Program-made: the position numbers and the translations under genes
Notes under the pieces: model-generated
What the model was told of the DNA's origin: nothing
The model's input: only the letters and a program-made list of their open reading frames with translations
Databases searched by the model: none
DNA from: Misgurnus anguillicaudatus
Lineage: Eukaryota > Chordata > Actinopteri > Cypriniformes > Cobitidae
Direction: 5' to 3'
Assembly (NCBI RefSeq): GCF_027580225.2
Contig: NC_073352.2
Coordinates: 28,948,001-29,012,000, forward strand
Length of the DNA: 64,000 nucleotides
Shown: positions 1-64,000 of the stretch, piece after piece
Layout: each line of letters starts with the position of its first letter
How positions within the stretch are numbered: position 1 is the first letter of the stretch

Positions 1-9
1 TCAATTTAC

Positions 10-2364
10 CTCTCCAGACTCTCTCCTCCTGCGATCTGGTATCACTAGAGTATTCCTATTACTGGGAGGTGCTAAAGTAGAACCGACACTCATTCTGGGT
101 CCAACTAGCATGTACCGTTTGTCTCCAGATCTGTACTGAATGCTGTGACACAGAGTCCCGTCATAATTCGCATCTTGTAAATACTTGGACGAATAGTCTG
201 TAGATTTAGAGCACTGCATTGCAATCAAAACGATGATACTGATGATAAAAAGCACTGACACAGAACCCAACGTGATGATCAAATAAAACGTCATGTTGTT
301 TTCCTCTTCGTCTTTCACTGCGTTTGTAACATCAGAAGCTGCAAAAGCCTCTTTGGGCTCCACAACTTTCACAATCGCAGTCGCTGTTGCTGAGAGAGAA
401 ACGTTCCCATTGTCTTTCACCAGTATGACCAGTTTATGCTGGGCCTCGTCAGTTTCTGTGAATGAGCGAAGGGTTCTTATCTGTCCTGTATAGCGGTCCA
501 AACCAAACAGACTGTGATCACTAACTTCCTGCAGTGAAAATAATAACCAGCCGTTGTATCCTATATCTGCATCATAGGCTCTGACTTTAGTCACCAAATG
601 ACCTGCGTTCACATTGCGGGGAATCTCCTCCACACCCTCAGCAGAACCGTTAGCGCTCACTGGATATAAGATCACTGGAACATTGTCGTTCTGATCCAGA
701 ATAAACACGTTCACTGTCACATTACTGCTTAGAGATGGAGATCCAGAGTCTGTAGCGAGCACGTGGAACTGGAATGTCTTTATAGTTTCAAAGTCAAAAC
801 TCTTCAGTGCATAAATCTCTCCATTTTCTGAGTTAATATTAATAAAAGATGTGTATTTGTTTTCATTTCCAGAGTCTCTCCAAATGTTATAGTTAATGAA
901 GGCATTTCCATCTAAATCTCGATCAGCAGCAGACACAGAAAATAAAGATTTGCCTGGGACATTATTTTCTATCACATAAAATGCATAAGGGTTAGAGCTA
1001 AACACTGGACTGTTGTCATTCACATCTGACACCTGCACAGTTATAGTTTTAACAGAAGATAGAGGTGGCTGTCCAGCATCTTTGGCTATTAATGTGATTT
1101 CATAACGTGGTACAGATTCTCTGTCAAGAGTTGAGGCTGTAACCAGTGAGTAAATGTTGTCTTGGGATGATGGTGTTAGCCTGAAAGGCAAGTCTTCAGT
1201 TATGAAGCACAACACTTTACCGTTTACACCAGAGTCTAAATCACTAACACTGATCAAAGCCACTGTGGTTCCTACTTTAGAGTCTTCAGGCACTGCACTG
1301 GAAAATGATGTCACTTCAATCTCAGGTGCATTGTCATTTACATCAAGGATCTTTATTGTTATACTCTTATCTGATGTGAGATGAGCAGTTCCTTTGTCTG
1401 ATGCCTGTATGTCTATTTCATAACTATTCATCTCCTCATAATCTATAGGACCTATCACCGTCATTTCTCCAGTAATGGAATTTAAATCAAAAAGTTTTAA
1501 AATCCTACTGTCTATATCATTTCCAAAGGTATAAAATATTTCACCGTTTGTACCATCATCCATGTCAGTCGCGTTAACCTGTACAACAATTGTGCCCACA
1601 GGCACATTTTCTCTTATCGTGACAGAGTAAACATCTTGTGTGAATACCGGCATATTGTCATTCACATCTAAAACGTCCACTATTATCTCCATAGTCCCGG
1701 TCTTCGGTGGTCGTCCTCCGTCGAGCGCGGTGAGCACCAGTTTGTGTCTGCTGTTGCTTTCTCTATCAAGTGGCTTTTGAAGCACGAGAAACGGCATTTT
1801 TCGATCCTCTCCGCGATCTTTGATCTCAATCCGGAAGTGATCATTAAGACTGAGTTTGTATTGCTGAACAGAGTTCGTGCCGCCATCAGGATCGCGCGAT
1901 GCCTGTAACTGATAGCGAGCTCCAGGTAAGGCAGATTCATATATTTCCAATCGCTTTTCCTTTTCCGAGAATGTTGGGGCATGATCGTTCACGTCCACAA
2001 TTTCAACGGTCGCGTAATGAATCTCCAATGGGTTTTCCAGGGCAATTTTTAAATGAATAATACAAGCACTGGTTCTCTCGCACACCACCTCTCTGTCTAT
2101 TTTGCCATTTACATATAACATCCCATCGTTTTGATTTACCGTGAACAGCGAATCGCCAGAGGTTGTAACGATCCTAAATCCTCTTTCCTTTAGCGATCTA
2201 AGGTCTAGACTTAAATCCTTCGCGAGGTTGCCGACCACAGCTCCGTCGTTTTGCTCCTCAGAAAAAGAATATCGTATTTGCGCGCAGATCCCTCTCCAAA
2301 AGAATATTCCCATTGTCATACACACAAGGCCAAGACGCCAATGAGAACGCGCTCTTTGTTCCAT
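10..2364 (-). CDS. pcdh2ab-like: Clustered protocadherin variable exon V16 (group A, 3'-most)
   Basis: Single-exon ectodomain of a clustered protocadherin, a homophilic neuronal adhesion receptor; 785 codons. Signal peptide 1-28 (cleavage before QIRYS), EC1 about 29-133 with the CX5C pair (Cys95, Cys101), EC2-EC5 about 134-560 with repeated DVNDN and DRE calcium motifs, EC6 about 561-675, membrane span about 691-715, then 70 cytoplasmic residues ending RRRRESGE. The start MEQRARSH matches that of V15; an ATG seven codons upstream (2385) is possible. The frame runs only three codons past the exon end. The donor is GTAAAT rather than GTAAG, and Glu replaces the Asp seen before SGE in the other copies. 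This exon is nearest the unseen constant exons. Family certain; alpha rather than gamma subcluster is inferred. Confidence 0.93.
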
Positions 2365-2583
2365 TTTGAAGAGAAAAAAATGCACCGGCGTTAGTAGTTT
2401 ACAAAATATTTTCCACTCGCATTAGATTTGGAGCCATATCAGTGAAAACAGCATACAATTCTTCCGTATACAATCAGAGTCAGGTAGCTCTTGGCGGATG
2501 AGATGTAATGTCTACGACGAACAAAACATAAAATGCGCAAACTGCTACAAGACGATGCCGCGTCAGGCTCAAATTTTGGTGCG

Positions 2584-2600
2584 CACTGACACCATGCGAG
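2584..2600 (-). promoter_or_regulatory. CTCF-like conserved sequence element of V16
   Basis: Coding-strand sequence CTCGCATGGTGTCAGTG, 220 bp upstream of the V16 ATG. The core GGTGTCAGTG is shared with the other exon promoters and fits the CTCF/CSE position known for clustered protocadherins. Confidence 0.75.
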
Positions 2601-2994
2601 TTTAGAGATTACTGCAAACGGGTTGATAAAAACGTAATAGTATTATAAAAGTTGTAAGACAGAACCAAAGCCTAGTGAGCACTTTGGGGAAACTTGATTA
2701 AATATAAATGTTTCTAAAGATTTTAAAACCTTTTACTTCAGAAGCTTAGGCATAATTTGTTATCAAAACTTAGTTCAAGCATTGAAAAACGTGTTATTTT
2801 TACAAACTAAAAATTGTTAAAAACGCACAGTACACAACATATGAGATGGACTAGATATTGTATAAGGAAAGGCAGCATAAAGTCTCTAGCATACAGACTC
2901 CTAAGTCCCTGCAGGTGAACAACTTATGACATTAAAGGAAGGAATGGCCAGAGTTTGCAGAGCTCTAATTTGAGGTAGGCATATTTTAAATGTA

Positions 2995-3136
2995 CAGTTA
3001 TTTGGCAGATGCTTTTATCCAAAGCGACTTACAGTGCATTACAAGGTATACATTCCTTATTTATCAGTATGCCTGTTCCCGGGATTCGAACCCATGACCT
3101 TTTGGCCTGCTTTACCACTGAGCTATACAGGAGCAT
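2995..3136 (-). repeat. tRNA-derived SINE
   Basis: On the minus strand it shows an A-box-like TAGCTCAGTGGT, a B-box GGTTCGAATCC, and the fish SINE tail with GTAAGTCGCTTTGGAT near 3019-3033. Inserted in the V16/V15 spacer; absent from the matching part of the V15/V14 spacer. Confidence 0.8.
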
Positions 3137-3380
3137 TTTATAGGCTTTGATGGCATTATTAAATGTGGAAAACAGTACTAATGAAAATGAGTACGAGTAG
3201 CTACATTTTTCAATGAAACTGTTCACTCTAAAAATAAATATTTCACTGTGTGTGAAGTTTGGTATCTGCAGTAAGCACATAATAGAGAAGACAGGCCAAT
3301 TTCTGACATGTGCAAAACAATTACTCACTGAGTAAAGCAACATAAACCTTTATCTTCCAATCTGCACACTGCATACAGTC

Positions 3381-3401
3381 TTCAGCATCACAGAATTCAA
3401 C
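3381..3401 (+). promoter_or_regulatory. Possible decayed RE1, V16
   Basis: About 13 of 21 matches, with the left side nearly intact (TTCAGCATC, AC) and the right half lost. A homologous stretch lies at 9907-9927 upstream of V15. Confidence 0.25.
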
Positions 3402-3561
3402 ATTTAAGACTAACAAGTTTTCCTTTTCTCCTCCTACTGAGAAACACAAACCCAACAATGTCAATATCTACTTCCGCTAATGTCTATGTGAAGCATGTTG
3501 AAACACAAACTCCTCTGCCTGTCCAGTTCAGTGCCAACAGAAATTCCTGTCATCTTAATAC

Positions 3562-4118
3562 TGGTGCTGCACAATTAATGGCATCGCAATCGCAATGTCA
3601 GCCTGTGCGATTATATGACAGCAAAATGTTGCAATTATATTAAATAAATAAATGTGTGGACTTGTTAACACAAACTTTCTGATAACAGTTTGATGATTTT
3701 CCTTGGTGTTTAAAAAAATAAAGAAAAACTAACAAATAAGGCAGTGCACGAGGGGCATGCACGTGTGTGGCGTGCGTCGTCACTTGTGTGTGCGCAGCGT
3801 GGAAATACCAGAGTGAAGATGGATGCAGAGGAGATTGACTGTGATCTGGTAGCTAAAAACAAAACTCTACGTCTGTTGTATGGCGGTATTTTGGATTTAG
3901 GATTACTGACACTGAGCAGTTGCTACATCACATGGCAATTCGAAAACATTTCTAGTTTTACAAATACACATTTTAGCATTATCACTAAACTGTGTGTGGA
4001 TTTTCCTTAAAACCCATCAAGTTGACTCATGATACCATCTATTATAATCGCAACCGCACATCGCAATATTAGCATTAATAACCGCAATGGGAAAAATTTC
4101 CCAAATCGTGCAGCCCTA
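3562..4118. mobile_element. Non-autonomous hAT element with 8-bp target duplication
   Basis: 557 bp flanked by the direct repeat CTTAATAC (3554-3561 and 4119-4126). Ends are TGGTGCTGCAC and GTGCAGCCCTA, imperfect inverted copies of the common fish hAT end TAGGGCTGCAC. Internal subterminal ATCGCAATCGCAAT-type repeats are typical. A short open stretch at 3819-3900 (MDAEEIDCDLVAK) may be a worn transposase start; no functional gene remains. Confidence 0.85.
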
Positions 4119-4333
4119 CTTAATACAAACAGAATATGTAAACATCCGTGTTACGAATTTAAGTGAAATGCACAATCTAAAAAAGCTGTGTTGTTTCTAA
4201 CATATTGTTGAGTAAAATATGGACAAATACAACCATTGGTTTAAGTTAAAGGTGCAATAGGTGATTCCCTGCAAAAACATTTTTTTGTTATGCTGATTCA
4301 AAGTCTCCTCATATCTTGATAGGAATCACTATG

Positions 4334-5109
4334 TTAAAGGACAAGTTTGGTATTTTACACTTAAAGATGAAATAGAACGGTTTTGACTGAAATTTGGACA
4401 TATGATGCTGGCCCGAGAATTTTTCTGTGTTTCTTGTATCACCTCCCACCTCTACAATGGCTGTATAGGTGCACTGGAACAATCCTTCCTAAAATGCATT
4501 AAACTTTCATTTACAAAGACGCGAAACCCACCGAGTGGCCAGGGGTGCCCACCGACACTCTCACACAAAAATCGCTGCAAAATACGCACTCCAACAGGTT
4601 TTATCGTAGTTTTGTCCAACTCCATTGACTTGTATTAGATGTGCTGTGATGTACGGTATTACTCCGCGCCGGGAACTTTGTTTGTATTCTTGCAATTGGC
4701 AAAGGTGGATTATTGGCACCACCTGGGCTGGAGTTTCTATTATTCAAGCTCTCAGCGGAAGAATATACAGGTGTGAGGCGTTTGGAAAAATAGGTCCACA
4801 AGTTTACAACGAATGGTAAAACACCTGTTGGAAAGCACCTTTTGCAGCGACCTTTGTGCGAGCACACCAGTGAACACCCCCGACCACTTGGTGAGTTTCA
4901 CGTCATTGTAAACAAAAGTTTAATACATTTTAGGAAGGATTGTTCCTGTGCACCTATACACCCATTGTAGAGGTGGGAGGTGAAACAACAAACACCCAAA
5001 ATTCTCAGGGCAGCCGAATATATTGAGATTTCAGTCAAAATTTTTCTATTTCATCATAAACAATCGGAAAACAGGGCTTTAAGTGTTACATACCGAACTT
5101 GTCCTTTAA
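4334..5109. mobile_element. Foldback MITE with about 200-bp arms
   Basis: Begins TTAAAGGACAAGTTTGG and ends with its inverse. Matching long arms include the inverted pair around TCACCTCCCACCTCTACAATG at about 4440 and 4970. It sits inside a larger insertion (about 4249-5510) missing from the sister spacer; short open frames here are transposon sequence. Confidence 0.8.
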
Positions 5110-5859
5110 GTGGTCCAAATGAGTTTTATATACATCTTCTGTGGTAGACGTAGGACCATAAATGTTCATTCAATCACTGCATTATGTCTGAATGGTATAA
5201 TATGTGTTTCTTGTTAGTCTGCATGTGTTTACTTTGCAGCCGGTTCACATAGACATCACACATCACCTGTGCGTTCACGACTTCACATATGCTGCACAGA
5301 CAGAGCAGTAATGGCAGGCAAACAGCAACTACCTAACTTGCCTTCTCTGCACTGTCTTGCTTCTGGTCTACTGCACATTTTGTAGTTGATTTGGCTTTGG
5401 ACAGCAATTTGCAGGGAGAGGGGATCGTATGCCTTTAGTGCTGCTATTAGGCTAAAGCTAGCATTTTCCAAATCACAGATTCCACCTCTAACCTAGAAAA
5501 TGTCCATATTTTACCCAACAATGGGTTAAAACAACCAAGAATATTATAGAGTTCACACAATAAAGTTATATTTTTTAATAAATATCTAATTCTAAATAAA
5601 TACATTGAATAAGAAGCAAAAATATACCTTTATATTAAATAATAGCTAAATGTATAAAATGTACTTAATGAACAACGAGAATAACACAAGAACCAACATA
5701 ATCCACATCAGAAAGTTCATCTACACAGACAGATACAGACAACAATTTCTGAATGTATATAGTTTGATTTATCCACCATGAAGAACATAAACAGTGAGTA
5801 TTTGTTGTTTACCTATAAAAGCTAATTAGATGTTATGTTACCAAACCTTGTAGTCTTAC

Positions 5860-8214
5860 CTCTCCAGAATCTCTCCTCCTGCGATCTGGTATCACTAGAG
5901 TATTCCTATTACTGACAGGTGCTAGAGTAGAACCGACACTCATTCTAGGCCCAACTAGCATGTATCGTTTGTCTCCAGATCTGTACTGAATGCTGTGACA
6001 CAGAGTCCCGTCGTAATTCGCATCTTGTAAATACTTTGACGAATAGTCTGTAGATTTAGAGCACTGCATAACAATCAACACGATGATACTGATGATAAAA
6101 AGCACTGACACAGAGCCCAATGTGATGATCAAATAAAACGTCACGTTGTTTTCCTCTTCGTCTTTCACTGCGTTTGTAACATCAGAAGCTGCAAAAGCCT
6201 CTTTAGGCTCCACAACTTTCACAATCACAGTCGCTATTGCTGAGAGAGAAACGTTCCCATTGTCTTTCACCAGTATGACCAGTTTATGCTGGGCCTCGTC
6301 TGTTTCTGTGAATGAGCGAAGGGTTCTTATCTGTCCCGTATAGCGGTCCAAACCAAACAGACTGTGATCACTAACTTCCTGCAGTGAAAATAATAACCAG
6401 CCGTTGTATCCTATATCTGCGTCATAGGCTCTGACTTTAGTCACCAAATGACCTGCGTTCACATTGCGGGGAATCTCCTCCACACCTTCAGCAGAACCGT
6501 TAGCGCTCACTGGATATAAGATTACTGGAACATTGTCGTTCTGATCCAGAATAAACACGTTTACTGTAACATTACTGCTTAGAGATGGAGATCCAGAGTC
6601 TGTAGCGAGCACGTGGAACTGGAATGTCTTTATAGTTTCAAAGTCAAAACTCTTCAGCGCATAAATCTCTCCATTTTCTGAGTTAATATTAATAAAAGAT
6701 GTGTATTTGTTTTCATTTCCAGAGTCTCTCCAAATGTTATAGTTAATGAAGGCATTTCCATCTAAATCTCGATCAGCAGCAGACACAGAAAATAAAGATT
6801 TGCCTGGGACATTATTTTCTATCACATAAAACGCATAAGGGTTAGAGCTGAACACTGGACTGTTGTCATTCACATCTGACACCTGCACAGTTATAGTTTT
6901 AACAGAAGACAGAGGTGGCTGTCCAGCATCTTTGGCTATTAATGTGATGTCATAACGTGGTACAGATTCTCTGTCAAGAGTTGAGGCTGTAACCAGTGAG
7001 TAAATGTTGTCTTGGGATGATGGTGTTAGCCTGAATGGCAAGTCTTCAGTTATGAAGCACAACACTTTACCGTTTACACCAGAGTCCAAATCACTGACAC
7101 TGATCAAAGCCACTGTGGTTCCTACTTTAGAGTCTTCAGGCACTGCACTGGAAAATGATGTCACTTCAATCTCAGGTGCATTGTCATTAACATCAAGGAT
7201 CTTTATGGTTATACTCTTATCTGATGTGAGATGAGCAGTTCCTTTGTCTGATGCCTGTATGTCTATTTCATAACTATTCATCTCCTCATAATCTATAGGA
7301 CCTATCACAGTAATTTCTCCAGTATTCGAATTTAAATCAAAAAGTTTTAAAAGCCTACTGTCTATATTATTTCCAAATGTATAAAATATTTCTCCGTTTG
7401 CGCCGTCATCCATATCAGTCGCGTTAACCTGAATAACAGTTGTCCCCACGGGCACATTTTCTCTTAGCGTTACAGAGTAAACGTCTTGTGTAAATATTGG
7501 CATGTTGTCGTTAACATCTAAAACGTCCACTATTATCTCCATAGTCCCGGTCTTCGGTGGTCGCCCTCCGTCGAGCGCGGTGAGCACCAGTTTGTGTCTG
7601 CTGTTGCTTTCTCTATCCAGTGGCTTTTGAAGCACGAGAAACGGCATTTTTCGATCCTCTCCGCGATCTTTGATCTCAATCCGAAAATGATCATTAAGAC
7701 TGAGTTTGTATTGCTGAACAGAGTTCGTGCCGCCATCGGGGTCGCGCGCTGCCTGTAACTGATAGCGCGCTCCAGGTAAGGCAGATTCAGATATTTCCAA
7801 TCGCGTTTCCTTCTCCGAGAATGTTGGGGCATGATCGTTCACGTCCACAATTTCAACGGTCACGTAATGAATCTCCAAAGGGTTTTCCAGGGCAATTTTT
7901 AAATTAATAGTACAAGTACTGGTTCTCTCGCACACCACCTCTCTGTCTATTTTGCCATTTACATATAACATCCCATCGTTTTGATTTACCGTGAACAGCG
8001 AATCGCCGGAGGTCGTAACGATCCTAAATCCTCTTTCCTTTAACGATCTAAGGTCTAAACCTAAATCCTTCGCGAGGTTGCCGACCACAGTTCCGTCGTT
8101 TTGCTCCTCAGAAAGAGAATACCGTATTTGCGCGCAGACCCCTCTCCAAAAGAATATTCCCATTGTCATACACACAAGGCCAAGACGCCAATGAGAACGC
8201 GCTCTTTGTTCCAT
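5860..8214 (-). CDS. pcdh2ab-like: Clustered protocadherin variable exon V15 (group A)
   Basis: 785 codons. Near-identical to V16 along its whole length, EC1-EC3 included, with only scattered substitutions such as GVCA for GICA at the signal-peptide end. The pair is therefore a very recent tandem duplicate, probably with almost the same binding specificity. Donor GTAAGA at 5854-5859; the open frame continues eight codons into the intron (readthrough, excluded here). Its 3' flank resembles the 3' flank of V14, so the duplicated unit was exon plus spacer. The membrane span reads [11 protein letters not shown] where V16 has [11 protein letters not shown]. Confidence 0.95.
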
Positions 8215-8428
8215 TTTGAAAATAATTAAATGAACAAGCGTTTATAGTTTACGCTATATTTTCCATCCGCATTAGCTTCTAGCCAGCAGTGGAAAAATTA
8301 ATCCGTATACCATCAGAAGCAGGTAGCTCTTGGCGAATAAGATGTAATGCCTACCACGATCAAAACCAACTGATGAAGAGCGCAAACTGCTACCAGACGG
8401 TGCCGCGTCAGGTCTATATTTTGGTGCG

Positions 8429-8445
8429 CACTGACACCCTGCGAG
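8429..8445 (-). promoter_or_regulatory. CTCF-like conserved sequence element of V15
   Basis: CTCGCAGGGTGTCAGTG on the coding strand, 215 bp upstream of the ATG; one base different from the V16 copy. Confidence 0.75.
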
Positions 8446-8670
8446 TTTAGAGATTACTGCAAACGGGCTGGTAAAATCGTGATAAAAACAGTAATATATT
8501 GTATGACAGACCAGTGAGCTGTTTGGAAAAAAACTCGATTAAATATGTTTCTAAAGATCTTTAACCTTTTTTCTTCTAAAGCTTACGCACAATTTATAGT
8601 TGTTATCAAACTAGTTTAAACCATTGGACAACGCTTTATTTTAACGAAACTAAAATCTGTAAAAAAAATG

Positions 8671-9049
8671 TTAAAGGTGCAGTGTGTAGTTTTTAGAAGG
8701 ATCTCTTGACAGAGATGCAAAATAATATACAAATCTATATTATCAGTGGTGTATAAAGACCTTTCATAATGAACCGTTATGTGTTTATTACCTTAGAATA
8801 AGACGTTTTTATCTACATATACCGAGGGTCCCCTTACATGGAAGTTGCCATTTTGTGCCACCGTGTTTCTACAGAAACCCTTAATGGACAAACTTTTTTT
8901 CTCCGATGACATGTTTGTCCGGTGGCAGCTACCGTAGCTTCACTATGTGATTAAAAAACGAGGGGTAAGCAGTGGACTGAGCCATTGGTTGCAATTCACC
9001 AGCACCTCACCATTAGATCCCGCCCCAAATTTACACACTGCACCTTTAA
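8671..9049. mobile_element. MITE with 18-bp terminal inverted repeats
   Basis: 379 bp; ends TTAAAGGTGCAGTGTGTA and its exact reverse complement. No coding capacity. Located in the V15/V14 spacer and absent from the V16/V15 spacer. Confidence 0.82.
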
Positions 9050-9401
9050 GTAGGCTAAATAATATGAGATGGACGAGATACAGTAGATTAAGTGAAGGAA
9101 AGCAGCTATAACGTTTCCAGCATACAGTACATGGGTACTGGTGGACTCATAAGTCCCAGTAGTTGAACAATTATGACATTACAGGAGGGAATGGGCAGAG
9201 TGTACAGAGCTGTATAGCCTAATCTTGAAAACGGGGTACTTTAAAAATGTTTTTAAATCAACTTGTTTGTTTCACACAATTACAATTTCTATTGCCTTTG
9301 ATTCCATATGGAAACACAACAGTACTAATGAAAATGGTTAGGTGCGTCTCAAGAATTACTCACTGAATAAAGCAACATAAACTTTTATCTATCAATCATG
9401 C

Positions 9402-9881
9402 CAGGGGCGTCAGTTTGTGTTGAAAAGTGGTGGGGACAAAAAATCAGATGAAAAAACATTACAGCAGGACAGGAAAAATATTGAATAATGGCGCATTAAA
9501 AATGGGCATAGTGTAGGCCAGTCAACAACACGAAAATACTCTGCATAAATCCCTCAACAATGTCAACTGCACATGTAACAGTCCATGCAACACCAGCTCA
9601 AACGAACAGTGCCAAAGCACCATACTGTAGAAAACAGCAGCGCGTTAATTCAATGATTACAATTAAATTCAATACATATGTAAAAGAAAACACATCATAA
9701 GCATACAACGCAACAGATGTGAACCTGGACAACAAAACTAGTCGTATAATTCGCACAGGTATTGCTTGATTTTCAGAACATTTTAACCAAATCCTTTCAA
9801 AAAGTGGTGGGGACAAAATCAGCCATGTCAAAAAGTGGTGGGGACATGTCCCCAGTGTCCCCAGTGTAAATGACACCTAAG
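9402..9881. mobile_element. hAT-like non-autonomous element with 8-bp target duplication
   Basis: 480 bp flanked by AATCATGC (9394-9401 and 9882-9889). Ends are CAGGGGCGTC and GACACCTAAG, worn inverted repeats. Three copies of AAAGTGGTGGGGACA lie inside (about 9425, 9800, 9833). Confidence 0.75.
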
Positions 9882-10577
9882 AATCATGCACCCATAAGAT
9901 TCAGTCTTTAGCATCACAGTATTCAACATTCAACACTAACAAGCTTTCCTTTTCCCATCTTCCTTAAAAACACAAACCCAACAATATAAGTATTTACTTA
10001 ATGTCTATGTGAAGAATGTTGAAACCCAAAGTCCTCTGCCTGTCCAGTTCAGTGCCAACAGAAATATTCAGGTTGTCACCAGAAATTGAACATATAAACT
10101 TTTATAAAGAAATTGTAAGTAAAATGCACAATTTGAAAAAAAATGCTGAGTGGTTTTTAACCCATGTTTGGGTAAAATATGAAGAAACAAATGTTTTAAA
10201 TTAACTAAAAAAATTCCATATCTGACCTATGAAACAACCCAGTACATTTTAGAGTGCACACAATACATTTAAAGTGTTTATGGATTTCTCAATCGTAATA
10301 AATTGAATGAGCCCAAAAAAAAATGCAACCAATGCTTAAAATGATGGCTAACATTTATAAAATGTAAGAAAAAATTAAGGAGAATAACCAACATAATCTA
10401 AGCATCACTAAATACATCTCCATCGTCAACACACAGACAGATACAGACAAAAATTTCTGTATAGTATATAATAGTTTGACCCCTCCACCATTAAGAACAT
10501 AAACTAAGTATTTGTTGTTAATGTTAATCTATAAATGCTAATGGGATTAGATATTACCAAACCTTGTAGTCTCTTAC

Positions 10578-12941
10578 CTCTCCAGAATCTCTCCTCCTGC
10601 GATCTGGTATCACTAGAGTATTCCTATTACTGCCAGGTGCTAGAGTAGAACCGACACTCATTCTAGGTCCAACTAGCATGTACCGTTTGTCTCCAGATCT
10701 GTACTGAATGCTGTGACACAGAGTCCCGTCGTAATTCGCATCTTGTAAATACTTAGATGAATAGTCTGAAGATTTAGAGCACTGCATTACAATCAGCACG
10801 ATGATACTGATGATAAAAAGCACCGACACAGAGCCCAATGTGATGATCAAGTAAAACGTCACGTTGTTTTCCTCCTCGTCTTTCACTGCGTTTGTAACAT
10901 CAGAAGCTGCAAAAGCCTCTTTAGGCTCCACAACTTTCACAATCACAGTCGCTGTTGCTGAGAGAGAAACGTTCCCATTGTCTTTCACCAGTATGACCAG
11001 TTTATGTCGGGCCTCGTCTGTTTCTGTGAATGAACGAAGGGTTCTTATCTGTCCTGTATAGCGGTCCAAACCAAACAGACTGTGATCACTAACTTCCTGT
11101 AGTGAAAATAATAACCAGCCGTTGTATCCTATATCTGCGTCATAGGCTCTGACTTTAGTCACCAAATGACCTGCGTTCACATTGCGGGGAATCTCCTCCA
11201 CACCCTCAGCAGAACCGTTAGCGCTGACTGGATATAAGATCACTGGGACGTTGTCGTTCTGATCCAGAACAAACACGTTCACTGTCACATTACTGCTCAG
11301 AGACGGAGACCCAGAGTCTGTAGCGAGAACGTGGAACTGGAATGTTTTTACAGTTTCAAAGTCAAAACTCTTCAGCGCATAAATCTCTCCATTTTCTGAG
11401 TTAATGTTAATAAAAGATGTGTATTTGTTTTCTACACCACCATCTCTCCATATCTGATAGTTAACAACACCGCTTTCACTGGCATCTTTATCAGAAGCAG
11501 ACACAGAAAATAAAGATTTGCCTGGCACATTATTTTCCATTACATAAAACGCATAAGGGGAAGAGCTGAACTCTGGACTGTTGTCATTTACATCTGACAC
11601 TTGCACAGTTATAGTTTTAACAGAAGACAGAGGCGGCTGTCCGGCGTCTTTGGCTACCAACATAACTTCATAGTGAGATGTTGTCTCTCTGTCAAGAGCT
11701 GATGTTGTAACTAAGGAATATGTATTATCTTGTGTTGAAGATATTAGTTTGAAAGGTATGTCCTCAGGTATTGAACATGAGACTCTCCCATTTACTTCAG
11801 AATCTAAATCTGATACACTTATTAAAGCCACTGTGGTGCCAGGTTTGGAGTCTTCAGGAACAGACTCTGAAAATGATGTCACTTCTATCTGAGGAGGATT
11901 GTCATTTACATCTGCTATTTTTATAGTAATTATTTTATCTGTTGATAGAGGAACAGTTCCTTTATCAAAGGCTTTAATATCAATTTGATATTTATCTTTA
12001 ATTTCAAAATCCAAAAGGCCTGTCACAATAATGTCTCCTGTGGTTGGATTAATTTCAAAAAGTTTACGTAATTTGTTATTTACGTTATGTCCTAATGCAT
12101 AAACTACTTCACCGTTTTGACCTTCGTCTGAATCGGTTGCATTTACCCTTAAAATTGTTGTACCTACAGGCGTGTTTTCATTCAGCACTACACTGTAAGT
12201 ATCTTTAGTAAACACAGGAGCATTATCATTGATATCTAACACATCTATCGTTATGTCCATCGTTCCAGACTTTGGCGGTTTGCCTCCATCTAAAGCAGTT
12301 AATTGAAATCGTATACTTTTAGTGACCTCTCGATCAAGCGGCTTTTGCAATATAAGTACGGGAACTTTGCCGTCTTCATCTCGATCTATAATTTCAATAC
12401 GAAAATAATCGGTGTGACTGAGTTTATAAACCTGAACTGAATTACTGCCACTATCTGGATCACGCGCTCCCTGAAGCTGGAAACGAGCACCAGGAAAAAC
12501 TGATTCGTATATTTCTAAATGCATTTCCTGCTCTGGGAATCTCGGAGCGTGATCATTCACGTCAATTATATCAACAGTCACGTAATGAATCTCTAGTGGA
12601 TTTTCTAACGCGATTTTCAGATTGATTAAACACGGGTTGATTTTCTCGCACACCACCTCTCTGTCTATTTTACCGTTCACATACAAAACACCGTCATTCT
12701 GATTCACACTGAACAATGACTCGCCTGAGGTCGAGACGATGCGACATCTTCGATCATTTAAGGTTTTGTGATCAATACCCAAATCCTTCGCAATATTTCC
12801 TATAACAGCTCCATCCTTCTGCTCTTCAGAGATCGAGTAACGAATTTGCGCCCAGACCGTCCTTCCAAAAACAAGCGAGAAAGCAATGAAGAGGATTTTC
12901 AAACGCGGCTCCAGCCAGTGATGAGGTCTCCTTTGTCCCAT
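10578..12941 (-). CDS. pcdh2ab-like: Clustered protocadherin variable exon V14 (group B)
   Basis: 788 codons. Signal peptide 1-31 ([12 protein letters not shown] start, cleavage before QIRYS), six EC repeats, membrane span and stub. CX5C in EC1 reads CEKINPC. EC4 and EC5 share long stretches with group A (for example [15 protein letters not shown]), whereas EC1-EC3 are distinctive of group B. Donor GTAAGA. The start is supported by the identical N-terminus in V11-V13. CTCF-like element 222 bp and canonical RE1 388 bp upstream of the ATG. Confidence 0.95.
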
Positions 12942-13162
12942 TTTCCAACTCGATCCACAACAATTTTACAACGGCTCTACAAATATTCATCGAATAGCCA
13001 CATAAGAGACAAATAAATGATGTAGCACTCTAAAAATATATATAATGGAAGTCCATGTAGAAGAGCACCAAGCAACACGCACCACTGATAAAAATGAACA
13101 AATGTTTCAGTGCAAGTGACGACAGACGGGGAGTGGGCGTATTTTTACACCATCATGAGTTT

Positions 13163-13179
13163 ACACTGACACCTCGCGA
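13163..13179 (-). promoter_or_regulatory. CTCF-like conserved sequence element of V14
   Basis: TCGCGAGGTGTCAGTGT on the coding strand, 222 bp upstream of the ATG; a GGGGAGTGGGCG box lies between the two. Confidence 0.78.
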
Positions 13180-13328
13180 TCTTACACTTTCATTGCAGTG
13201 CGGTTTAAAAATTAATAATAAATAATTGTAAAATTATAGTTTTTAAAGCTCTCTAAACAGACCATAAACACATACAGCCAGAAAACCGCAGTGCTTTGTG
13301 ATGCAGCAAGCAATGCAGTATTAAAACA

Positions 13329-13349
13329 GTCAGCACCACGGACAGCGAC
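13329..13349 (+). promoter_or_regulatory. RE1/NRSE (REST site), canonical, V14
   Basis: Matches 19 of 21 positions of the REST consensus (halves TTCAGCACC and GGACAGCGCC two bases apart). The bases seen are GTCAGCACC, AC, GGACAGCGAC. It lies 388 bp upstream of the V14 ATG. REST represses neuronal genes outside neurons and in progenitors. Confidence 0.85.
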
Positions 13350-13780
13350 CCTGTTGCTTTTGTGCATTTCGGTAAATGTAACATAAGAGATCTCAATCGT
13401 TCATATTAATACGATCTGCATTCACCTTAGAAACGTTGGAGTTAGGAATGGGCTTTCTTTCGTGCTTTTTGCAGATAATCGTAAGATGGGTTTTGTATGA
13501 TTTCAAACAGAATTGTCACCTGGTAAAACAGGTTCGCTTTCCCGAGAGATCAGGTTGAATAGGCTATTTCATGTTAAAATACAAACTTCTTTATTCTTTT
13601 GGCCTCAACAAGCGAATCTAAAACAAACAATAATAACAATTTCTTAATGACTGTTAAAAAGCAAAGGCCTGCATAAAATATCTATATATTTGATTATTTG
13701 GACATTAAATGAATATAACGAAATAAAATATCAAATAACCATGAAGGATATACAAATAACAACTTCATCCGTTTTCTTAC

Positions 13781-16144
13781 CTCTCCAGAATCTCTCCTCC
13801 TGCGATCTGGTATCACTAGAGTATTCCTATTACTGGGAGGTGCTAGAGTAGAACCGACACTCATTCTAGGCCCAACTAGCATGTACCGTTTGTCTCCAGA
13901 TCTGTACTGAATGCTGTGACACAGAGTCCCGTCATAATTCGTATCTTGTAAATACTTGGACGAATAGTCTGAAGATTTAGAGCACTGCATTGCAATCAAC
14001 ACGATGATACTGATGATAAAAAGCACTGACACCGAGCCCAATGTGATGATCAAATAAAATGTCACGTTGTTTTCTTCATCGTCTTTCACTGCGTTTGTAA
14101 CATCAGAAGCTGCAAAAGCCTCTTTAGGCTCCACAACTTTCACAATCACAGTCGCTGTTGCTGAGAGAGAAACGTTGCCATTGTCTTTCACCAGTATGAC
14201 CAGTTTATGCTGGGCCTCGTCTGTTTCTGTGTATGAGCGAAGGGTTCTTATTTGTCCTGTATAGCGGTCCAAACCAAACAGACTGTGATCACTAACTTCC
14301 TGCAGTGAAAATAACAACCAGCCGTTGTATCCTATATCTGCGTCATAGGCTCTAACTTTAGTCACCAAATGACCCGCGTTCACATTTCGGGGAATCTCCT
14401 CCACACCTTCAGCAGAACCGTTAGCGCTCACTGGATATAAGATCACTGGAACATTGTCGTTCTGATCCAGAATAAACACGTTTACTGTCACATTACTGCT
14501 CAGACACGGAGATCCAGAGTCTGTAGCGAGCACGTGGAACTGGAATGTCTTTACAGTTTCAAAGTCAAAACTCTTTAGCGCATAAATCTCTCCGTTTTCT
14601 GAGTTAATGTTAATAAAAGATGTGTATTTGTTTTCTACACCACTATCTCTCCATATCTGATAGTTAACAATACCGCTTTCACTGGCATCTTTATCAGAAG
14701 CAGACACAGAAAATAAAGATTTGCCTGGCACATTATTTTCCATCACATAAAACGCATAAGGGGAAGAGCTGAACTCTGGACTGTTGTCATTTACATCTGA
14801 CACCTGCACAGTTATAGTTTTAACAGAAGACAGAGGTGGCTGTCCAGCGTCTTTGGCTACCAACATGACTTCATAGTGAGATGTTGTCTCTCTGTCAAGA
14901 GCTGATGTTGTAACTAAGGAATACGTATTATCTTGTGTTGAAGATATTAGTTTGAAAGGTACGTCCTCGGGTATTGAACATGAGACTCTTCCATTTACTT
15001 CAGAATCTAAATCTGATACACTTATTAAAGCCACTGTTGTGCCAGGTTTGGAGTCCTCGGGAACAGATTCTGAAAATGACGTCACTTCGATCTGAGGAGG
15101 ATTGTCATTTACATCTGCTATTTTTATAGTAATTATTTTATCTGTTGTTAGAGGAACAGTTCCTTTATCAGAGGCTTGAATGTCAATCTGATATTTATCT
15201 TTGATTTCAAAATCCAAAAGACCAGTTACAATAATTTCTCCTGTGGTTGGGTTAACATCAAAAAGTTTACGCAAATTGTAATTGACGTCATGTCCTAATG
15301 CATAAATAACTTCTCCATTTTGACCTTCGTCTGAATCGGTTGCATTTACCCTTAAAATTGTTGTGCCTACAGGCGTGTTTTCATTTAGCACTACACTGTA
15401 AGTTTCTTTAGTAAACACAGGAGCATTATCATTGATATCTAACACATCTATCGTTATGTCTATTGTTCCAGACTTTGGCGGTTTGCCTCCATCTAAAGCA
15501 GTTAAATGTAATCGTATTCTTTTAGTGACCTCTCGGTCGAGCGGCTTTTGCAATATCAGTACGGGAACTTTGCCATCTTCATCTCGATCTATTATTTCAA
15601 TACGAAAAAAATCAGTGTGGCTGAGTTTATAAACTTGAACTGAATTACTGCCACTATCTGGATCACGCGCTGCCTTAATTTGGAAACGCGCACCAGGAAG
15701 GACAGTTTCACTTATTTCTAAGCGCTTTTCCTGTTCTGGGAATCTCGGAGCGTGGTCATTCACGTCAATAATATCAACAGTCACGTAATGAATTTCTAGT
15801 GGATTTTCTAACGCGATTTTCAGATTGATTAAACACGGGTTGATTCTCTCGCACACCGCCTCTCTGTCTATTTTACCGTTCACATACAACATACCGTCAT
15901 TTTGATTCACACTGAACAATGGCTCGCCTGAGGTCGAGACGATGCGACATCTTCGATCATTTAAGGTTCTGTAATCAATACCCAAATCCTTCGCAATATT
16001 TCCTACAACAGCTCCATCCTTTTGCTCTTCAGAGATCGAGTAGCGAATTTGCGCCCAGGCCGTCCTCCCAAAAACCAGCGAGAAAGCAATGAAAAGGATT
16101 TTTAAACGCGGCTCCAGCCAGTGATGAGGTCTCCTTTGTCCCAT
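13781..16144 (-). CDS. pcdh2ab-like: Clustered protocadherin variable exon V13 (group B)
   Basis: 788 codons, closest to V12 and V14. CX5C reads CERINPC. An unusual extra cysteine sits near the EC5/EC6 junction (SPCLSS in place of SPSLSS), which leaves an unpaired Cys in the ectodomain. EC6 has RSYTETDE where most copies have RSFTETDE. Donor GTAAGA; the open frame continues 28 codons into the intron as readthrough. The 5' spacer carries the GGGGAGTGGGCG box, the CTCF-like element and a canonical RE1. Confidence 0.95.
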
Positions 16145-16369
16145 TTTGCAACTCGATCCACGACAATTTCACAACGCTCTACAAATGTTCATTGAAAAGT
16201 CACATCGGAGACAATTCAATTATGTAGCACTCCAAAAAAATAATACAAAGACATTCGTTGTACAAAAGCACCAAGCAAGACGCACCACTGATAAAAATGA
16301 ACAAATGTTTCAATGCAAGTGACGACAGACGGGGAGTGGGCGTATTTTTGCACTATGAGCCATAGGTTT

Positions 16370-16386
16370 ACACTGACACCTTGCGC
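16370..16386 (-). promoter_or_regulatory. CTCF-like conserved sequence element of V13
   Basis: GCGCAAGGTGTCAGTGT on the coding strand, 226 bp upstream of the ATG. Confidence 0.78.
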
Positions 16387-16527
16387 TTCTCCACTTTCAT
16401 TGCAGTGTTATTCATAATAGAATAACTGTAAAGTTATATTTCTTAAAGCTTTCTGAAAAGACCGTAAACACATACAGCCACCAAGTCCAGTGCTTTGTAA
16501 TGCAGCAAAAAATGCAGTATTTAAACA

Positions 16528-16548
16528 ATCAGCACCACGGACAGCGAC
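16528..16548 (+). promoter_or_regulatory. RE1/NRSE, canonical, V13
   Basis: 19 of 21 matches: ATCAGCACC, AC, GGACAGCGAC; 384 bp upstream of the V13 ATG. Confidence 0.85.
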
Positions 16549-17053
16549 CCTGCTGTTTTCGTGCATTTTAGTAAAATTTTCAAAAAATAATCTCATAGCA
16601 ATAACCTACTACACATCTATTTCACGAGGTTTCTAATTCGTTTGAACTTGTACGATCTCGATCGTATATATTAATACGATCTGCATTCGCCCCAGAAACG
16701 TTGGGATTATGAATGGGCTTTCTTTCGTGCTTTTTGCAGATAATTGTACGATGCACATCGTATGATTTCAAATAAAATAGTCACCAGGTAAAACAGATGG
16801 TTTCCCGTGAGTTTAGGTTGAATAGACTATTTCATGTACATCAAATTCAAACTTCTTTGTTCTTTTTGCCTCGATAAGCGAATCTTAAAAAACAACAAAT
16901 AACAATTGCTGTTAAAAATCAAACGCCTACATAAAATAGCTATATCTTTGATTATTTTAAACATTCAATAAATATAACAAAAACAATGAATATAAATAAC
17001 ATTTTAAATAACCAGAAAGGAAATACCAATACAATTTTTATCCATTTTCTTAC

Positions 17054-19417
17054 CTCTCCAGAATCTCTCCTCCTGCGATCTGGTATCACTAATGTATTTC
17101 TGTTACTGCCAGGTGCTAGAGTAGAACCGACACTCATTCTGGGTCCAACTAGCATGTACCGTTTGTCTCCAGATCTGTACTGAATGCTGTGACACAGAGT
17201 CCCGTCGTAATTCGCATCTTGTAAATACTTGGACGAATAGTCCGAAGATTTCGAGCACTGCATTACAATCAACACGATGATACTGATGATAAAAAGCACT
17301 GACACAGAGCCCAATGTGATGATCAAATAAAATGTCACGTTGTTTTCTTCATCGTTTTTCACTGCGTGTGTAACATCAGAAGCTGCAAAAGCCTCTTTAG
17401 GCTCCACAACTTTCACAATCACAGTCGCTGTTGCTGAGAGAGAAACGTTCCCATTGTCTTTCACCAGTATGACCAGTTTATGCTGGGCCTCGTCTGTTTC
17501 TGTGAATGAGCGAAGGGTCCTTATCTGTCCTGTATAGCGGTCCAAACCAAACAGACTGTGATCGCTAACTTCTTGCAGTGAAAATAATAACCAGCCGTTG
17601 TATCCTATATCTGCGTCATAGGCTCTGACTTTGGTCACCAAATGACCTGCGTTCACATTGCGGGGAATCTCCTCCACACCTTCAGCAGAACCGTTAGCAC
17701 TTACTGGATATAATATCACTGGAACATTGTCGTTCTGATCCAGAATAAACACGTTCACTGTCACATTACTGCTCAGAGACGGAGATCCAGAATCTGTAGC
17801 GAGCACGTGAAACTGGAATGTCTTTACAGTTTCAAAGTCAAAACTCTTCAGCGCATAAATCTCTCCATTATCTGAATTAATGTTAATAAAAGATGTATAT
17901 TTGTTTTCTACACCGCCATCTCTCCATATTTGATAGTTAACAACGCCGCTTTCACTGGCATCTTTATCAGAAGCAGACACAGAAAATAAAGATTTGCCTG
18001 GCACATTATTTTCCATTACATAAAACGCATAAGGGGAAGAGCTGAACTCTGGACTGTTGTCATTTACATCTGACACCTGCACAGTTATAGTTTTAACAGA
18101 AGACAGAGGTGGCTGTCCAGCGTCTTTGGCTACCAACATGACTTCATAGTGAGATATTGTCTCTCTGTCAAGAGCTGATGTTGTAACTAAGGAATATGTA
18201 TTATCTTGTGATGAAGACATTAATTTAAAAGGTACGTCATCGGGTATTGAACACGAGACTCTTCCATTAACTTCAGAATCTAAATCTGATAAACTTATTA
18301 AAGCCACTGTTGTGCCAAGTTTGGAGTCCTCAGGAACAGATTTTGAAAATGACGTCACTTCTATCTGAGGAGCATTGTCATTTACATCTGCTATTTTTAT
18401 AGTTATTATTTTATCTGTTGATAGAGGAACAATTCCTTTATCAGAGGCTTTAATATCAATTTGATATTTATCTTTAATTTCAAAATCTAAAAGGCCTGTC
18501 ACAATAATGTCTCCTGTGGTTGGGTTAACATCAAAAAGTTTGCGTAATTTGGAATTTACGTTCTGTCCTAATGCATAAACTACTTCTCCGTTTTGACCTT
18601 CGTCTGAATCGGTTGCATTTACCCTTAAAATAGTTGTACCTACATGCGTGTTTTCATTTAGCATTACAATATAAGTATCTTTAGTAAACACAGGAGCATT
18701 ATCATTTATATCCAACACATCTATCGTTATGTCCATCGTTCCAGACTTTGGCGGTCTGCCTCCATCTAAAGCAGTTAATTGTAATCGTATACTTTTAGTG
18801 ACCTCTCGATCAAGCGGCTTTTGCAATATAAGTACGGGGACTTTGCCATCTTCATCTCGATCTATTATTTCAATACGAAAATAATCGGTGAGACTGAGTT
18901 TATAAATTTGAACTGAATTACTGCCACTATCTGGATCACGCGCAGCCTGAAGTTGAAAACGCGCACCAGGAAGGACAGTTTCACTTATTTCTAAATGCAT
19001 TTCCTGCTCTGGGAATCTCGGAGCGTGATCATTCACGTCAATTATATCAACAGTCACATAATGAATCTCAAGTGGATCCTCTAAAGCGATTTTTAGATTG
19101 ATTAAACACGGGTTGATTCCCTCGCACACCGCCTCTCTGTCTATTTTACCGTTCAAATACAACACACCGTCATTTTGATTCACACTGAACAATGACTCGC
19201 CTGAGGTCGAGACGATGCGAAACCCTCGATCCTTTAAGGTTCTGTGATCAATACCCAAATCCTTCGCAATATTTCCTACAGGAGCTCCGTCCTTCTGCTC
19301 CTCAGAGATCGAGTAGCGAATTTGCGCCCAGACCGTCCTCCCAAAAACAAGCGAGAAAGCAATGAAGAGGATTTTCAAACGCGGCTCCAGCCAGTGATGA
19401 GTTCTCCTTTGTCCCAT
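17054..19417 (-). CDS. pcdh2ab-like: Clustered protocadherin variable exon V12 (group B)
   Basis: 788 codons. Group B N-terminus [12 protein letters not shown], signal cleavage before QIRYS, EC1 CX5C as CEGINPC. The juxtamembrane segment reads [13 protein letters not shown] instead of the common [15 protein letters not shown]3 reads NENTHVGTT where its siblings have NENTPVGTT. Donor GTAAGA; readthrough into the intron continues 33 codons. The upstream spacer holds a CTCF-like element identical to that of V13 and an RE1 with three mismatches. Confidence 0.95.
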
Positions 19418-19654
19418 TTTGCAACTCGGATCTACAACAATTTCACAACGGCTCTACAAATATTCATCGAATAGCCACATCAGAGAAAACTTAATTATGT
19501 AGCACTCCAAAAAATAAAATAATTCAAAATAATGCGTTGTACAAAAGCGACAAGCAAGCAAGACGCACCACTGATAAAATTGAACAAATGCTCGAGTACA
19601 AATGACGAAGCAGACGGGGAGTGGGCGTATTTGTGCACTATGAGTCATAGGTTT

Positions 19655-19671
19655 ACACTGACACCTTGCGC
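19655..19671 (-). promoter_or_regulatory. CTCF-like conserved sequence element of V12
   Basis: GCGCAAGGTGTCAGTGT, identical to the V13 element, 238 bp upstream of the ATG. Confidence 0.78.
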
Positions 19672-19814
19672 TCTTTCACTTTCATTGCAGTGCTATTCAA
19701 AATAAAAATAAATGCAAAGTTATAGTTTTTAAACCTCTCTGGAATGATCGTAAACACATACAGCTAGACAATTACAGTGCTTTGTGATGCAGCAAACAAT
19801 GCAGTGTTAAAACG

Positions 19815-19835
19815 TTCAGCACCATGGACAGTGGC
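19815..19835 (+). promoter_or_regulatory. RE1/NRSE, canonical spacing, V12
   Basis: 18 of 21 matches: TTCAGCACC, AT, GGACAGTGGC; 398 bp upstream of the V12 ATG. Confidence 0.78.
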
Positions 19836-21005
19836 CATACTTTCGTGCATTTCAGTGAAAATTTCCAACACAATCTCATAACATAACCCACTACACATCT
19901 AGTTCACGAGGTTAGTATTTTGCATGAATTTGTAAGATCTCAATCGTGTATATAGCATGATCTGCCTTCACCCCAAAAAACTTTGGGGTTGGGAATGGGG
20001 TTTCGTTTGTGCTTCTTAACAGATAATTGTATGCTTTTGTATGATGCACATCATATGAATTCAAACAAAATTGCAACCAGGTAAAACATGTGTTAGGGTG
20101 GATCAACTACAGTAGTTCAGGCTGTAGGAAAGCCTAAATGACTAAAGCAACGTTAACAGCAAGATGGTATAAAACTGTATATTTCTTGTCAGTTCCTATC
20201 CATCTGCAACTTATACCAATGACGGAAATAAACGCAGTTATGATAGCAAAATATGTGGGAGAGCATTGCATGACATGGTAAATAATACATGTACAATTAA
20301 CTGTTTTCAATGTACAGTATATGAAATATTAGGATAGAGAACAGAGAAAGAAAGAAAGTTTAAAAGAGTCTCCATTGAGCACTGAAAATTTGGCCTAATG
20401 GCCCAGAGCTCAGGTAAAGAACAAGAGCATAGAAAATAAGCAGAATCCAAGAGCAGAGCTCATAGAGACCATACAGTCCAAACGAAGATAAGGGAAAAGA
20501 AAAGAGCCTGAGCATACCCAAAATATTGCCTTTTATCCATTCCTTGACCATATGACCAAACCCAACATGATACATTCAATCTGACCAATCAGAAGAGTAG
20601 ACAACCTTTAACACTCACTGTACTGGATAAATAACTCTGCCAATCATCTTTGATCACTATCAGTGAGCACAGGAGTGCAGATGGTACAAGAAGGCATTGG
20701 GAATTGAGACAGAGTAATAAATTCCTGTTTTCCTTGTTTGTCTCATCCTTACATACGGCTTCCCGTGATATTAGGTTGAATATTTAATGTAAATAAAATA
20801 CAAACTTCTATAGTCACAACAAGTAAATCTAAAACAAACCAAAACTACAATTGCTGAACTGTTGTTTAAAAAACAAAGGCCTGCATAAAATAGTTATATA
20901 TTTGATTATTTTAAACACTAAAGGAATATAAATGAAAAACAATGAATAAGTATAATATTGAAAAACCATGAAGGATATACAAATAACAACTTCATCCATT
21001 CTTAC

Positions 21006-23357
21006 CTCTCCAGAATCTCTCCTCCTGCGATCTGGTATCACTAGAGTATTTCTATTACTCCCAGGTGCTAGAGTAGAACCGACACTCATTCTGGGTCCAA
21101 CTAGCATGTACCGTTTGTCTCCAGATCTGTACTGAATGCTGTGACACAGAGTCCCGTCGTAATTTGCTTCTTGTAAATACTTGGACGAATAGTCTGATTT
21201 AGAGCACTGCATTACAATCAACACGATGATACTGATTATAAAAAGCACCGACACAGAGCCCAATGTGATGATCAAATAAAATGTCACATTGTTTTCCTCT
21301 TCGTCTTTCACTGCGTTTGTAACATCAGAAGCTGCAAAAGCCTCTTTGGGCTCCACAACTTTTACAATCACAGTCGCTGTTGCTGAGAGAGAAACGTTCC
21401 CATTGTCTTTCACCAGTATGACCAGTTTATGCTGGGCCTCGTCTGTTTCTGTGAATGAGCGAAGGGTTCTTATCTGTCCTGTATAGCGGTCCAAACCAAA
21501 CAGACTGTGATCACTAACTTCCTGCAGTGAAAATAATAACCAGCCGTTGTATCCTATATCTGCGTCATAAGCTCTGACTTTAGTCACCAAATGACCTGCG
21601 TTCACGTTGCGAGGAATTTCCTCCACACCTTCAGCAGAACCGTTAGAGCTCACTGGATATAAGATCACTGGAACATTGTCGTTCTGATCCAAAATAAACA
21701 CGTTTACTGTCACATTACTGCTCAGAGACGGAGATCCAGAGTCGGTAGCGAGCACGTGGAACTGAAAAGTCTTTAAAGTTTCAAAGTCAAAACTCTTCAG
21801 CGCATAAATCTCTCCGTTTTCTGAGTTTATGTTAATAAAAGATGTATATTTGTTTTCTACACCACTATCTCTCCATATCTGATAGTTAACAATACCGCTT
21901 TCACTGGCATCTTTATCAGAAGCAGACACAGAAAATAAAGATTTGCCTGGGACATTATTTTCCATCACATAAAACGCGTAAGGGTTAGAGCTGAACTCTG
22001 GACTGTTGTCATTTACATCTGACACCTGCACAGTTATAGTTTTAACAGAAGACAGAGGTGGCTGTCCAGCATCTTTGGCTACCAACATAACTTCATAGTG
22101 AGATGTTGTCTCTCTGTCAAGAGCTGATGTTGTTACTAAGGAATATGTATTATCTTGTGTTGAAGATATTAGTTTGAAAGGTACGTCATCGGGTATTGAA
22201 CACGAGACTCTCCCATTTATTGCAGAATCTAAATCTGATACACTTATTAAAGCCACTGTTGTGCCAGGTTTGGAGTCCTCAGGAACAGATTTTGAAAATG
22301 ACGTCACTTCTATCTGAGGAGGATTGTCATTTACATCTGCTATTTTTATAGTTATACTTTTATCTGTTGATAGAGGAACAGTTCCTTTATCAGAAGCTTG
22401 AATGTCAATCTCATATACATCTTTGACTTCAAAATCCAAAAGACCAGTTATAATAATTTCCCCAGTAATTTGGTTAACATCAAATAGTTTATCATTTACG
22501 TTATGTCCTAATGCATAAACTACTTCTCCGTTTTGACCTTCGTCTGAATCGGTTGCATTTACTCTTAAAATTGTTGTGCCTACAGGCGTGTTTTCATTCA
22601 ACACTACACTGTAAGTATCTTTAGTAAACACAGGAGCATTATCATTGATATCTAACACATCTATAGTTATGTCCATCGTTCCAGATTTTGGTGGTCTGCC
22701 TCCATCTAAAGCAGTTAATTGCAATTGAAACCGTTTTGTAATCTCTCGGTCAAGCGGCTTTTGTAAAATTAACACGGGAACTTTGCCGTCTCTGTCACGA
22801 TCTTTTATATCAATGCGGAAATAATCGGTGTGGCTTAATTTGTAAATCTGAACTGAATTACTGCCACTATCTGGATCACGCGCTGCCTGAAGTTGGAATC
22901 GCGCACCGGGAAGGACAGTTTCACTAATTTCCAAACGCTTTTCCTGTTCTGGGAACCTCGGAGCGTGATCATTCACGTCAATTATATCAACAGTCACGTA
23001 ATGAATCTCTAGTGGATCTTCTAAAGCGATTTTCAGATTGATTAAACACGGGTTGATTCTCTCGCACACCACCTCTCTGTCTATTTTACCTTTCACATAC
23101 ATAACACCGTCATTTTGATTCACACTGAACAATGACTCGCCTGAGGTCGAGACGATGCGAAATCCTCGATCCTTTAAGGTTTTGTGATCAATACCCAAAT
23201 CCTTAGCAATATTTCCTACAACTGCTCCGTCTTTTTGCTCTTCAGAGATCGAGTAGCGAATTTGCGCCCAAACCGTCTTTCCAAAAACAAGCGAGAAAGC
23301 AATGAATAGGATTTTCAAACGCGGCTCCAGACAGTGATGCGGTCTCCTTTGTCCCAT
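21006..23357 (-). CDS. pcdh2ab-like: Clustered protocadherin variable exon V11 (group B)
   Basis: 784 codons, four fewer than the other group B exons. Three codons are missing in an EC3 loop (VNDKLFDVN against [12 protein letters not shown] in V14) and one serine codon is missing in the cytoplasmic stub (CSKSDYSS against CSKSSDYSS), giving a 69-residue stub. Neither breaks the frame. EC1 has VKGKIDRE where siblings have VNGKIDRE. Donor GTAAGA. It is the first group B copy in transcription order, after the long group C run. Confidence 0.95.
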
Positions 23358-23604
23358 GTTTTTCTTTAAGTAGGCTACTTATTCCACCAGAAATTTACAA
23401 CGGGTTGAAAATATCAGTTGAAAGGCCATGCGACAAATAACCACATTTTCTAAACCCCGTAAAATATTACGAATAAAATGTAAGGACAAAAGCAACGACC
23501 AAGCTCCCACTGACAAAATCAGATCACGATCGTGTGCAAGCCACTATGCACTATTGGGAAAAGAGGGCGGTATTCTTTGGCGCTGAGATTTGTTTTCTAG
23601 GTTC

Positions 23605-23621
23605 ACACTGACACCTCGTGA
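23605..23621 (-). promoter_or_regulatory. CTCF-like conserved sequence element of V11
   Basis: TCACGAGGTGTCAGTGT on the coding strand, 248 bp upstream of the ATG. Confidence 0.78.
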
Positions 23622-23756
23622 TCTTCCTCATTTACTGCACTAATATTAATATATACATTTAAAAAGAAAAACTTGCTGTGAATAAGTTCTGAAAGACATA
23701 ATAGCCTATATTCAAAAATCGAGAATGATGCGCAGCAGAGAAATCCGCATAATGAA

Positions 23757-23777
23757 TTCAGGACTAAGGACAGCGCC
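23757..23777 (+). promoter_or_regulatory. RE1/NRSE, canonical spacing, V11
   Basis: 18 of 21 matches: weak left half TTCAGGACT, spacer AA, perfect right half GGACAGCGCC; 400 bp upstream of the V11 ATG. Confidence 0.72.
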
Positions 23778-24411
23778 TGGACAACATAGTTTGCGAAATA
23801 TCAAAAAGGAAAATAAAAAGCCTAATGTGCATATACTTTCCTACATAAAATGCAAACAAGAAAAAAACTTTAATTTTTTTCAACCACAGACCTATAATTG
23901 TTTGTCGGGAAATTATTTTTTATTTATTAAACCGTATTCATTAAATCACAATTTTTTTATGAAGTGTGCATTTACAGTTTCATAACTGAACTTTATGACA
24001 CTCTAAATACATAACCAATTAAATGTGTATGAAGTTGAGTTATGAAACTGTACATGCATGATGTTAGGTAATCAGACCAGTTAACAGACGAGGCACCTCA
24101 CATAGATTTATGCATTTATTACACCAAATCCCAGAGTGCAAGGTAGAGAATTAAAATTTTGTTGCAAAATGTAATCAAATTTGTCATAATAATTACAATG
24201 CAATTTTATCAGCAATTCAATCACATTACTAAAGGCCGGCGGGAGCGACAAAAACAAAGATGCAAGAACGGCTTACAAAGCTCGCATACAAGACAGAAAA
24301 ACAGACATTGAATTTGGCATAAATTACAACTGATTTTAAATACAAAAGAAAAAATAGCAAAACAATCAATTAACATTTTCCAATAAAGCTTATAGTCAGG
24401 CCTTTCCTTAC

Positions 24412-26763
24412 CTCTCCAGAATCTCTCCTCCTGCGATCTGGTATCACTAGAGTATTCCTATTACTGCCAGGTGCTAAAGTAGAACCGACACTCATTCTGG
24501 GTCCAACTAGCATGTACCGTTTGTCTCCAGATCTGTACTGAATGCTGTGACACAGAGTCCCGTCGTAATTCGCATCTTGTAAATACTTAGACGAATAGTC
24601 CGAAGATTTAGAGCACTGCATTACAATCAACACGATGATACTGATGATAAAAAGCACTGACACAGAGCCCAATGTGATGATCAAATAAAACGTCACGTTG
24701 TTTTCCTCCTCGTCTTTCACTGCGTTTGTAACATCAGAAGCTGCAAAAGCCTCTTTAGGCTCCACAACTTTCACAATCACAGTCGCTGTTGCTGAGAGAG
24801 AAACGTTCCCATTGTCTTTCACCAGTATGACCAGTTTATGCTGGGCCTCGTCTGTTTCTGTGAATGAGCGAAGGGTTCTTATCTGTCCTGTATAGCGGTC
24901 CAAACCAAACAGACTGTGATCACTAACTTCCTGCAGTGAAAATAACAACCAGCCGTTGTATCCTATATCTGCGTCATAGGCTCTGACTTTAGTCACCAAA
25001 TGACCTGCGTTCACATTGCGGGGAATCTCCTCCACACCCTCAGCAGAACCGTTAGCGCTGACTGGATATAATATTACTGGAACGTTGTCGTTCTGATCCA
25101 GAATAAACACGTTTAAAGTCACATTACTGCTCAGAGACGGAGATCCAGAGTCTGTTGCGAGAATGCTGAATTGAAACTTTTTAATTGCTTCAAAATCAAA
25201 ACTTGTAAGCGAGTGAATAATTCCTGTCTCGGAGTTTATATTCAAAAACGATGTTATGTCGTTCTGTGCCCCTACACTTCTTATTATGTTATATGATATG
25301 ACCGCGTTTTCATTAACGTCTTGATCATACGCTTTCACAGAAAATATAGAGGTTCCAGGTACATTATTTTCAAACAAATAAATCTCAATTAAATTACTAG
25401 AAAATTCCGGTTTGTTATCATTCACATCCGCTACTTGGATGCTTAATGTTTTGAAGGATGACAAGGAGGGTTGGCCTAGATCTGTGGCTGTGATTGTGAT
25501 GTCAAAACCGGATTGGAGTTCACGATCTAAATGTCCCTTCGTCACTAAAGAGTACATATTGTCCTGAAAGGAGGGCTTTAATTCAAAAGGAAGGCTCTCA
25601 GAGAGACTACACACAACTTTACCATTGACACCAGAGTCTTTATCGGAGACACTTATCAAAGCAACTACCGTGCCAGGTTTGGCACCCTCAGGAACAACGT
25701 TAGATAACGAAGTAAGCTCCATTTCAGGCCTGTTATCGTTAACATCTTGTATTTTTATTATAACTCGGCCTTGTGCAGATAAAGGAGGCTGCCCTTTATC
25801 TGAAGCCTGGACATCTAGTTTGTAAACGTCGGTATCTTCAAAGTCTACATCGCCTTTAACCCTAATTTCGCCCGTTACGCGGTCCAGCTCAAATATATCA
25901 TAAACTTTACGTTTTAGAGTTTGACCTAGGAAATATTCAACCTCACTGTTCGAGCCCTCGTCGGTGTCAGTTGCCTTTATTTTAATTACTGTTGATCCAA
26001 TCGGTAAATTTTCTTGTAAAGTCACAGAATACGTGTCTTGACTAAACACAGGGCGATTATCATTAATGTCCAACACAGTAACAGTAATATTAAGGGTTCC
26101 TGATTTTGGAGGGTTTCCACCATCGAGGGCCGTAAGAACGAGCAAATGTTCGGCTTTTTGTTCACGATCAAGTGGTTTTCGTAACACTAAAAATGGAATT
26201 TTTTCTTCATCGCTGTTTTTAATGTCAATCTCGAAATTTTCATCATGACTTAATTTATACAAGCGAACAGAATTCGGTGCTGTGTCTTGGTCACGCGCTG
26301 CATGCAACTGGAAGCTGGTTCCTATAGGGGTGTGTTCTGCAATCTCAAAAATCTGATTTTGCTCAAGAAAACTAGGATTATTGTCATTAATGTCTGTTAT
26401 TTCTATAGCAACGTAGTGGATTTCTAAAGGATTTTCGACTGCAGTTTTCAGATTTATTAAGCATGCACCGGCACCGTCGCAGATCGCCTCTCGGTCTATT
26501 CTTTTATAAATATATAATTCCCCATTATTCTGATTTACCTGAAAAAGGGCATCTTTGGAACCAGAGACTATACGGAATCGTCTGTCCACCAATATACTCG
26601 ATTGAAGTCCCAGATCCTTAGCTATATTTCCCACAACAGAGCCCTCTTTCATTTCCTCTGGAATGGTGTATCTTATCTGAGCTGAAATCTGACCAAAGCA
26701 CAAAAACAAAGAGAAACACAAAGCGATCCGGCAGTACTCGCCTCCGCGCCTTTGTTCGTCCAT
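24412..26763 (-). CDS. pcdh2ab-like: Clustered protocadherin variable exon V10 (group C)
   Basis: 784 codons. Starts [12 protein letters not shown]; signal peptide about 28 residues, cleaved before [11 protein letters not shown]1-EC5 differ strongly from group B; EC1 CX5C reads CDGAGAC. EC5 carries [10 protein letters not shown], and homogeneity with the other copies begins near the end of EC5 ([16 protein letters not shown]). Donor GTAAGG. The promoter has the CTCF-like element but only a left RE1 half-site. Confidence 0.95.
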
Positions 26764-26979
26764 TCTTATGATTGCTTCAATACAGCCAAAAACGATTCAG
26801 CGATGCGTTGACATAAAAATTATATTTCACGTAGTCCCGGCACCGAATAAATGACCAAGCCGCTCGTAAAATTCAGCTTCTAGCGATGTATCAGATTCTA
26901 CAGTTTAAATAAACGGAACAGCCATGCGCAGCACATATTGATGATGGGCAGGACCAAACATAGTGCATATCCTTATGTA

Positions 26980-26996
26980 ACACTGACACCACACGG
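26980..26996 (-). promoter_or_regulatory. CTCF-like conserved sequence element of V10
   Basis: CCGTGTGGTGTCAGTGT on the coding strand, 217 bp upstream of the ATG. Confidence 0.78.
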
Positions 26997-27401
26997 TTTA
27001 AAATCACAAGTACACTGTCAGAAAAAGGACGTATTGTGTATCTATAAGTAATTATTGTGTACCAGTTAACTGTTAGTACAAAACATTCAACTGTATGCAA
27101 TAGGTATTTAAGGTACAGTAATGTACAACAGTGTATTATATTTTACAAAACGGAACATTTGCGTACCACCCCATGGAGAGAAAAGAAAAGTTTACTTGTT
27201 TTTCACACAATATAATTTTTTTAGCTGCCAAGTATATTTTATCAGAAAATGACAAAATTAATAAAAGCTTCTTCATAAGATGAAATTGTCCACACACCCA
27301 TAACTTTCTAAAATAAAATATATTTAAAATATGCTTTTTGGGGATTATATAAAAACGTGTTTATCTTCCAAAAAATTTTATTTCTTATAATAAAAACAAA
27401 G

Positions 27402-27409
27402 TTCAGCAC
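27402..27409 (+). promoter_or_regulatory. RE1 left half-site only, V10
   Basis: TTCAGCAC, 639 bp upstream of the V10 ATG, followed by no recognisable right half. Could be a decayed RE1 or chance. Confidence 0.25.
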
Positions 27410-27548
27410 ACTATCAAACTTGAAACATTGATGGGAGAGCATTGAAGTATTGCCACAATAAAAAAATTAAATGTTAAAAACTTTAGAAACTTTTTTAAAA
27501 GGCCTCACTTTAGGAAATAAAAAAGTTATTTTCTTTAAATGCGCTTAC

Positions 27549-29912
27549 CTCTCCAGAATCTCTCCTCCTGCGATCTGGTATCACTAAAGTATTCCTATTA
27601 CTGCCAGGCGCTTGAGTAGAACCGACACTCATTCTAGGTCCAACTAGCATGTACCGTTTGTCTCCAGATCTGTACTGAATGCTGTGACACAGAGTCCCGT
27701 CGTATTGCGCATCTTGTAAATACTTGGACGAATAGTCTGAAGATTTCGAGCACTGCATTACAACCAACACGATGATGCTGATGATACAAAGGACCGACAC
27801 AGAGCCCAACGTGATGATCAAATAAAACGTCACGTTGTTTTCCTCCTCGTCTTTCACTGCGTTTGGAACATCAGAAGCTGCAAAAGCCTCTTTGGGCTCC
27901 ACTACTTTCACAATCACAGTCGCTGTTGCTGAGAGGGAAACGTTCCCATTGTCTTTCACCAATATGACCAGTTTATGCTGGGCCTCGTCTGTTTCTGTGA
28001 ATGAGCGAAGGGTTCTTATCTGTCCTGTATAGCGGTCCAAACCAAACAGACTGTGATCACTAACTTCCTGCAGTGAATATAATAACCAGCCGTTGTATCC
28101 TATATCTGCGTCATAAGCTCTGACTTTAGTCACCAAATGACCTGCGTTCACATTGCGGGGAATCTCCTCCACACCCTCAGCAGAACCGTTAGCGCTCACT
28201 GGATATAAGATCACTGGGACGTTGTCGTTCTGATCCAGAATAAACGCGTTCACTGTCACATTACTGCTCAGAGACGGAGATCCAGAGTCTGTAGCGAGCA
28301 CGTAAAACTGAAACGTTTTAACAGTTTCAAAGTCAAAACTTTTAAGTGCAGAAATTACGCCCGTTTCAGGGTTTATATTAAGGAACGAAGCCATATCAGT
28401 TTGTGTCTGATCGCCTCTTATTATATTGTATGTAATAATTGCGTTTTCATTAAGATCTTTGTCTGACGCACCCACAGAGAAAACTGACGCACCTGGGGTA
28501 TTATTTTCCACTAAATAGAGCTCAAGGGGACTTCTGATAAACTCTGGTTTGTTATCATTAACATCAGCCACCTGTATTGTAATAGTTTTATAGGAAGAAA
28601 GAGGCGGCTGACCTAAATCAATAGCTTTAATAGTGATTTTATAATCTGAGACAAGTTCCCTGTCCAAGCGCTCTTTGGTTACTAAAGAATACATATTTTC
28701 TTGAACCGATGGTTTTAACTCAAAGGGAACATTGTCTGAAATACTACATATAACTTTACCGTTAACACCAGAGTCTTTATCTGACACACTGATCAGCGAA
28801 ATTACAGTGCCGGGTTTTGAATCCTCAGAAATTACGTTGGAAAGTGAAGTCACGTCTATCTCGGGATTATTATCGTTCTCGTCTGTGATTTTTATAATGA
28901 CTCTGCAGTCAGTGGTCATCGGCGGTTGGCCCTTATCTGTGGCCTGGACTGTCAATCTGTGTACCTCATTCTCCTCAAAATCAATTGGTTCTTTGATTTG
29001 TATTTCACCAGTGGCACTATCAAGGCTAAATGTTTCATGCACCTTTCGTCTACTAGCTTTACCAAGCGTGTACATAACCTCCCCATTTAAACCTTCATCA
29101 GAATCAGTAGCGTTAACTTGTGCTATAACTGTGCCTATTGGTGTGTTTTCTGGAAAGGTAACTGAATATAAATCTTTACTACATACCGGGCGGTTGTCGT
29201 TTATATCAAGAACAGTAATAGTAATATTTAAAGTGCCTGATTTCGGGGGGTTGCCCCCATCCACAGCGGTCAACACAAGTCTGTGCTCCGAATTTTGCTC
29301 TCTGTCTAACGGTTTAAGTAAAACCAAGATTGGATTTTTTTCCTCCTCGTCAACATCTCTCATTTCCAAGTCAAAATAATTGTTCTTTCCCAGTTTATAA
29401 GACCGAACAGAATTACTTCCAATGTCAGGATCTCTTGCATGTTGGAGTTCAAAACGTACACCTGCGACTGTGCTTTCAGACATTTTAAAATGTTGCTCTT
29501 TCTCGGGGAAGCGAGGACTGTGGTCATTCACATCTGTAATTTCCACTCCAGCATAATGAATTTCAAGTGGATCTTCAACTGCGATTTTTAAATTTATCAA
29601 GCAAACGCTATTTCCGTCGCACGAGGCCTCCCTGTCGATTTTCTTACTAACATACAATTCGCCATTGTTTTGATTTACCTGAAAAAAGGCATCTGTAGAT
29701 CCAGAGACAATACGGAACCGTCTGTTCACCAAATTATTCGCATCAAGACCCAAATCCTTAGCAATATTTCCCACGACATATCCCTCATTAACCTCCTCTG
29801 GAACAGAGTATCTTATTTGGGATGAAACACGCTGCCCGAAACTCAGCAGCGAAGAAAAACACAAAGCAATCCAGCAGTACTCCCATATGCGCCTTTGTCT
29901 CTCGGCTTCCAT
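27549..29912 (-). CDS. pcdh2ab-like: Clustered protocadherin variable exon V9 (group C)
   Basis: 788 codons. Start [14 protein letters not shown], signal cleavage before QIRYSVPEE. One EC linker reads [10 protein letters not shown] rather than the usual DVNDN; this keeps acidic and Asn ligands but is atypical. The membrane span contains an extra Cys ([13 protein letters not shown]), and the juxtamembrane segment reads [10 protein letters not shown]. An RGD tripeptide occurs in EC5 ([10 protein letters not shown]). Donor GTAAGC. Confidence 0.95.
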
Positions 29913-30160
29913 CGTTAAGGATCTCTTTAAAACGGCTTAAAACAAATCACTAAAATTAGTCACTCATTCATGACAGCGTGTATTTAAAATAATCCATCCG
30001 TTTAATAATGCTGAGAAATTTATCGGTTATTTGTACAGCATCGTTATCCTGCTGCTAGTAATATAAGATGGATCTCTTATCCCAATGCAAACGAACAAAA
30101 CAGCCCTGCGCACCACATTTCAAGGGGATGGGCTACATCTTTATTGCTTATCACAATACA

Positions 30161-30177
30161 ATAGTGACACCATATGG
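30161..30177 (-). promoter_or_regulatory. CTCF-like conserved sequence element of V9
   Basis: CCATATGGTGTCACTAT, 249 bp upstream of the ATG; one of two copies (with V5) with C instead of G after TCA. Confidence 0.7.
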
Positions 30178-30386
30178 CACAAAAGAGGTAGAAGTATTAT
30201 ATAAACATGCATGAATCCACCGCAAAATACATATTGCTTCCTACATAATACATATTACTTTAAAACTGCTTTGAATAACGGCTAAATACTTTTTTCACGT
30301 ATTAAAAAGTTAATTAAACAAAAAAAATTCACCTCCACAAAAACCTCCTAATAAAACACACACATAGTAACACACAGTTAAAGCAT

Positions 30387-30407
30387 TTCAGTACCACGGA
30401 CAGCAAT
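30387..30407 (+). promoter_or_regulatory. RE1/NRSE, canonical spacing, V9
   Basis: 17 of 21 matches: TTCAGTACC, AC, GGACAGCAAT; the mismatches cluster at the 3' end, the least constrained part. 475 bp upstream of the V9 ATG. Confidence 0.7.
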
Positions 30408-30500
30408 TGTTTCAGTCAAGATGGCGAAAACCATAAAATATATCTGTGTTATGTATTATAATTCACCGAAATTATCAGAAATAATATGTGCTCTGTGGAG

Positions 30501-30767
30501 CACTGTAAAAAGTGAAAGTTGGATCTATTTAAAAAATATTTCAACAATTAACACTTAAAAAAAAAAAAATTTCAAATGAACTTTTCTAATTTTAAGTGAG
30601 AAATTTAAGGTATTTTTTAAAATAATTACTTCGATTGGTAACGCCTAAAAAATAAGCTTTTTTAAACCTAAAAGTTTTACTTAAAGTAAGGAAATTCAAG
30701 TTAAAAAAAAGTTTAATTTTTTAGATGTAGTTATTTTTATGTTAACCCATCTTTTACTTTTACAGTG
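30501..30767. mobile_element. Short AT-rich MITE
   Basis: 267 bp with ends CACTGTAAAAAGTGAAAG and CTTTTACTTTTACAGTG, inverted with small differences. Upstream of V9, just outside its RE1. Confidence 0.6.
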
Positions 30768-30845
30768 TACTGTGATGAACTAAAGTAATAAGGTACTATG
30801 TTTAATATAATGTTTTAAAATAAGGAAATAAATATTACATCTTAC

Positions 30846-33206
30846 CTCACCAGAATCCCTCCTCCTGCGATCTGGTATCACTAGAGTATTCCTATTACTG
30901 CCAGGTGCTAAAGTAGAACCGACATTCATTCTGGGTCCAACTAGCATGTACCGTTTGTCTCCAGATCTGTACTGAATGCTGTGACACAGAGTCCCGTCGT
31001 AATTTGCGTCTTGTAAATACTTGGACGAATAGTCTGAAGATTTAGAGCACTGCATTACAATCAACACGATGATACTGATGATAAAAAGCACTGACACAGA
31101 GCCCAATGTGATGATCAAATAAAACGTCACGTTGTTTTCCTCCTCGTCTTTCACTGCGTTTGTAACATCAGAAGCTGCAAAAGCCTCTTTGGGTTCCACA
31201 ACTTTCACAATCACAGTCGCTGTTGCCGAGAGAGAAACGTTCCCATTGTCTTTCACCAGTATGACCAGTTTATGCCGGGCCTCGTCTGTTTCTGTGAATG
31301 AGCGAAGGGTTCTTATCTGTCCTGTATAGCGGTCTAAACCAAACAGACTGTGATCACTAGCTTCCTGCAGTGAAAATAACAACCAGCCGTTGTATCCTAT
31401 ATCTGCGTCATAGGCTCTGACTTTAGTCACCAAATGACCCGCGTTCACATTGCGGGGAATCTCCTCCACACCCTCAGCAGAACCGTTTGCGCTCACTGGA
31501 TATAAGATCACTGGAACGTTGTCGTTCTGATCCAGAATAAACACGTTCACTGTCACATTACTGCTCAGAGACGGAGATCCAGAGTCGGTAGCGAGGACTT
31601 GAAACTGGAATGTTTTTGAAGTTTCAAAGTCGAAACTTTTTAACGCACTGATTACACCTGTTTCTGAATTTATGTTTAAGAATGAAGGCATATCATTCTG
31701 TGTCCCGTCGCCTCTAATTAAATGATATGAAATTAAAGCATTATCATTAATGTCTTTATCAAATGCGGTTACGGCGTAAATAAAGCCACCTGGAACGTTG
31801 TTTTCCGATAAATAAAGTTCGAGAGGATTTACAATAAAATCCGGCTTATTGTCATTAACATCGGAAATTTGTACTGTTAGTGTCTTAAACGAGGTTAGAG
31901 AAGGTTGACCAATGTCTGTCGCAATTATTGTGATCTCATACTGAGACGTTGCTTCTCTGTCCAAGTGCGTTTTGGACACTAAAGAATACATGTTGTCTTG
32001 AACAGACGGCTTAATTTCAAATGGGACATTAGCAGATAAAGTGCATACAACTTTGCCATTTGCACCAGAATCTCTGTCTGACACACTAATGAGTGAAATT
32101 ACGGTTCCGGGTTTTGAATCTTCAGGAATAACATTAGACAGTGATGTAATCTCGATTTCGGGGGCGTTATCGTTTACGTCTAATATTTTGACTATAACTC
32201 TACAGTCGACTGTCATTGGTGGGTTCCCTTTATCAGAGGCGAAGATATCGAATCTGTAAACCTCAACGTCCTCAAAGTCAATTTTATTCTTAACTCGAAT
32301 TTCCCCTGATACGCTGTCCAACAGAAATATATCATTAACTTTACCGTTTAAATTCCCATCAAGCGTATATCGCACTTCACCGTTTAACCCCTCATCAACG
32401 TCCGTAGCGTTAACTTTAATTACAACAGTATCAGGCTGCACGTTTTCTTGTAAATTAACAGTGTAAACATCTTGACTAAATACAGGGCGATTGTCATTGT
32501 TATCCAGGACCGTGACGGTTATATTTAATATTCCTGACCTCTGCGGATTCCCACCGTCAATCGCGGTTAATATTAATTTATGTTCAGCCTGACTTTCCCT
32601 ATCCAGTGGCCTTCTCAAGAGAAGAAAGGGATTTTTTTCGTCGCCCCTGTCCCTTATCTCCAAATCAAAATGTTCATTTTGGCTCAGTTTATACGATCGC
32701 ACAGCATTCACACCAATATCAGGATCACGCGCAGCTTGTAGCTGGAAGCGCGCTCCTGGCTGGGTGCTTTCCGCAATTTCGACTATTTGTTTTTTCTCTG
32801 GAAATTTAGGAGAATGATCATTCACATCAGTAACATCAACGGCTACATAATGGACCTCCAAAGGATCTTCAACTACTGTCTTAATGTTCACAATACAGAC
32901 AGTATTTCCGTCACATTGTTCCTCTCTGTCGATTCGTTTATGGACATATAAAATGCCATTGTCTGGGTTTACCTGGAAAAGCGTGTCCTCAGATCCAGAA
33001 ACAATACGAAACCGTCTGTTCACTAACGTGCTGACATCAAGACCCAAATCCTTAGCAATATTTCCTACAACAGATCCCTCTTTTGCCTCCTCTGGAATAG
33101 TGTATCGTATTTGGGCTGAAACCTGCAGTCCGAAGCAGAGCAGCAAAGAGAAACGCAGAGCAATCCACCAGTATTCCCATCCGCGTCTTTGTTCAGCAGA
33201 TCCCAT
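30846..33206 (-). CDS. pcdh2ab-like: Clustered protocadherin variable exon V8 (group C)
   Basis: 787 codons from the ATG at [14 protein letters not shown]. An in-frame ATG 19 codons upstream (33263) also exists but has no counterpart in the paralogues. Signal cleavage before QIRYTIPEE. The EC2/EC3 linker has [10 protein letters not shown] in place of LDVNDN. Two RGD tripeptides are present, in EC2 (DRGDEKNPF) and EC5 ([10 protein letters not shown]). The stub has [11 protein letters not shown] where the others have [11 protein letters not shown]. Donor GTAAGA, with a silent GGT for the conserved Gly codon at the exon end. Confidence 0.95.
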
Positions 33207-33436
33207 TATAAACAATTCGCTAATGCAGTTTGCCTTACAGAATATAAGATTTGGTTTTAACATACAAATCTAAAATTCCATTCCTATAAAAACGTTCTTT
33301 CAATCGAAACAAAACAGGTTATTTAAGACGGGAGCAGTAGCGTGAATCTGCTGCTTGTTCACGCTCTGCACAGACAAAAACAGACCTGCGCGTCATCTAC
33401 TGATGGTCAGGACAAAATCCTATTTCCCTCGATGTT

Positions 33437-33453
33437 ACACTGACACCGTCTGG
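33437..33453 (-). promoter_or_regulatory. CTCF-like conserved sequence element of V8
   Basis: CCAGACGGTGTCAGTGT on the coding strand, 231 bp upstream of the ATG. Confidence 0.78.
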
Positions 33454-33726
33454 TGAAACGTGATAAGAAATATTCTGAAATCTGTATTTTCAATGTTAAT
33501 AACATCTACGAAAAACACATGAAAGACTTGGAGTTGCCATTATTTTAATAGGCTAGTTTTAAATAACGAATGATAATTGTACATAGCCATCATTTAAAAG
33601 CGCCAAATAAGTAAGTATGCAATGAAAACTACATAGCATTCAGGTTCTTTCTGAATACTTTCGAGAGATTTCAAACAAAGGATCAAAACAGAGAAAAGTA
33701 TATGAACGTAGGAGACCGAGAGAAAG

Positions 33727-33747
33727 GTCAGCACCACGGACAGCGAC
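33727..33747 (+). promoter_or_regulatory. RE1/NRSE, canonical, V8
   Basis: 19 of 21 matches: GTCAGCACC, AC, GGACAGCGAC, the same variant as V14 and V13 although V8 is in group C; 521 bp upstream of the ATG. Confidence 0.85.
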
Positions 33748-34053
33748 ACAGAGAAAGCGCAGAAATGGAAAGTCGGCCTAGAACGCCACAGCAAACAATA
33801 TCATTAGAAAAAAAATGCACCAAACGCCTTTCTCAGTAGGCCTATCATGAAAACAAAAGTTAAAACACTTTTTAAACGTTAATCTCTGCTGGGAAACAAT
33901 AAAACCTTTCTCTAAGGAACAAGTTCTAAAACCCAGATACAGACTACCAAATAACCAAGACCAAGAGAATTACCAGCTTAGGACACACAAAAATATATAA
34001 AAATTAAATTAAAAATCATGAAAAAATTAAATATTTTCGTTGAGTGCTCTTAC

Positions 34054-36411
34054 CTCTCCAGAATCTCTCCTCCTGCGATCTGGTATCACTAGAGTATTCC
34101 TATTACCGCCAGGTGCTAAAGTAGAACCGACACTCATTCTGGGTCCAACTAGCATGTACCGTTTATCTCCAGATCTGTACTGAATGCTGTGACACAGAGT
34201 CCCGTCGTAATTCGCATCTTGTAAATACTTAGATGAATAGTCTGAAGATTTAGAGCACTGCATTGCAATCAACACGATGATACTGATGATAAAAAGCACT
34301 GACACAGAGCCCAATGTGATGATCAAATAAAACGTCACATTGTTTTCTTCATCGTCTTTCACTGCGTTTGTAACATCAGAAGCTGCAAAAGCCTCTTTGG
34401 GCTCCACAACTTTCACAATCACAGTCGATGTTGCTGAGAGAGAAACGTTCCCATTGTCTTTCACCAGTATGACCAGTTTATGCTGGGCCTCGTCTGTTTC
34501 TGTAAATGAGCGAAGGGTTCTTATTTGTCCTGTATAGCGGTCCAAACCAAACAGACTGTGATCACTAACTTCCTGCAGTGAAAATAATAACCAGCCGTTG
34601 TATCCTACATCTGCGTCATAGGCTCTGACTTTAGTCACCAAATGACCTGCGTTCACATTGCGGGGAATCTCCTCCACACCTTCAGCAGAACCGTTAGCGC
34701 TCACTGGATATAAGATCACTGGAACATTGTCGTTCTGATCCAAAATAAACACGTTTACTGTCACATTACTGCTCAGAGATGGAGATCCAGAGTCTGTAGC
34801 GAGAACGTAGAACTGGAACTTTTTGATAGTTTCAAAGTCAAAACTTTTCAGCGCACTGATTACACCTGTTTCTGAATTTATATTTAAGAAAGACGACATA
34901 TCACTCTGTGTTCCATTACCTCTTACTATGTTATATGATATTACGGCATTTTCAGCGGTATCTCTATCAGATGCGCTCACAGAAATTATAGACGAACCTG
35001 CTGCATTATTTTCCATTAAGTAAAGCTCTAACGGATTTATTAAAAATACCGGGGCATTATCATTCACATCGAAAACTTGAACGCTCAGGGTGGTCGATGC
35101 AGTCAAAGGCGGCTGTCCCAAATCAGAGGCTGTTATTGTAATTTCGTATTGTGAGTTCGTTTCTCTATCTAACCGATCATTTGTTACTAAAGAGTACATG
35201 TTGTCTTTGAAGGAAGGCTTTAACTCAAAAGGAACATTTTTGTTTAACTGACAAATTACTTTCCCGTTTATTCCTGCATCTTTATCACTCACACTGATGA
35301 GAGAAATAACAGTTCCTGGCTTTGAATCTTCAGGGATGTTTTTGGAAAGTGACGTAATCTCGATTTCTGGTTTATTGTCATTTAAATCAATTATCTTAAT
35401 AACTACTCTGCAGTTTGCAGACATTGGTGGATGTCCCTTATCCGAGGCCCGAATATCGAGTTTATAGACTTCAGCATCTTCAAAATCCACTTCCCCCTTT
35501 ACACGTATTTCACCTGTTATCTGATCAAGCTCAAAGACCTCGTGCGCTTTTCCATGTAATGTTGCAAAACTGTATTCGATATCGCTATTCGGACCTTCAT
35601 CCATATCAGTGGCATTTACTTGAATTACTATCGTGCCAGTAATGGAGTTTTCCGGCAATGAGGCAGAATATGTCTCTCGGCTAAATGCAGGGCGATTATC
35701 ATTTATATCCAAAACGGTAACAGTAATGTTAAGAATGCCCGACCTTGGAGGAGTCCCTCCGTCAACGGCTGTTAAAAGTAGTTTATATGTCGTTGTAATT
35801 TCCCGATCAATTGGTTTCTTTAGAACTAAAAAGGGCAGCTTATCCTCATCAATTTCTCTAACTTTAATTTCAAAATGATCACTATGACTTAATTTATAAA
35901 ACCTAACCGAATTCGTCCCAAAATCTGGATCTCTGGCAGCCTGTAACTGATAATCAGCGCCGGGCAATGTATTTTCATAGATTCTCAGGCTTTGCTGTTT
36001 TTCAGGAAATACAGGAGAGTGATCGTTTATATCTAATATTTCTACCTCTACATAATGTATTTCCAAAGGATTGTCGACGACGATTTTTAAATTTACCATG
36101 CAGATACCACTGGTAATACACAAAGACTCTCTGTCGATTTTCTTGTGAACGAACAACACGCCATTTTCCAGGTTTATCTGAAATAGCTCCTCCTTTGATC
36201 CAGAAACGATACGAAGCTGTCGCTCAACCAAGCTACTTACTTCAAGACCCAAATCCTTTGCGATATTTCCCAGAGTAAATCCTTCATTTACTTCTTCTGG
36301 AACAGAGTATCTGATTTGAGCTGAAATCTGTTGTCCGTAGCCCAAAAGCAACGAGAAACACAGAGCAATAGCGCAGTATTCCCATCTGCGCCTTTGTCCT
36401 GCGGCTTCCAT
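34054..36411 (-). CDS. pcdh2ab-like: Clustered protocadherin variable exon V7 (group C)
   Basis: 786 codons from ATG 36411 ([13 protein letters not shown]). The preceding in-frame codon is GTG, so the frame should not be extended. EC1 CX5C reads CITSGIC, the most divergent in the array. EC5 reads [10 protein letters not shown] (RGN where V6, V8 and V9 have RGD). EC6 has YDADVGYNG instead of YDADIGYNG, and APGGNRNTL occurs in the stub. Donor GTAAGA. Its promoter has an expanded-gap RE1 directly beside a SINE relic. Confidence 0.95.
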
Positions 36412-36660
36412 CACGAACCACTACCAAACGGATTTTCATAGAAAGAAAATATAACCTATAATTCTGGGGTCTGTAGCTTGCAGTAAATTGTTCAATGTGG
36501 TTACACTAGGCAATAGAAAAAAATGTGTATTATGTACCGTCTGCCTTGTGTTTGGTATCGTTCATCAGCTCGCGTATTCCTGTGAATGTGAGGAACAATA
36601 CAGCCCTACTTGCGTCATCATTAGGGGAAGGTCCTAATGTTCTCTACGAATCATAAAGCA

Positions 36661-36677
36661 ACATTGACCCCCAGCGG
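36661..36677 (-). promoter_or_regulatory. CTCF-like conserved sequence element of V7
   Basis: CCGCTGGGGGTCAATGT, 250 bp upstream of the ATG; the G-run makes it closer to the general CTCF consensus on the 5' side, but TCAAT departs from the family core. Confidence 0.68.
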
Positions 36678-36820
36678 TTTTCATACCCTGCTAAATATTT
36701 TTAAAATGCACATTTACCAGTCTAAACATAAAATTATATATACACTGTGAGAAGGTAAATCTTTTTTTTTTTGCCTCTATTTTGTGCATACATTCTTTTT
36801 TTCAACAACATGTGAACGTA

Positions 36821-36940
36821 CAGCAGCACAAAAGGTCATGGATTTGAACCAAGGCAACAAACATACTGATAAAAAATGTGTTAATTGTATTTCATTGTCA
36901 CTTTGGATTAAAGCGTTTGTCAAATGTAAATGCATTTAGT
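36821..36940 (+). repeat. Diverged tRNA-derived SINE relic
   Basis: Same family as the SINE at 2995-3136 but in plus orientation: AAAGGTCATGGATTTGAACC followed by the tail CACTTTGGATTAAAGCG. Ends about 20 bp from the V7 expanded RE1. Confidence 0.65.
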
Positions 36941-36959
36941 TCTCTGAAACTTCATCTAC

Positions 36960-36986
36960 TTCAGCACTACATTAACGGACAGCTCC
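36960..36986 (+). promoter_or_regulatory. Expanded-gap RE1, V7
   Basis: Left half TTCAGCACT, eight-base gap ACATTAAC, right half GGACAGCTCC; 549 bp upstream of the V7 ATG. The gap is six bases longer than canonical, within the expanded class described for REST. Confidence 0.72.
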
Positions 36987-37178
36987 CTTACAATTCTTTA
37001 AAATACAAACTTGAAGCACCATAAATGTAAAATATATCGCTTATAACCGTGTAAGCATTTTAAACTTATGGCTACAGTTTTCAGTATCAAAACATAGTAC
37101 AACTGAAAATGTAAATGTAGTAAATAAAGAACAAACCGACACAAAAACAGAGAGAATAGAATTATCCGTCAATCTTAC

Positions 37179-39542
37179 CTCTCCAGAATCTCTCCTCCTG
37201 CGATCTGGTATCACTAGAGTATTCCTATTACTGGGAGGTGCTAAAGTAGAACCGACACTCATTCTGGGTCCAACTAGCATGTACCGTTTGTCTCCAGATC
37301 TGTACTGAATGCTGTGACACAGAGTCCCGTCGTAATTCACATCTTGTAAATACTTAGAGGAATAGTCTGAAGATTTCGAACACTGCATTACAATCAACAC
37401 GATGATGCTGATGATAAAAAGGACCGACACAGAGCCCAATGTGATGATCAAATAAAATGTCACATTGTTTTCCTCCTCATCTTTTACTGCGTTTGTAACA
37501 TCAGAAGCTGCAAAAGCCTCTTTGGGCTCCACAACTTTCACAATCACAGTCGCTGTTGCTGAGAGAGAAACGTTCCCATTGTCTTTCACCAGTATGACCA
37601 GTTTATGCTGGGCCTCGTCAATTTCTGTGAATGAGCGAAGGGTTCTTATCTGTCCTGTATAGCGGTCCAAACCAAACAGACTGTGATCACTAACTTCCTG
37701 TATTGAAAATAATAACCAGCCGTTGTATCCTATATCTGCGTCATAGGCTCTGACTTTAGTCACCAAATGACCTGCGTTCACATTGCGGGGAATCTCCTCC
37801 ACACCCTCAGCAGAACCATTAGCGCTCACTGGATATAAGATCACTGGAACATTGTCGTTCTGATCCAGAATAAACACGTTAACTGTCACGTTACTGCTGA
37901 GAGACGGAGATCCAGAGTCTGTGGCAAGCACGTAGAACTGAAACTTTTTGATAGTTTCAAAGTCAAAACTTTTCAGCGCACTAATTACGCCTGTTTCTGA
38001 ATTTATATTTAAGAATGAAGCCATATCACTTTGTGTCTGATCGCCTCTGATAATGTGATACGCAATAATGGCATTTTCATTTTTGTCTGTGTCACTTGCG
38101 CTCACAGAGAACACAGACCCACCTGGCGGATTATTTTCATAAAGGTAAATCTCAAGAGGGCTGTATGAAAATTGTGGTATGTTATCGTTTACATCGGACA
38201 CCTCTATACTTAGAGATTTGGATGCTGAAAGAGCAGGACTGCCCAAATCAGTTGCTGTTATAGTGAGGTCATAATAGGAAGCCACTTCCCGGTCCAAACC
38301 CTCTTTTGTTACTAGAGAATACATGTTCTGCTGAACATATGGCTTTAGTTCAAACGGTACATCCCCTAACAAACTACAAACGACTTTGCCGTTTATTCCC
38401 GAATCTTTGTCCGTAATGCTAATAAGAGAAATGACTGTCCCTGGCTTTGCGTCTTCGGAAACAACATTAGAAAGAGAAGTTACTTCAATCTCAGGTTCAT
38501 TATCATTGACATCTATGATCTTAATGATAACTCTGCAGTCAGTATTTAATGGAAAGCGCCCCTTGTCTGATGCTTTTATGTTTATTGTATACATTTCATT
38601 CTCTTCAAAATCAATTTTGCCTTTAACGCGTATTTCACCAGTGACCTTATCTAACTCAAATACATCGTGTACTTTACGGTGTACATTTCTTCCGTAGGTA
38701 TATTCAACTTCTCCATTAACACCCTCGTCTGGGTCAGATGCATTAACAGACGCAACCACAAAGCCGAGAGGGGAGTTTTCCTTTAACATCACAGTGTATG
38801 TGTCCCTGCTGCACATCGGACGGTTGTCATTAACATCAAGCACGGTGACAGATATATTCAAAATGCCTGATTTTGGTGGATTTCCACCATCTATGGCAGT
38901 TAAAATTAACACGTGTTTCTCTTGACTCTCCCTGTCTAAGGATTTCTGTAAAAGCAGAAAAGGACTTTTATCGCCATATTCGCTGTCTTTTATTTCTATG
39001 TCAAAGTACTCGTTTTGTTTAAGTCGATACGATCTAATGGAATTTATGCCAGCATCTAAATCTCGAGCAGTTGAAAGAGCGAAGCGTGCGCCCTTTGCGG
39101 TGTTTTCTGCTATTTCAATATGCAGGTCTTTTTCAGGAAAGGAAGGGAAGTTGTCGTTTACATCTGTTATTTCAACCTCAACGTAATGAACTTCAAGTGG
39201 ATTTTCAACGGCAATTTTCAGGTTTAGCAAACATGCACCATTGCCATCACAGATCTCCTCTCGGTCGATTTTCTCATAAACATACAAGACGCCATTGTCC
39301 TGATTTACCTGGAAAAGGTTGTCCATAAATCCAGAAACAATACGGAACCGTTTGTGCTTTAACGAACTAACTTCGAGACCGAGGTCCTTTGCAATATTTC
39401 CAACAACGGATCCCTCTTTAACCTCCTCTGGAATGGAGTATCTTGTCTGACCCGAAACCTGCGGCGCAAAGCACAGCAGCAAATAAAAACACAGAGCTGT
39501 CCAACAATACTCCCATCTGCGCCTTTGTCTGCCTTCTCCCAT
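37179..39542 (-). CDS. pcdh2ab-like: Clustered protocadherin variable exon V6 (group C)
   Basis: 788 codons from the second of two adjacent ATGs (ATGATGG; the second has A at -3 and G at +4). Start [14 protein letters not shown]; the mature end is [10 protein letters not shown] rather than QIRYS, so the first beta strand differs. EC5 contains [12 protein letters not shown]6 has LFSIQEVSD and FTEIDEAQ, small departures from an otherwise uniform block. Donor GTAAGA. The CTCF-like element is present, but no RE1 was found in the spacer. Confidence 0.95.
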
Positions 39543-40601
39543 CATGAGCGATTAAAGCAGGGTTTTTCAGATCCAAATATTATTAGTAATTTGATGAGAT
39601 CAAACACTGTGCAGTATCTCCATTGAGCTGAACAGTTCTCATCATGTTCTTTGTCGTACCATCAGCCCGTCGAATTTCTCACAATAACCACGCACACTCA
39701 GAAGAACAAAACAGCACTGCGCATGCCAACATTTAGGGCATGGTTAAATCTTTTCAACCATAACACAGAGTACCACTGACACCAAGTGGTCTGTCGTTCA
39801 ATTCTTGTAAAAATAATAGCAAAATCCTTTAGCAACTCTAAATGGTTTACACATGTTACAATGTGTATTTTTTATTATGACAAAATATATCATCAAACCA
39901 AAAGAAGATTAGAGCTAAAAGAACAACCAGAGCCTATATGCTGTAACGAATACACTGTGTGCGCACTAAATTAAATCTTGCTGTTGTTTCTTATTTTCAA
40001 TAAACGAATAATCTCTAAGAAATCAAAATCCTTAGTTCATTTCTTCATTAAAACTAATGTTCATATCCCGACGAAAAAAACCATGGAAGTTCATATCTTT
40101 CCAAACAAACCATCCAGTCGCAGTTGAATCCCTTTACTAGCCCCAAAACCCCAACATTATTTTAAAAAATATTTTGAATTTGTTATTCTTTTTTTGGGAT
40201 ATTAAATCTAATCATTGATGATTTGCTCTTTTTGTCTAACCTACCATTGGTCTGTTGCGCTGAGAGTGCGCAAATTATGGTTTAATAACGTGTTTGTGTT
40301 GAGAACTGAAATGATTGAAATAATATCATTAAATCACCTTGGTTGTGGAGTGTGTTGTTAATTCAGTCGTTAAGTGTGGTATACATTTTTGACAACATTT
40401 TTTGTTACAAGTTTAACAGTCTGGCGCCCAATTTATTTATTAAAACTTATGCATATAGCAAAAATAATAATGTTGGGAAAATGAATTGTAGGGATGTCAG
40501 AATAAAAAAAACAGCCACCACTATATAATGCCAAGCAAGCAACACATCAGAAAACTATTGCAAGATAAAAAATAAAACTTTATTTCAAAATTAATTCTTA
40601 C
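39543..40601. other. Spacer V6/V5
   Basis: No gene. V6 promoter with GAACAAAACAGCACTGCGCA (about 39703) and the CTCF-like element. The rest is AT-rich, with no RE1 seen. Confidence 0.6.
39773..39789 (-). promoter_or_regulatory. CTCF-like conserved sequence element of V6
   Basis: CCACTTGGTGTCAGTGG, 231 bp upstream of the ATG; matches 12 of 14 positions of the CTCF core CCASYAGRKGGCRS by hand alignment. Confidence 0.8.
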
Positions 40602-42965
40602 CTCTCCAGAATCTCTCCTCCTGCGATCTGGTATCACTAGAGTATTCCTATTACTGCCAGGTGCTAGAGTAGAACCAACACTCATTCTTGGTCCAACTAG
40701 CATGTACCGTTTGTCTCCAGATCTGTACTGAATGCTGTGACACAGAGTCCCGTCGTAATTCGCATCTTGTAAATACTTGGACGAATAGTCTGAAGATTTA
40801 GAGCACTGCATTGCAATCAACACGATGATACTGATGATAAAAAGCACTGACACAGAGCCCAATGTGATGATCAAATAAAACGTCACGTTGTTTTCCTCCT
40901 CGTCTTTCACTGCGTTTGTAACATCAGAAGCTGCAAAAGCCTCTTTGGGCTCCACAACTTTCACAATCACAGTCGCTGTTGCTGAGAGAGAAACGTTCCC
41001 ATTGTCTTTCACCAGTATGACCAGTTTATGCTGGGCCTCGTCTGTTTCTGTGAATGAGCGAAGGGTTCTTATCTGTCCTGTATAGCGGTCCAAACCAAAC
41101 AGACTGTGATCACTAACTTCCTGCAGTGAAAATAATAACCAGCCGTTGTATCCTATATCTGCGTCATAGGCTCTGACTTTAGTCACCAAATGACCTGCGT
41201 TCACATTGCGGGGAATCTCCTCCACACCCTCAGCAGAACCATTAGCACTCACTGGATATAAGATCACTGGAACATTGTCGTTCTGATCCAGAATAAACAC
41301 GTTCACTGTCACATTACTGCTCAGAGACGGAGATCCACAGTCTGTAGCGAGCACGTGAAACTTGAATGTCTTTACAGTTTCAAAGTCAAAACTCTTCAGT
41401 GCATAAATTACGCCAGTTTCAGAATTTATGTTTAGAGCGGATGCCATGTCATTCTGCGTCCCTCCACCTCTAATAATCTGATATGCTATGGCAGCATTTT
41501 CATTAAGATCTTTGTCGGAGGCACTGACGAAAAATATAGACGCGCCTGGAGCATTGTTTTCAGACATGTATAGCTCGAGAGGATTTGCAAAAAATTCTGG
41601 GAAGTTGTCATTTACGTCTGACACCTGTACAAGCATAGTTTTATAGGCTGAAAGAGAAGGGTTGCCTAAATCTGTTGCCATGATTTTAATATCATATTCG
41701 AACACTCGCTCGCGATCTAAGCGTTCTTTCGTTACAAGAGAATACATATTATCCTGAACAGACTGTTTTAACTCAAATGGCACATTGTCAAAGAGGGTAC
41801 ATACAACTTTACCATTAATTCCAGAATCTTTATCACTCACGCTTATAAGAGAAATAACCGTTCCAATATTTGCGTCCTCCGAAACTACATTTGAAAGAGA
41901 TGTTACTTGTATTTCTGGCTTATTGTCATTCACATCTTCCACTTTAATGATAAGCTGACAGTCGGTGCTCAGAGGAGGAATGCCCTTGTCCGAGGCCCTT
42001 ATCATCAAACTGTAAATATCATTTTCTTCGAAGTCAATCAGGCCTTTAACAAGTATTTTACCAGTCATCCGATCTAACTGAAATATCTCACGTATTTTAG
42101 GTTTCATGTTTCTACCATATGTATATTCAACTTCACCATTCACTCCACTATCAGCATCACTTGCGTTTATAATAGTTACCACAGTGTCAATAATTGCATT
42201 TTCTCGCAAAGTTATAGTGAAAGCATCACTATTGCAGATTGGACGATTATCGTTTACATCCAAAACGAAAACAGTGATATTAAGAGTGCCTGATTTTGGT
42301 GGATTTCCACCGTCTGTTGCAGTCAATAGTAACCTGTGTATTTCAGCAGTTTCTCTGTCTAGTGATTTTTGTAATACTAAGAAAGGATTTTTATCTCCGT
42401 ACACACTATCTTTCATTTCCAGATCAAAATGCCCATTTTTACTCAGCTGGTAAAACCGAACTGAATTAACACCTGCGTCCAAATCTCTAGCAGTTTGAAG
42501 CTCAAATCGTGTTCCAGTTACTGTGTTTTCCGAAACCTCTAGAGAGAAGTCTTTATCGCTAAAAGACGGGGAGTGATCATTCACATCTGTTATTTCAACT
42601 TCCACATAATGGACCTCGAGCGGTTTTTCGACGACTACTTTCAAATTTATCACGCATGCGGTATTTCCATCACATATATCTTCCCTGTCGATATGCTTAT
42701 CCACATACAAGATGCCATTTTGTTGGTTTACCTGAAATAATGCGTCATTTAATCCAGAAACAATACGAACGCGTTTGTCCACCAGTGAACTAACATCAAG
42801 ACCCAAATCCTTAGCAATATTTCCTACGACAGATCCTTCCTTCATTTCCTCTGGAACAGAATATCTGATCTGAGCTGAAACTCGCTGTTCGATGCTTAGC
42901 AGAAAAGAGAAACACAGAGCTGTCCACCAGTACTCCCATCCGCGCCTTTGTCCTCCAGCTTCCAT
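40602..42965 (-). CDS. pcdh2ab-like: Clustered protocadherin variable exon V5 (group C)
   Basis: 788 codons from [14 protein letters not shown]; an ATG two codons upstream (42971) is in a weaker context. EC1 CX5C reads CDGNTAC. An extra Cys occurs at the end of EC5 ([12 protein letters not shown]), one residue-pair away from the extra Cys of V13. EC2 and EC3 carry [10 protein letters not shown] and [10 protein letters not shown]. Donor GTAAGA. Promoter with the CTCF-like element and an expanded-gap RE1 436 bp upstream. Confidence 0.95.
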
Positions 42966-43207
42966 TGTCATCGTTTACTAGCGCAGAATCAAAGATCAAT
43001 GTATGCCGGGTTATTTTCAGTTACAATGTTTGTTCTATGTTAGATACATATTGCAAAAAAATATTCCTATATTCAGTACTGTTAGCAGCACCGCCTTTTA
43101 GAATCAACGATCATCAGCTTAAGCTTTTCCCACGAATGTGAGGAACAACACAGTCAATTTTGCTACATCAACGACAGGACATAATCTCTTCCACAAATCC
43201 TAGAACA

Positions 43208-43224
43208 ACAGTGACATCAAGTGG
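43208..43224 (-). promoter_or_regulatory. CTCF-like conserved sequence element of V5
   Basis: CCACTTGATGTCACTGT, 243 bp upstream of the ATG; two substitutions in the shared core. Confidence 0.68.
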
Positions 43225-43400
43225 TTCAACGAAAAACCAACAAAACTATTACACATAGCTTTTCTATGGTATGCAAAACAACGCACATTAAATGTCAAAC
43301 TAACGCTACATATTTATTCTTAACTGCAAAAAAATATTCAAAAGCAGCATTTAACTCTTATAATGGCAATCCTGCGCGTTCTCGGAGAAACGCAGGCAAA

Positions 43401-43427
43401 TTCAGCACCACGGCAACGGACAGCTCC
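43401..43427 (+). promoter_or_regulatory. Expanded-gap RE1, V5
   Basis: Perfect left half TTCAGCACC, gap ACGGCAAC, right half GGACAGCTCC; 436 bp upstream of the V5 ATG. Confidence 0.78.
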
Positions 43428-43881
43428 TTTCCACTGTCGCTACAGTTTGCACGCATTAAATCAGCAGATCTCTTATAGCATAAAAGCTTTATTGCAAATT
43501 TCAACTGCAACTTTGCTTAATATAAAATTACACTATGATTTTATGATTAAAGTTCCAAATAATTAAGGAAAAATTTATTACAATTATGTTGTTGGTTGAA
43601 TTATTTTTTTCTCTCAAATATAAATAAAAAGTGGACTATAAAAGTTAAATTTTGCATTGGTTCTATGTAACTCGTGTGGTCCTCATGAGATGTTACAATT
43701 GAGACATCTGGCAGAGCCCTGCATAAACAGCCATCAGAATTAATTTAAAGTTTTTAACTTGCAACTGCCGTGTAAGTAATACGACAAACATATTCTGCTG
43801 AATGTAAGAAAAGCTTTTCAAATAAAAAGACACAAATGCAGTAAAAATATGAGAAAATCAGAAGTAATCAGCTTTTCTTAC

Positions 43882-46236
43882 CTCTCCAGAATCTCTCCTC
43901 CTACGATCTGGTATCACTAAAGTATTCCTGTTACTGCCAGGTGCTAAAGTAGAACCGACACTCATTCTGGGTCCAACTAGCATGTACCGTTTGTCTCCAG
44001 ATCTGTACTGAATGCTGTGACACAGAGTCCCGTCATAATTCGCATCTTGTAAATACTTGGACGAATAGTCTGTAGATTTAGAGCACTGCATTGCAATCAA
44101 CACGATGATACTGATGATAAAAAGCACTGACACAGAGCCCAATGTGATGATCAAATAAAACGTCACGTTGTTTTCCTCTTCGTCTTTTACTGCGTTTGTA
44201 ACATCAGAAGCTGCAAAAGCCTCTTTGGGCTCCACAACTTTCACAATCACAGTCGCTGTTGCTGAGAGAGAAACGTTCCCATTGTCTTTCACCAGTATGA
44301 CCAGTTTATGCTGTGCGTCGTCTGTTTCTGTGAATGAGCGAAGGGTCCTTATTTGTCCTGTATAGCGGTCCAAACCAAACAGGCTGTGATCACTAACTTC
44401 CTGTAGTGAAAATAATAACCAGCCGTTGTATCCTATATCTGCGTCATAGGCTCTGACTTTAGTCACCAAATGACCTGCGTTCATATTGCGGGGAATCTCC
44501 TCCACACCCTCAGCCGAACCATTAGCGCTCACTGGATATAAGATTACTGGGACGTTGTCGTTCTGATCCAGAATAAACACGTTCACGGTCACATTACTGC
44601 TAAGTGATGGTGTTCCAGAATCCGTAGCAAGTACTTGAAACTGAAACTTTTGCTTTACTTCAAAGTCCAAACGGTTTAAGGCGTAAATAACACCTGTTTC
44701 AGAATTAATGTTTAAGAATGATGACATATCATTTTGCGCACCTTCCCTTCTAATTATATTATAAGTAATCATTGCGTTTTCATCTAAATCTCTATCTGAT
44801 GCGATCACGGAAAGTATGGAGCTTCCTGGCGCGTTGTTTTCAACTAAATATAATTCAAGGGGATCTTGAGAAAATTCCGGATTGTTATCATTTACATCAG
44901 ACACCTGCACGCTTAGAGATTTAAAGGCGGATAAAGGAGGCTCACCTAAATCACTGACTGTAATGGTGATGTCGTAATGAGACTGAAGTTCTCGGTCTAA
45001 TCTTCTCTTCGTGACCAAAGAATAAATATTATCCTGAAAGGATGGCTTTAGCTCAAATGAATCATTATCAGAAATAGTTGGTACTATTTTTCCATTGATA
45101 CCTGAATCTTTATCGCTTATACTAATAAGTGAAATGACTGTTCCAGGTTTAGAATCCTCGGAAATAACACTGGACAGAGACGTGAGGTCTATTTCAGGAG
45201 CATTGTCATTTACATCTATTATTTTAATGATAACGACGGATTCCGCTGCTAATGGGGGCTGACCTTTATCTGATGCCTGGACGTCTAACTTGTACACCTC
45301 TGTTTCCTCAAAGTCCAGGTCACCTTTAATTTGTATTTCTCCTGTTTTACTATCCAGTTGAAACAGATTTTGCACTTTACGCTTAATATTTCTTCCAAAT
45401 GCGTATTCTACAACGCCGTTTGAACCCTCGTCTATATCGGTCGCGTTCAGCCTTAATAATACGGTTCCTTTAGCAGCATTTTCTTTTACTGTTACAGAAT
45501 AAGCGTCTTCGCTGAACACAGGGCGATTATCATTAGCATCAAGAACTGTTACAATAATGTTAAGAGTGCCGGATCGTGGAGGATTCCCACCATCGATTGC
45601 TGTTAGTATTAATATGTGCTGTGCTGTGCTTTCACGGTCCAGTGCTTTCTTTAAAATTAAAAGCGGTATTTTCTCTTCGTCTCTGTCCTTTGTCTCAACT
45701 TCGAAATGCTCATTCTGACTCAGTTTATATGTACGGACATTATTCGCTTTGGTATCAGCATCTCGCGCAGCCTGTATTTGGAAACGTGTTCCTGTGGGTG
45801 TGTGTTCCGCTATTTCAAAATGCTGCTCCTCTTCTGAAAATGTTGGTGTGTTGTCATTAACGTCATTTATTTCTACTCCGACATAATGTATTTCTAAAGG
45901 CTCTTCCACTACCATTTTTAGGTTAATCAAGCATGCGCCATTTCCATCACACAGTTCCTCTCTATCAATCTTCCCATTGACATATAAAACGCCATTGTTT
46001 TGGTTTACCTGGAAAAGAGCGTCATTTGATCCAGAAACAATACGGAATCTTCTGTTTACTAAGGTACTGATGTCAAGACCCAAATCCTTAGCTATATGTC
46101 CAACAACCGATCCCTCCTTTAATTCCTCTGGAATAGTGTATCTTATCTGAGCGGAAACCTGCATAGCGAAGCTCAGCAGCAAAGAGAAACACAAAGCAAT
46201 CCACTGCCATTTGCGCCTTTGTCCTCCGGCTTCCAT
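43882..46236 (-). CDS. pcdh2ab-like: Clustered protocadherin variable exon V4 (group C)
   Basis: 785 codons. Start [15 protein letters not shown], signal cleavage before [11 protein letters not shown]5 ends with [25 protein letters not shown], more divergent than its neighbours, so the homogenised block starts later here. EC6 has NMNAGHLVT and ETDDAQHK variants. The stub reads CSKSTDYSS, shared with V1, V15 and V16. Donor GTAAGA. The spacer holds a CTCF-like element and an (AAT)n microsatellite but no RE1. Confidence 0.95.
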
Positions 46237-46473
46237 GATAAACGAATACAGCTGTTATAGTGTTGGAAATATATCCTCAACGATTACAAACAACAATAGC
46301 TCATATGACGGTTCTGCATTATGCCTTAGATTTAATTGGAACAAAGCGCTAATTCTAAAAACCTTTTCAGATGATACACCCTACAATATCCACACATACC
46401 CAAATGTACAGAACAACACTGCGCATGTCAACATCTAGGGCAGGACAAAATCTGTTCAACATACCATAGGGTA

Positions 46474-46490
46474 ATACTGACGCCGAGTGG
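46474..46490 (-). promoter_or_regulatory. CTCF-like conserved sequence element of V4
   Basis: CCACTCGGCGTCAGTAT, 238 bp upstream of the ATG. Confidence 0.72.
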
Positions 46491-46681
46491 TCTACAGGAT
46501 ATTTCGTGTGTGATAGGGCAAAATACAGCTCTAAGCGTATGAATACATATGTCAAATAATTGTACCGTTATGAACATATGTTAAAATTGATTGTCAGATC
46601 CCTTACAGAGCAATATTAAACTATAAACTGGATTATAATTATAAACTATAATTTTGTTTTAAACGGGCACTCACACATCAA

Positions 46682-46735
<54 letters not shown>
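46682..46735. repeat. (AAT)n microsatellite
   Basis: About 18 uninterrupted AAT units in the V4/V3 spacer, just past the 3' end of the V3 exon. Confidence 0.97.
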
Positions 46736-46736
<1 letters not shown>

Positions 46737-46841
46737 GTAATGTGATAATAATTTTCGGTATCAGACAAACAAAAATACCAACCAATAGCACAAAATAAAC
46801 TTAAAGCACATTAAAATAAAACAAAGCTATCAAAGTCTTAC

Positions 46842-49175
46842 CTCTCCCGAATCTCTCCTCCTGCGATCTGGAATCACTAGAGTATTCCTATTACTGCCAG
46901 GTGCTAGAGTAGAACCGACACTCATTCTGGGTCCAACTAGCATGTACCGTTTGTCTCCAGATCTGTACTGAATGCTGTGACACAGAGTCCCGTCGTAATT
47001 CGCATCTTGTAAATACTTGGACGAATAGTCTGAAGATTTAGAGCACTGCATTGCAATCAACACGATGATACTGATGATAAAAAGCACTGACACAGAGCCC
47101 AATGTGATGATCAAATAAAACGTCACGTTGTTTTCCTCCTCATCTTTCACTGCGTTTGTAACATCAGAAGCTGCAAAAGCCTCTTTAGGCTCCACAACTT
47201 TCACAATCACAGTCGCTGTTGCTGAGAGAGAAACGTTCCCATTGTCTTTCACCAGTATGACCAGTTTATGCTGGGCCTCGTCCGTTTCTGTGAATGAGCG
47301 AAGGGTTCTTATTTGTCCTGTATAGCGGTCCAAACCAAACAGACTGTGATCACTAACTTCCTGCAGTGAAAATAATAACCAGCCGTTGTATCCTATATCT
47401 GCGTCATAGGCTCTGACTTTAGTCACCAAATGACCTGCGTTCACATTGCGGGGAATCTCCTCCACACCTTCAGCAGAACCGTTAGCGCTCACTGGATATA
47501 AAATCACTGGAACATTGTCGTTCTGATCCAGAATAAACATGTTCACTGTCACATTGTTACTAAGATGGGGGCTTCCCGAGTCTGAGGCAACAACTTGAAA
47601 CTGGAAAGTTTTTGCGGTTTCAAAATCAAAACTTTTGAGTGCATAAATAGTTCCGGTTTCTGAATTAATGTTTAGAAAGGATGACACATCACCCTGATTT
47701 ATGTTATATACTATTGCCGCATTCTCATTTAAGTCTTTGTCCAAGGCAGTAATTGAGAATACAGAACCACCAGGGGCGTTGTTTTCGGGTAAATATAGCT
47801 CAAAAACATTTTGGCTAAATTCTGGTGAGTTATCATTTACATCAGAAACTTGTATATTTAATGTTTTAGAAGATGAAAGAGGTGGCTGTCCTAAATCAGT
47901 TGCTGTTATAGTGATTACGTATCTTGAGGTTTCTTCTCTATCCAGACGCCCCTTTATTACTAAAGAATACATGTTCTGTTTAAATGATGATTTTAACTCA
48001 AATGGTACATTTTCGGGTAATGTGCAAATTACTTTCCCGTTAACGCCAGAATCTTTGTCTGAAACACTGATTAAAGCTACAGCTGTTCCAGGATTTGCAT
48101 TTTCAGAAATTACACTGGAAAGTGATGTTATCTCAATTTCAGGAGAGTTGTCATTAACATCTATAACTTTAATACTGAGCTCCGCTTCAGCTATCAGTGG
48201 AGGCTGGCCTTTATCAGATGCTTGGACATCTAATTTAAAAACATCTGTGTCCTCAAAGTCGATTTTCCCTCTAACCTCTAACTCACCTGTGACCTTGTTA
48301 AGCATAAGGAGATCGCGTACTTGTCCGTCCACATTTTCGCCTAATGAGTATTCAATTTCACCATTCATTCCATCGTCTAAATCGGTTGCGTTAATTGTAA
48401 TTATTACAGTGCCCACAGGCGCATTTTCTTGGAGTGTTGTAGAATATGAGTCTCGAGTAAAAACGGGCCGATTATCATTTGTATCCAGGACAATAACAGT
48501 GATGCTAATAGTCCCTGACTTTGGTGGATTTCCTCCATCTGTCGCAGTAAGCACGAGTCTATGTTTGTTTTGTCTCTCTCTGTCCAGCGCTTTTTTTAAA
48601 ACTAAAAATGGTATTTTAGATTCTTGTCTTTCTCTAACGTCGATATCAAATAATTCATTCTGACTTAATTTATACAATCGAACTGCGTTTATTCCCAGAT
48701 CAGGGTCTCTGGCTGTCTGCACTTGAAAGCGTGTCCCCAAAGGCGTGTGCTCAGCCATTTCAAATTGCTGCTCAGATCTCGGGAAAATAGGCGGATTATC
48801 ATTTACATCGGTTATTTCCACCTCTATGTAATGCACTTCCAGTGGGTTTTCAACAACGCATTTTAAACTTATCGAACAAACAGCGTTTCCATCGCAAAGT
48901 TGCTCTCGGTCGATTCTCTTTCTGACATAGAATTCGCCATTGTTCTGATTTACCTGGAGAAGAGCGTCATCAGATCCAGAAACTACGCGGAACCGTCGGT
49001 GCCCCAAATTACTGATATCAAGGTTTAAATCCTTTGCAATATTTCCCACAAAAGATCCTTCTTTTACCTCCTCCGGGACACTGTATTTTATCTGCGCTGT
49101 CACCAGCTTCTCGAAGCACAAGAGAAAAAAGAGAGTAATCCACGGCCGCCTATTCCATTGTCCTCCTGCTTCCAT
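46842..49175 (-). CDS. pcdh2ab-like: Clustered protocadherin variable exon V3 (group C, shortest)
   Basis: 778 codons from [15 protein letters not shown]; an upstream in-frame ATG at 49190 would add five residues. The signal peptide and linker are shorter than in its siblings. EC5 lacks about five residues in a loop ([13 protein letters not shown] against [16 protein letters not shown]). The EC5 end reads [22 protein letters not shown], so identity with the other copies starts abruptly at [10 protein letters not shown], giving the sharpest conversion boundary in the array. Donor GTAAGA. Promoter with an expanded-gap RE1. Confidence 0.94.
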
Positions 49176-49418
49176 CGCAAATATTAACATTTGAATAATA
49201 GAACAGGAAATATTTTTACATGAAGCACGAGCTATTAATTATCTCTGTTAGTAAGAACATTACGGAGCAACGGTCTTTAAAAAGTGGTAAGATACAATTA
49301 ACAGGAACAGCGCTTTAAACGTACGATAGGCCTACACTGTCCCTTCTGTCTGCACAAAACACTGTTTCTCATTATAGCTGATAGGGGAGGGTATGCATCT
49401 AAGCACTACTCTAGAGTA

Positions 49419-49435
49419 ACACTGACACCATGTGG
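49419..49435 (-). promoter_or_regulatory. CTCF-like conserved sequence element of V3
   Basis: CCACATGGTGTCAGTGT, 244 bp upstream of the ATG; close to the consensus of the whole array. Confidence 0.8.
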
Positions 49436-49808
49436 AAGGGATTTGTTCAATCAAAAAAACTTGAAATCAGCGAGAATACATAAACGTTTAAAGAAATAGT
49501 GTTTTCTAGCAGTTACTGCGCAACGCAATGTCGTCAAAGCAAAAGAGTGAAATTCTATGTTGCAATGTAAAAATCCCTTTTACCATGCCACTAAAGCTAT
49601 TTTGAATCTTAAAAACTTGAGTCACTAAATAATTGAAAAATCTAATTAATTTTTATTTTTGACGTTATTCCTTTCGAACAAATCAGTGTGAAACAATTAC
49701 AGAGCAGCACACAAACAATACAGAAAAAAAAAAGTCCAGATCAAACAGTTAAATCTGAAATAATCATACAATCTTATCTCCACAATCGAATCTATTCTCT
49801 TAAAGTAT

Positions 49809-49835
49809 TTCAGCACTAAAGGGCTGGACAGCTCC
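49809..49835 (+). promoter_or_regulatory. Expanded-gap RE1, V3
   Basis: TTCAGCACT, gap AAAGGGCT, GGACAGCTCC; 634 bp upstream of the V3 ATG. The gap bases differ from V5 and V7 while both halves are kept. Confidence 0.74.
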
Positions 49836-50026
49836 TTGAAACTCACTGAAAAGTCTAGCACCATAAAAGCAAATGTTGCCGCTTTACACGTAACAACTAT
49901 AACCAAATACACGCATGTAAAAGTGCTGAAACTTTTTTACCATATTTTAAGCATGTTATAAATGCCCTTCAATTCTCATTTAAACGGAAAATACAGATAT
50001 ACACAGAGGAAATGAATACTGCTTAC

Positions 50027-52387
50027 CTCTCCAGAATCTCTCCTCCTGCGATCTGGTATCACTAGAGTATTCCTATTACTGCCAGGTGCTAGAGTAGAAC
50101 CGACACTCATTCTAGGCCCAACTAGCATGTACCGTTTGTCTCCAGATCTGTACTGAATGCTGTGACACAGAGTCCCGTCGTAATTTGTTTCTTGTAAATA
50201 CTTTGATGAATAGTCTGAAGATTTCGAGCACTGCATTACAATCAACACGATGATGCTGATGATAAAAAGCACCGACACAGAGCCCAATGTGATGATCAAA
50301 TAAAACGTTACGTGGTTTTCCTCCTCGTCTTTCACTGCGTTTGTAACGTCAGAAGCTGCAAAAGCCTCTTTGGGCTCCACAACTTTCACAATCACAGTCG
50401 CTGTTGCTGAGAGAGAAACGTTCCCATTGTCTTTCACCAGTATGACCAGTTTATGCTGGGCCTCGTCTGTTTCTGTGAATGAGCGAAGGGTTCTTATCTG
50501 TCCTGTATAGCGGTCCAAACCAAACAGACTGTGATCACTAACTTCCTGTAGTGAAAATAATAACCAGCCGTTGTATCCTATATCTGCGTCATAGGCTCTG
50601 ACTTTAGTCACCAAATGACCTGCGTTCACATTGCGGGGAATCTCCTCCACACCCTCAGCAGAACCGTTAGCGCTCACTGGATATAAGATCACTGGAACGT
50701 TGTCGTTCTGATCCAGAATAAACGCGTTCACTGTCACATTACTGCTCAGAGACGGAGATCCAGAGTCTGTTGCGAGAACGTAAAACTGAAAAGTTTTGGC
50801 AGTTTCAAAATCAAAGCTTTTAAGCGCATAAATTGTCCCTGTTTCAGAGTTAATATTTAGGAAAGACGTTATTTCACTATGTGCTGCATTACCTTTAATA
50901 ATCTGATATGAAATTATAGCGTTTTCATTTAAGTCTTTGTCAAACGCATTCAGCGTAAGAATAGGCGCACCTGCAGCGTTGTTTTCATTTAAATATATTT
51001 CGATGGGATTTTGGATAAATTCAGGTGGGTTATCATTGACGTCTGAAACCTGTACGCTTAACGTTTTAACGGAAGACAGTGGAGGTTGGGCCAGGTCGCT
51101 CGCTGTTATTGTAATGTCATATTGTGATATTATTTCACGGTCCAGGTGCCCCTTAGTTACCAACGAGTACATGTTTTCCTGAACTGATGGTTTTAATTCA
51201 AACGGAACATTTTCAGACAGAGAGCACACGACTTTACCATTAACACCAGTGTCTCTGTCTGTAACACTAATCAATGAGATTACAGTACCGGACTTGGAAT
51301 CTTCACTTACAATATTCGACAGTGACGTCAACTCTATGCTCGGCTTATTGTCATTGACATCAAGTATCTTTATAATTACTCGACAGTCAGTGGTCAATGG
51401 TGGCTGTCCGTTGTCAGAAGCTTGTATATCCAGCTTATAAACGCTGTTTTTTTCAAAGTCTACCTCTCCTATGACACGAATTTCGCCAGTCAGTCTATCC
51501 AGGCTAAATATATTAAACATATTTTGATTATTTTCTCCTCCGAAGGCGTAGGACACTTCACCATTCGGACCATAATCAAAATCATTAGCCATAATTTTAA
51601 TGACTGAAGTTCCAATTTGCACGTTTTCACGCAGGGTTGAAGTATAAACATCTTGACTAAACACGGGGCGGTTGTCATTTACGTCAAGAACGAGAACTGT
51701 GATGTTCAGTATACCTGATCTCTGCGGATTGCCTCCATCTATTGCTGTTAAAGTTAAATTGTACTCAGCTTTGTGCTCACGGTCAAGAGGCTTTTGCAAA
51801 ATCAAAAAAGGCAATTTGTCATCTCCTCTGTCCCTTATTTCTAAATCAAAATGTTCGTTTTGGCTTAGTTTATACAAACGCACAGAATTAGCTCCAATAT
51901 CAGGGTCATGCGCAGCTTGCAGCTGAAAACGCGTCCCTTGAAGAGCGGATTCCGCTATTTCTAATCGCTTTTCTTTTTCGGTAAATGTAGGAGAATGGTC
52001 ATTCACATCAATTATCTCAACGCCAGCATAATGGATTTCGAGTGGATTTTCCACCACGATTTTCAAGTTAACCAAACATGGACCATTACTATCACACAGC
52101 TGTTCTCTGTCAATTTTTCTATGAACATACAAGACGCCATTGTTCTGATTTACCACGAAAAGCGTTTCATCTGAACCAGACACGATGCGGAACCGTCTGT
52201 CGACTAATGCACTGACATCAAGTCCCAAATCCTTAGCAATATTTCCCACAATCGATCCCTCTTTCACTTCTTCTGGAACGGAGTATCTTATCTGGCCTGA
52301 AACCCGTTGTCCGGATCCTAGCAGCAAAGAGAAACATACAGCAGTCCACCAGTACTCCCATCGGCGCCTTTGTCCTCCAGCCTCCAT
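50027..52387 (-). CDS. pcdh2ab-like: Clustered protocadherin variable exon V2 (group C)
   Basis: 787 codons from [14 protein letters not shown]. The open frame extends 20 codons further upstream to another ATG (52447), but that stretch has no counterpart in the paralogues. Signal cleavage before [11 protein letters not shown]5C reads CDSNGPC. RGD occurs in EC2 (DRGDDKLPF). The juxtamembrane segment reads [10 protein letters not shown] and the stub YLQETNYDG. Donor GTAAGC. The promoter has the CTCF-like element and only a weak RE1-like sequence. Confidence 0.95.
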
Positions 52388-52623
52388 TGCGAACGAAATG
52401 TTTTCGAAAACCAGAAATACGCAATGCAATCTGTTTAGTTTATACACACATACTTATAAAAATATTCATCTTGGCACAGAAGTCCAATTTTAAATACCAA
52501 TACGGGCACCGTCATGCAGTTCAGTATCGTTGTCTTCAGACAAAAACCATCCGCGCCTTGGCGCAACTTGCCTGATGCAAACAAGAATACAGGGACATGC
52601 TCAACACACGCTTTCTCTGTACA

Positions 52624-52640
52624 ATACTGACACCACGAGG
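52624..52640 (-). promoter_or_regulatory. CTCF-like conserved sequence element of V2
   Basis: CCTCGTGGTGTCAGTAT, 237 bp upstream of the ATG. Confidence 0.75.
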
Positions 52641-52893
52641 TTTGTTCTCAACGTCACAAATATGCATAACATAAATAGTATCTCGGGTGTATTGTTATTA
52701 TTGTTGCTGTGTTTTTTCTATTTAGCTTCTTGGCCTAATAACATCTGGGAAAGGGACTACTAATGATAAGTAGACTTCTGACTAATTCGGGTAGATAAAA
52801 TAATATATAAAACTAAAAATTTGAACAACCAAGAGTAACAACAATTATTGTTGTGACCATTTAGAAATTTTTTTTTATATGTGACTAGGGATT

Positions 52894-52916
52894 TTCAGTA
52901 CCACCAGGACCACTTT
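52894..52916 (+). promoter_or_regulatory. Weak RE1-like sequence, V2
   Basis: Left half TTCAGTACC, four bases ACCA, then GGACCACTTT, which keeps only the first part of the right half. Possibly decayed. Confidence 0.3.
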
Positions 52917-53832
52917 TAACGGGTTACTTATTACGAGTTTATTCATTTTCTGATTTTAAAATAAAAACGTTTGTTTAGTTGTTTTGTTTTCCACTGTATA
53001 GGCACAAATTACATAAAAAACACACAGCAGTTCTAGCTCTGTGATATTTGCACAATAATCTTTGATCTTAATTTGGCAGTACACAAAACTACAACCTATT
53101 TTGCAAAAAAAAAAAAAAGATATAAAGAGTTAGTTTTTCTGAGTTAGGAAAATGCACCAATACTTCAGAACAACAATACTAAACAGACAAAATACGGCAG
53201 TGGAAATATTATTCAAAAACAGCCAAATTAACATGAGTACATGCTTATATTACCCACTTAATGCAACTAGAAAGTAAAAAAAGTATATCACTTATAGTAT
53301 GTTGAGCTTCTAGACAACCTCACTTATTTCACAAAAGTTGCAATTCCTTTCATGTTGTACACTGTGCAAACAGTTACATTTCACATTACATTAACTCATT
53401 AACAAGATTTAGTGCATAATATTTTGTATAGCATCCTAAATTAGTGGCCTATACACCGCATGGTGTGACTTAAGATAAACATAAACATTGGATTAATTTT
53501 AAATGAAACTGCATAATTCACATCTCCCCTTTAGTATTTTAAAGAATGTTGCCAAGAAACATCATATTTACCATAGGAATAACATTGCAACTTCCCCGAG
53601 AGTGAACAAACAAAACCCAACTAAAACAAGTAGTTCTGTGTACTTTGAACAACTAAATTATTATTTAAAAAATCAAAACACACTCTAATGACAACAAAAA
53701 CTCAATTTACAGAACCGATGGAAAATTTGAAATGAGCAGATGTTGCTCGGGTCAATTTTGAACTCTCACATACATATATCCTTCCCAAATACAAACATAC
53801 AAAGAAAAAAAGTTTAACTTAACAGGGCTTAC

Positions 53833-56193
53833 CTCTCCCGAATCTCTCCTCCTGCGATCTGGTATCACTAGAGTATTCCTATTACTGCCAGGTGCTAGAG
53901 TAGAACCGACACTCATTCTTGGTCCAACTAGCATGTACCGTTTATCTCCAGATCTGTACTGAATGCTGTGACACAGAGTCCCGTCATAATTCGCATCTTG
54001 TAAATACTTGGACGAATAGTCTGTAGATTTAGAGCACTGCATTGCAACCAACACGATGATGCTGATAATGAAAAGCACTGACACAGAGCCCAATGTGATG
54101 ATCAAATAAAACGTCACGTTGTTTTCCTCATCGTCTTTCACTGCGTTTGTAACATCAGAAGCTGCAAAAGCCTCTTTAGGCTCCACAACTTTCACAATCA
54201 CAGTCGCTGATGCTGAGAGAGAAACGTTGCCATTGTCTTTCACCAGTATGACCAGTTTATGCTGGGCCTCGTCTGTTTCTGTGAATGAGCGAAGGGTTCT
54301 TATCTGTCCTGTATAGCGGTCCAAACCAAACAGACTGTGATCACTAACTTCCTGCAGTGAAAATAATAACCAGCCGTTGTATCCTATATCTGCGTCATAG
54401 GCTCTGACTTTAGTCACCAAATGACCTGCGTTCACATTGCGGGGAATCTCCTCCACACCTTCAGCAGAACCGTTAGCACTCACTGGATATAAGATCACTG
54501 GAACGTTGTCGTTCTGATCCAAAATAAACACGTTTACTGTCACATTACTGCTCAGGGATGGAGATCCAGAGTCTGTAGCGAGCACATGGAATTGGAATGT
54601 CTTTACAGTTTCAAAGTCAAAACTTTTAAGGGCGTATATATATCCATTGTCTGCATTTACATTGAGGAAAGATGCCATGTGACTTTTTGTCCCTTCTTCT
54701 CTAATAATATGATAAGTTATGGCAGCATTTTCATTAAGATCTTTGTCAAACGCGGTAACAGAATATATACACGCGCTTGGGGAATTATTTTCCCTTAAAT
54801 ATACCTCTACCGGGTTTTGAGGAAATTCTGGAACGTTATCGTTCACATCTGATATTTGGACCTTTAATGTCTTTATTGAGGACATAGGAGGCTGACCGAG
54901 GTCTGTGGATGTTATTGTGACATCATATTGAGACACAAGCTCTCTATCTAACTTACCATTTGTCACAAGAGAGTACATATTTTCTTTAAAGGACGGCTTC
55001 AATTCAAACGGCACATTGTCAGGTATTTTACAAACAACTTTTCCATTTACCCCTGAATCTTTATCAGTAACGCTAATAAGCGAAACTACAGTCCCCGGTT
55101 TAGAATCTTCAGGAACTACGTCAGATAGTGAGGTGACTTCCACCTCGGGACTATTGTCATTTTTGTCAATTATTTTGATTACAATTCTACAGTTGCTTGT
55201 CTTCGGTGGTTGCCCTTTATCTGAAGCCATAACACCAATTCTATAAACATCATTTTTCTCAAAATCCAAATCACCCTTAACTCTGATTTCTCCAGAACTG
55301 TCCAATTCAAACGTCTCGTAAACTATCTTTTCAGCATTTTTCACAACTGAATAAACTATTTCGCCATTCTGACCTTCATCTAAATCAGTCGCATTCACTT
55401 TAATGACAAGAGTACCAACCGGGGCGTTTTCTTCCAACGTGACCGAGTAAAGCTCTTGGCTGAATTTTGGTCTGTTGTCATTATCATCTAGAACTGTGAT
55501 ATTAATAATGATACTCCCAGATCGCGCTGGATTTCCACCGTCAACAGCAGTCACTAATAGACTGTGACTGATCTGACGCTCTCTATCAAGTAGTTTGCGT
55601 AATTTTAAGATGGGGATTTTTTTCTCTCCCCCATTTTCACGAAGCTCAAGTTCAAAATAGTCGGTTTGGCTCAGTTTATAAAGCCGAACCGAATTCGTGC
55701 CATAATCAGGGTCTGTTGCCTTTTGCAACTGAAAGTCTTCACCAGGTAGGGTCGATTCTGCTATTTCTAACATCAATTCTTTATCAGCAAACGTAGGTGC
55801 GTGGTCATTTACGTCGATTATTTCAACTTCAGCATAATGGATTTCAAGTGGATTCTCAACAACGGTTTTTAAGCTTAGCACACAAGCAACATCTCCATAA
55901 CAGAGCTCTTCTCTGTCGATATGCTTATCCGCAAAAAGCACGCCATTGTTCTGATTTACCTGGAAAATAGCGTCATTTGTTCCAGAAACGATACGAAATC
56001 GTCTGTCTACCAATGTACTTATATCAAGCCCCAAATCCTTAGCAATGTTTCCAATAACAGATCCCTTTTTTACCTCCTCTGGAGTAGTGTATCTTATCTG
56101 AGCCGAAACCTGCAGTCCGAAGCACAAAAGCAATGGGAAATACAGAGCAGTCCACCAGTACTCCCGTCCGCGCCTTTGTTCTCCAGCACTCAT
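53833..56193 (-). CDS. pcdh2ab-like: Clustered protocadherin variable exon V1 (group C, 5'-most)
   Basis: 787 codons: signal peptide 1-31, EC1-EC6, membrane span about 693-717, stub 718-787. Start [14 protein letters not shown]; mature end [11 protein letters not shown]5C reads CYGDVAC. The EC2/EC3 linker is [12 protein letters not shown]4 has [10 protein letters not shown], and an EC3 loop lacks a residue or two (LDSSGEIRV). EC5 carries the unusual SENN-like [13 protein letters not shown] with an extra Cys. Donor GTAAGC. Being first in the array it has the longest upstream space, with two copies of an expanded-gap RE1. Confidence 0.95.
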
Positions 56194-56396
56194 GATGAAA
56201 ATCTTCTTTTGAGGAACAGTTCCAAAATTATGCTCCTTACGATTACCGTATGCATCTATAAAACGCGATATCTTAAGCGCAAATTACTAATGTGTGTATT
56301 TAAATGTGCCCTATCGTACTCAGAACAGTCAGTGATCTCTGGGCTACTAACCAGTCTGACGCAAACGAGGAGTATCTTACACAAGTTCCTTGTGTA

Positions 56397-56413
56397 ATAC
56401 TGACACCATGCGG
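56397..56413 (-). promoter_or_regulatory. CTCF-like conserved sequence element of V1
   Basis: CCGCATGGTGTCAGTAT, 204 bp upstream of the ATG, the closest spacing in the array. Confidence 0.77.
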
Positions 56414-56707
56414 GCCCACTACACAATGTGAATGACTAATACATTAAATATTTATACACATGTCATGTTTTGTCAAATAGCATAAAAGGTGCTTCCTGGA
56501 GGAAACTTCTAATTTGCCAGATTACCAGATTTATAATTTAAACATCACTTCACATACTTAAATAAATCTGAATAATTTAGGTTTCACCAGTGCAAATAAT
56601 GTTGGAAGATCTGATCAGGAAGATATACCTCATTGTAGTAACAACACCGTGTTTTTAGCTTCTTACAATGTGCAGGGTAAAATGGCATTCAAATGCTTAT
56701 TTGATCT

Positions 56708-56890
56708 CACAGATTATTAATTAAACGTTAGTGTTATATTATTTATTTAACAAGTACAGAAACTACAGAGTACAACATAGAATTTTACTTTCTTACATTT
56801 TAAAAGGTCCGAGAGGTTGCATTTCAGCACCACTCACTTGGACAGCTCCACGAAATGAATAAAAGCTGTCATTTAAAAATAAAGTGCTTG
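56708..56890. repeat. Segmental repeat, proximal copy
   Basis: About 185 bp repeated in direct orientation at 57042-57231 with a few differences, starting near AACGTTAGTGTTATATTATT and ending near GCTGTCATTTAAAAATAA. It contains the V1 RE1. Confidence 0.88.
56823..56849 (+). promoter_or_regulatory. Expanded-gap RE1, V1, proximal copy
   Basis: TTCAGCACC, gap ACTCACTT, GGACAGCTCC; 630 bp upstream of the V1 ATG. Confidence 0.76.
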
Positions 56891-57041
56891 AAACATAAAA
56901 AGTAACATATAGAAGAAATAATAAATTTTTTTTTAACCTAAAATATTTTCATACTGTACCACCACAATTACAATTTATTTTATACAATTTCTCTATATAT
57001 TTAGTGCTAAACACGTTTGTTAAGCCAGTCTCACTTCTATC

Positions 57042-57231
57042 TCACAGATTATTACTTGAACGTTAGTGTTATATTATTTATTTAACCACAAAAACAGAAA
57101 CTACAGAGTACAACATACAATTTTACTTTCTTACATTTTAAAAGGTCCGAGAGGTCGCATTTCAGCACCACTCATTTGTACAGCTCCACGAAATGAATAG
57201 AAGCTGTCATTTAAAAATAACGTGTTTGAAT
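57042..57231. repeat. Segmental repeat, distal copy
   Basis: Second copy of the segment at 56708-56890, carrying the duplicate RE1. The ~150 bp between the copies is unrelated AT-rich sequence. Confidence 0.88.
57161..57187 (+). promoter_or_regulatory. Expanded-gap RE1, V1, distal duplicate
   Basis: TTCAGCACC, gap ACTCATTT, GTACAGCTCC; part of a larger duplicated segment. The right half has lost one G of the GGAC core, so binding may be weaker. Confidence 0.55.
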
Positions 57232-57270
57232 TGTTACAACGCTGCCTGATCCAGACAGATATAGTGCTGT

Positions 57271-57313
57271 GTTAATATATGTATAACATATATATATATG
57301 TGTATATATATAA
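57271..57313. repeat. (TA/TG)n low-complexity tract
   Basis: Alternating TA with a few TG steps, including two runs of ATATATATA. Confidence 0.85.
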
Positions 57314-57791
57314 CAATCACCATCTTGATTTTAATTGAATGACTGTGATAACAAGACATTACAAAGAGTTACACTGAAAATAAGAGCACGTTTGTCTGTG
57401 TTGCTAATATTTTCAAAACATGCTTGAATTATTTAATGAGAGATATGGTCAGAGTAATTCACCATTATGCAATACAATTTAAATACCACATGCCAAGATT
57501 CACACCATGTACAAAACTAATTATTTGAGTAGGCGATCACATACACTGTAAAAAATTCAACGCTACCTTAAATGCTTATGTTTAATCAAAATTACATTTT
57601 AATTTACTTAACTTACGTGGGCGGAACGAATTAGGAGCAGGCAACACTTGCTGAAACATCTTGGCACTATCCATGGGCAACTTTTCATTCGCATATATGT
57701 GCATGTTGTTTATGCACATACGCAACGATTGCCAACAAAACAGCAACAGACATTTGATGCAATTAGCAATGTTAAAAATGTAAAGTAACCC

Positions 57792-57881
57792 AGCAAAATC
57801 ACCAGTGTTTAATGTACACTGTGTATAGGTATGGTACTCAAATATACACCAGCAGTGTACATTTAACACTGAAATTTTGCT
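57792..57881. repeat. Small palindromic MITE / hairpin
   Basis: Two arms of about 29 bp (57792-57821 and 57853-57881) pair with few mismatches; the inner 19 bp CAGTGTTTAATGTACACTG pairs at 18 positions. Loop about 31 bp. Confidence 0.6.
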
Positions 57882-58289
57882 ATGAAAATCATGGAAAAAA
57901 TAATCGCTGTATATTTTTGTGAATTTATATTTATGTATATGTTTAAACAACAAACTATACTAATATATACTCTCAGTGCAGTGTAAAACTACCGGAAATC
58001 CTAAACTTCATTACCTTACTGAAATCCTAGATGGCCAGAACTAATAATTTTGTAGTATGTGTGCGCCTGCATTCCAATTCGCCCACGTATGCACTAAATG
58101 TAGGTCACTTAATAATCTACTACTGAAAATAATCTACTCTTTTTATTGGTATTTTATAGTTAATAATGTAGAAGCACATAACATGTTTAATATAAAGTTT
58201 GGTTACATTACATTTCAATGAAGACGTTTGCTTATTTTACAAATAAGCAACCTGCAGATCTCACCAGTCAGTGCATGGAAGCCTGATCG

Positions 58290-58587
58290 TTAAAGAGATA
58301 GTCCACACAAAAATGAAAATTCTGTCATTATTTACTTATCCCCATATTGTTATAAACCTGTATTAGTTTCTTTATTTTGTTAAACACAAAATAATATATT
58401 TTGATAAATGATGTTAAAACACAGTAGACTCCACCCATTGTCTAATATAGTAGGAAAAACAATTACTATGACAGTCAATGGGTACGGGCAACTGTGTGGT
58501 TACCATCATTTATCAAACTATATATTTTTATGTTCATCAGAATAAAGAAACTCATGCAGGTTTAAAACAACATGAGTCTGAGTAAAT
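58290..58587. mobile_element. Truncated fish TTAA-type MITE
   Basis: Starts TTAAAGAGATAGTCCACACA and continues AAAATGAAAATTCTGTCAT; near 58560 comes the inverse arm (AACAACATGAGTCTGAGTAAA), which stops early. I recognise this as a very common cyprinid palindromic repeat. Confidence 0.8.
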
Positions 58588-58681
58588 TACCGATTTTTTT
58601 ATTTTTGGATGACTCCCCCCATTGTGTGCTAGTGTCTGATAATATGATGAACAGCGACACAGTGTGGTTTAGTTGCAGAGA

Positions 58682-58690
58682 TCACGTGAC
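58682..58690. promoter_or_regulatory. Palindromic E-box
   Basis: TCACGTGAC, an extended CACGTG E-box (USF/TFE type), about 115 bp from the strong CTCF-like site. Confidence 0.4.
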
Positions 58691-58795
58691 GAACTTGGCC
58701 CCACCCGTCACTCTTTCTTCCCCCCACCGCATCCTCCTTTGTGCATGGATTTCAGATCTTTCCTGATCTGTAAAGCCCTGAAATTAACTAAATGG

Positions 58796-58809
58796 ACACC
58801 AGAGGGCAG
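58796..58809 (+). promoter_or_regulatory. Strong CTCF-like site upstream of the cluster
   Basis: ACACCAGAGGGCAG matches 13 of 14 positions of the CTCF core CCASYAGRKGGCRS. It points along the plus strand, opposite to all exon-promoter elements, and lies 2.6 kb upstream of V1. Confidence 0.6.
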
Positions 58810-59141
58810 AGTGAAGTGTCTCATGTGCCCCAAATATTATAATAAAATTAATTATAATTATTATAATATTAATATTATGCTGCAACAAAAATATTCAGTG
58901 TGTTTTAAGCAATAAAACATTTAGGCATAAATGCAAATCACAAAATCTTTAATATACATTAGCATTGTTATCCTAACCAGAATTTCTTATTTCTTATTAT
59001 TTTGACAGATGCAGTCTGCATTCTAAAATTATTGTACAGTGTTACACATACATTCATATAAGCTGCCCGGATGCAGTGGCTTTCTTTGTCTGTGCATCAA
59101 ATTACAGGCTGCATCACGCTCCCCCTCCCAGCCTGCAGCCC

Positions 59142-59155
59142 GTTACCATAGCAAC
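59142..59155 (+). promoter_or_regulatory. X-box (RFX) motif
   Basis: GTTACC, AT, AGCAAC: both half-sites fit the RFX consensus GTNRCC/RGYAAC. It sits in a GC-richer patch (about 59060-59260) that looks like a promoter. Confidence 0.6.
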
Positions 59156-59373
59156 GGACCTTTAGAGAGGCAGGTCGCTGTCGGTGCCTTTTAAACTCGT
59201 GGTCTCTAGAGGAAAGGGGGCAAAATCTAGGGACACCCACCAGTAAGGAAAGAAAGTTCTGTAACAGAGCTATAGTCTGATTGGTAATTTTGTTGTAATA
59301 TTTATCATTTAAATCCTGATTCTTTCTTCAACACCCCCCACCTCTTTTATTTGGTCGCTAAGAGACAGGCTCC

Positions 59374-59386
59374 GTTGCTTAGTAAC
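59374..59386 (+). promoter_or_regulatory. Second X-box-like motif
   Basis: GTTGCT, T, AGTAAC: one mismatch to the RFX half-site consensus, 232 bp from the first X-box. Confidence 0.45.
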
Positions 59387-60637
59387 CAGCAGTCAGCATG
59401 GTTCCTGTGGCTGAGCCTGATTTCTTCAGGAGGGAAGAGCTGCTGTTGTGATCTTGAACAGGCTGTGGTTTATAAGAGACTGGCTAAGAATGTGTCAGCA
59501 GTAATGTGTGAGGACTTTCATGGTAAAATGCTGACAGGGTAGCTAGGAAACCTCAGCGTGTGTGCTGCAGCAGTTTAGATTGCTGATGTGATCTCTGTGC
59601 TGTACTGCAGGAAAGAGAGGAAAACCGGGTCAAGTGGCAAACAAAAGCTTTCATTTTTCCCTGATCCACATTTTTTTCATAAAATGCAGCAGTAACACAG
59701 CCAGGACAGTATTCAATGCTTTATTTTTTTCTAAATTTACAGAAGACCTGAACAAATTCATGATTTAAGTGTATGAATAGGGTTTAAGTTTTAACAAAAA
59801 ACAGGAAATTAACTTAGCTTTCTGATTATGTTTACTGCACCACATCATATGCAGTGATGACCTCATGGTTACCCCTCACCCACCCAAACTCTTACAGACA
59901 CAGCTGAAAATCATGCAATGTAGTATCATTGATAATTACAGGTCCTATCATGATGATTAATATACAATCATTATCTTCTTATTTTAAACAAAGAATGTAC
60001 TATATAAACAACTTGTTTATAAACGTTTACTTCAATGCATATTTGCACAATCCACAGACTGGTTGTTGTTACATGTTGATAAGTCACTTAAAGCTGAACA
60101 TGTTACAAATGAAACATCTTACCACATGAATAAATGACACACTTGAGGTTTTAATCCATTAAAAATGCGGTACAAATATCAAAATCGTAATCAAAGGTGA
60201 GTTTTGCCCAAGCAGGTCAAATGTGTAAGATAGCTGCTTAAGAACAAAAGTAGCAACAGAGAATCATAAAACACATTTGCAGGTCATAGTCAATAAAAAC
60301 TGGATAAAGGTTCACTGGACAGAGAGCAATGACAAGTCTACAGCAATGACATGTCATGCTTTATGAACAACCACTATATACAGCCCATCACAAAATGAGG
60401 CTTATGGGTAAATTATTCTAGCAGTGACCTACTTCTGACATTGAGCAGTTGGCTCTCCCCTCTCCCACATTTGTATTGTAAGAGTCATTTTACAACACTG
60501 CCGCTTTAATATTGAAAGGTTGCAGCATTTACTTTCTTTAAACAGAAAATCAAAGTTAAAAGTGAATAGCTAAGTTAAAGTCAGAACTTTAGCCTTCTAC
60601 ATCATTCGTATCTTGGTAAACAAACACAAAGGTATCT

Positions 60638-60654
60638 ACACTGACACCTTATGA
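60638..60654 (-). promoter_or_regulatory. Orphan copy of the exon-promoter element
   Basis: TCATAAGGTGTCAGTGT on the minus strand. It has the full GGTGTCAGTGT core in the same orientation as the sixteen exon elements, but no cadherin exon lies in the expected position 200-250 bp downstream. It could mark a lost exon, a noncoding promoter or chance. Confidence 0.35.
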
Positions 60655-61186
60655 CCTACTGATAGTTGCTGCCCTGGGAAAAAAGTCAAACCATCAGAAA
60701 GACGTGATTATTATGAATTTCCGTAAGTGACATTTTAAAAAGGCAGTAAAAAACATCATCATATTGTTCACTGAAATAAAACATTAACATCTACATATTG
60801 CACCACTGTAGTAGCCAGCAAATAAAAATATTATTTATTCAAAGCAGCAGTTTGACTTAAAATCAGTAACACTGTTAACACCAGGCCACAGAAAATGTTT
60901 CAATGCAGAATGCAATTTACTTTTGCTTTTTTAATTTACTGTCATTTTGGTAAAGCATTAAAACTACCACATCCATAATATCAGATAAAAACTATTTAAA
61001 ATAAAAGCTCTTGCAACTATTCTTATGGTATAAAGCAAAATCATTCACCATCAGAGAGTGACTACATTACACACATCAGATTTAAATCAAGTAAAACCTC
61101 TCACATGGATTCCTCGATTGGGATTCCAGTTAAAAATAACTGCAGGCTTTTTTTCTTAAAGCGATACTGTACTCAACCAAGATAAT

Positions 61187-61400
61187 GGGCTTGTTTCCCA
61201 GACAGGTCTTATCTCAGTCCAAGACTATATATATATAGCAACCCAATATCACGCAAATACGTGACTATTTCATATATATATATATATAGTCCCAAGATGC
61301 ATCAGTATTGTTTTTTGTAAGGTTTGTTTGTAGAAACTTCTTAAATGTCCTAATAAGGCCTTGTTCTGGATTCATCTAAACCCTGTCCAGGAAACTGCCC
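61187..61400. mobile_element. MITE with a TA-rich internal stem
   Basis: Ends GGGCTTGTTTCCCAGACAGG and its worn inverse CCTGTCCAGGAAACTGCCC. Inside, GACTATATATATATA (61223) and TATATATATATAGTC (61277) form a second inverted pair around CACGCAAATACGTGAC. Confidence 0.6.
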
Positions 61401-61711
61401 CTTAGGGAAACAAATCACTTAAAAAACAGAACTGGCAAACACATCCTAAAAAATATTGTTTTTGGCTTTATCAGTTTTAGTGGAGGCTGAAAAATTTCTT
61501 ACACTGAGTTTTTTTTGGCCTTGGCTGACCTATCTGTTTGTCTCGATTATTGAAACAGCACTGAGTTGTGTTGTTTTCTGTAAGTCAAAAATGAGGAACT
61601 GATTAATAAAAAAAATACTTATTTATCTCAAAGGATTAGTTTAGGGAAAATAGTCACTCATCATTTTACATTCACTATGATATTACTTTTTTACAGCCTC
61701 TACTAAACCCT

Positions 61712-61950
61712 TGCCCCAGATTCACAGACAAGGCTTAAGGCTAGTCCTAGACTAAGACACATGTTGGAGGTGTCTCAGCAGAAAATAACTATCACTGACA
61801 GATCTTAAAATATGCTACTGACATTGATTTGTTTTAAGATTCACACCAGTAACATCTTTTCTTAGGCAGGTTTATAAAATGCTTAAACATCTTAATTTAA
61901 CTAAGGCCTAGTCCTGGCTTTAGCTAAACCTTGTCTGTGAAACCAGGCCA
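61712..61950. mobile_element. MITE related to the preceding one
   Basis: Left arm TTCACAGACAAGGCTTAAGG and right arm TTAGCTAAACCTTGTCTGTG are inverted copies, extended by ...GGCTAGTCCTAG and CTAGTCCTGGCT. No coding capacity. Confidence 0.7.
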
Positions 61951-62500
61951 TTATGTGATAATCAATGTAAATCATATTAACAAATCCTTTCCAACTCTAT
62001 TCTCGTTCTATGCTAGATCCGGGCTTATATTAAAACCTGATTCTTTACAAAATTAAAGAAATACTGACACAGACATAATACAACACTACAGACAAGAGCA
62101 GAGTTTATACAAGAGACTGACTGCTGTGATCTACTATATGTATATACATATAAATACTGGATAATACTTGCGTTGTTTTAAAGTCTTCATGAAATCAAAG
62201 AAAACACACGTAAGAAATGCTTTAAACATCTGGTATAGGAAAAAAGCTTTCAAAGCCCAAATTGTCCATTCTGTGCTTGTTCATTTCACTTAATGTCCTT
62301 TTAACTCAACTCCAGTTCAATGTTTAACGTCTCTTTTAGTGTCACTGAATGTGAAGACGATTTCAAGATCATGCACACACAAGCATGTATTATGCAAAAA
62401 GTTTACATTTTGGGTATGGGTTTATTTATAGTAATTATAATTTTCCATGGTATATTCTGTATTTAACCATTTTTGTGTGTGAATGTGTGCTTGCTTACAG

Positions 62501-62531
62501 GCCCAGTCCAAATCCAATCTCGACCGGGCAG
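62501..62531 (+). other. Possible 31-bp microexon
   Basis: Preceded by a T-rich tract and TTGCTTACAG, and followed by GGCAG|GTAAAG, so both splice signals look good on the plus strand. No protein is recognised in any frame. With the X-box patch at 59.1 kb it could belong to an unseen plus-strand transcript; chance is also plausible. Confidence 0.25.
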
Positions 62532-62894
62532 GTAAAGATGATCTTTTATCTTTATGTCATTCTTCTGGCCGTGAGATTAATGAGGAAGAGAATTCAAGGT
62601 GAAGACAATTCTTCCAAACATTGATGTGAAAATGCAGGCGTCATCTTGGGTCCGTTTCATCTCTGTAGGATGGAGCAGGTAGGCAGGTCGATAAGATGTT
62701 GGCGGGTTCTCAGGTGGAACTGCTACTGGTGGTAGTAGAAGCCTGTCAATGAGAATTGAGACAATGAGACACTGACACAACATTTTTTCTCTTGTAATAG
62801 GCCAGAAGAATCTGAACACGTCTCATGCAACCAAGGCCTGTCACTCAAATAAAAGGCTTCAGGCAAATAGAAGGTGAGACATCAGTTTGATTGA

Positions 62895-62904
62895 CAGGTG
62901 GCAG
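62895..62904 (+). promoter_or_regulatory. Partial CTCF-like core in a GC-richer patch
   Basis: CAGGTGGCAG fits the last ten core positions of the CTCF motif but the first four do not match. A GC box GGGCGGGG follows at about 62941. Confidence 0.3.
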
Positions 62905-63610
62905 GGGGTGGGTTGATCAATGACAACCATGCTCAGATATTGGGCGGGGTAACATGATGAAAGTGCAACAAGTAATGAAAGTGCAATAAAGTTTTAAGTT
63001 GTTTGCCATTACTGCAATCATTTGAAAGGACGAATTATACGTGATGTGAACTGGAAACCCATCCGTCAATTAACCAACTATTCAAACACACAAACTCAGA
63101 CAAGTAGACAGACTGTCAAACAAACAGGCTGAGGAGATAAACAGTCAGTACATCTATCATCAGAGCCCACATCATGCAAGAGTCAATTTTTGTAAATTTT
63201 TAATTAAATGGTTCACCAATTTCCTCACCCTCAAGCATTTTTAGATCAGACTTTCTTTTGATTATAAAACACAAACGGAAATGCTTGGCAGAATCTTTTC
63301 CAAAGCATAAATGTAAATGAATGCTATTGAGATTTCAACATTACAGCACAATGGTGGTATTATCAGTAATATGACAGTACTACAGATTTCTAAAATCATG
63401 TTACGGCTTTAACTAAGGAACAAACTCAAATTTATTTCACAAAACTCCCCACCACCACAGACCTAAAATCTTATTTGCTCAAAATTAAAGCAAATGCGAA
63501 ACTATTCAGAGCTGTGGTGTTGAAGATGATAAGATGATAAGATTTTAGATATAGTACTAAGATTAAATGTTTTACTTACTCTCACTTAAACTTACGATAG
63601 TAATATTCAT

Positions 63611-64000
63611 ACACTCTCAGAAATAAAGGTATAAAACTGTATCTTTTCTGTCACTGGGGCTGTACCGTTTCAAAAAGTACAGCTTTGCACCTAAGGATTT
63701 CATTTTAGTACCTCAGAGGTACATACTGGGACCAAAGAGAGCTTATTAGTACCTCAAAAATACATTTTATATCTCAAAGGTACATATTAGTACGAAATCT
63801 TTACATATCTGTACCTAATGGTCCATACAATTACCTTTTTAAAGGGTGCTGCTCCACTGACAGCTAAGGTACATATTTTGACTTTTTTCTAACAATGTAG
63901 GTCCTTAAGGTACGGTAGTCTACCCAAAATTATATTCTGTTTTGTATTCCTGTAAAGGTACCAAACGGAAACTTACGGTACAGCCCCAGTGACAGAAAAG
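63611..64000. mobile_element. Palindromic MITE running off the window
   Basis: TTTTCTGTCACTGGGGCTGT near 63643 has its inverse ACAGCCCCAGTGACAGAAAA at 63980-63999, and GTACCT/AGGTAC repeats fill the interior. The right terminus lies outside the window. Confidence 0.75.

Follow-up and report, generated by a model that had tools for sequence, protein, structure and literature searches.

Our analysis of a protocadherin alpha (Pcdh-alpha) cluster of the weatherloach identified eleven RE1 sites upstream of its variable exons, all in a single orientation, with gaps of either 2 or 8 bp between their half-sites and in clear excess over chance expectation. RE1 is the binding site of REST, which silences neuronal genes outside the nervous system. 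These are very probably REST/NRSF sites at individual Pcdh-alpha promoters, for which a shared gate between neurons and non-neuronal cells is the likeliest role. Sites of this kind are already known from the promoter NRSEs of fugu; what is new, and well supported, is the loach as a further fish that carries them.

The window, i.e. the whole stretch of 64,000 bases that was analysed, contains 16 open reading frames (ORFs) of 786-842 amino acids, all on the minus strand, which together occupy 38,880 bases. The only other frame of at least 250 amino acids in the ORF list is a single 320-amino acid ORF on the plus strand, located within V3. We kept the exon numbering of the original prediction (V1 to V16), in which V1 lies at the high-coordinate end. 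Cadherin repeats were present in all four of the 16 exons submitted to a Pfam scan. The protein search covered one exon, V13, which shares 789 of 795 residues with protocadherin alpha-5 isoform X22 of Misgurnus anguillicaudatus; the six residues that differ all fall past the splice point. The protein P0015 (939 amino acids) equals V13 as far as the splice point and continues with other sequence, and a zebrafish relative among the listed matches is protocadherin 2 alpha a 15 (83%). The organization found agrees with that of Pcdh-alpha variable exons, namely a single large exon with cadherin repeats that splices to shared constant exons, on the basis of four of the 16 exons and of the comparison of V13 with P0015. 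Because of the V13 protein match and the cadherin repeats in the four scanned exons, the window is, as judged from exon V13, a Pcdh-alpha cluster of a weatherloach (Misgurnus), and very probably of M. anguillicaudatus.

According to the original prediction, six promoters (V8, V9 and V11-V14) carry an RE1 matching 17 to 19 positions of the consensus, in a common orientation and 384-521 bp upstream of the ATG. All six sites were recovered where predicted (Table 1), the matches being counted against a 21-position RE1 consensus, and the range of distances is exact provided that the inner, likely ATG of V8 is used, which lies 521 bp from its RE1 (464 bp separate the site from the start of the longest ORF). 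The motif TTCAGCACC is read on the plus strand in all six cases and the exons on the minus strand, hence the sites are antisense to the genes. Among the 28 consensus matches listed, the next best reaches 16/21 and belongs to the 8-bp gap site of V5 described below. When the strict cut-off for a canonical RE1/NRSE was applied following the definition of PMC3531662 (core TCAGCACCnnGGACAG, at most one mismatch, gap of 2 bp), five of the six sites passed and V11 failed with two mismatches. A scan of the window with a REST matrix, an approximate one, was also in agreement with the prediction, the six sites scoring 21.8-28.9 and the best match over 60 shuffled windows 18.5.

Table 1. Coordinates of RE1 sites, CSE-like cores and representative variable exons in the window.
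Feature	Position	Strand	Remarks
Pcdh-alpha variable exon V14	10554..12941	-	ORF, reads past splice point; in exon tree with V11-V13
CSE-like core GGTGTCAGTGT of V14	13163..13173	-	Best match within 400 bp upstream
Canonical RE1, gap 2, V14 promoter	13329..13349	+	19/21; 0 core mismatches; 388 bp upstream of ATG
Pcdh-alpha variable exon V13	13694..16144	-	ORF; cadherin domains; protein match
Similar CSE-like cores (first base)	16380, 19665, 23615, 30171, 33447, 36671, 43218, 49429, 56407	-	
Canonical RE1, gap 2, V13 promoter	16528..16548	+	19/21; 0 core mismatches; 384 bp upstream of ATG
Canonical RE1, gap 2, V12 promoter	19815..19835	+	18/21; 0 core mismatches; 398 bp upstream of ATG
Canonical RE1, gap 2, V11 promoter, weaker core	23757..23777	+	18/21; 2 core mismatches; 400 bp upstream of ATG
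Canonical RE1, gap 2, V9 promoter	30387..30407	+	17/21; 1 core mismatch; 475 bp upstream of ATG
Pcdh-alpha variable exon V8	30780..33263	-	ORF; Pfam cadherin domains
Canonical RE1, gap 2, V8 promoter	33727..33747	+	19/21; 0 core mismatches
Non-canonical RE1, 8-bp gap, V7 promoter	36960..36986	+	Half-site scan
Non-canonical RE1, 8-bp gap, V5 promoter	43401..43427	+	Half-site scan
Non-canonical RE1, 8-bp gap, V3 promoter	49809..49835	+	Half-site scan
Left half-site only, TTCAGTACC, V2 promoter	52894..52902	+	Left half-site scan
Pcdh-alpha variable exon V1	53752..56193	-	ORF; Pfam cadherin domains
Non-canonical RE1, 8-bp gap, V1 promoter, proximal copy	56823..56849	+	Half-site scan
Non-canonical RE1, 8-bp gap, V1 promoter, distal copy	57161..57187	+	Half-site scan; repeat families D1, D3

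An exploratory scan for half-site pairs at 15 gaps, from -2 to 12, revealed five more pairs with at most two mismatches that were absent from the original prediction, all of them on the plus strand and with a gap of exactly 8 bp. They have both half-sites in the same order and orientation and a gap within 7-9 bp, the configuration of a non-canonical RE1/NRSE. The canonical matrix is blind to these sites, except for that of V5 (score 13.4). In their left halves the only mismatch is a T in place of C at position 9 (V3 and V7), a position described as barely conserved in the non-canonical class (PMC8096226). Two of the five are found upstream of V1, in the copies of a tandem duplication of 335-338 bp with 94-96% identity (56704-56892 and 57039-57230); since this duplication produced the second copy, both V1 sites represent one origin. 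In the distal copy, the core of the right half-site is altered at one position, which counts against reading this copy as a REST site.

Altogether, an element with two half-sites occurs in 10 of the 16 promoters. The expectation that each isoform has a REST gate of its own thus holds, as far as motifs go, for these ten and fails for V2, V4, V6, V10, V15 and V16, in whose promoters the half-site scan found no two-half-site element, and their absence there counts against the gate. Left half-sites with at most one mismatch were found 26 times in the window, 10 inside the RE1s and 16 outside, compared with 13.1 per shuffle; because this number is near chance level, lone left half-sites were not counted. 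The one in the V2 promoter is possibly the relic of a decayed RE1.

The abundance of these sites bears on whether they could be chance matches in a repetitive cluster, multiplied because the promoters are copies of each other, an explanation that we consider extremely improbable. The core TCAGCACCNNGGACAG with at most two mismatches occurs six times in the window and 0.23 times per shuffle (60 shuffles). The left 9-mer followed by GGACAG at a gap of 2 bp, again with at most two mismatches, occurs six times and is expected 0.055 times per window (200 dinucleotide shuffles, maximum 1), while pairs at a gap of 8 bp, defined with a shorter right half, occur five times and are expected 0.11 times (200 shuffles, maximum 2). 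Over all 15 gaps, 13 pairs with at most two mismatches were found against a mean of 1.0 and a maximum of 5 in 200 shuffles; two of the 13, isolated pairs with gaps of 9 and 10 bp, were excluded from the RE1 count. The distribution of mismatches is discontinuous, with 11 pairs having 1-2 mismatches, none having 3 and five having 4, and ten shuffles gave means of 0.2 pairs with 2 mismatches, 0.7 with 3 and 4.8 with 4. The zebrafish genome is about 1.4 Gb in size. Over this assumed size, the 1102 zebrafish core sites with at most one mismatch (PMC3531662) correspond to about 0.05 per 64 kb, and five loach sites in the window pass that cut. Furthermore, all 11 sites fall in the 1-kb zones upstream of the exons, which make up 13,800 of the 64,000 bases (21.6%). 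Repeated weak matches do occur in this cluster, as illustrated by a stretch with three core mismatches common to 14 of the 16 exons, but the promoter sites have 0-2 mismatches and are present even in promoters without clear similarity between their flanks. Nevertheless, the 11 sites are not 11 independent events, because those of V12-V14 are near-copies.

The stretch in question, TCAGCAACAGCGACTG or one letter off it, is found on the gene strand in V1-V7, V9-V14 and V16, at about nucleotides 1980-2052 from the ORF start (e.g. at 14149 on the minus strand), and encodes LSATATVIV in V13. Of the 21 core matches with three mismatches in the window, where 2.35 are expected, 14 are copies of this stretch. 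As an RE1 the stretch was rejected as too weak on account of its three core mismatches; the five of its 14 copies that appear in the matrix list score 2.9-6.1, and the mean best score of a shuffled window is 9.4. Likewise rejected were the TTCAGCAGAACCGTTAGCGCT-like matches of 14-15/21 seen in 12 exons, as coding sequence that departs from the RE1 core at five positions (a count made by hand). Within the exons, there was no match at a gap of 2 bp with fewer than three core mismatches and no pair with fewer than four half-site mismatches at gaps from -2 to 12. Any correspondence between the codons of the TCAGCAACAGCGACTG stretch and those of the exonic NRSEs in human alternate alpha exons would be of interest in its own right. 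Separately, far upstream of V1, an RE1-like 21-mer, TACAGCCCCAGTGACAGAAAA, occurs at 63644 and at 63979, once on each strand and with a spacing of about 335 bp, which hints at an inverted repeat.

The position of the RE1s within the promoters was assessed relative to the CSE. A CSE-like core matching 9-11 of 11 letters is present in all 16 promoters, the second-best match reaching 6-8 letters. In every case it precedes the ORF start by 184-259 bp, so that an element like the conserved CSE of Pcdh promoters, which sits some 200 bp before the ATG, was found throughout. The RE1 is located upstream of the CSE, by 142-156 bp in V11-V14 and by 183-416 bp in V5, V9, V8, V7, V3 and V1 (proximal copy). 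In mammals the CSE is a CTCF/cohesin site, and the CSEs of the zebrafish alpha cluster are described as divergent and devoid of the CGCT box (PMC4978886). When placed in register with a CTCF consensus, 11 of the 16 loach CSEs have two mismatches and five have three, a level of two mismatches being reached at 26 places in the window. A long ATT-type microsatellite was also observed upstream of the V4 CSE, between 46484 and 46830.

The original prediction further proposed that the element was copied together with the exon-promoter unit. We compared the 150-bp flanks, leaving out the RE1 itself, in the 45 pairs of ten sites (with the proximal copy only for V1) against single-letter shuffles. The pairs among V12, V13 and V14 reached z values of 8-35 (29-35 for the right flank) and were the only ones above 5. 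The highest remaining values belonged to V11, at 2.4-3.8 when paired with V12-V14 or V1, and to the pair of V1 and V8, at 3.0; the right flank of V11 is weakly similar to those of V12-V14 (z 2.5-3.8). No clear shared flank was detected in the 45-pair test for V8, V9 and the gap-8 sites, whose values were at or near chance. Thus, to judge from the flanks, the proposal clearly applies to V12-V14, which share long flanks, and probably to V11. V8, V9 and the gap-8 sites, which share no clear flank, fit both an old copying event maintained by selection and separate origins.

These comparisons also bear on whether the sites might be passive passengers, a single ancestral RE1 spread by duplication of exon-promoter units and gene conversion, with most of its copies now inert. 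The V12-V14 flanks are indeed near-copies across 150 bp, a local tandem duplication gave rise to the second V1 site, the half-site of V2 may be what remains of a decayed RE1, and much gene conversion has been described in teleost Pcdh clusters (PMC1852091). Passengers, however, would be expected to decay along with their flanks, and in V1, V3, V5, V7, V8 and V9 the RE1 forms an island in flanks that align at or near chance level, having diverged beyond clear alignment, although the half-sites keep 0-2 mismatches. We therefore consider this scenario very unlikely.

The two gap classes are fully separated along the cluster, the gap of 8 bp being found in V1, V3, V5 and V7 and that of 2 bp in V8-V14. 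Such a separation would be consistent with an isoform code, in which the gap-8 sites of the 5' exons and the gap-2 sites of the 3' exons differ in affinity for REST and groups of isoforms are released at different REST levels during differentiation; if so, falling REST would impose an order in time on the stochastic choice of promoters. This separation is no more than suggestive, since four sites are left against three when V11-V14 are taken as one event, and the chance of their separation is then 2 in 35 (calculated by hand). Moreover, neither gap class formed a single clade in the tree of the 16 exons, in which support was poor inside V1-V10, and the clustering of the two classes was matched in 56 and 61 of 500 shuffles of the labels. 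For these reasons the isoform code appears unlikely to us. The same tree, which is unrooted, splits V11-V16 from V1-V10 with full support, and RE1s are confined to V11-V14 within the former group; V15 and V16 either lost the RE1 or branched off before it was gained.

REST systems of protocadherin genes have been described in several vertebrates. The Pcdh clusters of fugu, mouse and human have both canonical and non-canonical NRSEs, which fugu has in promoters and mammals have in coding sequence, and deletion of NRSEs changed the expression of Pcdh constructs from neural-specific to ubiquitous in Xenopus tadpoles (PMC3601302, citing Tan et al. 2010, NAR, doi 10.1093/nar/gkq246, a study also cited in PMC3531662 and PMC3431597). 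The fugu cluster, although that of a different teleost, is close in arrangement to that of the loach, with canonical and non-canonical NRSEs in promoters (PMC3601302). In human, each of the alternate PCDHalpha exons has one NRSE (site 'a') that was bound in EMSA, with further sites in HS5-1, where the gap is 8 bp, and in HS7 (PMC8096226). The original prediction had contrasted the loach with mammals, where REST would act mainly through sites such as that in HS5-1; given the NRSE present in every human alternate PCDHalpha exon, this contrast does not hold. According to the same source, the gap at human REST sites mapped by ChIP-nexus is 2 or 7-9 bp, never 3-6 bp, and in human cells either REST knockdown or deletion of the HS5-1 NRSE increased the expression of PCDH alpha6 and alpha12 and their enhancer contacts (PMC8096226). 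The human and loach systems are alike in having per-isoform REST sites (10 of 16 promoters in the loach) of the same two gap classes, and differ in that the human NRSEs are found within variable exons and enhancers whereas the loach RE1s lie upstream of the exon (PMC8096226).

In mouse stem cells, non-canonical REST sites have spacers 'expanded by 7-11 base pairs' (PMC2573930). Like the loach sites these consist of two half-sites with an altered spacer, and in mouse they recruit REST in vivo; the class is genome-wide, the main text of that article contains no mention of Pcdh or protocadherin, and if the figure refers to added bases, the loach gap of 8 bp falls just below the range, which would count against the reading as REST sites (PMC2573930). 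A literature search found no zebrafish protocadherin work with REST ChIP-seq or a rest mutant. Tan and colleagues, in 2010, reportedly found that the NRSEs of neighbouring genes control those genes that have none of their own, and zebrafish is said to have NRSEs too.

Our results thus favour, as very probable, the reading of the loach elements as REST sites that serve as a shared gate. Besides the excess of the motif at both gaps, the proximity of all 11 sites to promoters and their single orientation, it draws support from the restriction of the loach gaps to 2 or 8 bp, inside the human gap classes (PMC8096226). By analogy with the published work on fugu and mammals, from which we infer REST binding, repression and an action on enhancer contact, REST would bind upstream of the CSE in cells with a high level of REST (non-neural cells and progenitors) and recruit corepressors, which together might hold off the promoter and its CTCF/cohesin-dependent contact with the enhancer. 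As REST falls during neuronal differentiation, Pcdh-alpha promoters would become open to stochastic, CTCF-based choice. The same gate would be repeated at most promoters rather than constituting an isoform code.

The loach therefore joins the fish with REST sites in Pcdh promoters and shows that both site classes occur together in a single teleost alpha cluster. With the cluster divided by gap class, it can be tested directly whether the order in which isoforms are released depends on REST dosage. Per-isoform REST control appears to have been kept, while its position differs between lineages, being inside the exon in human.
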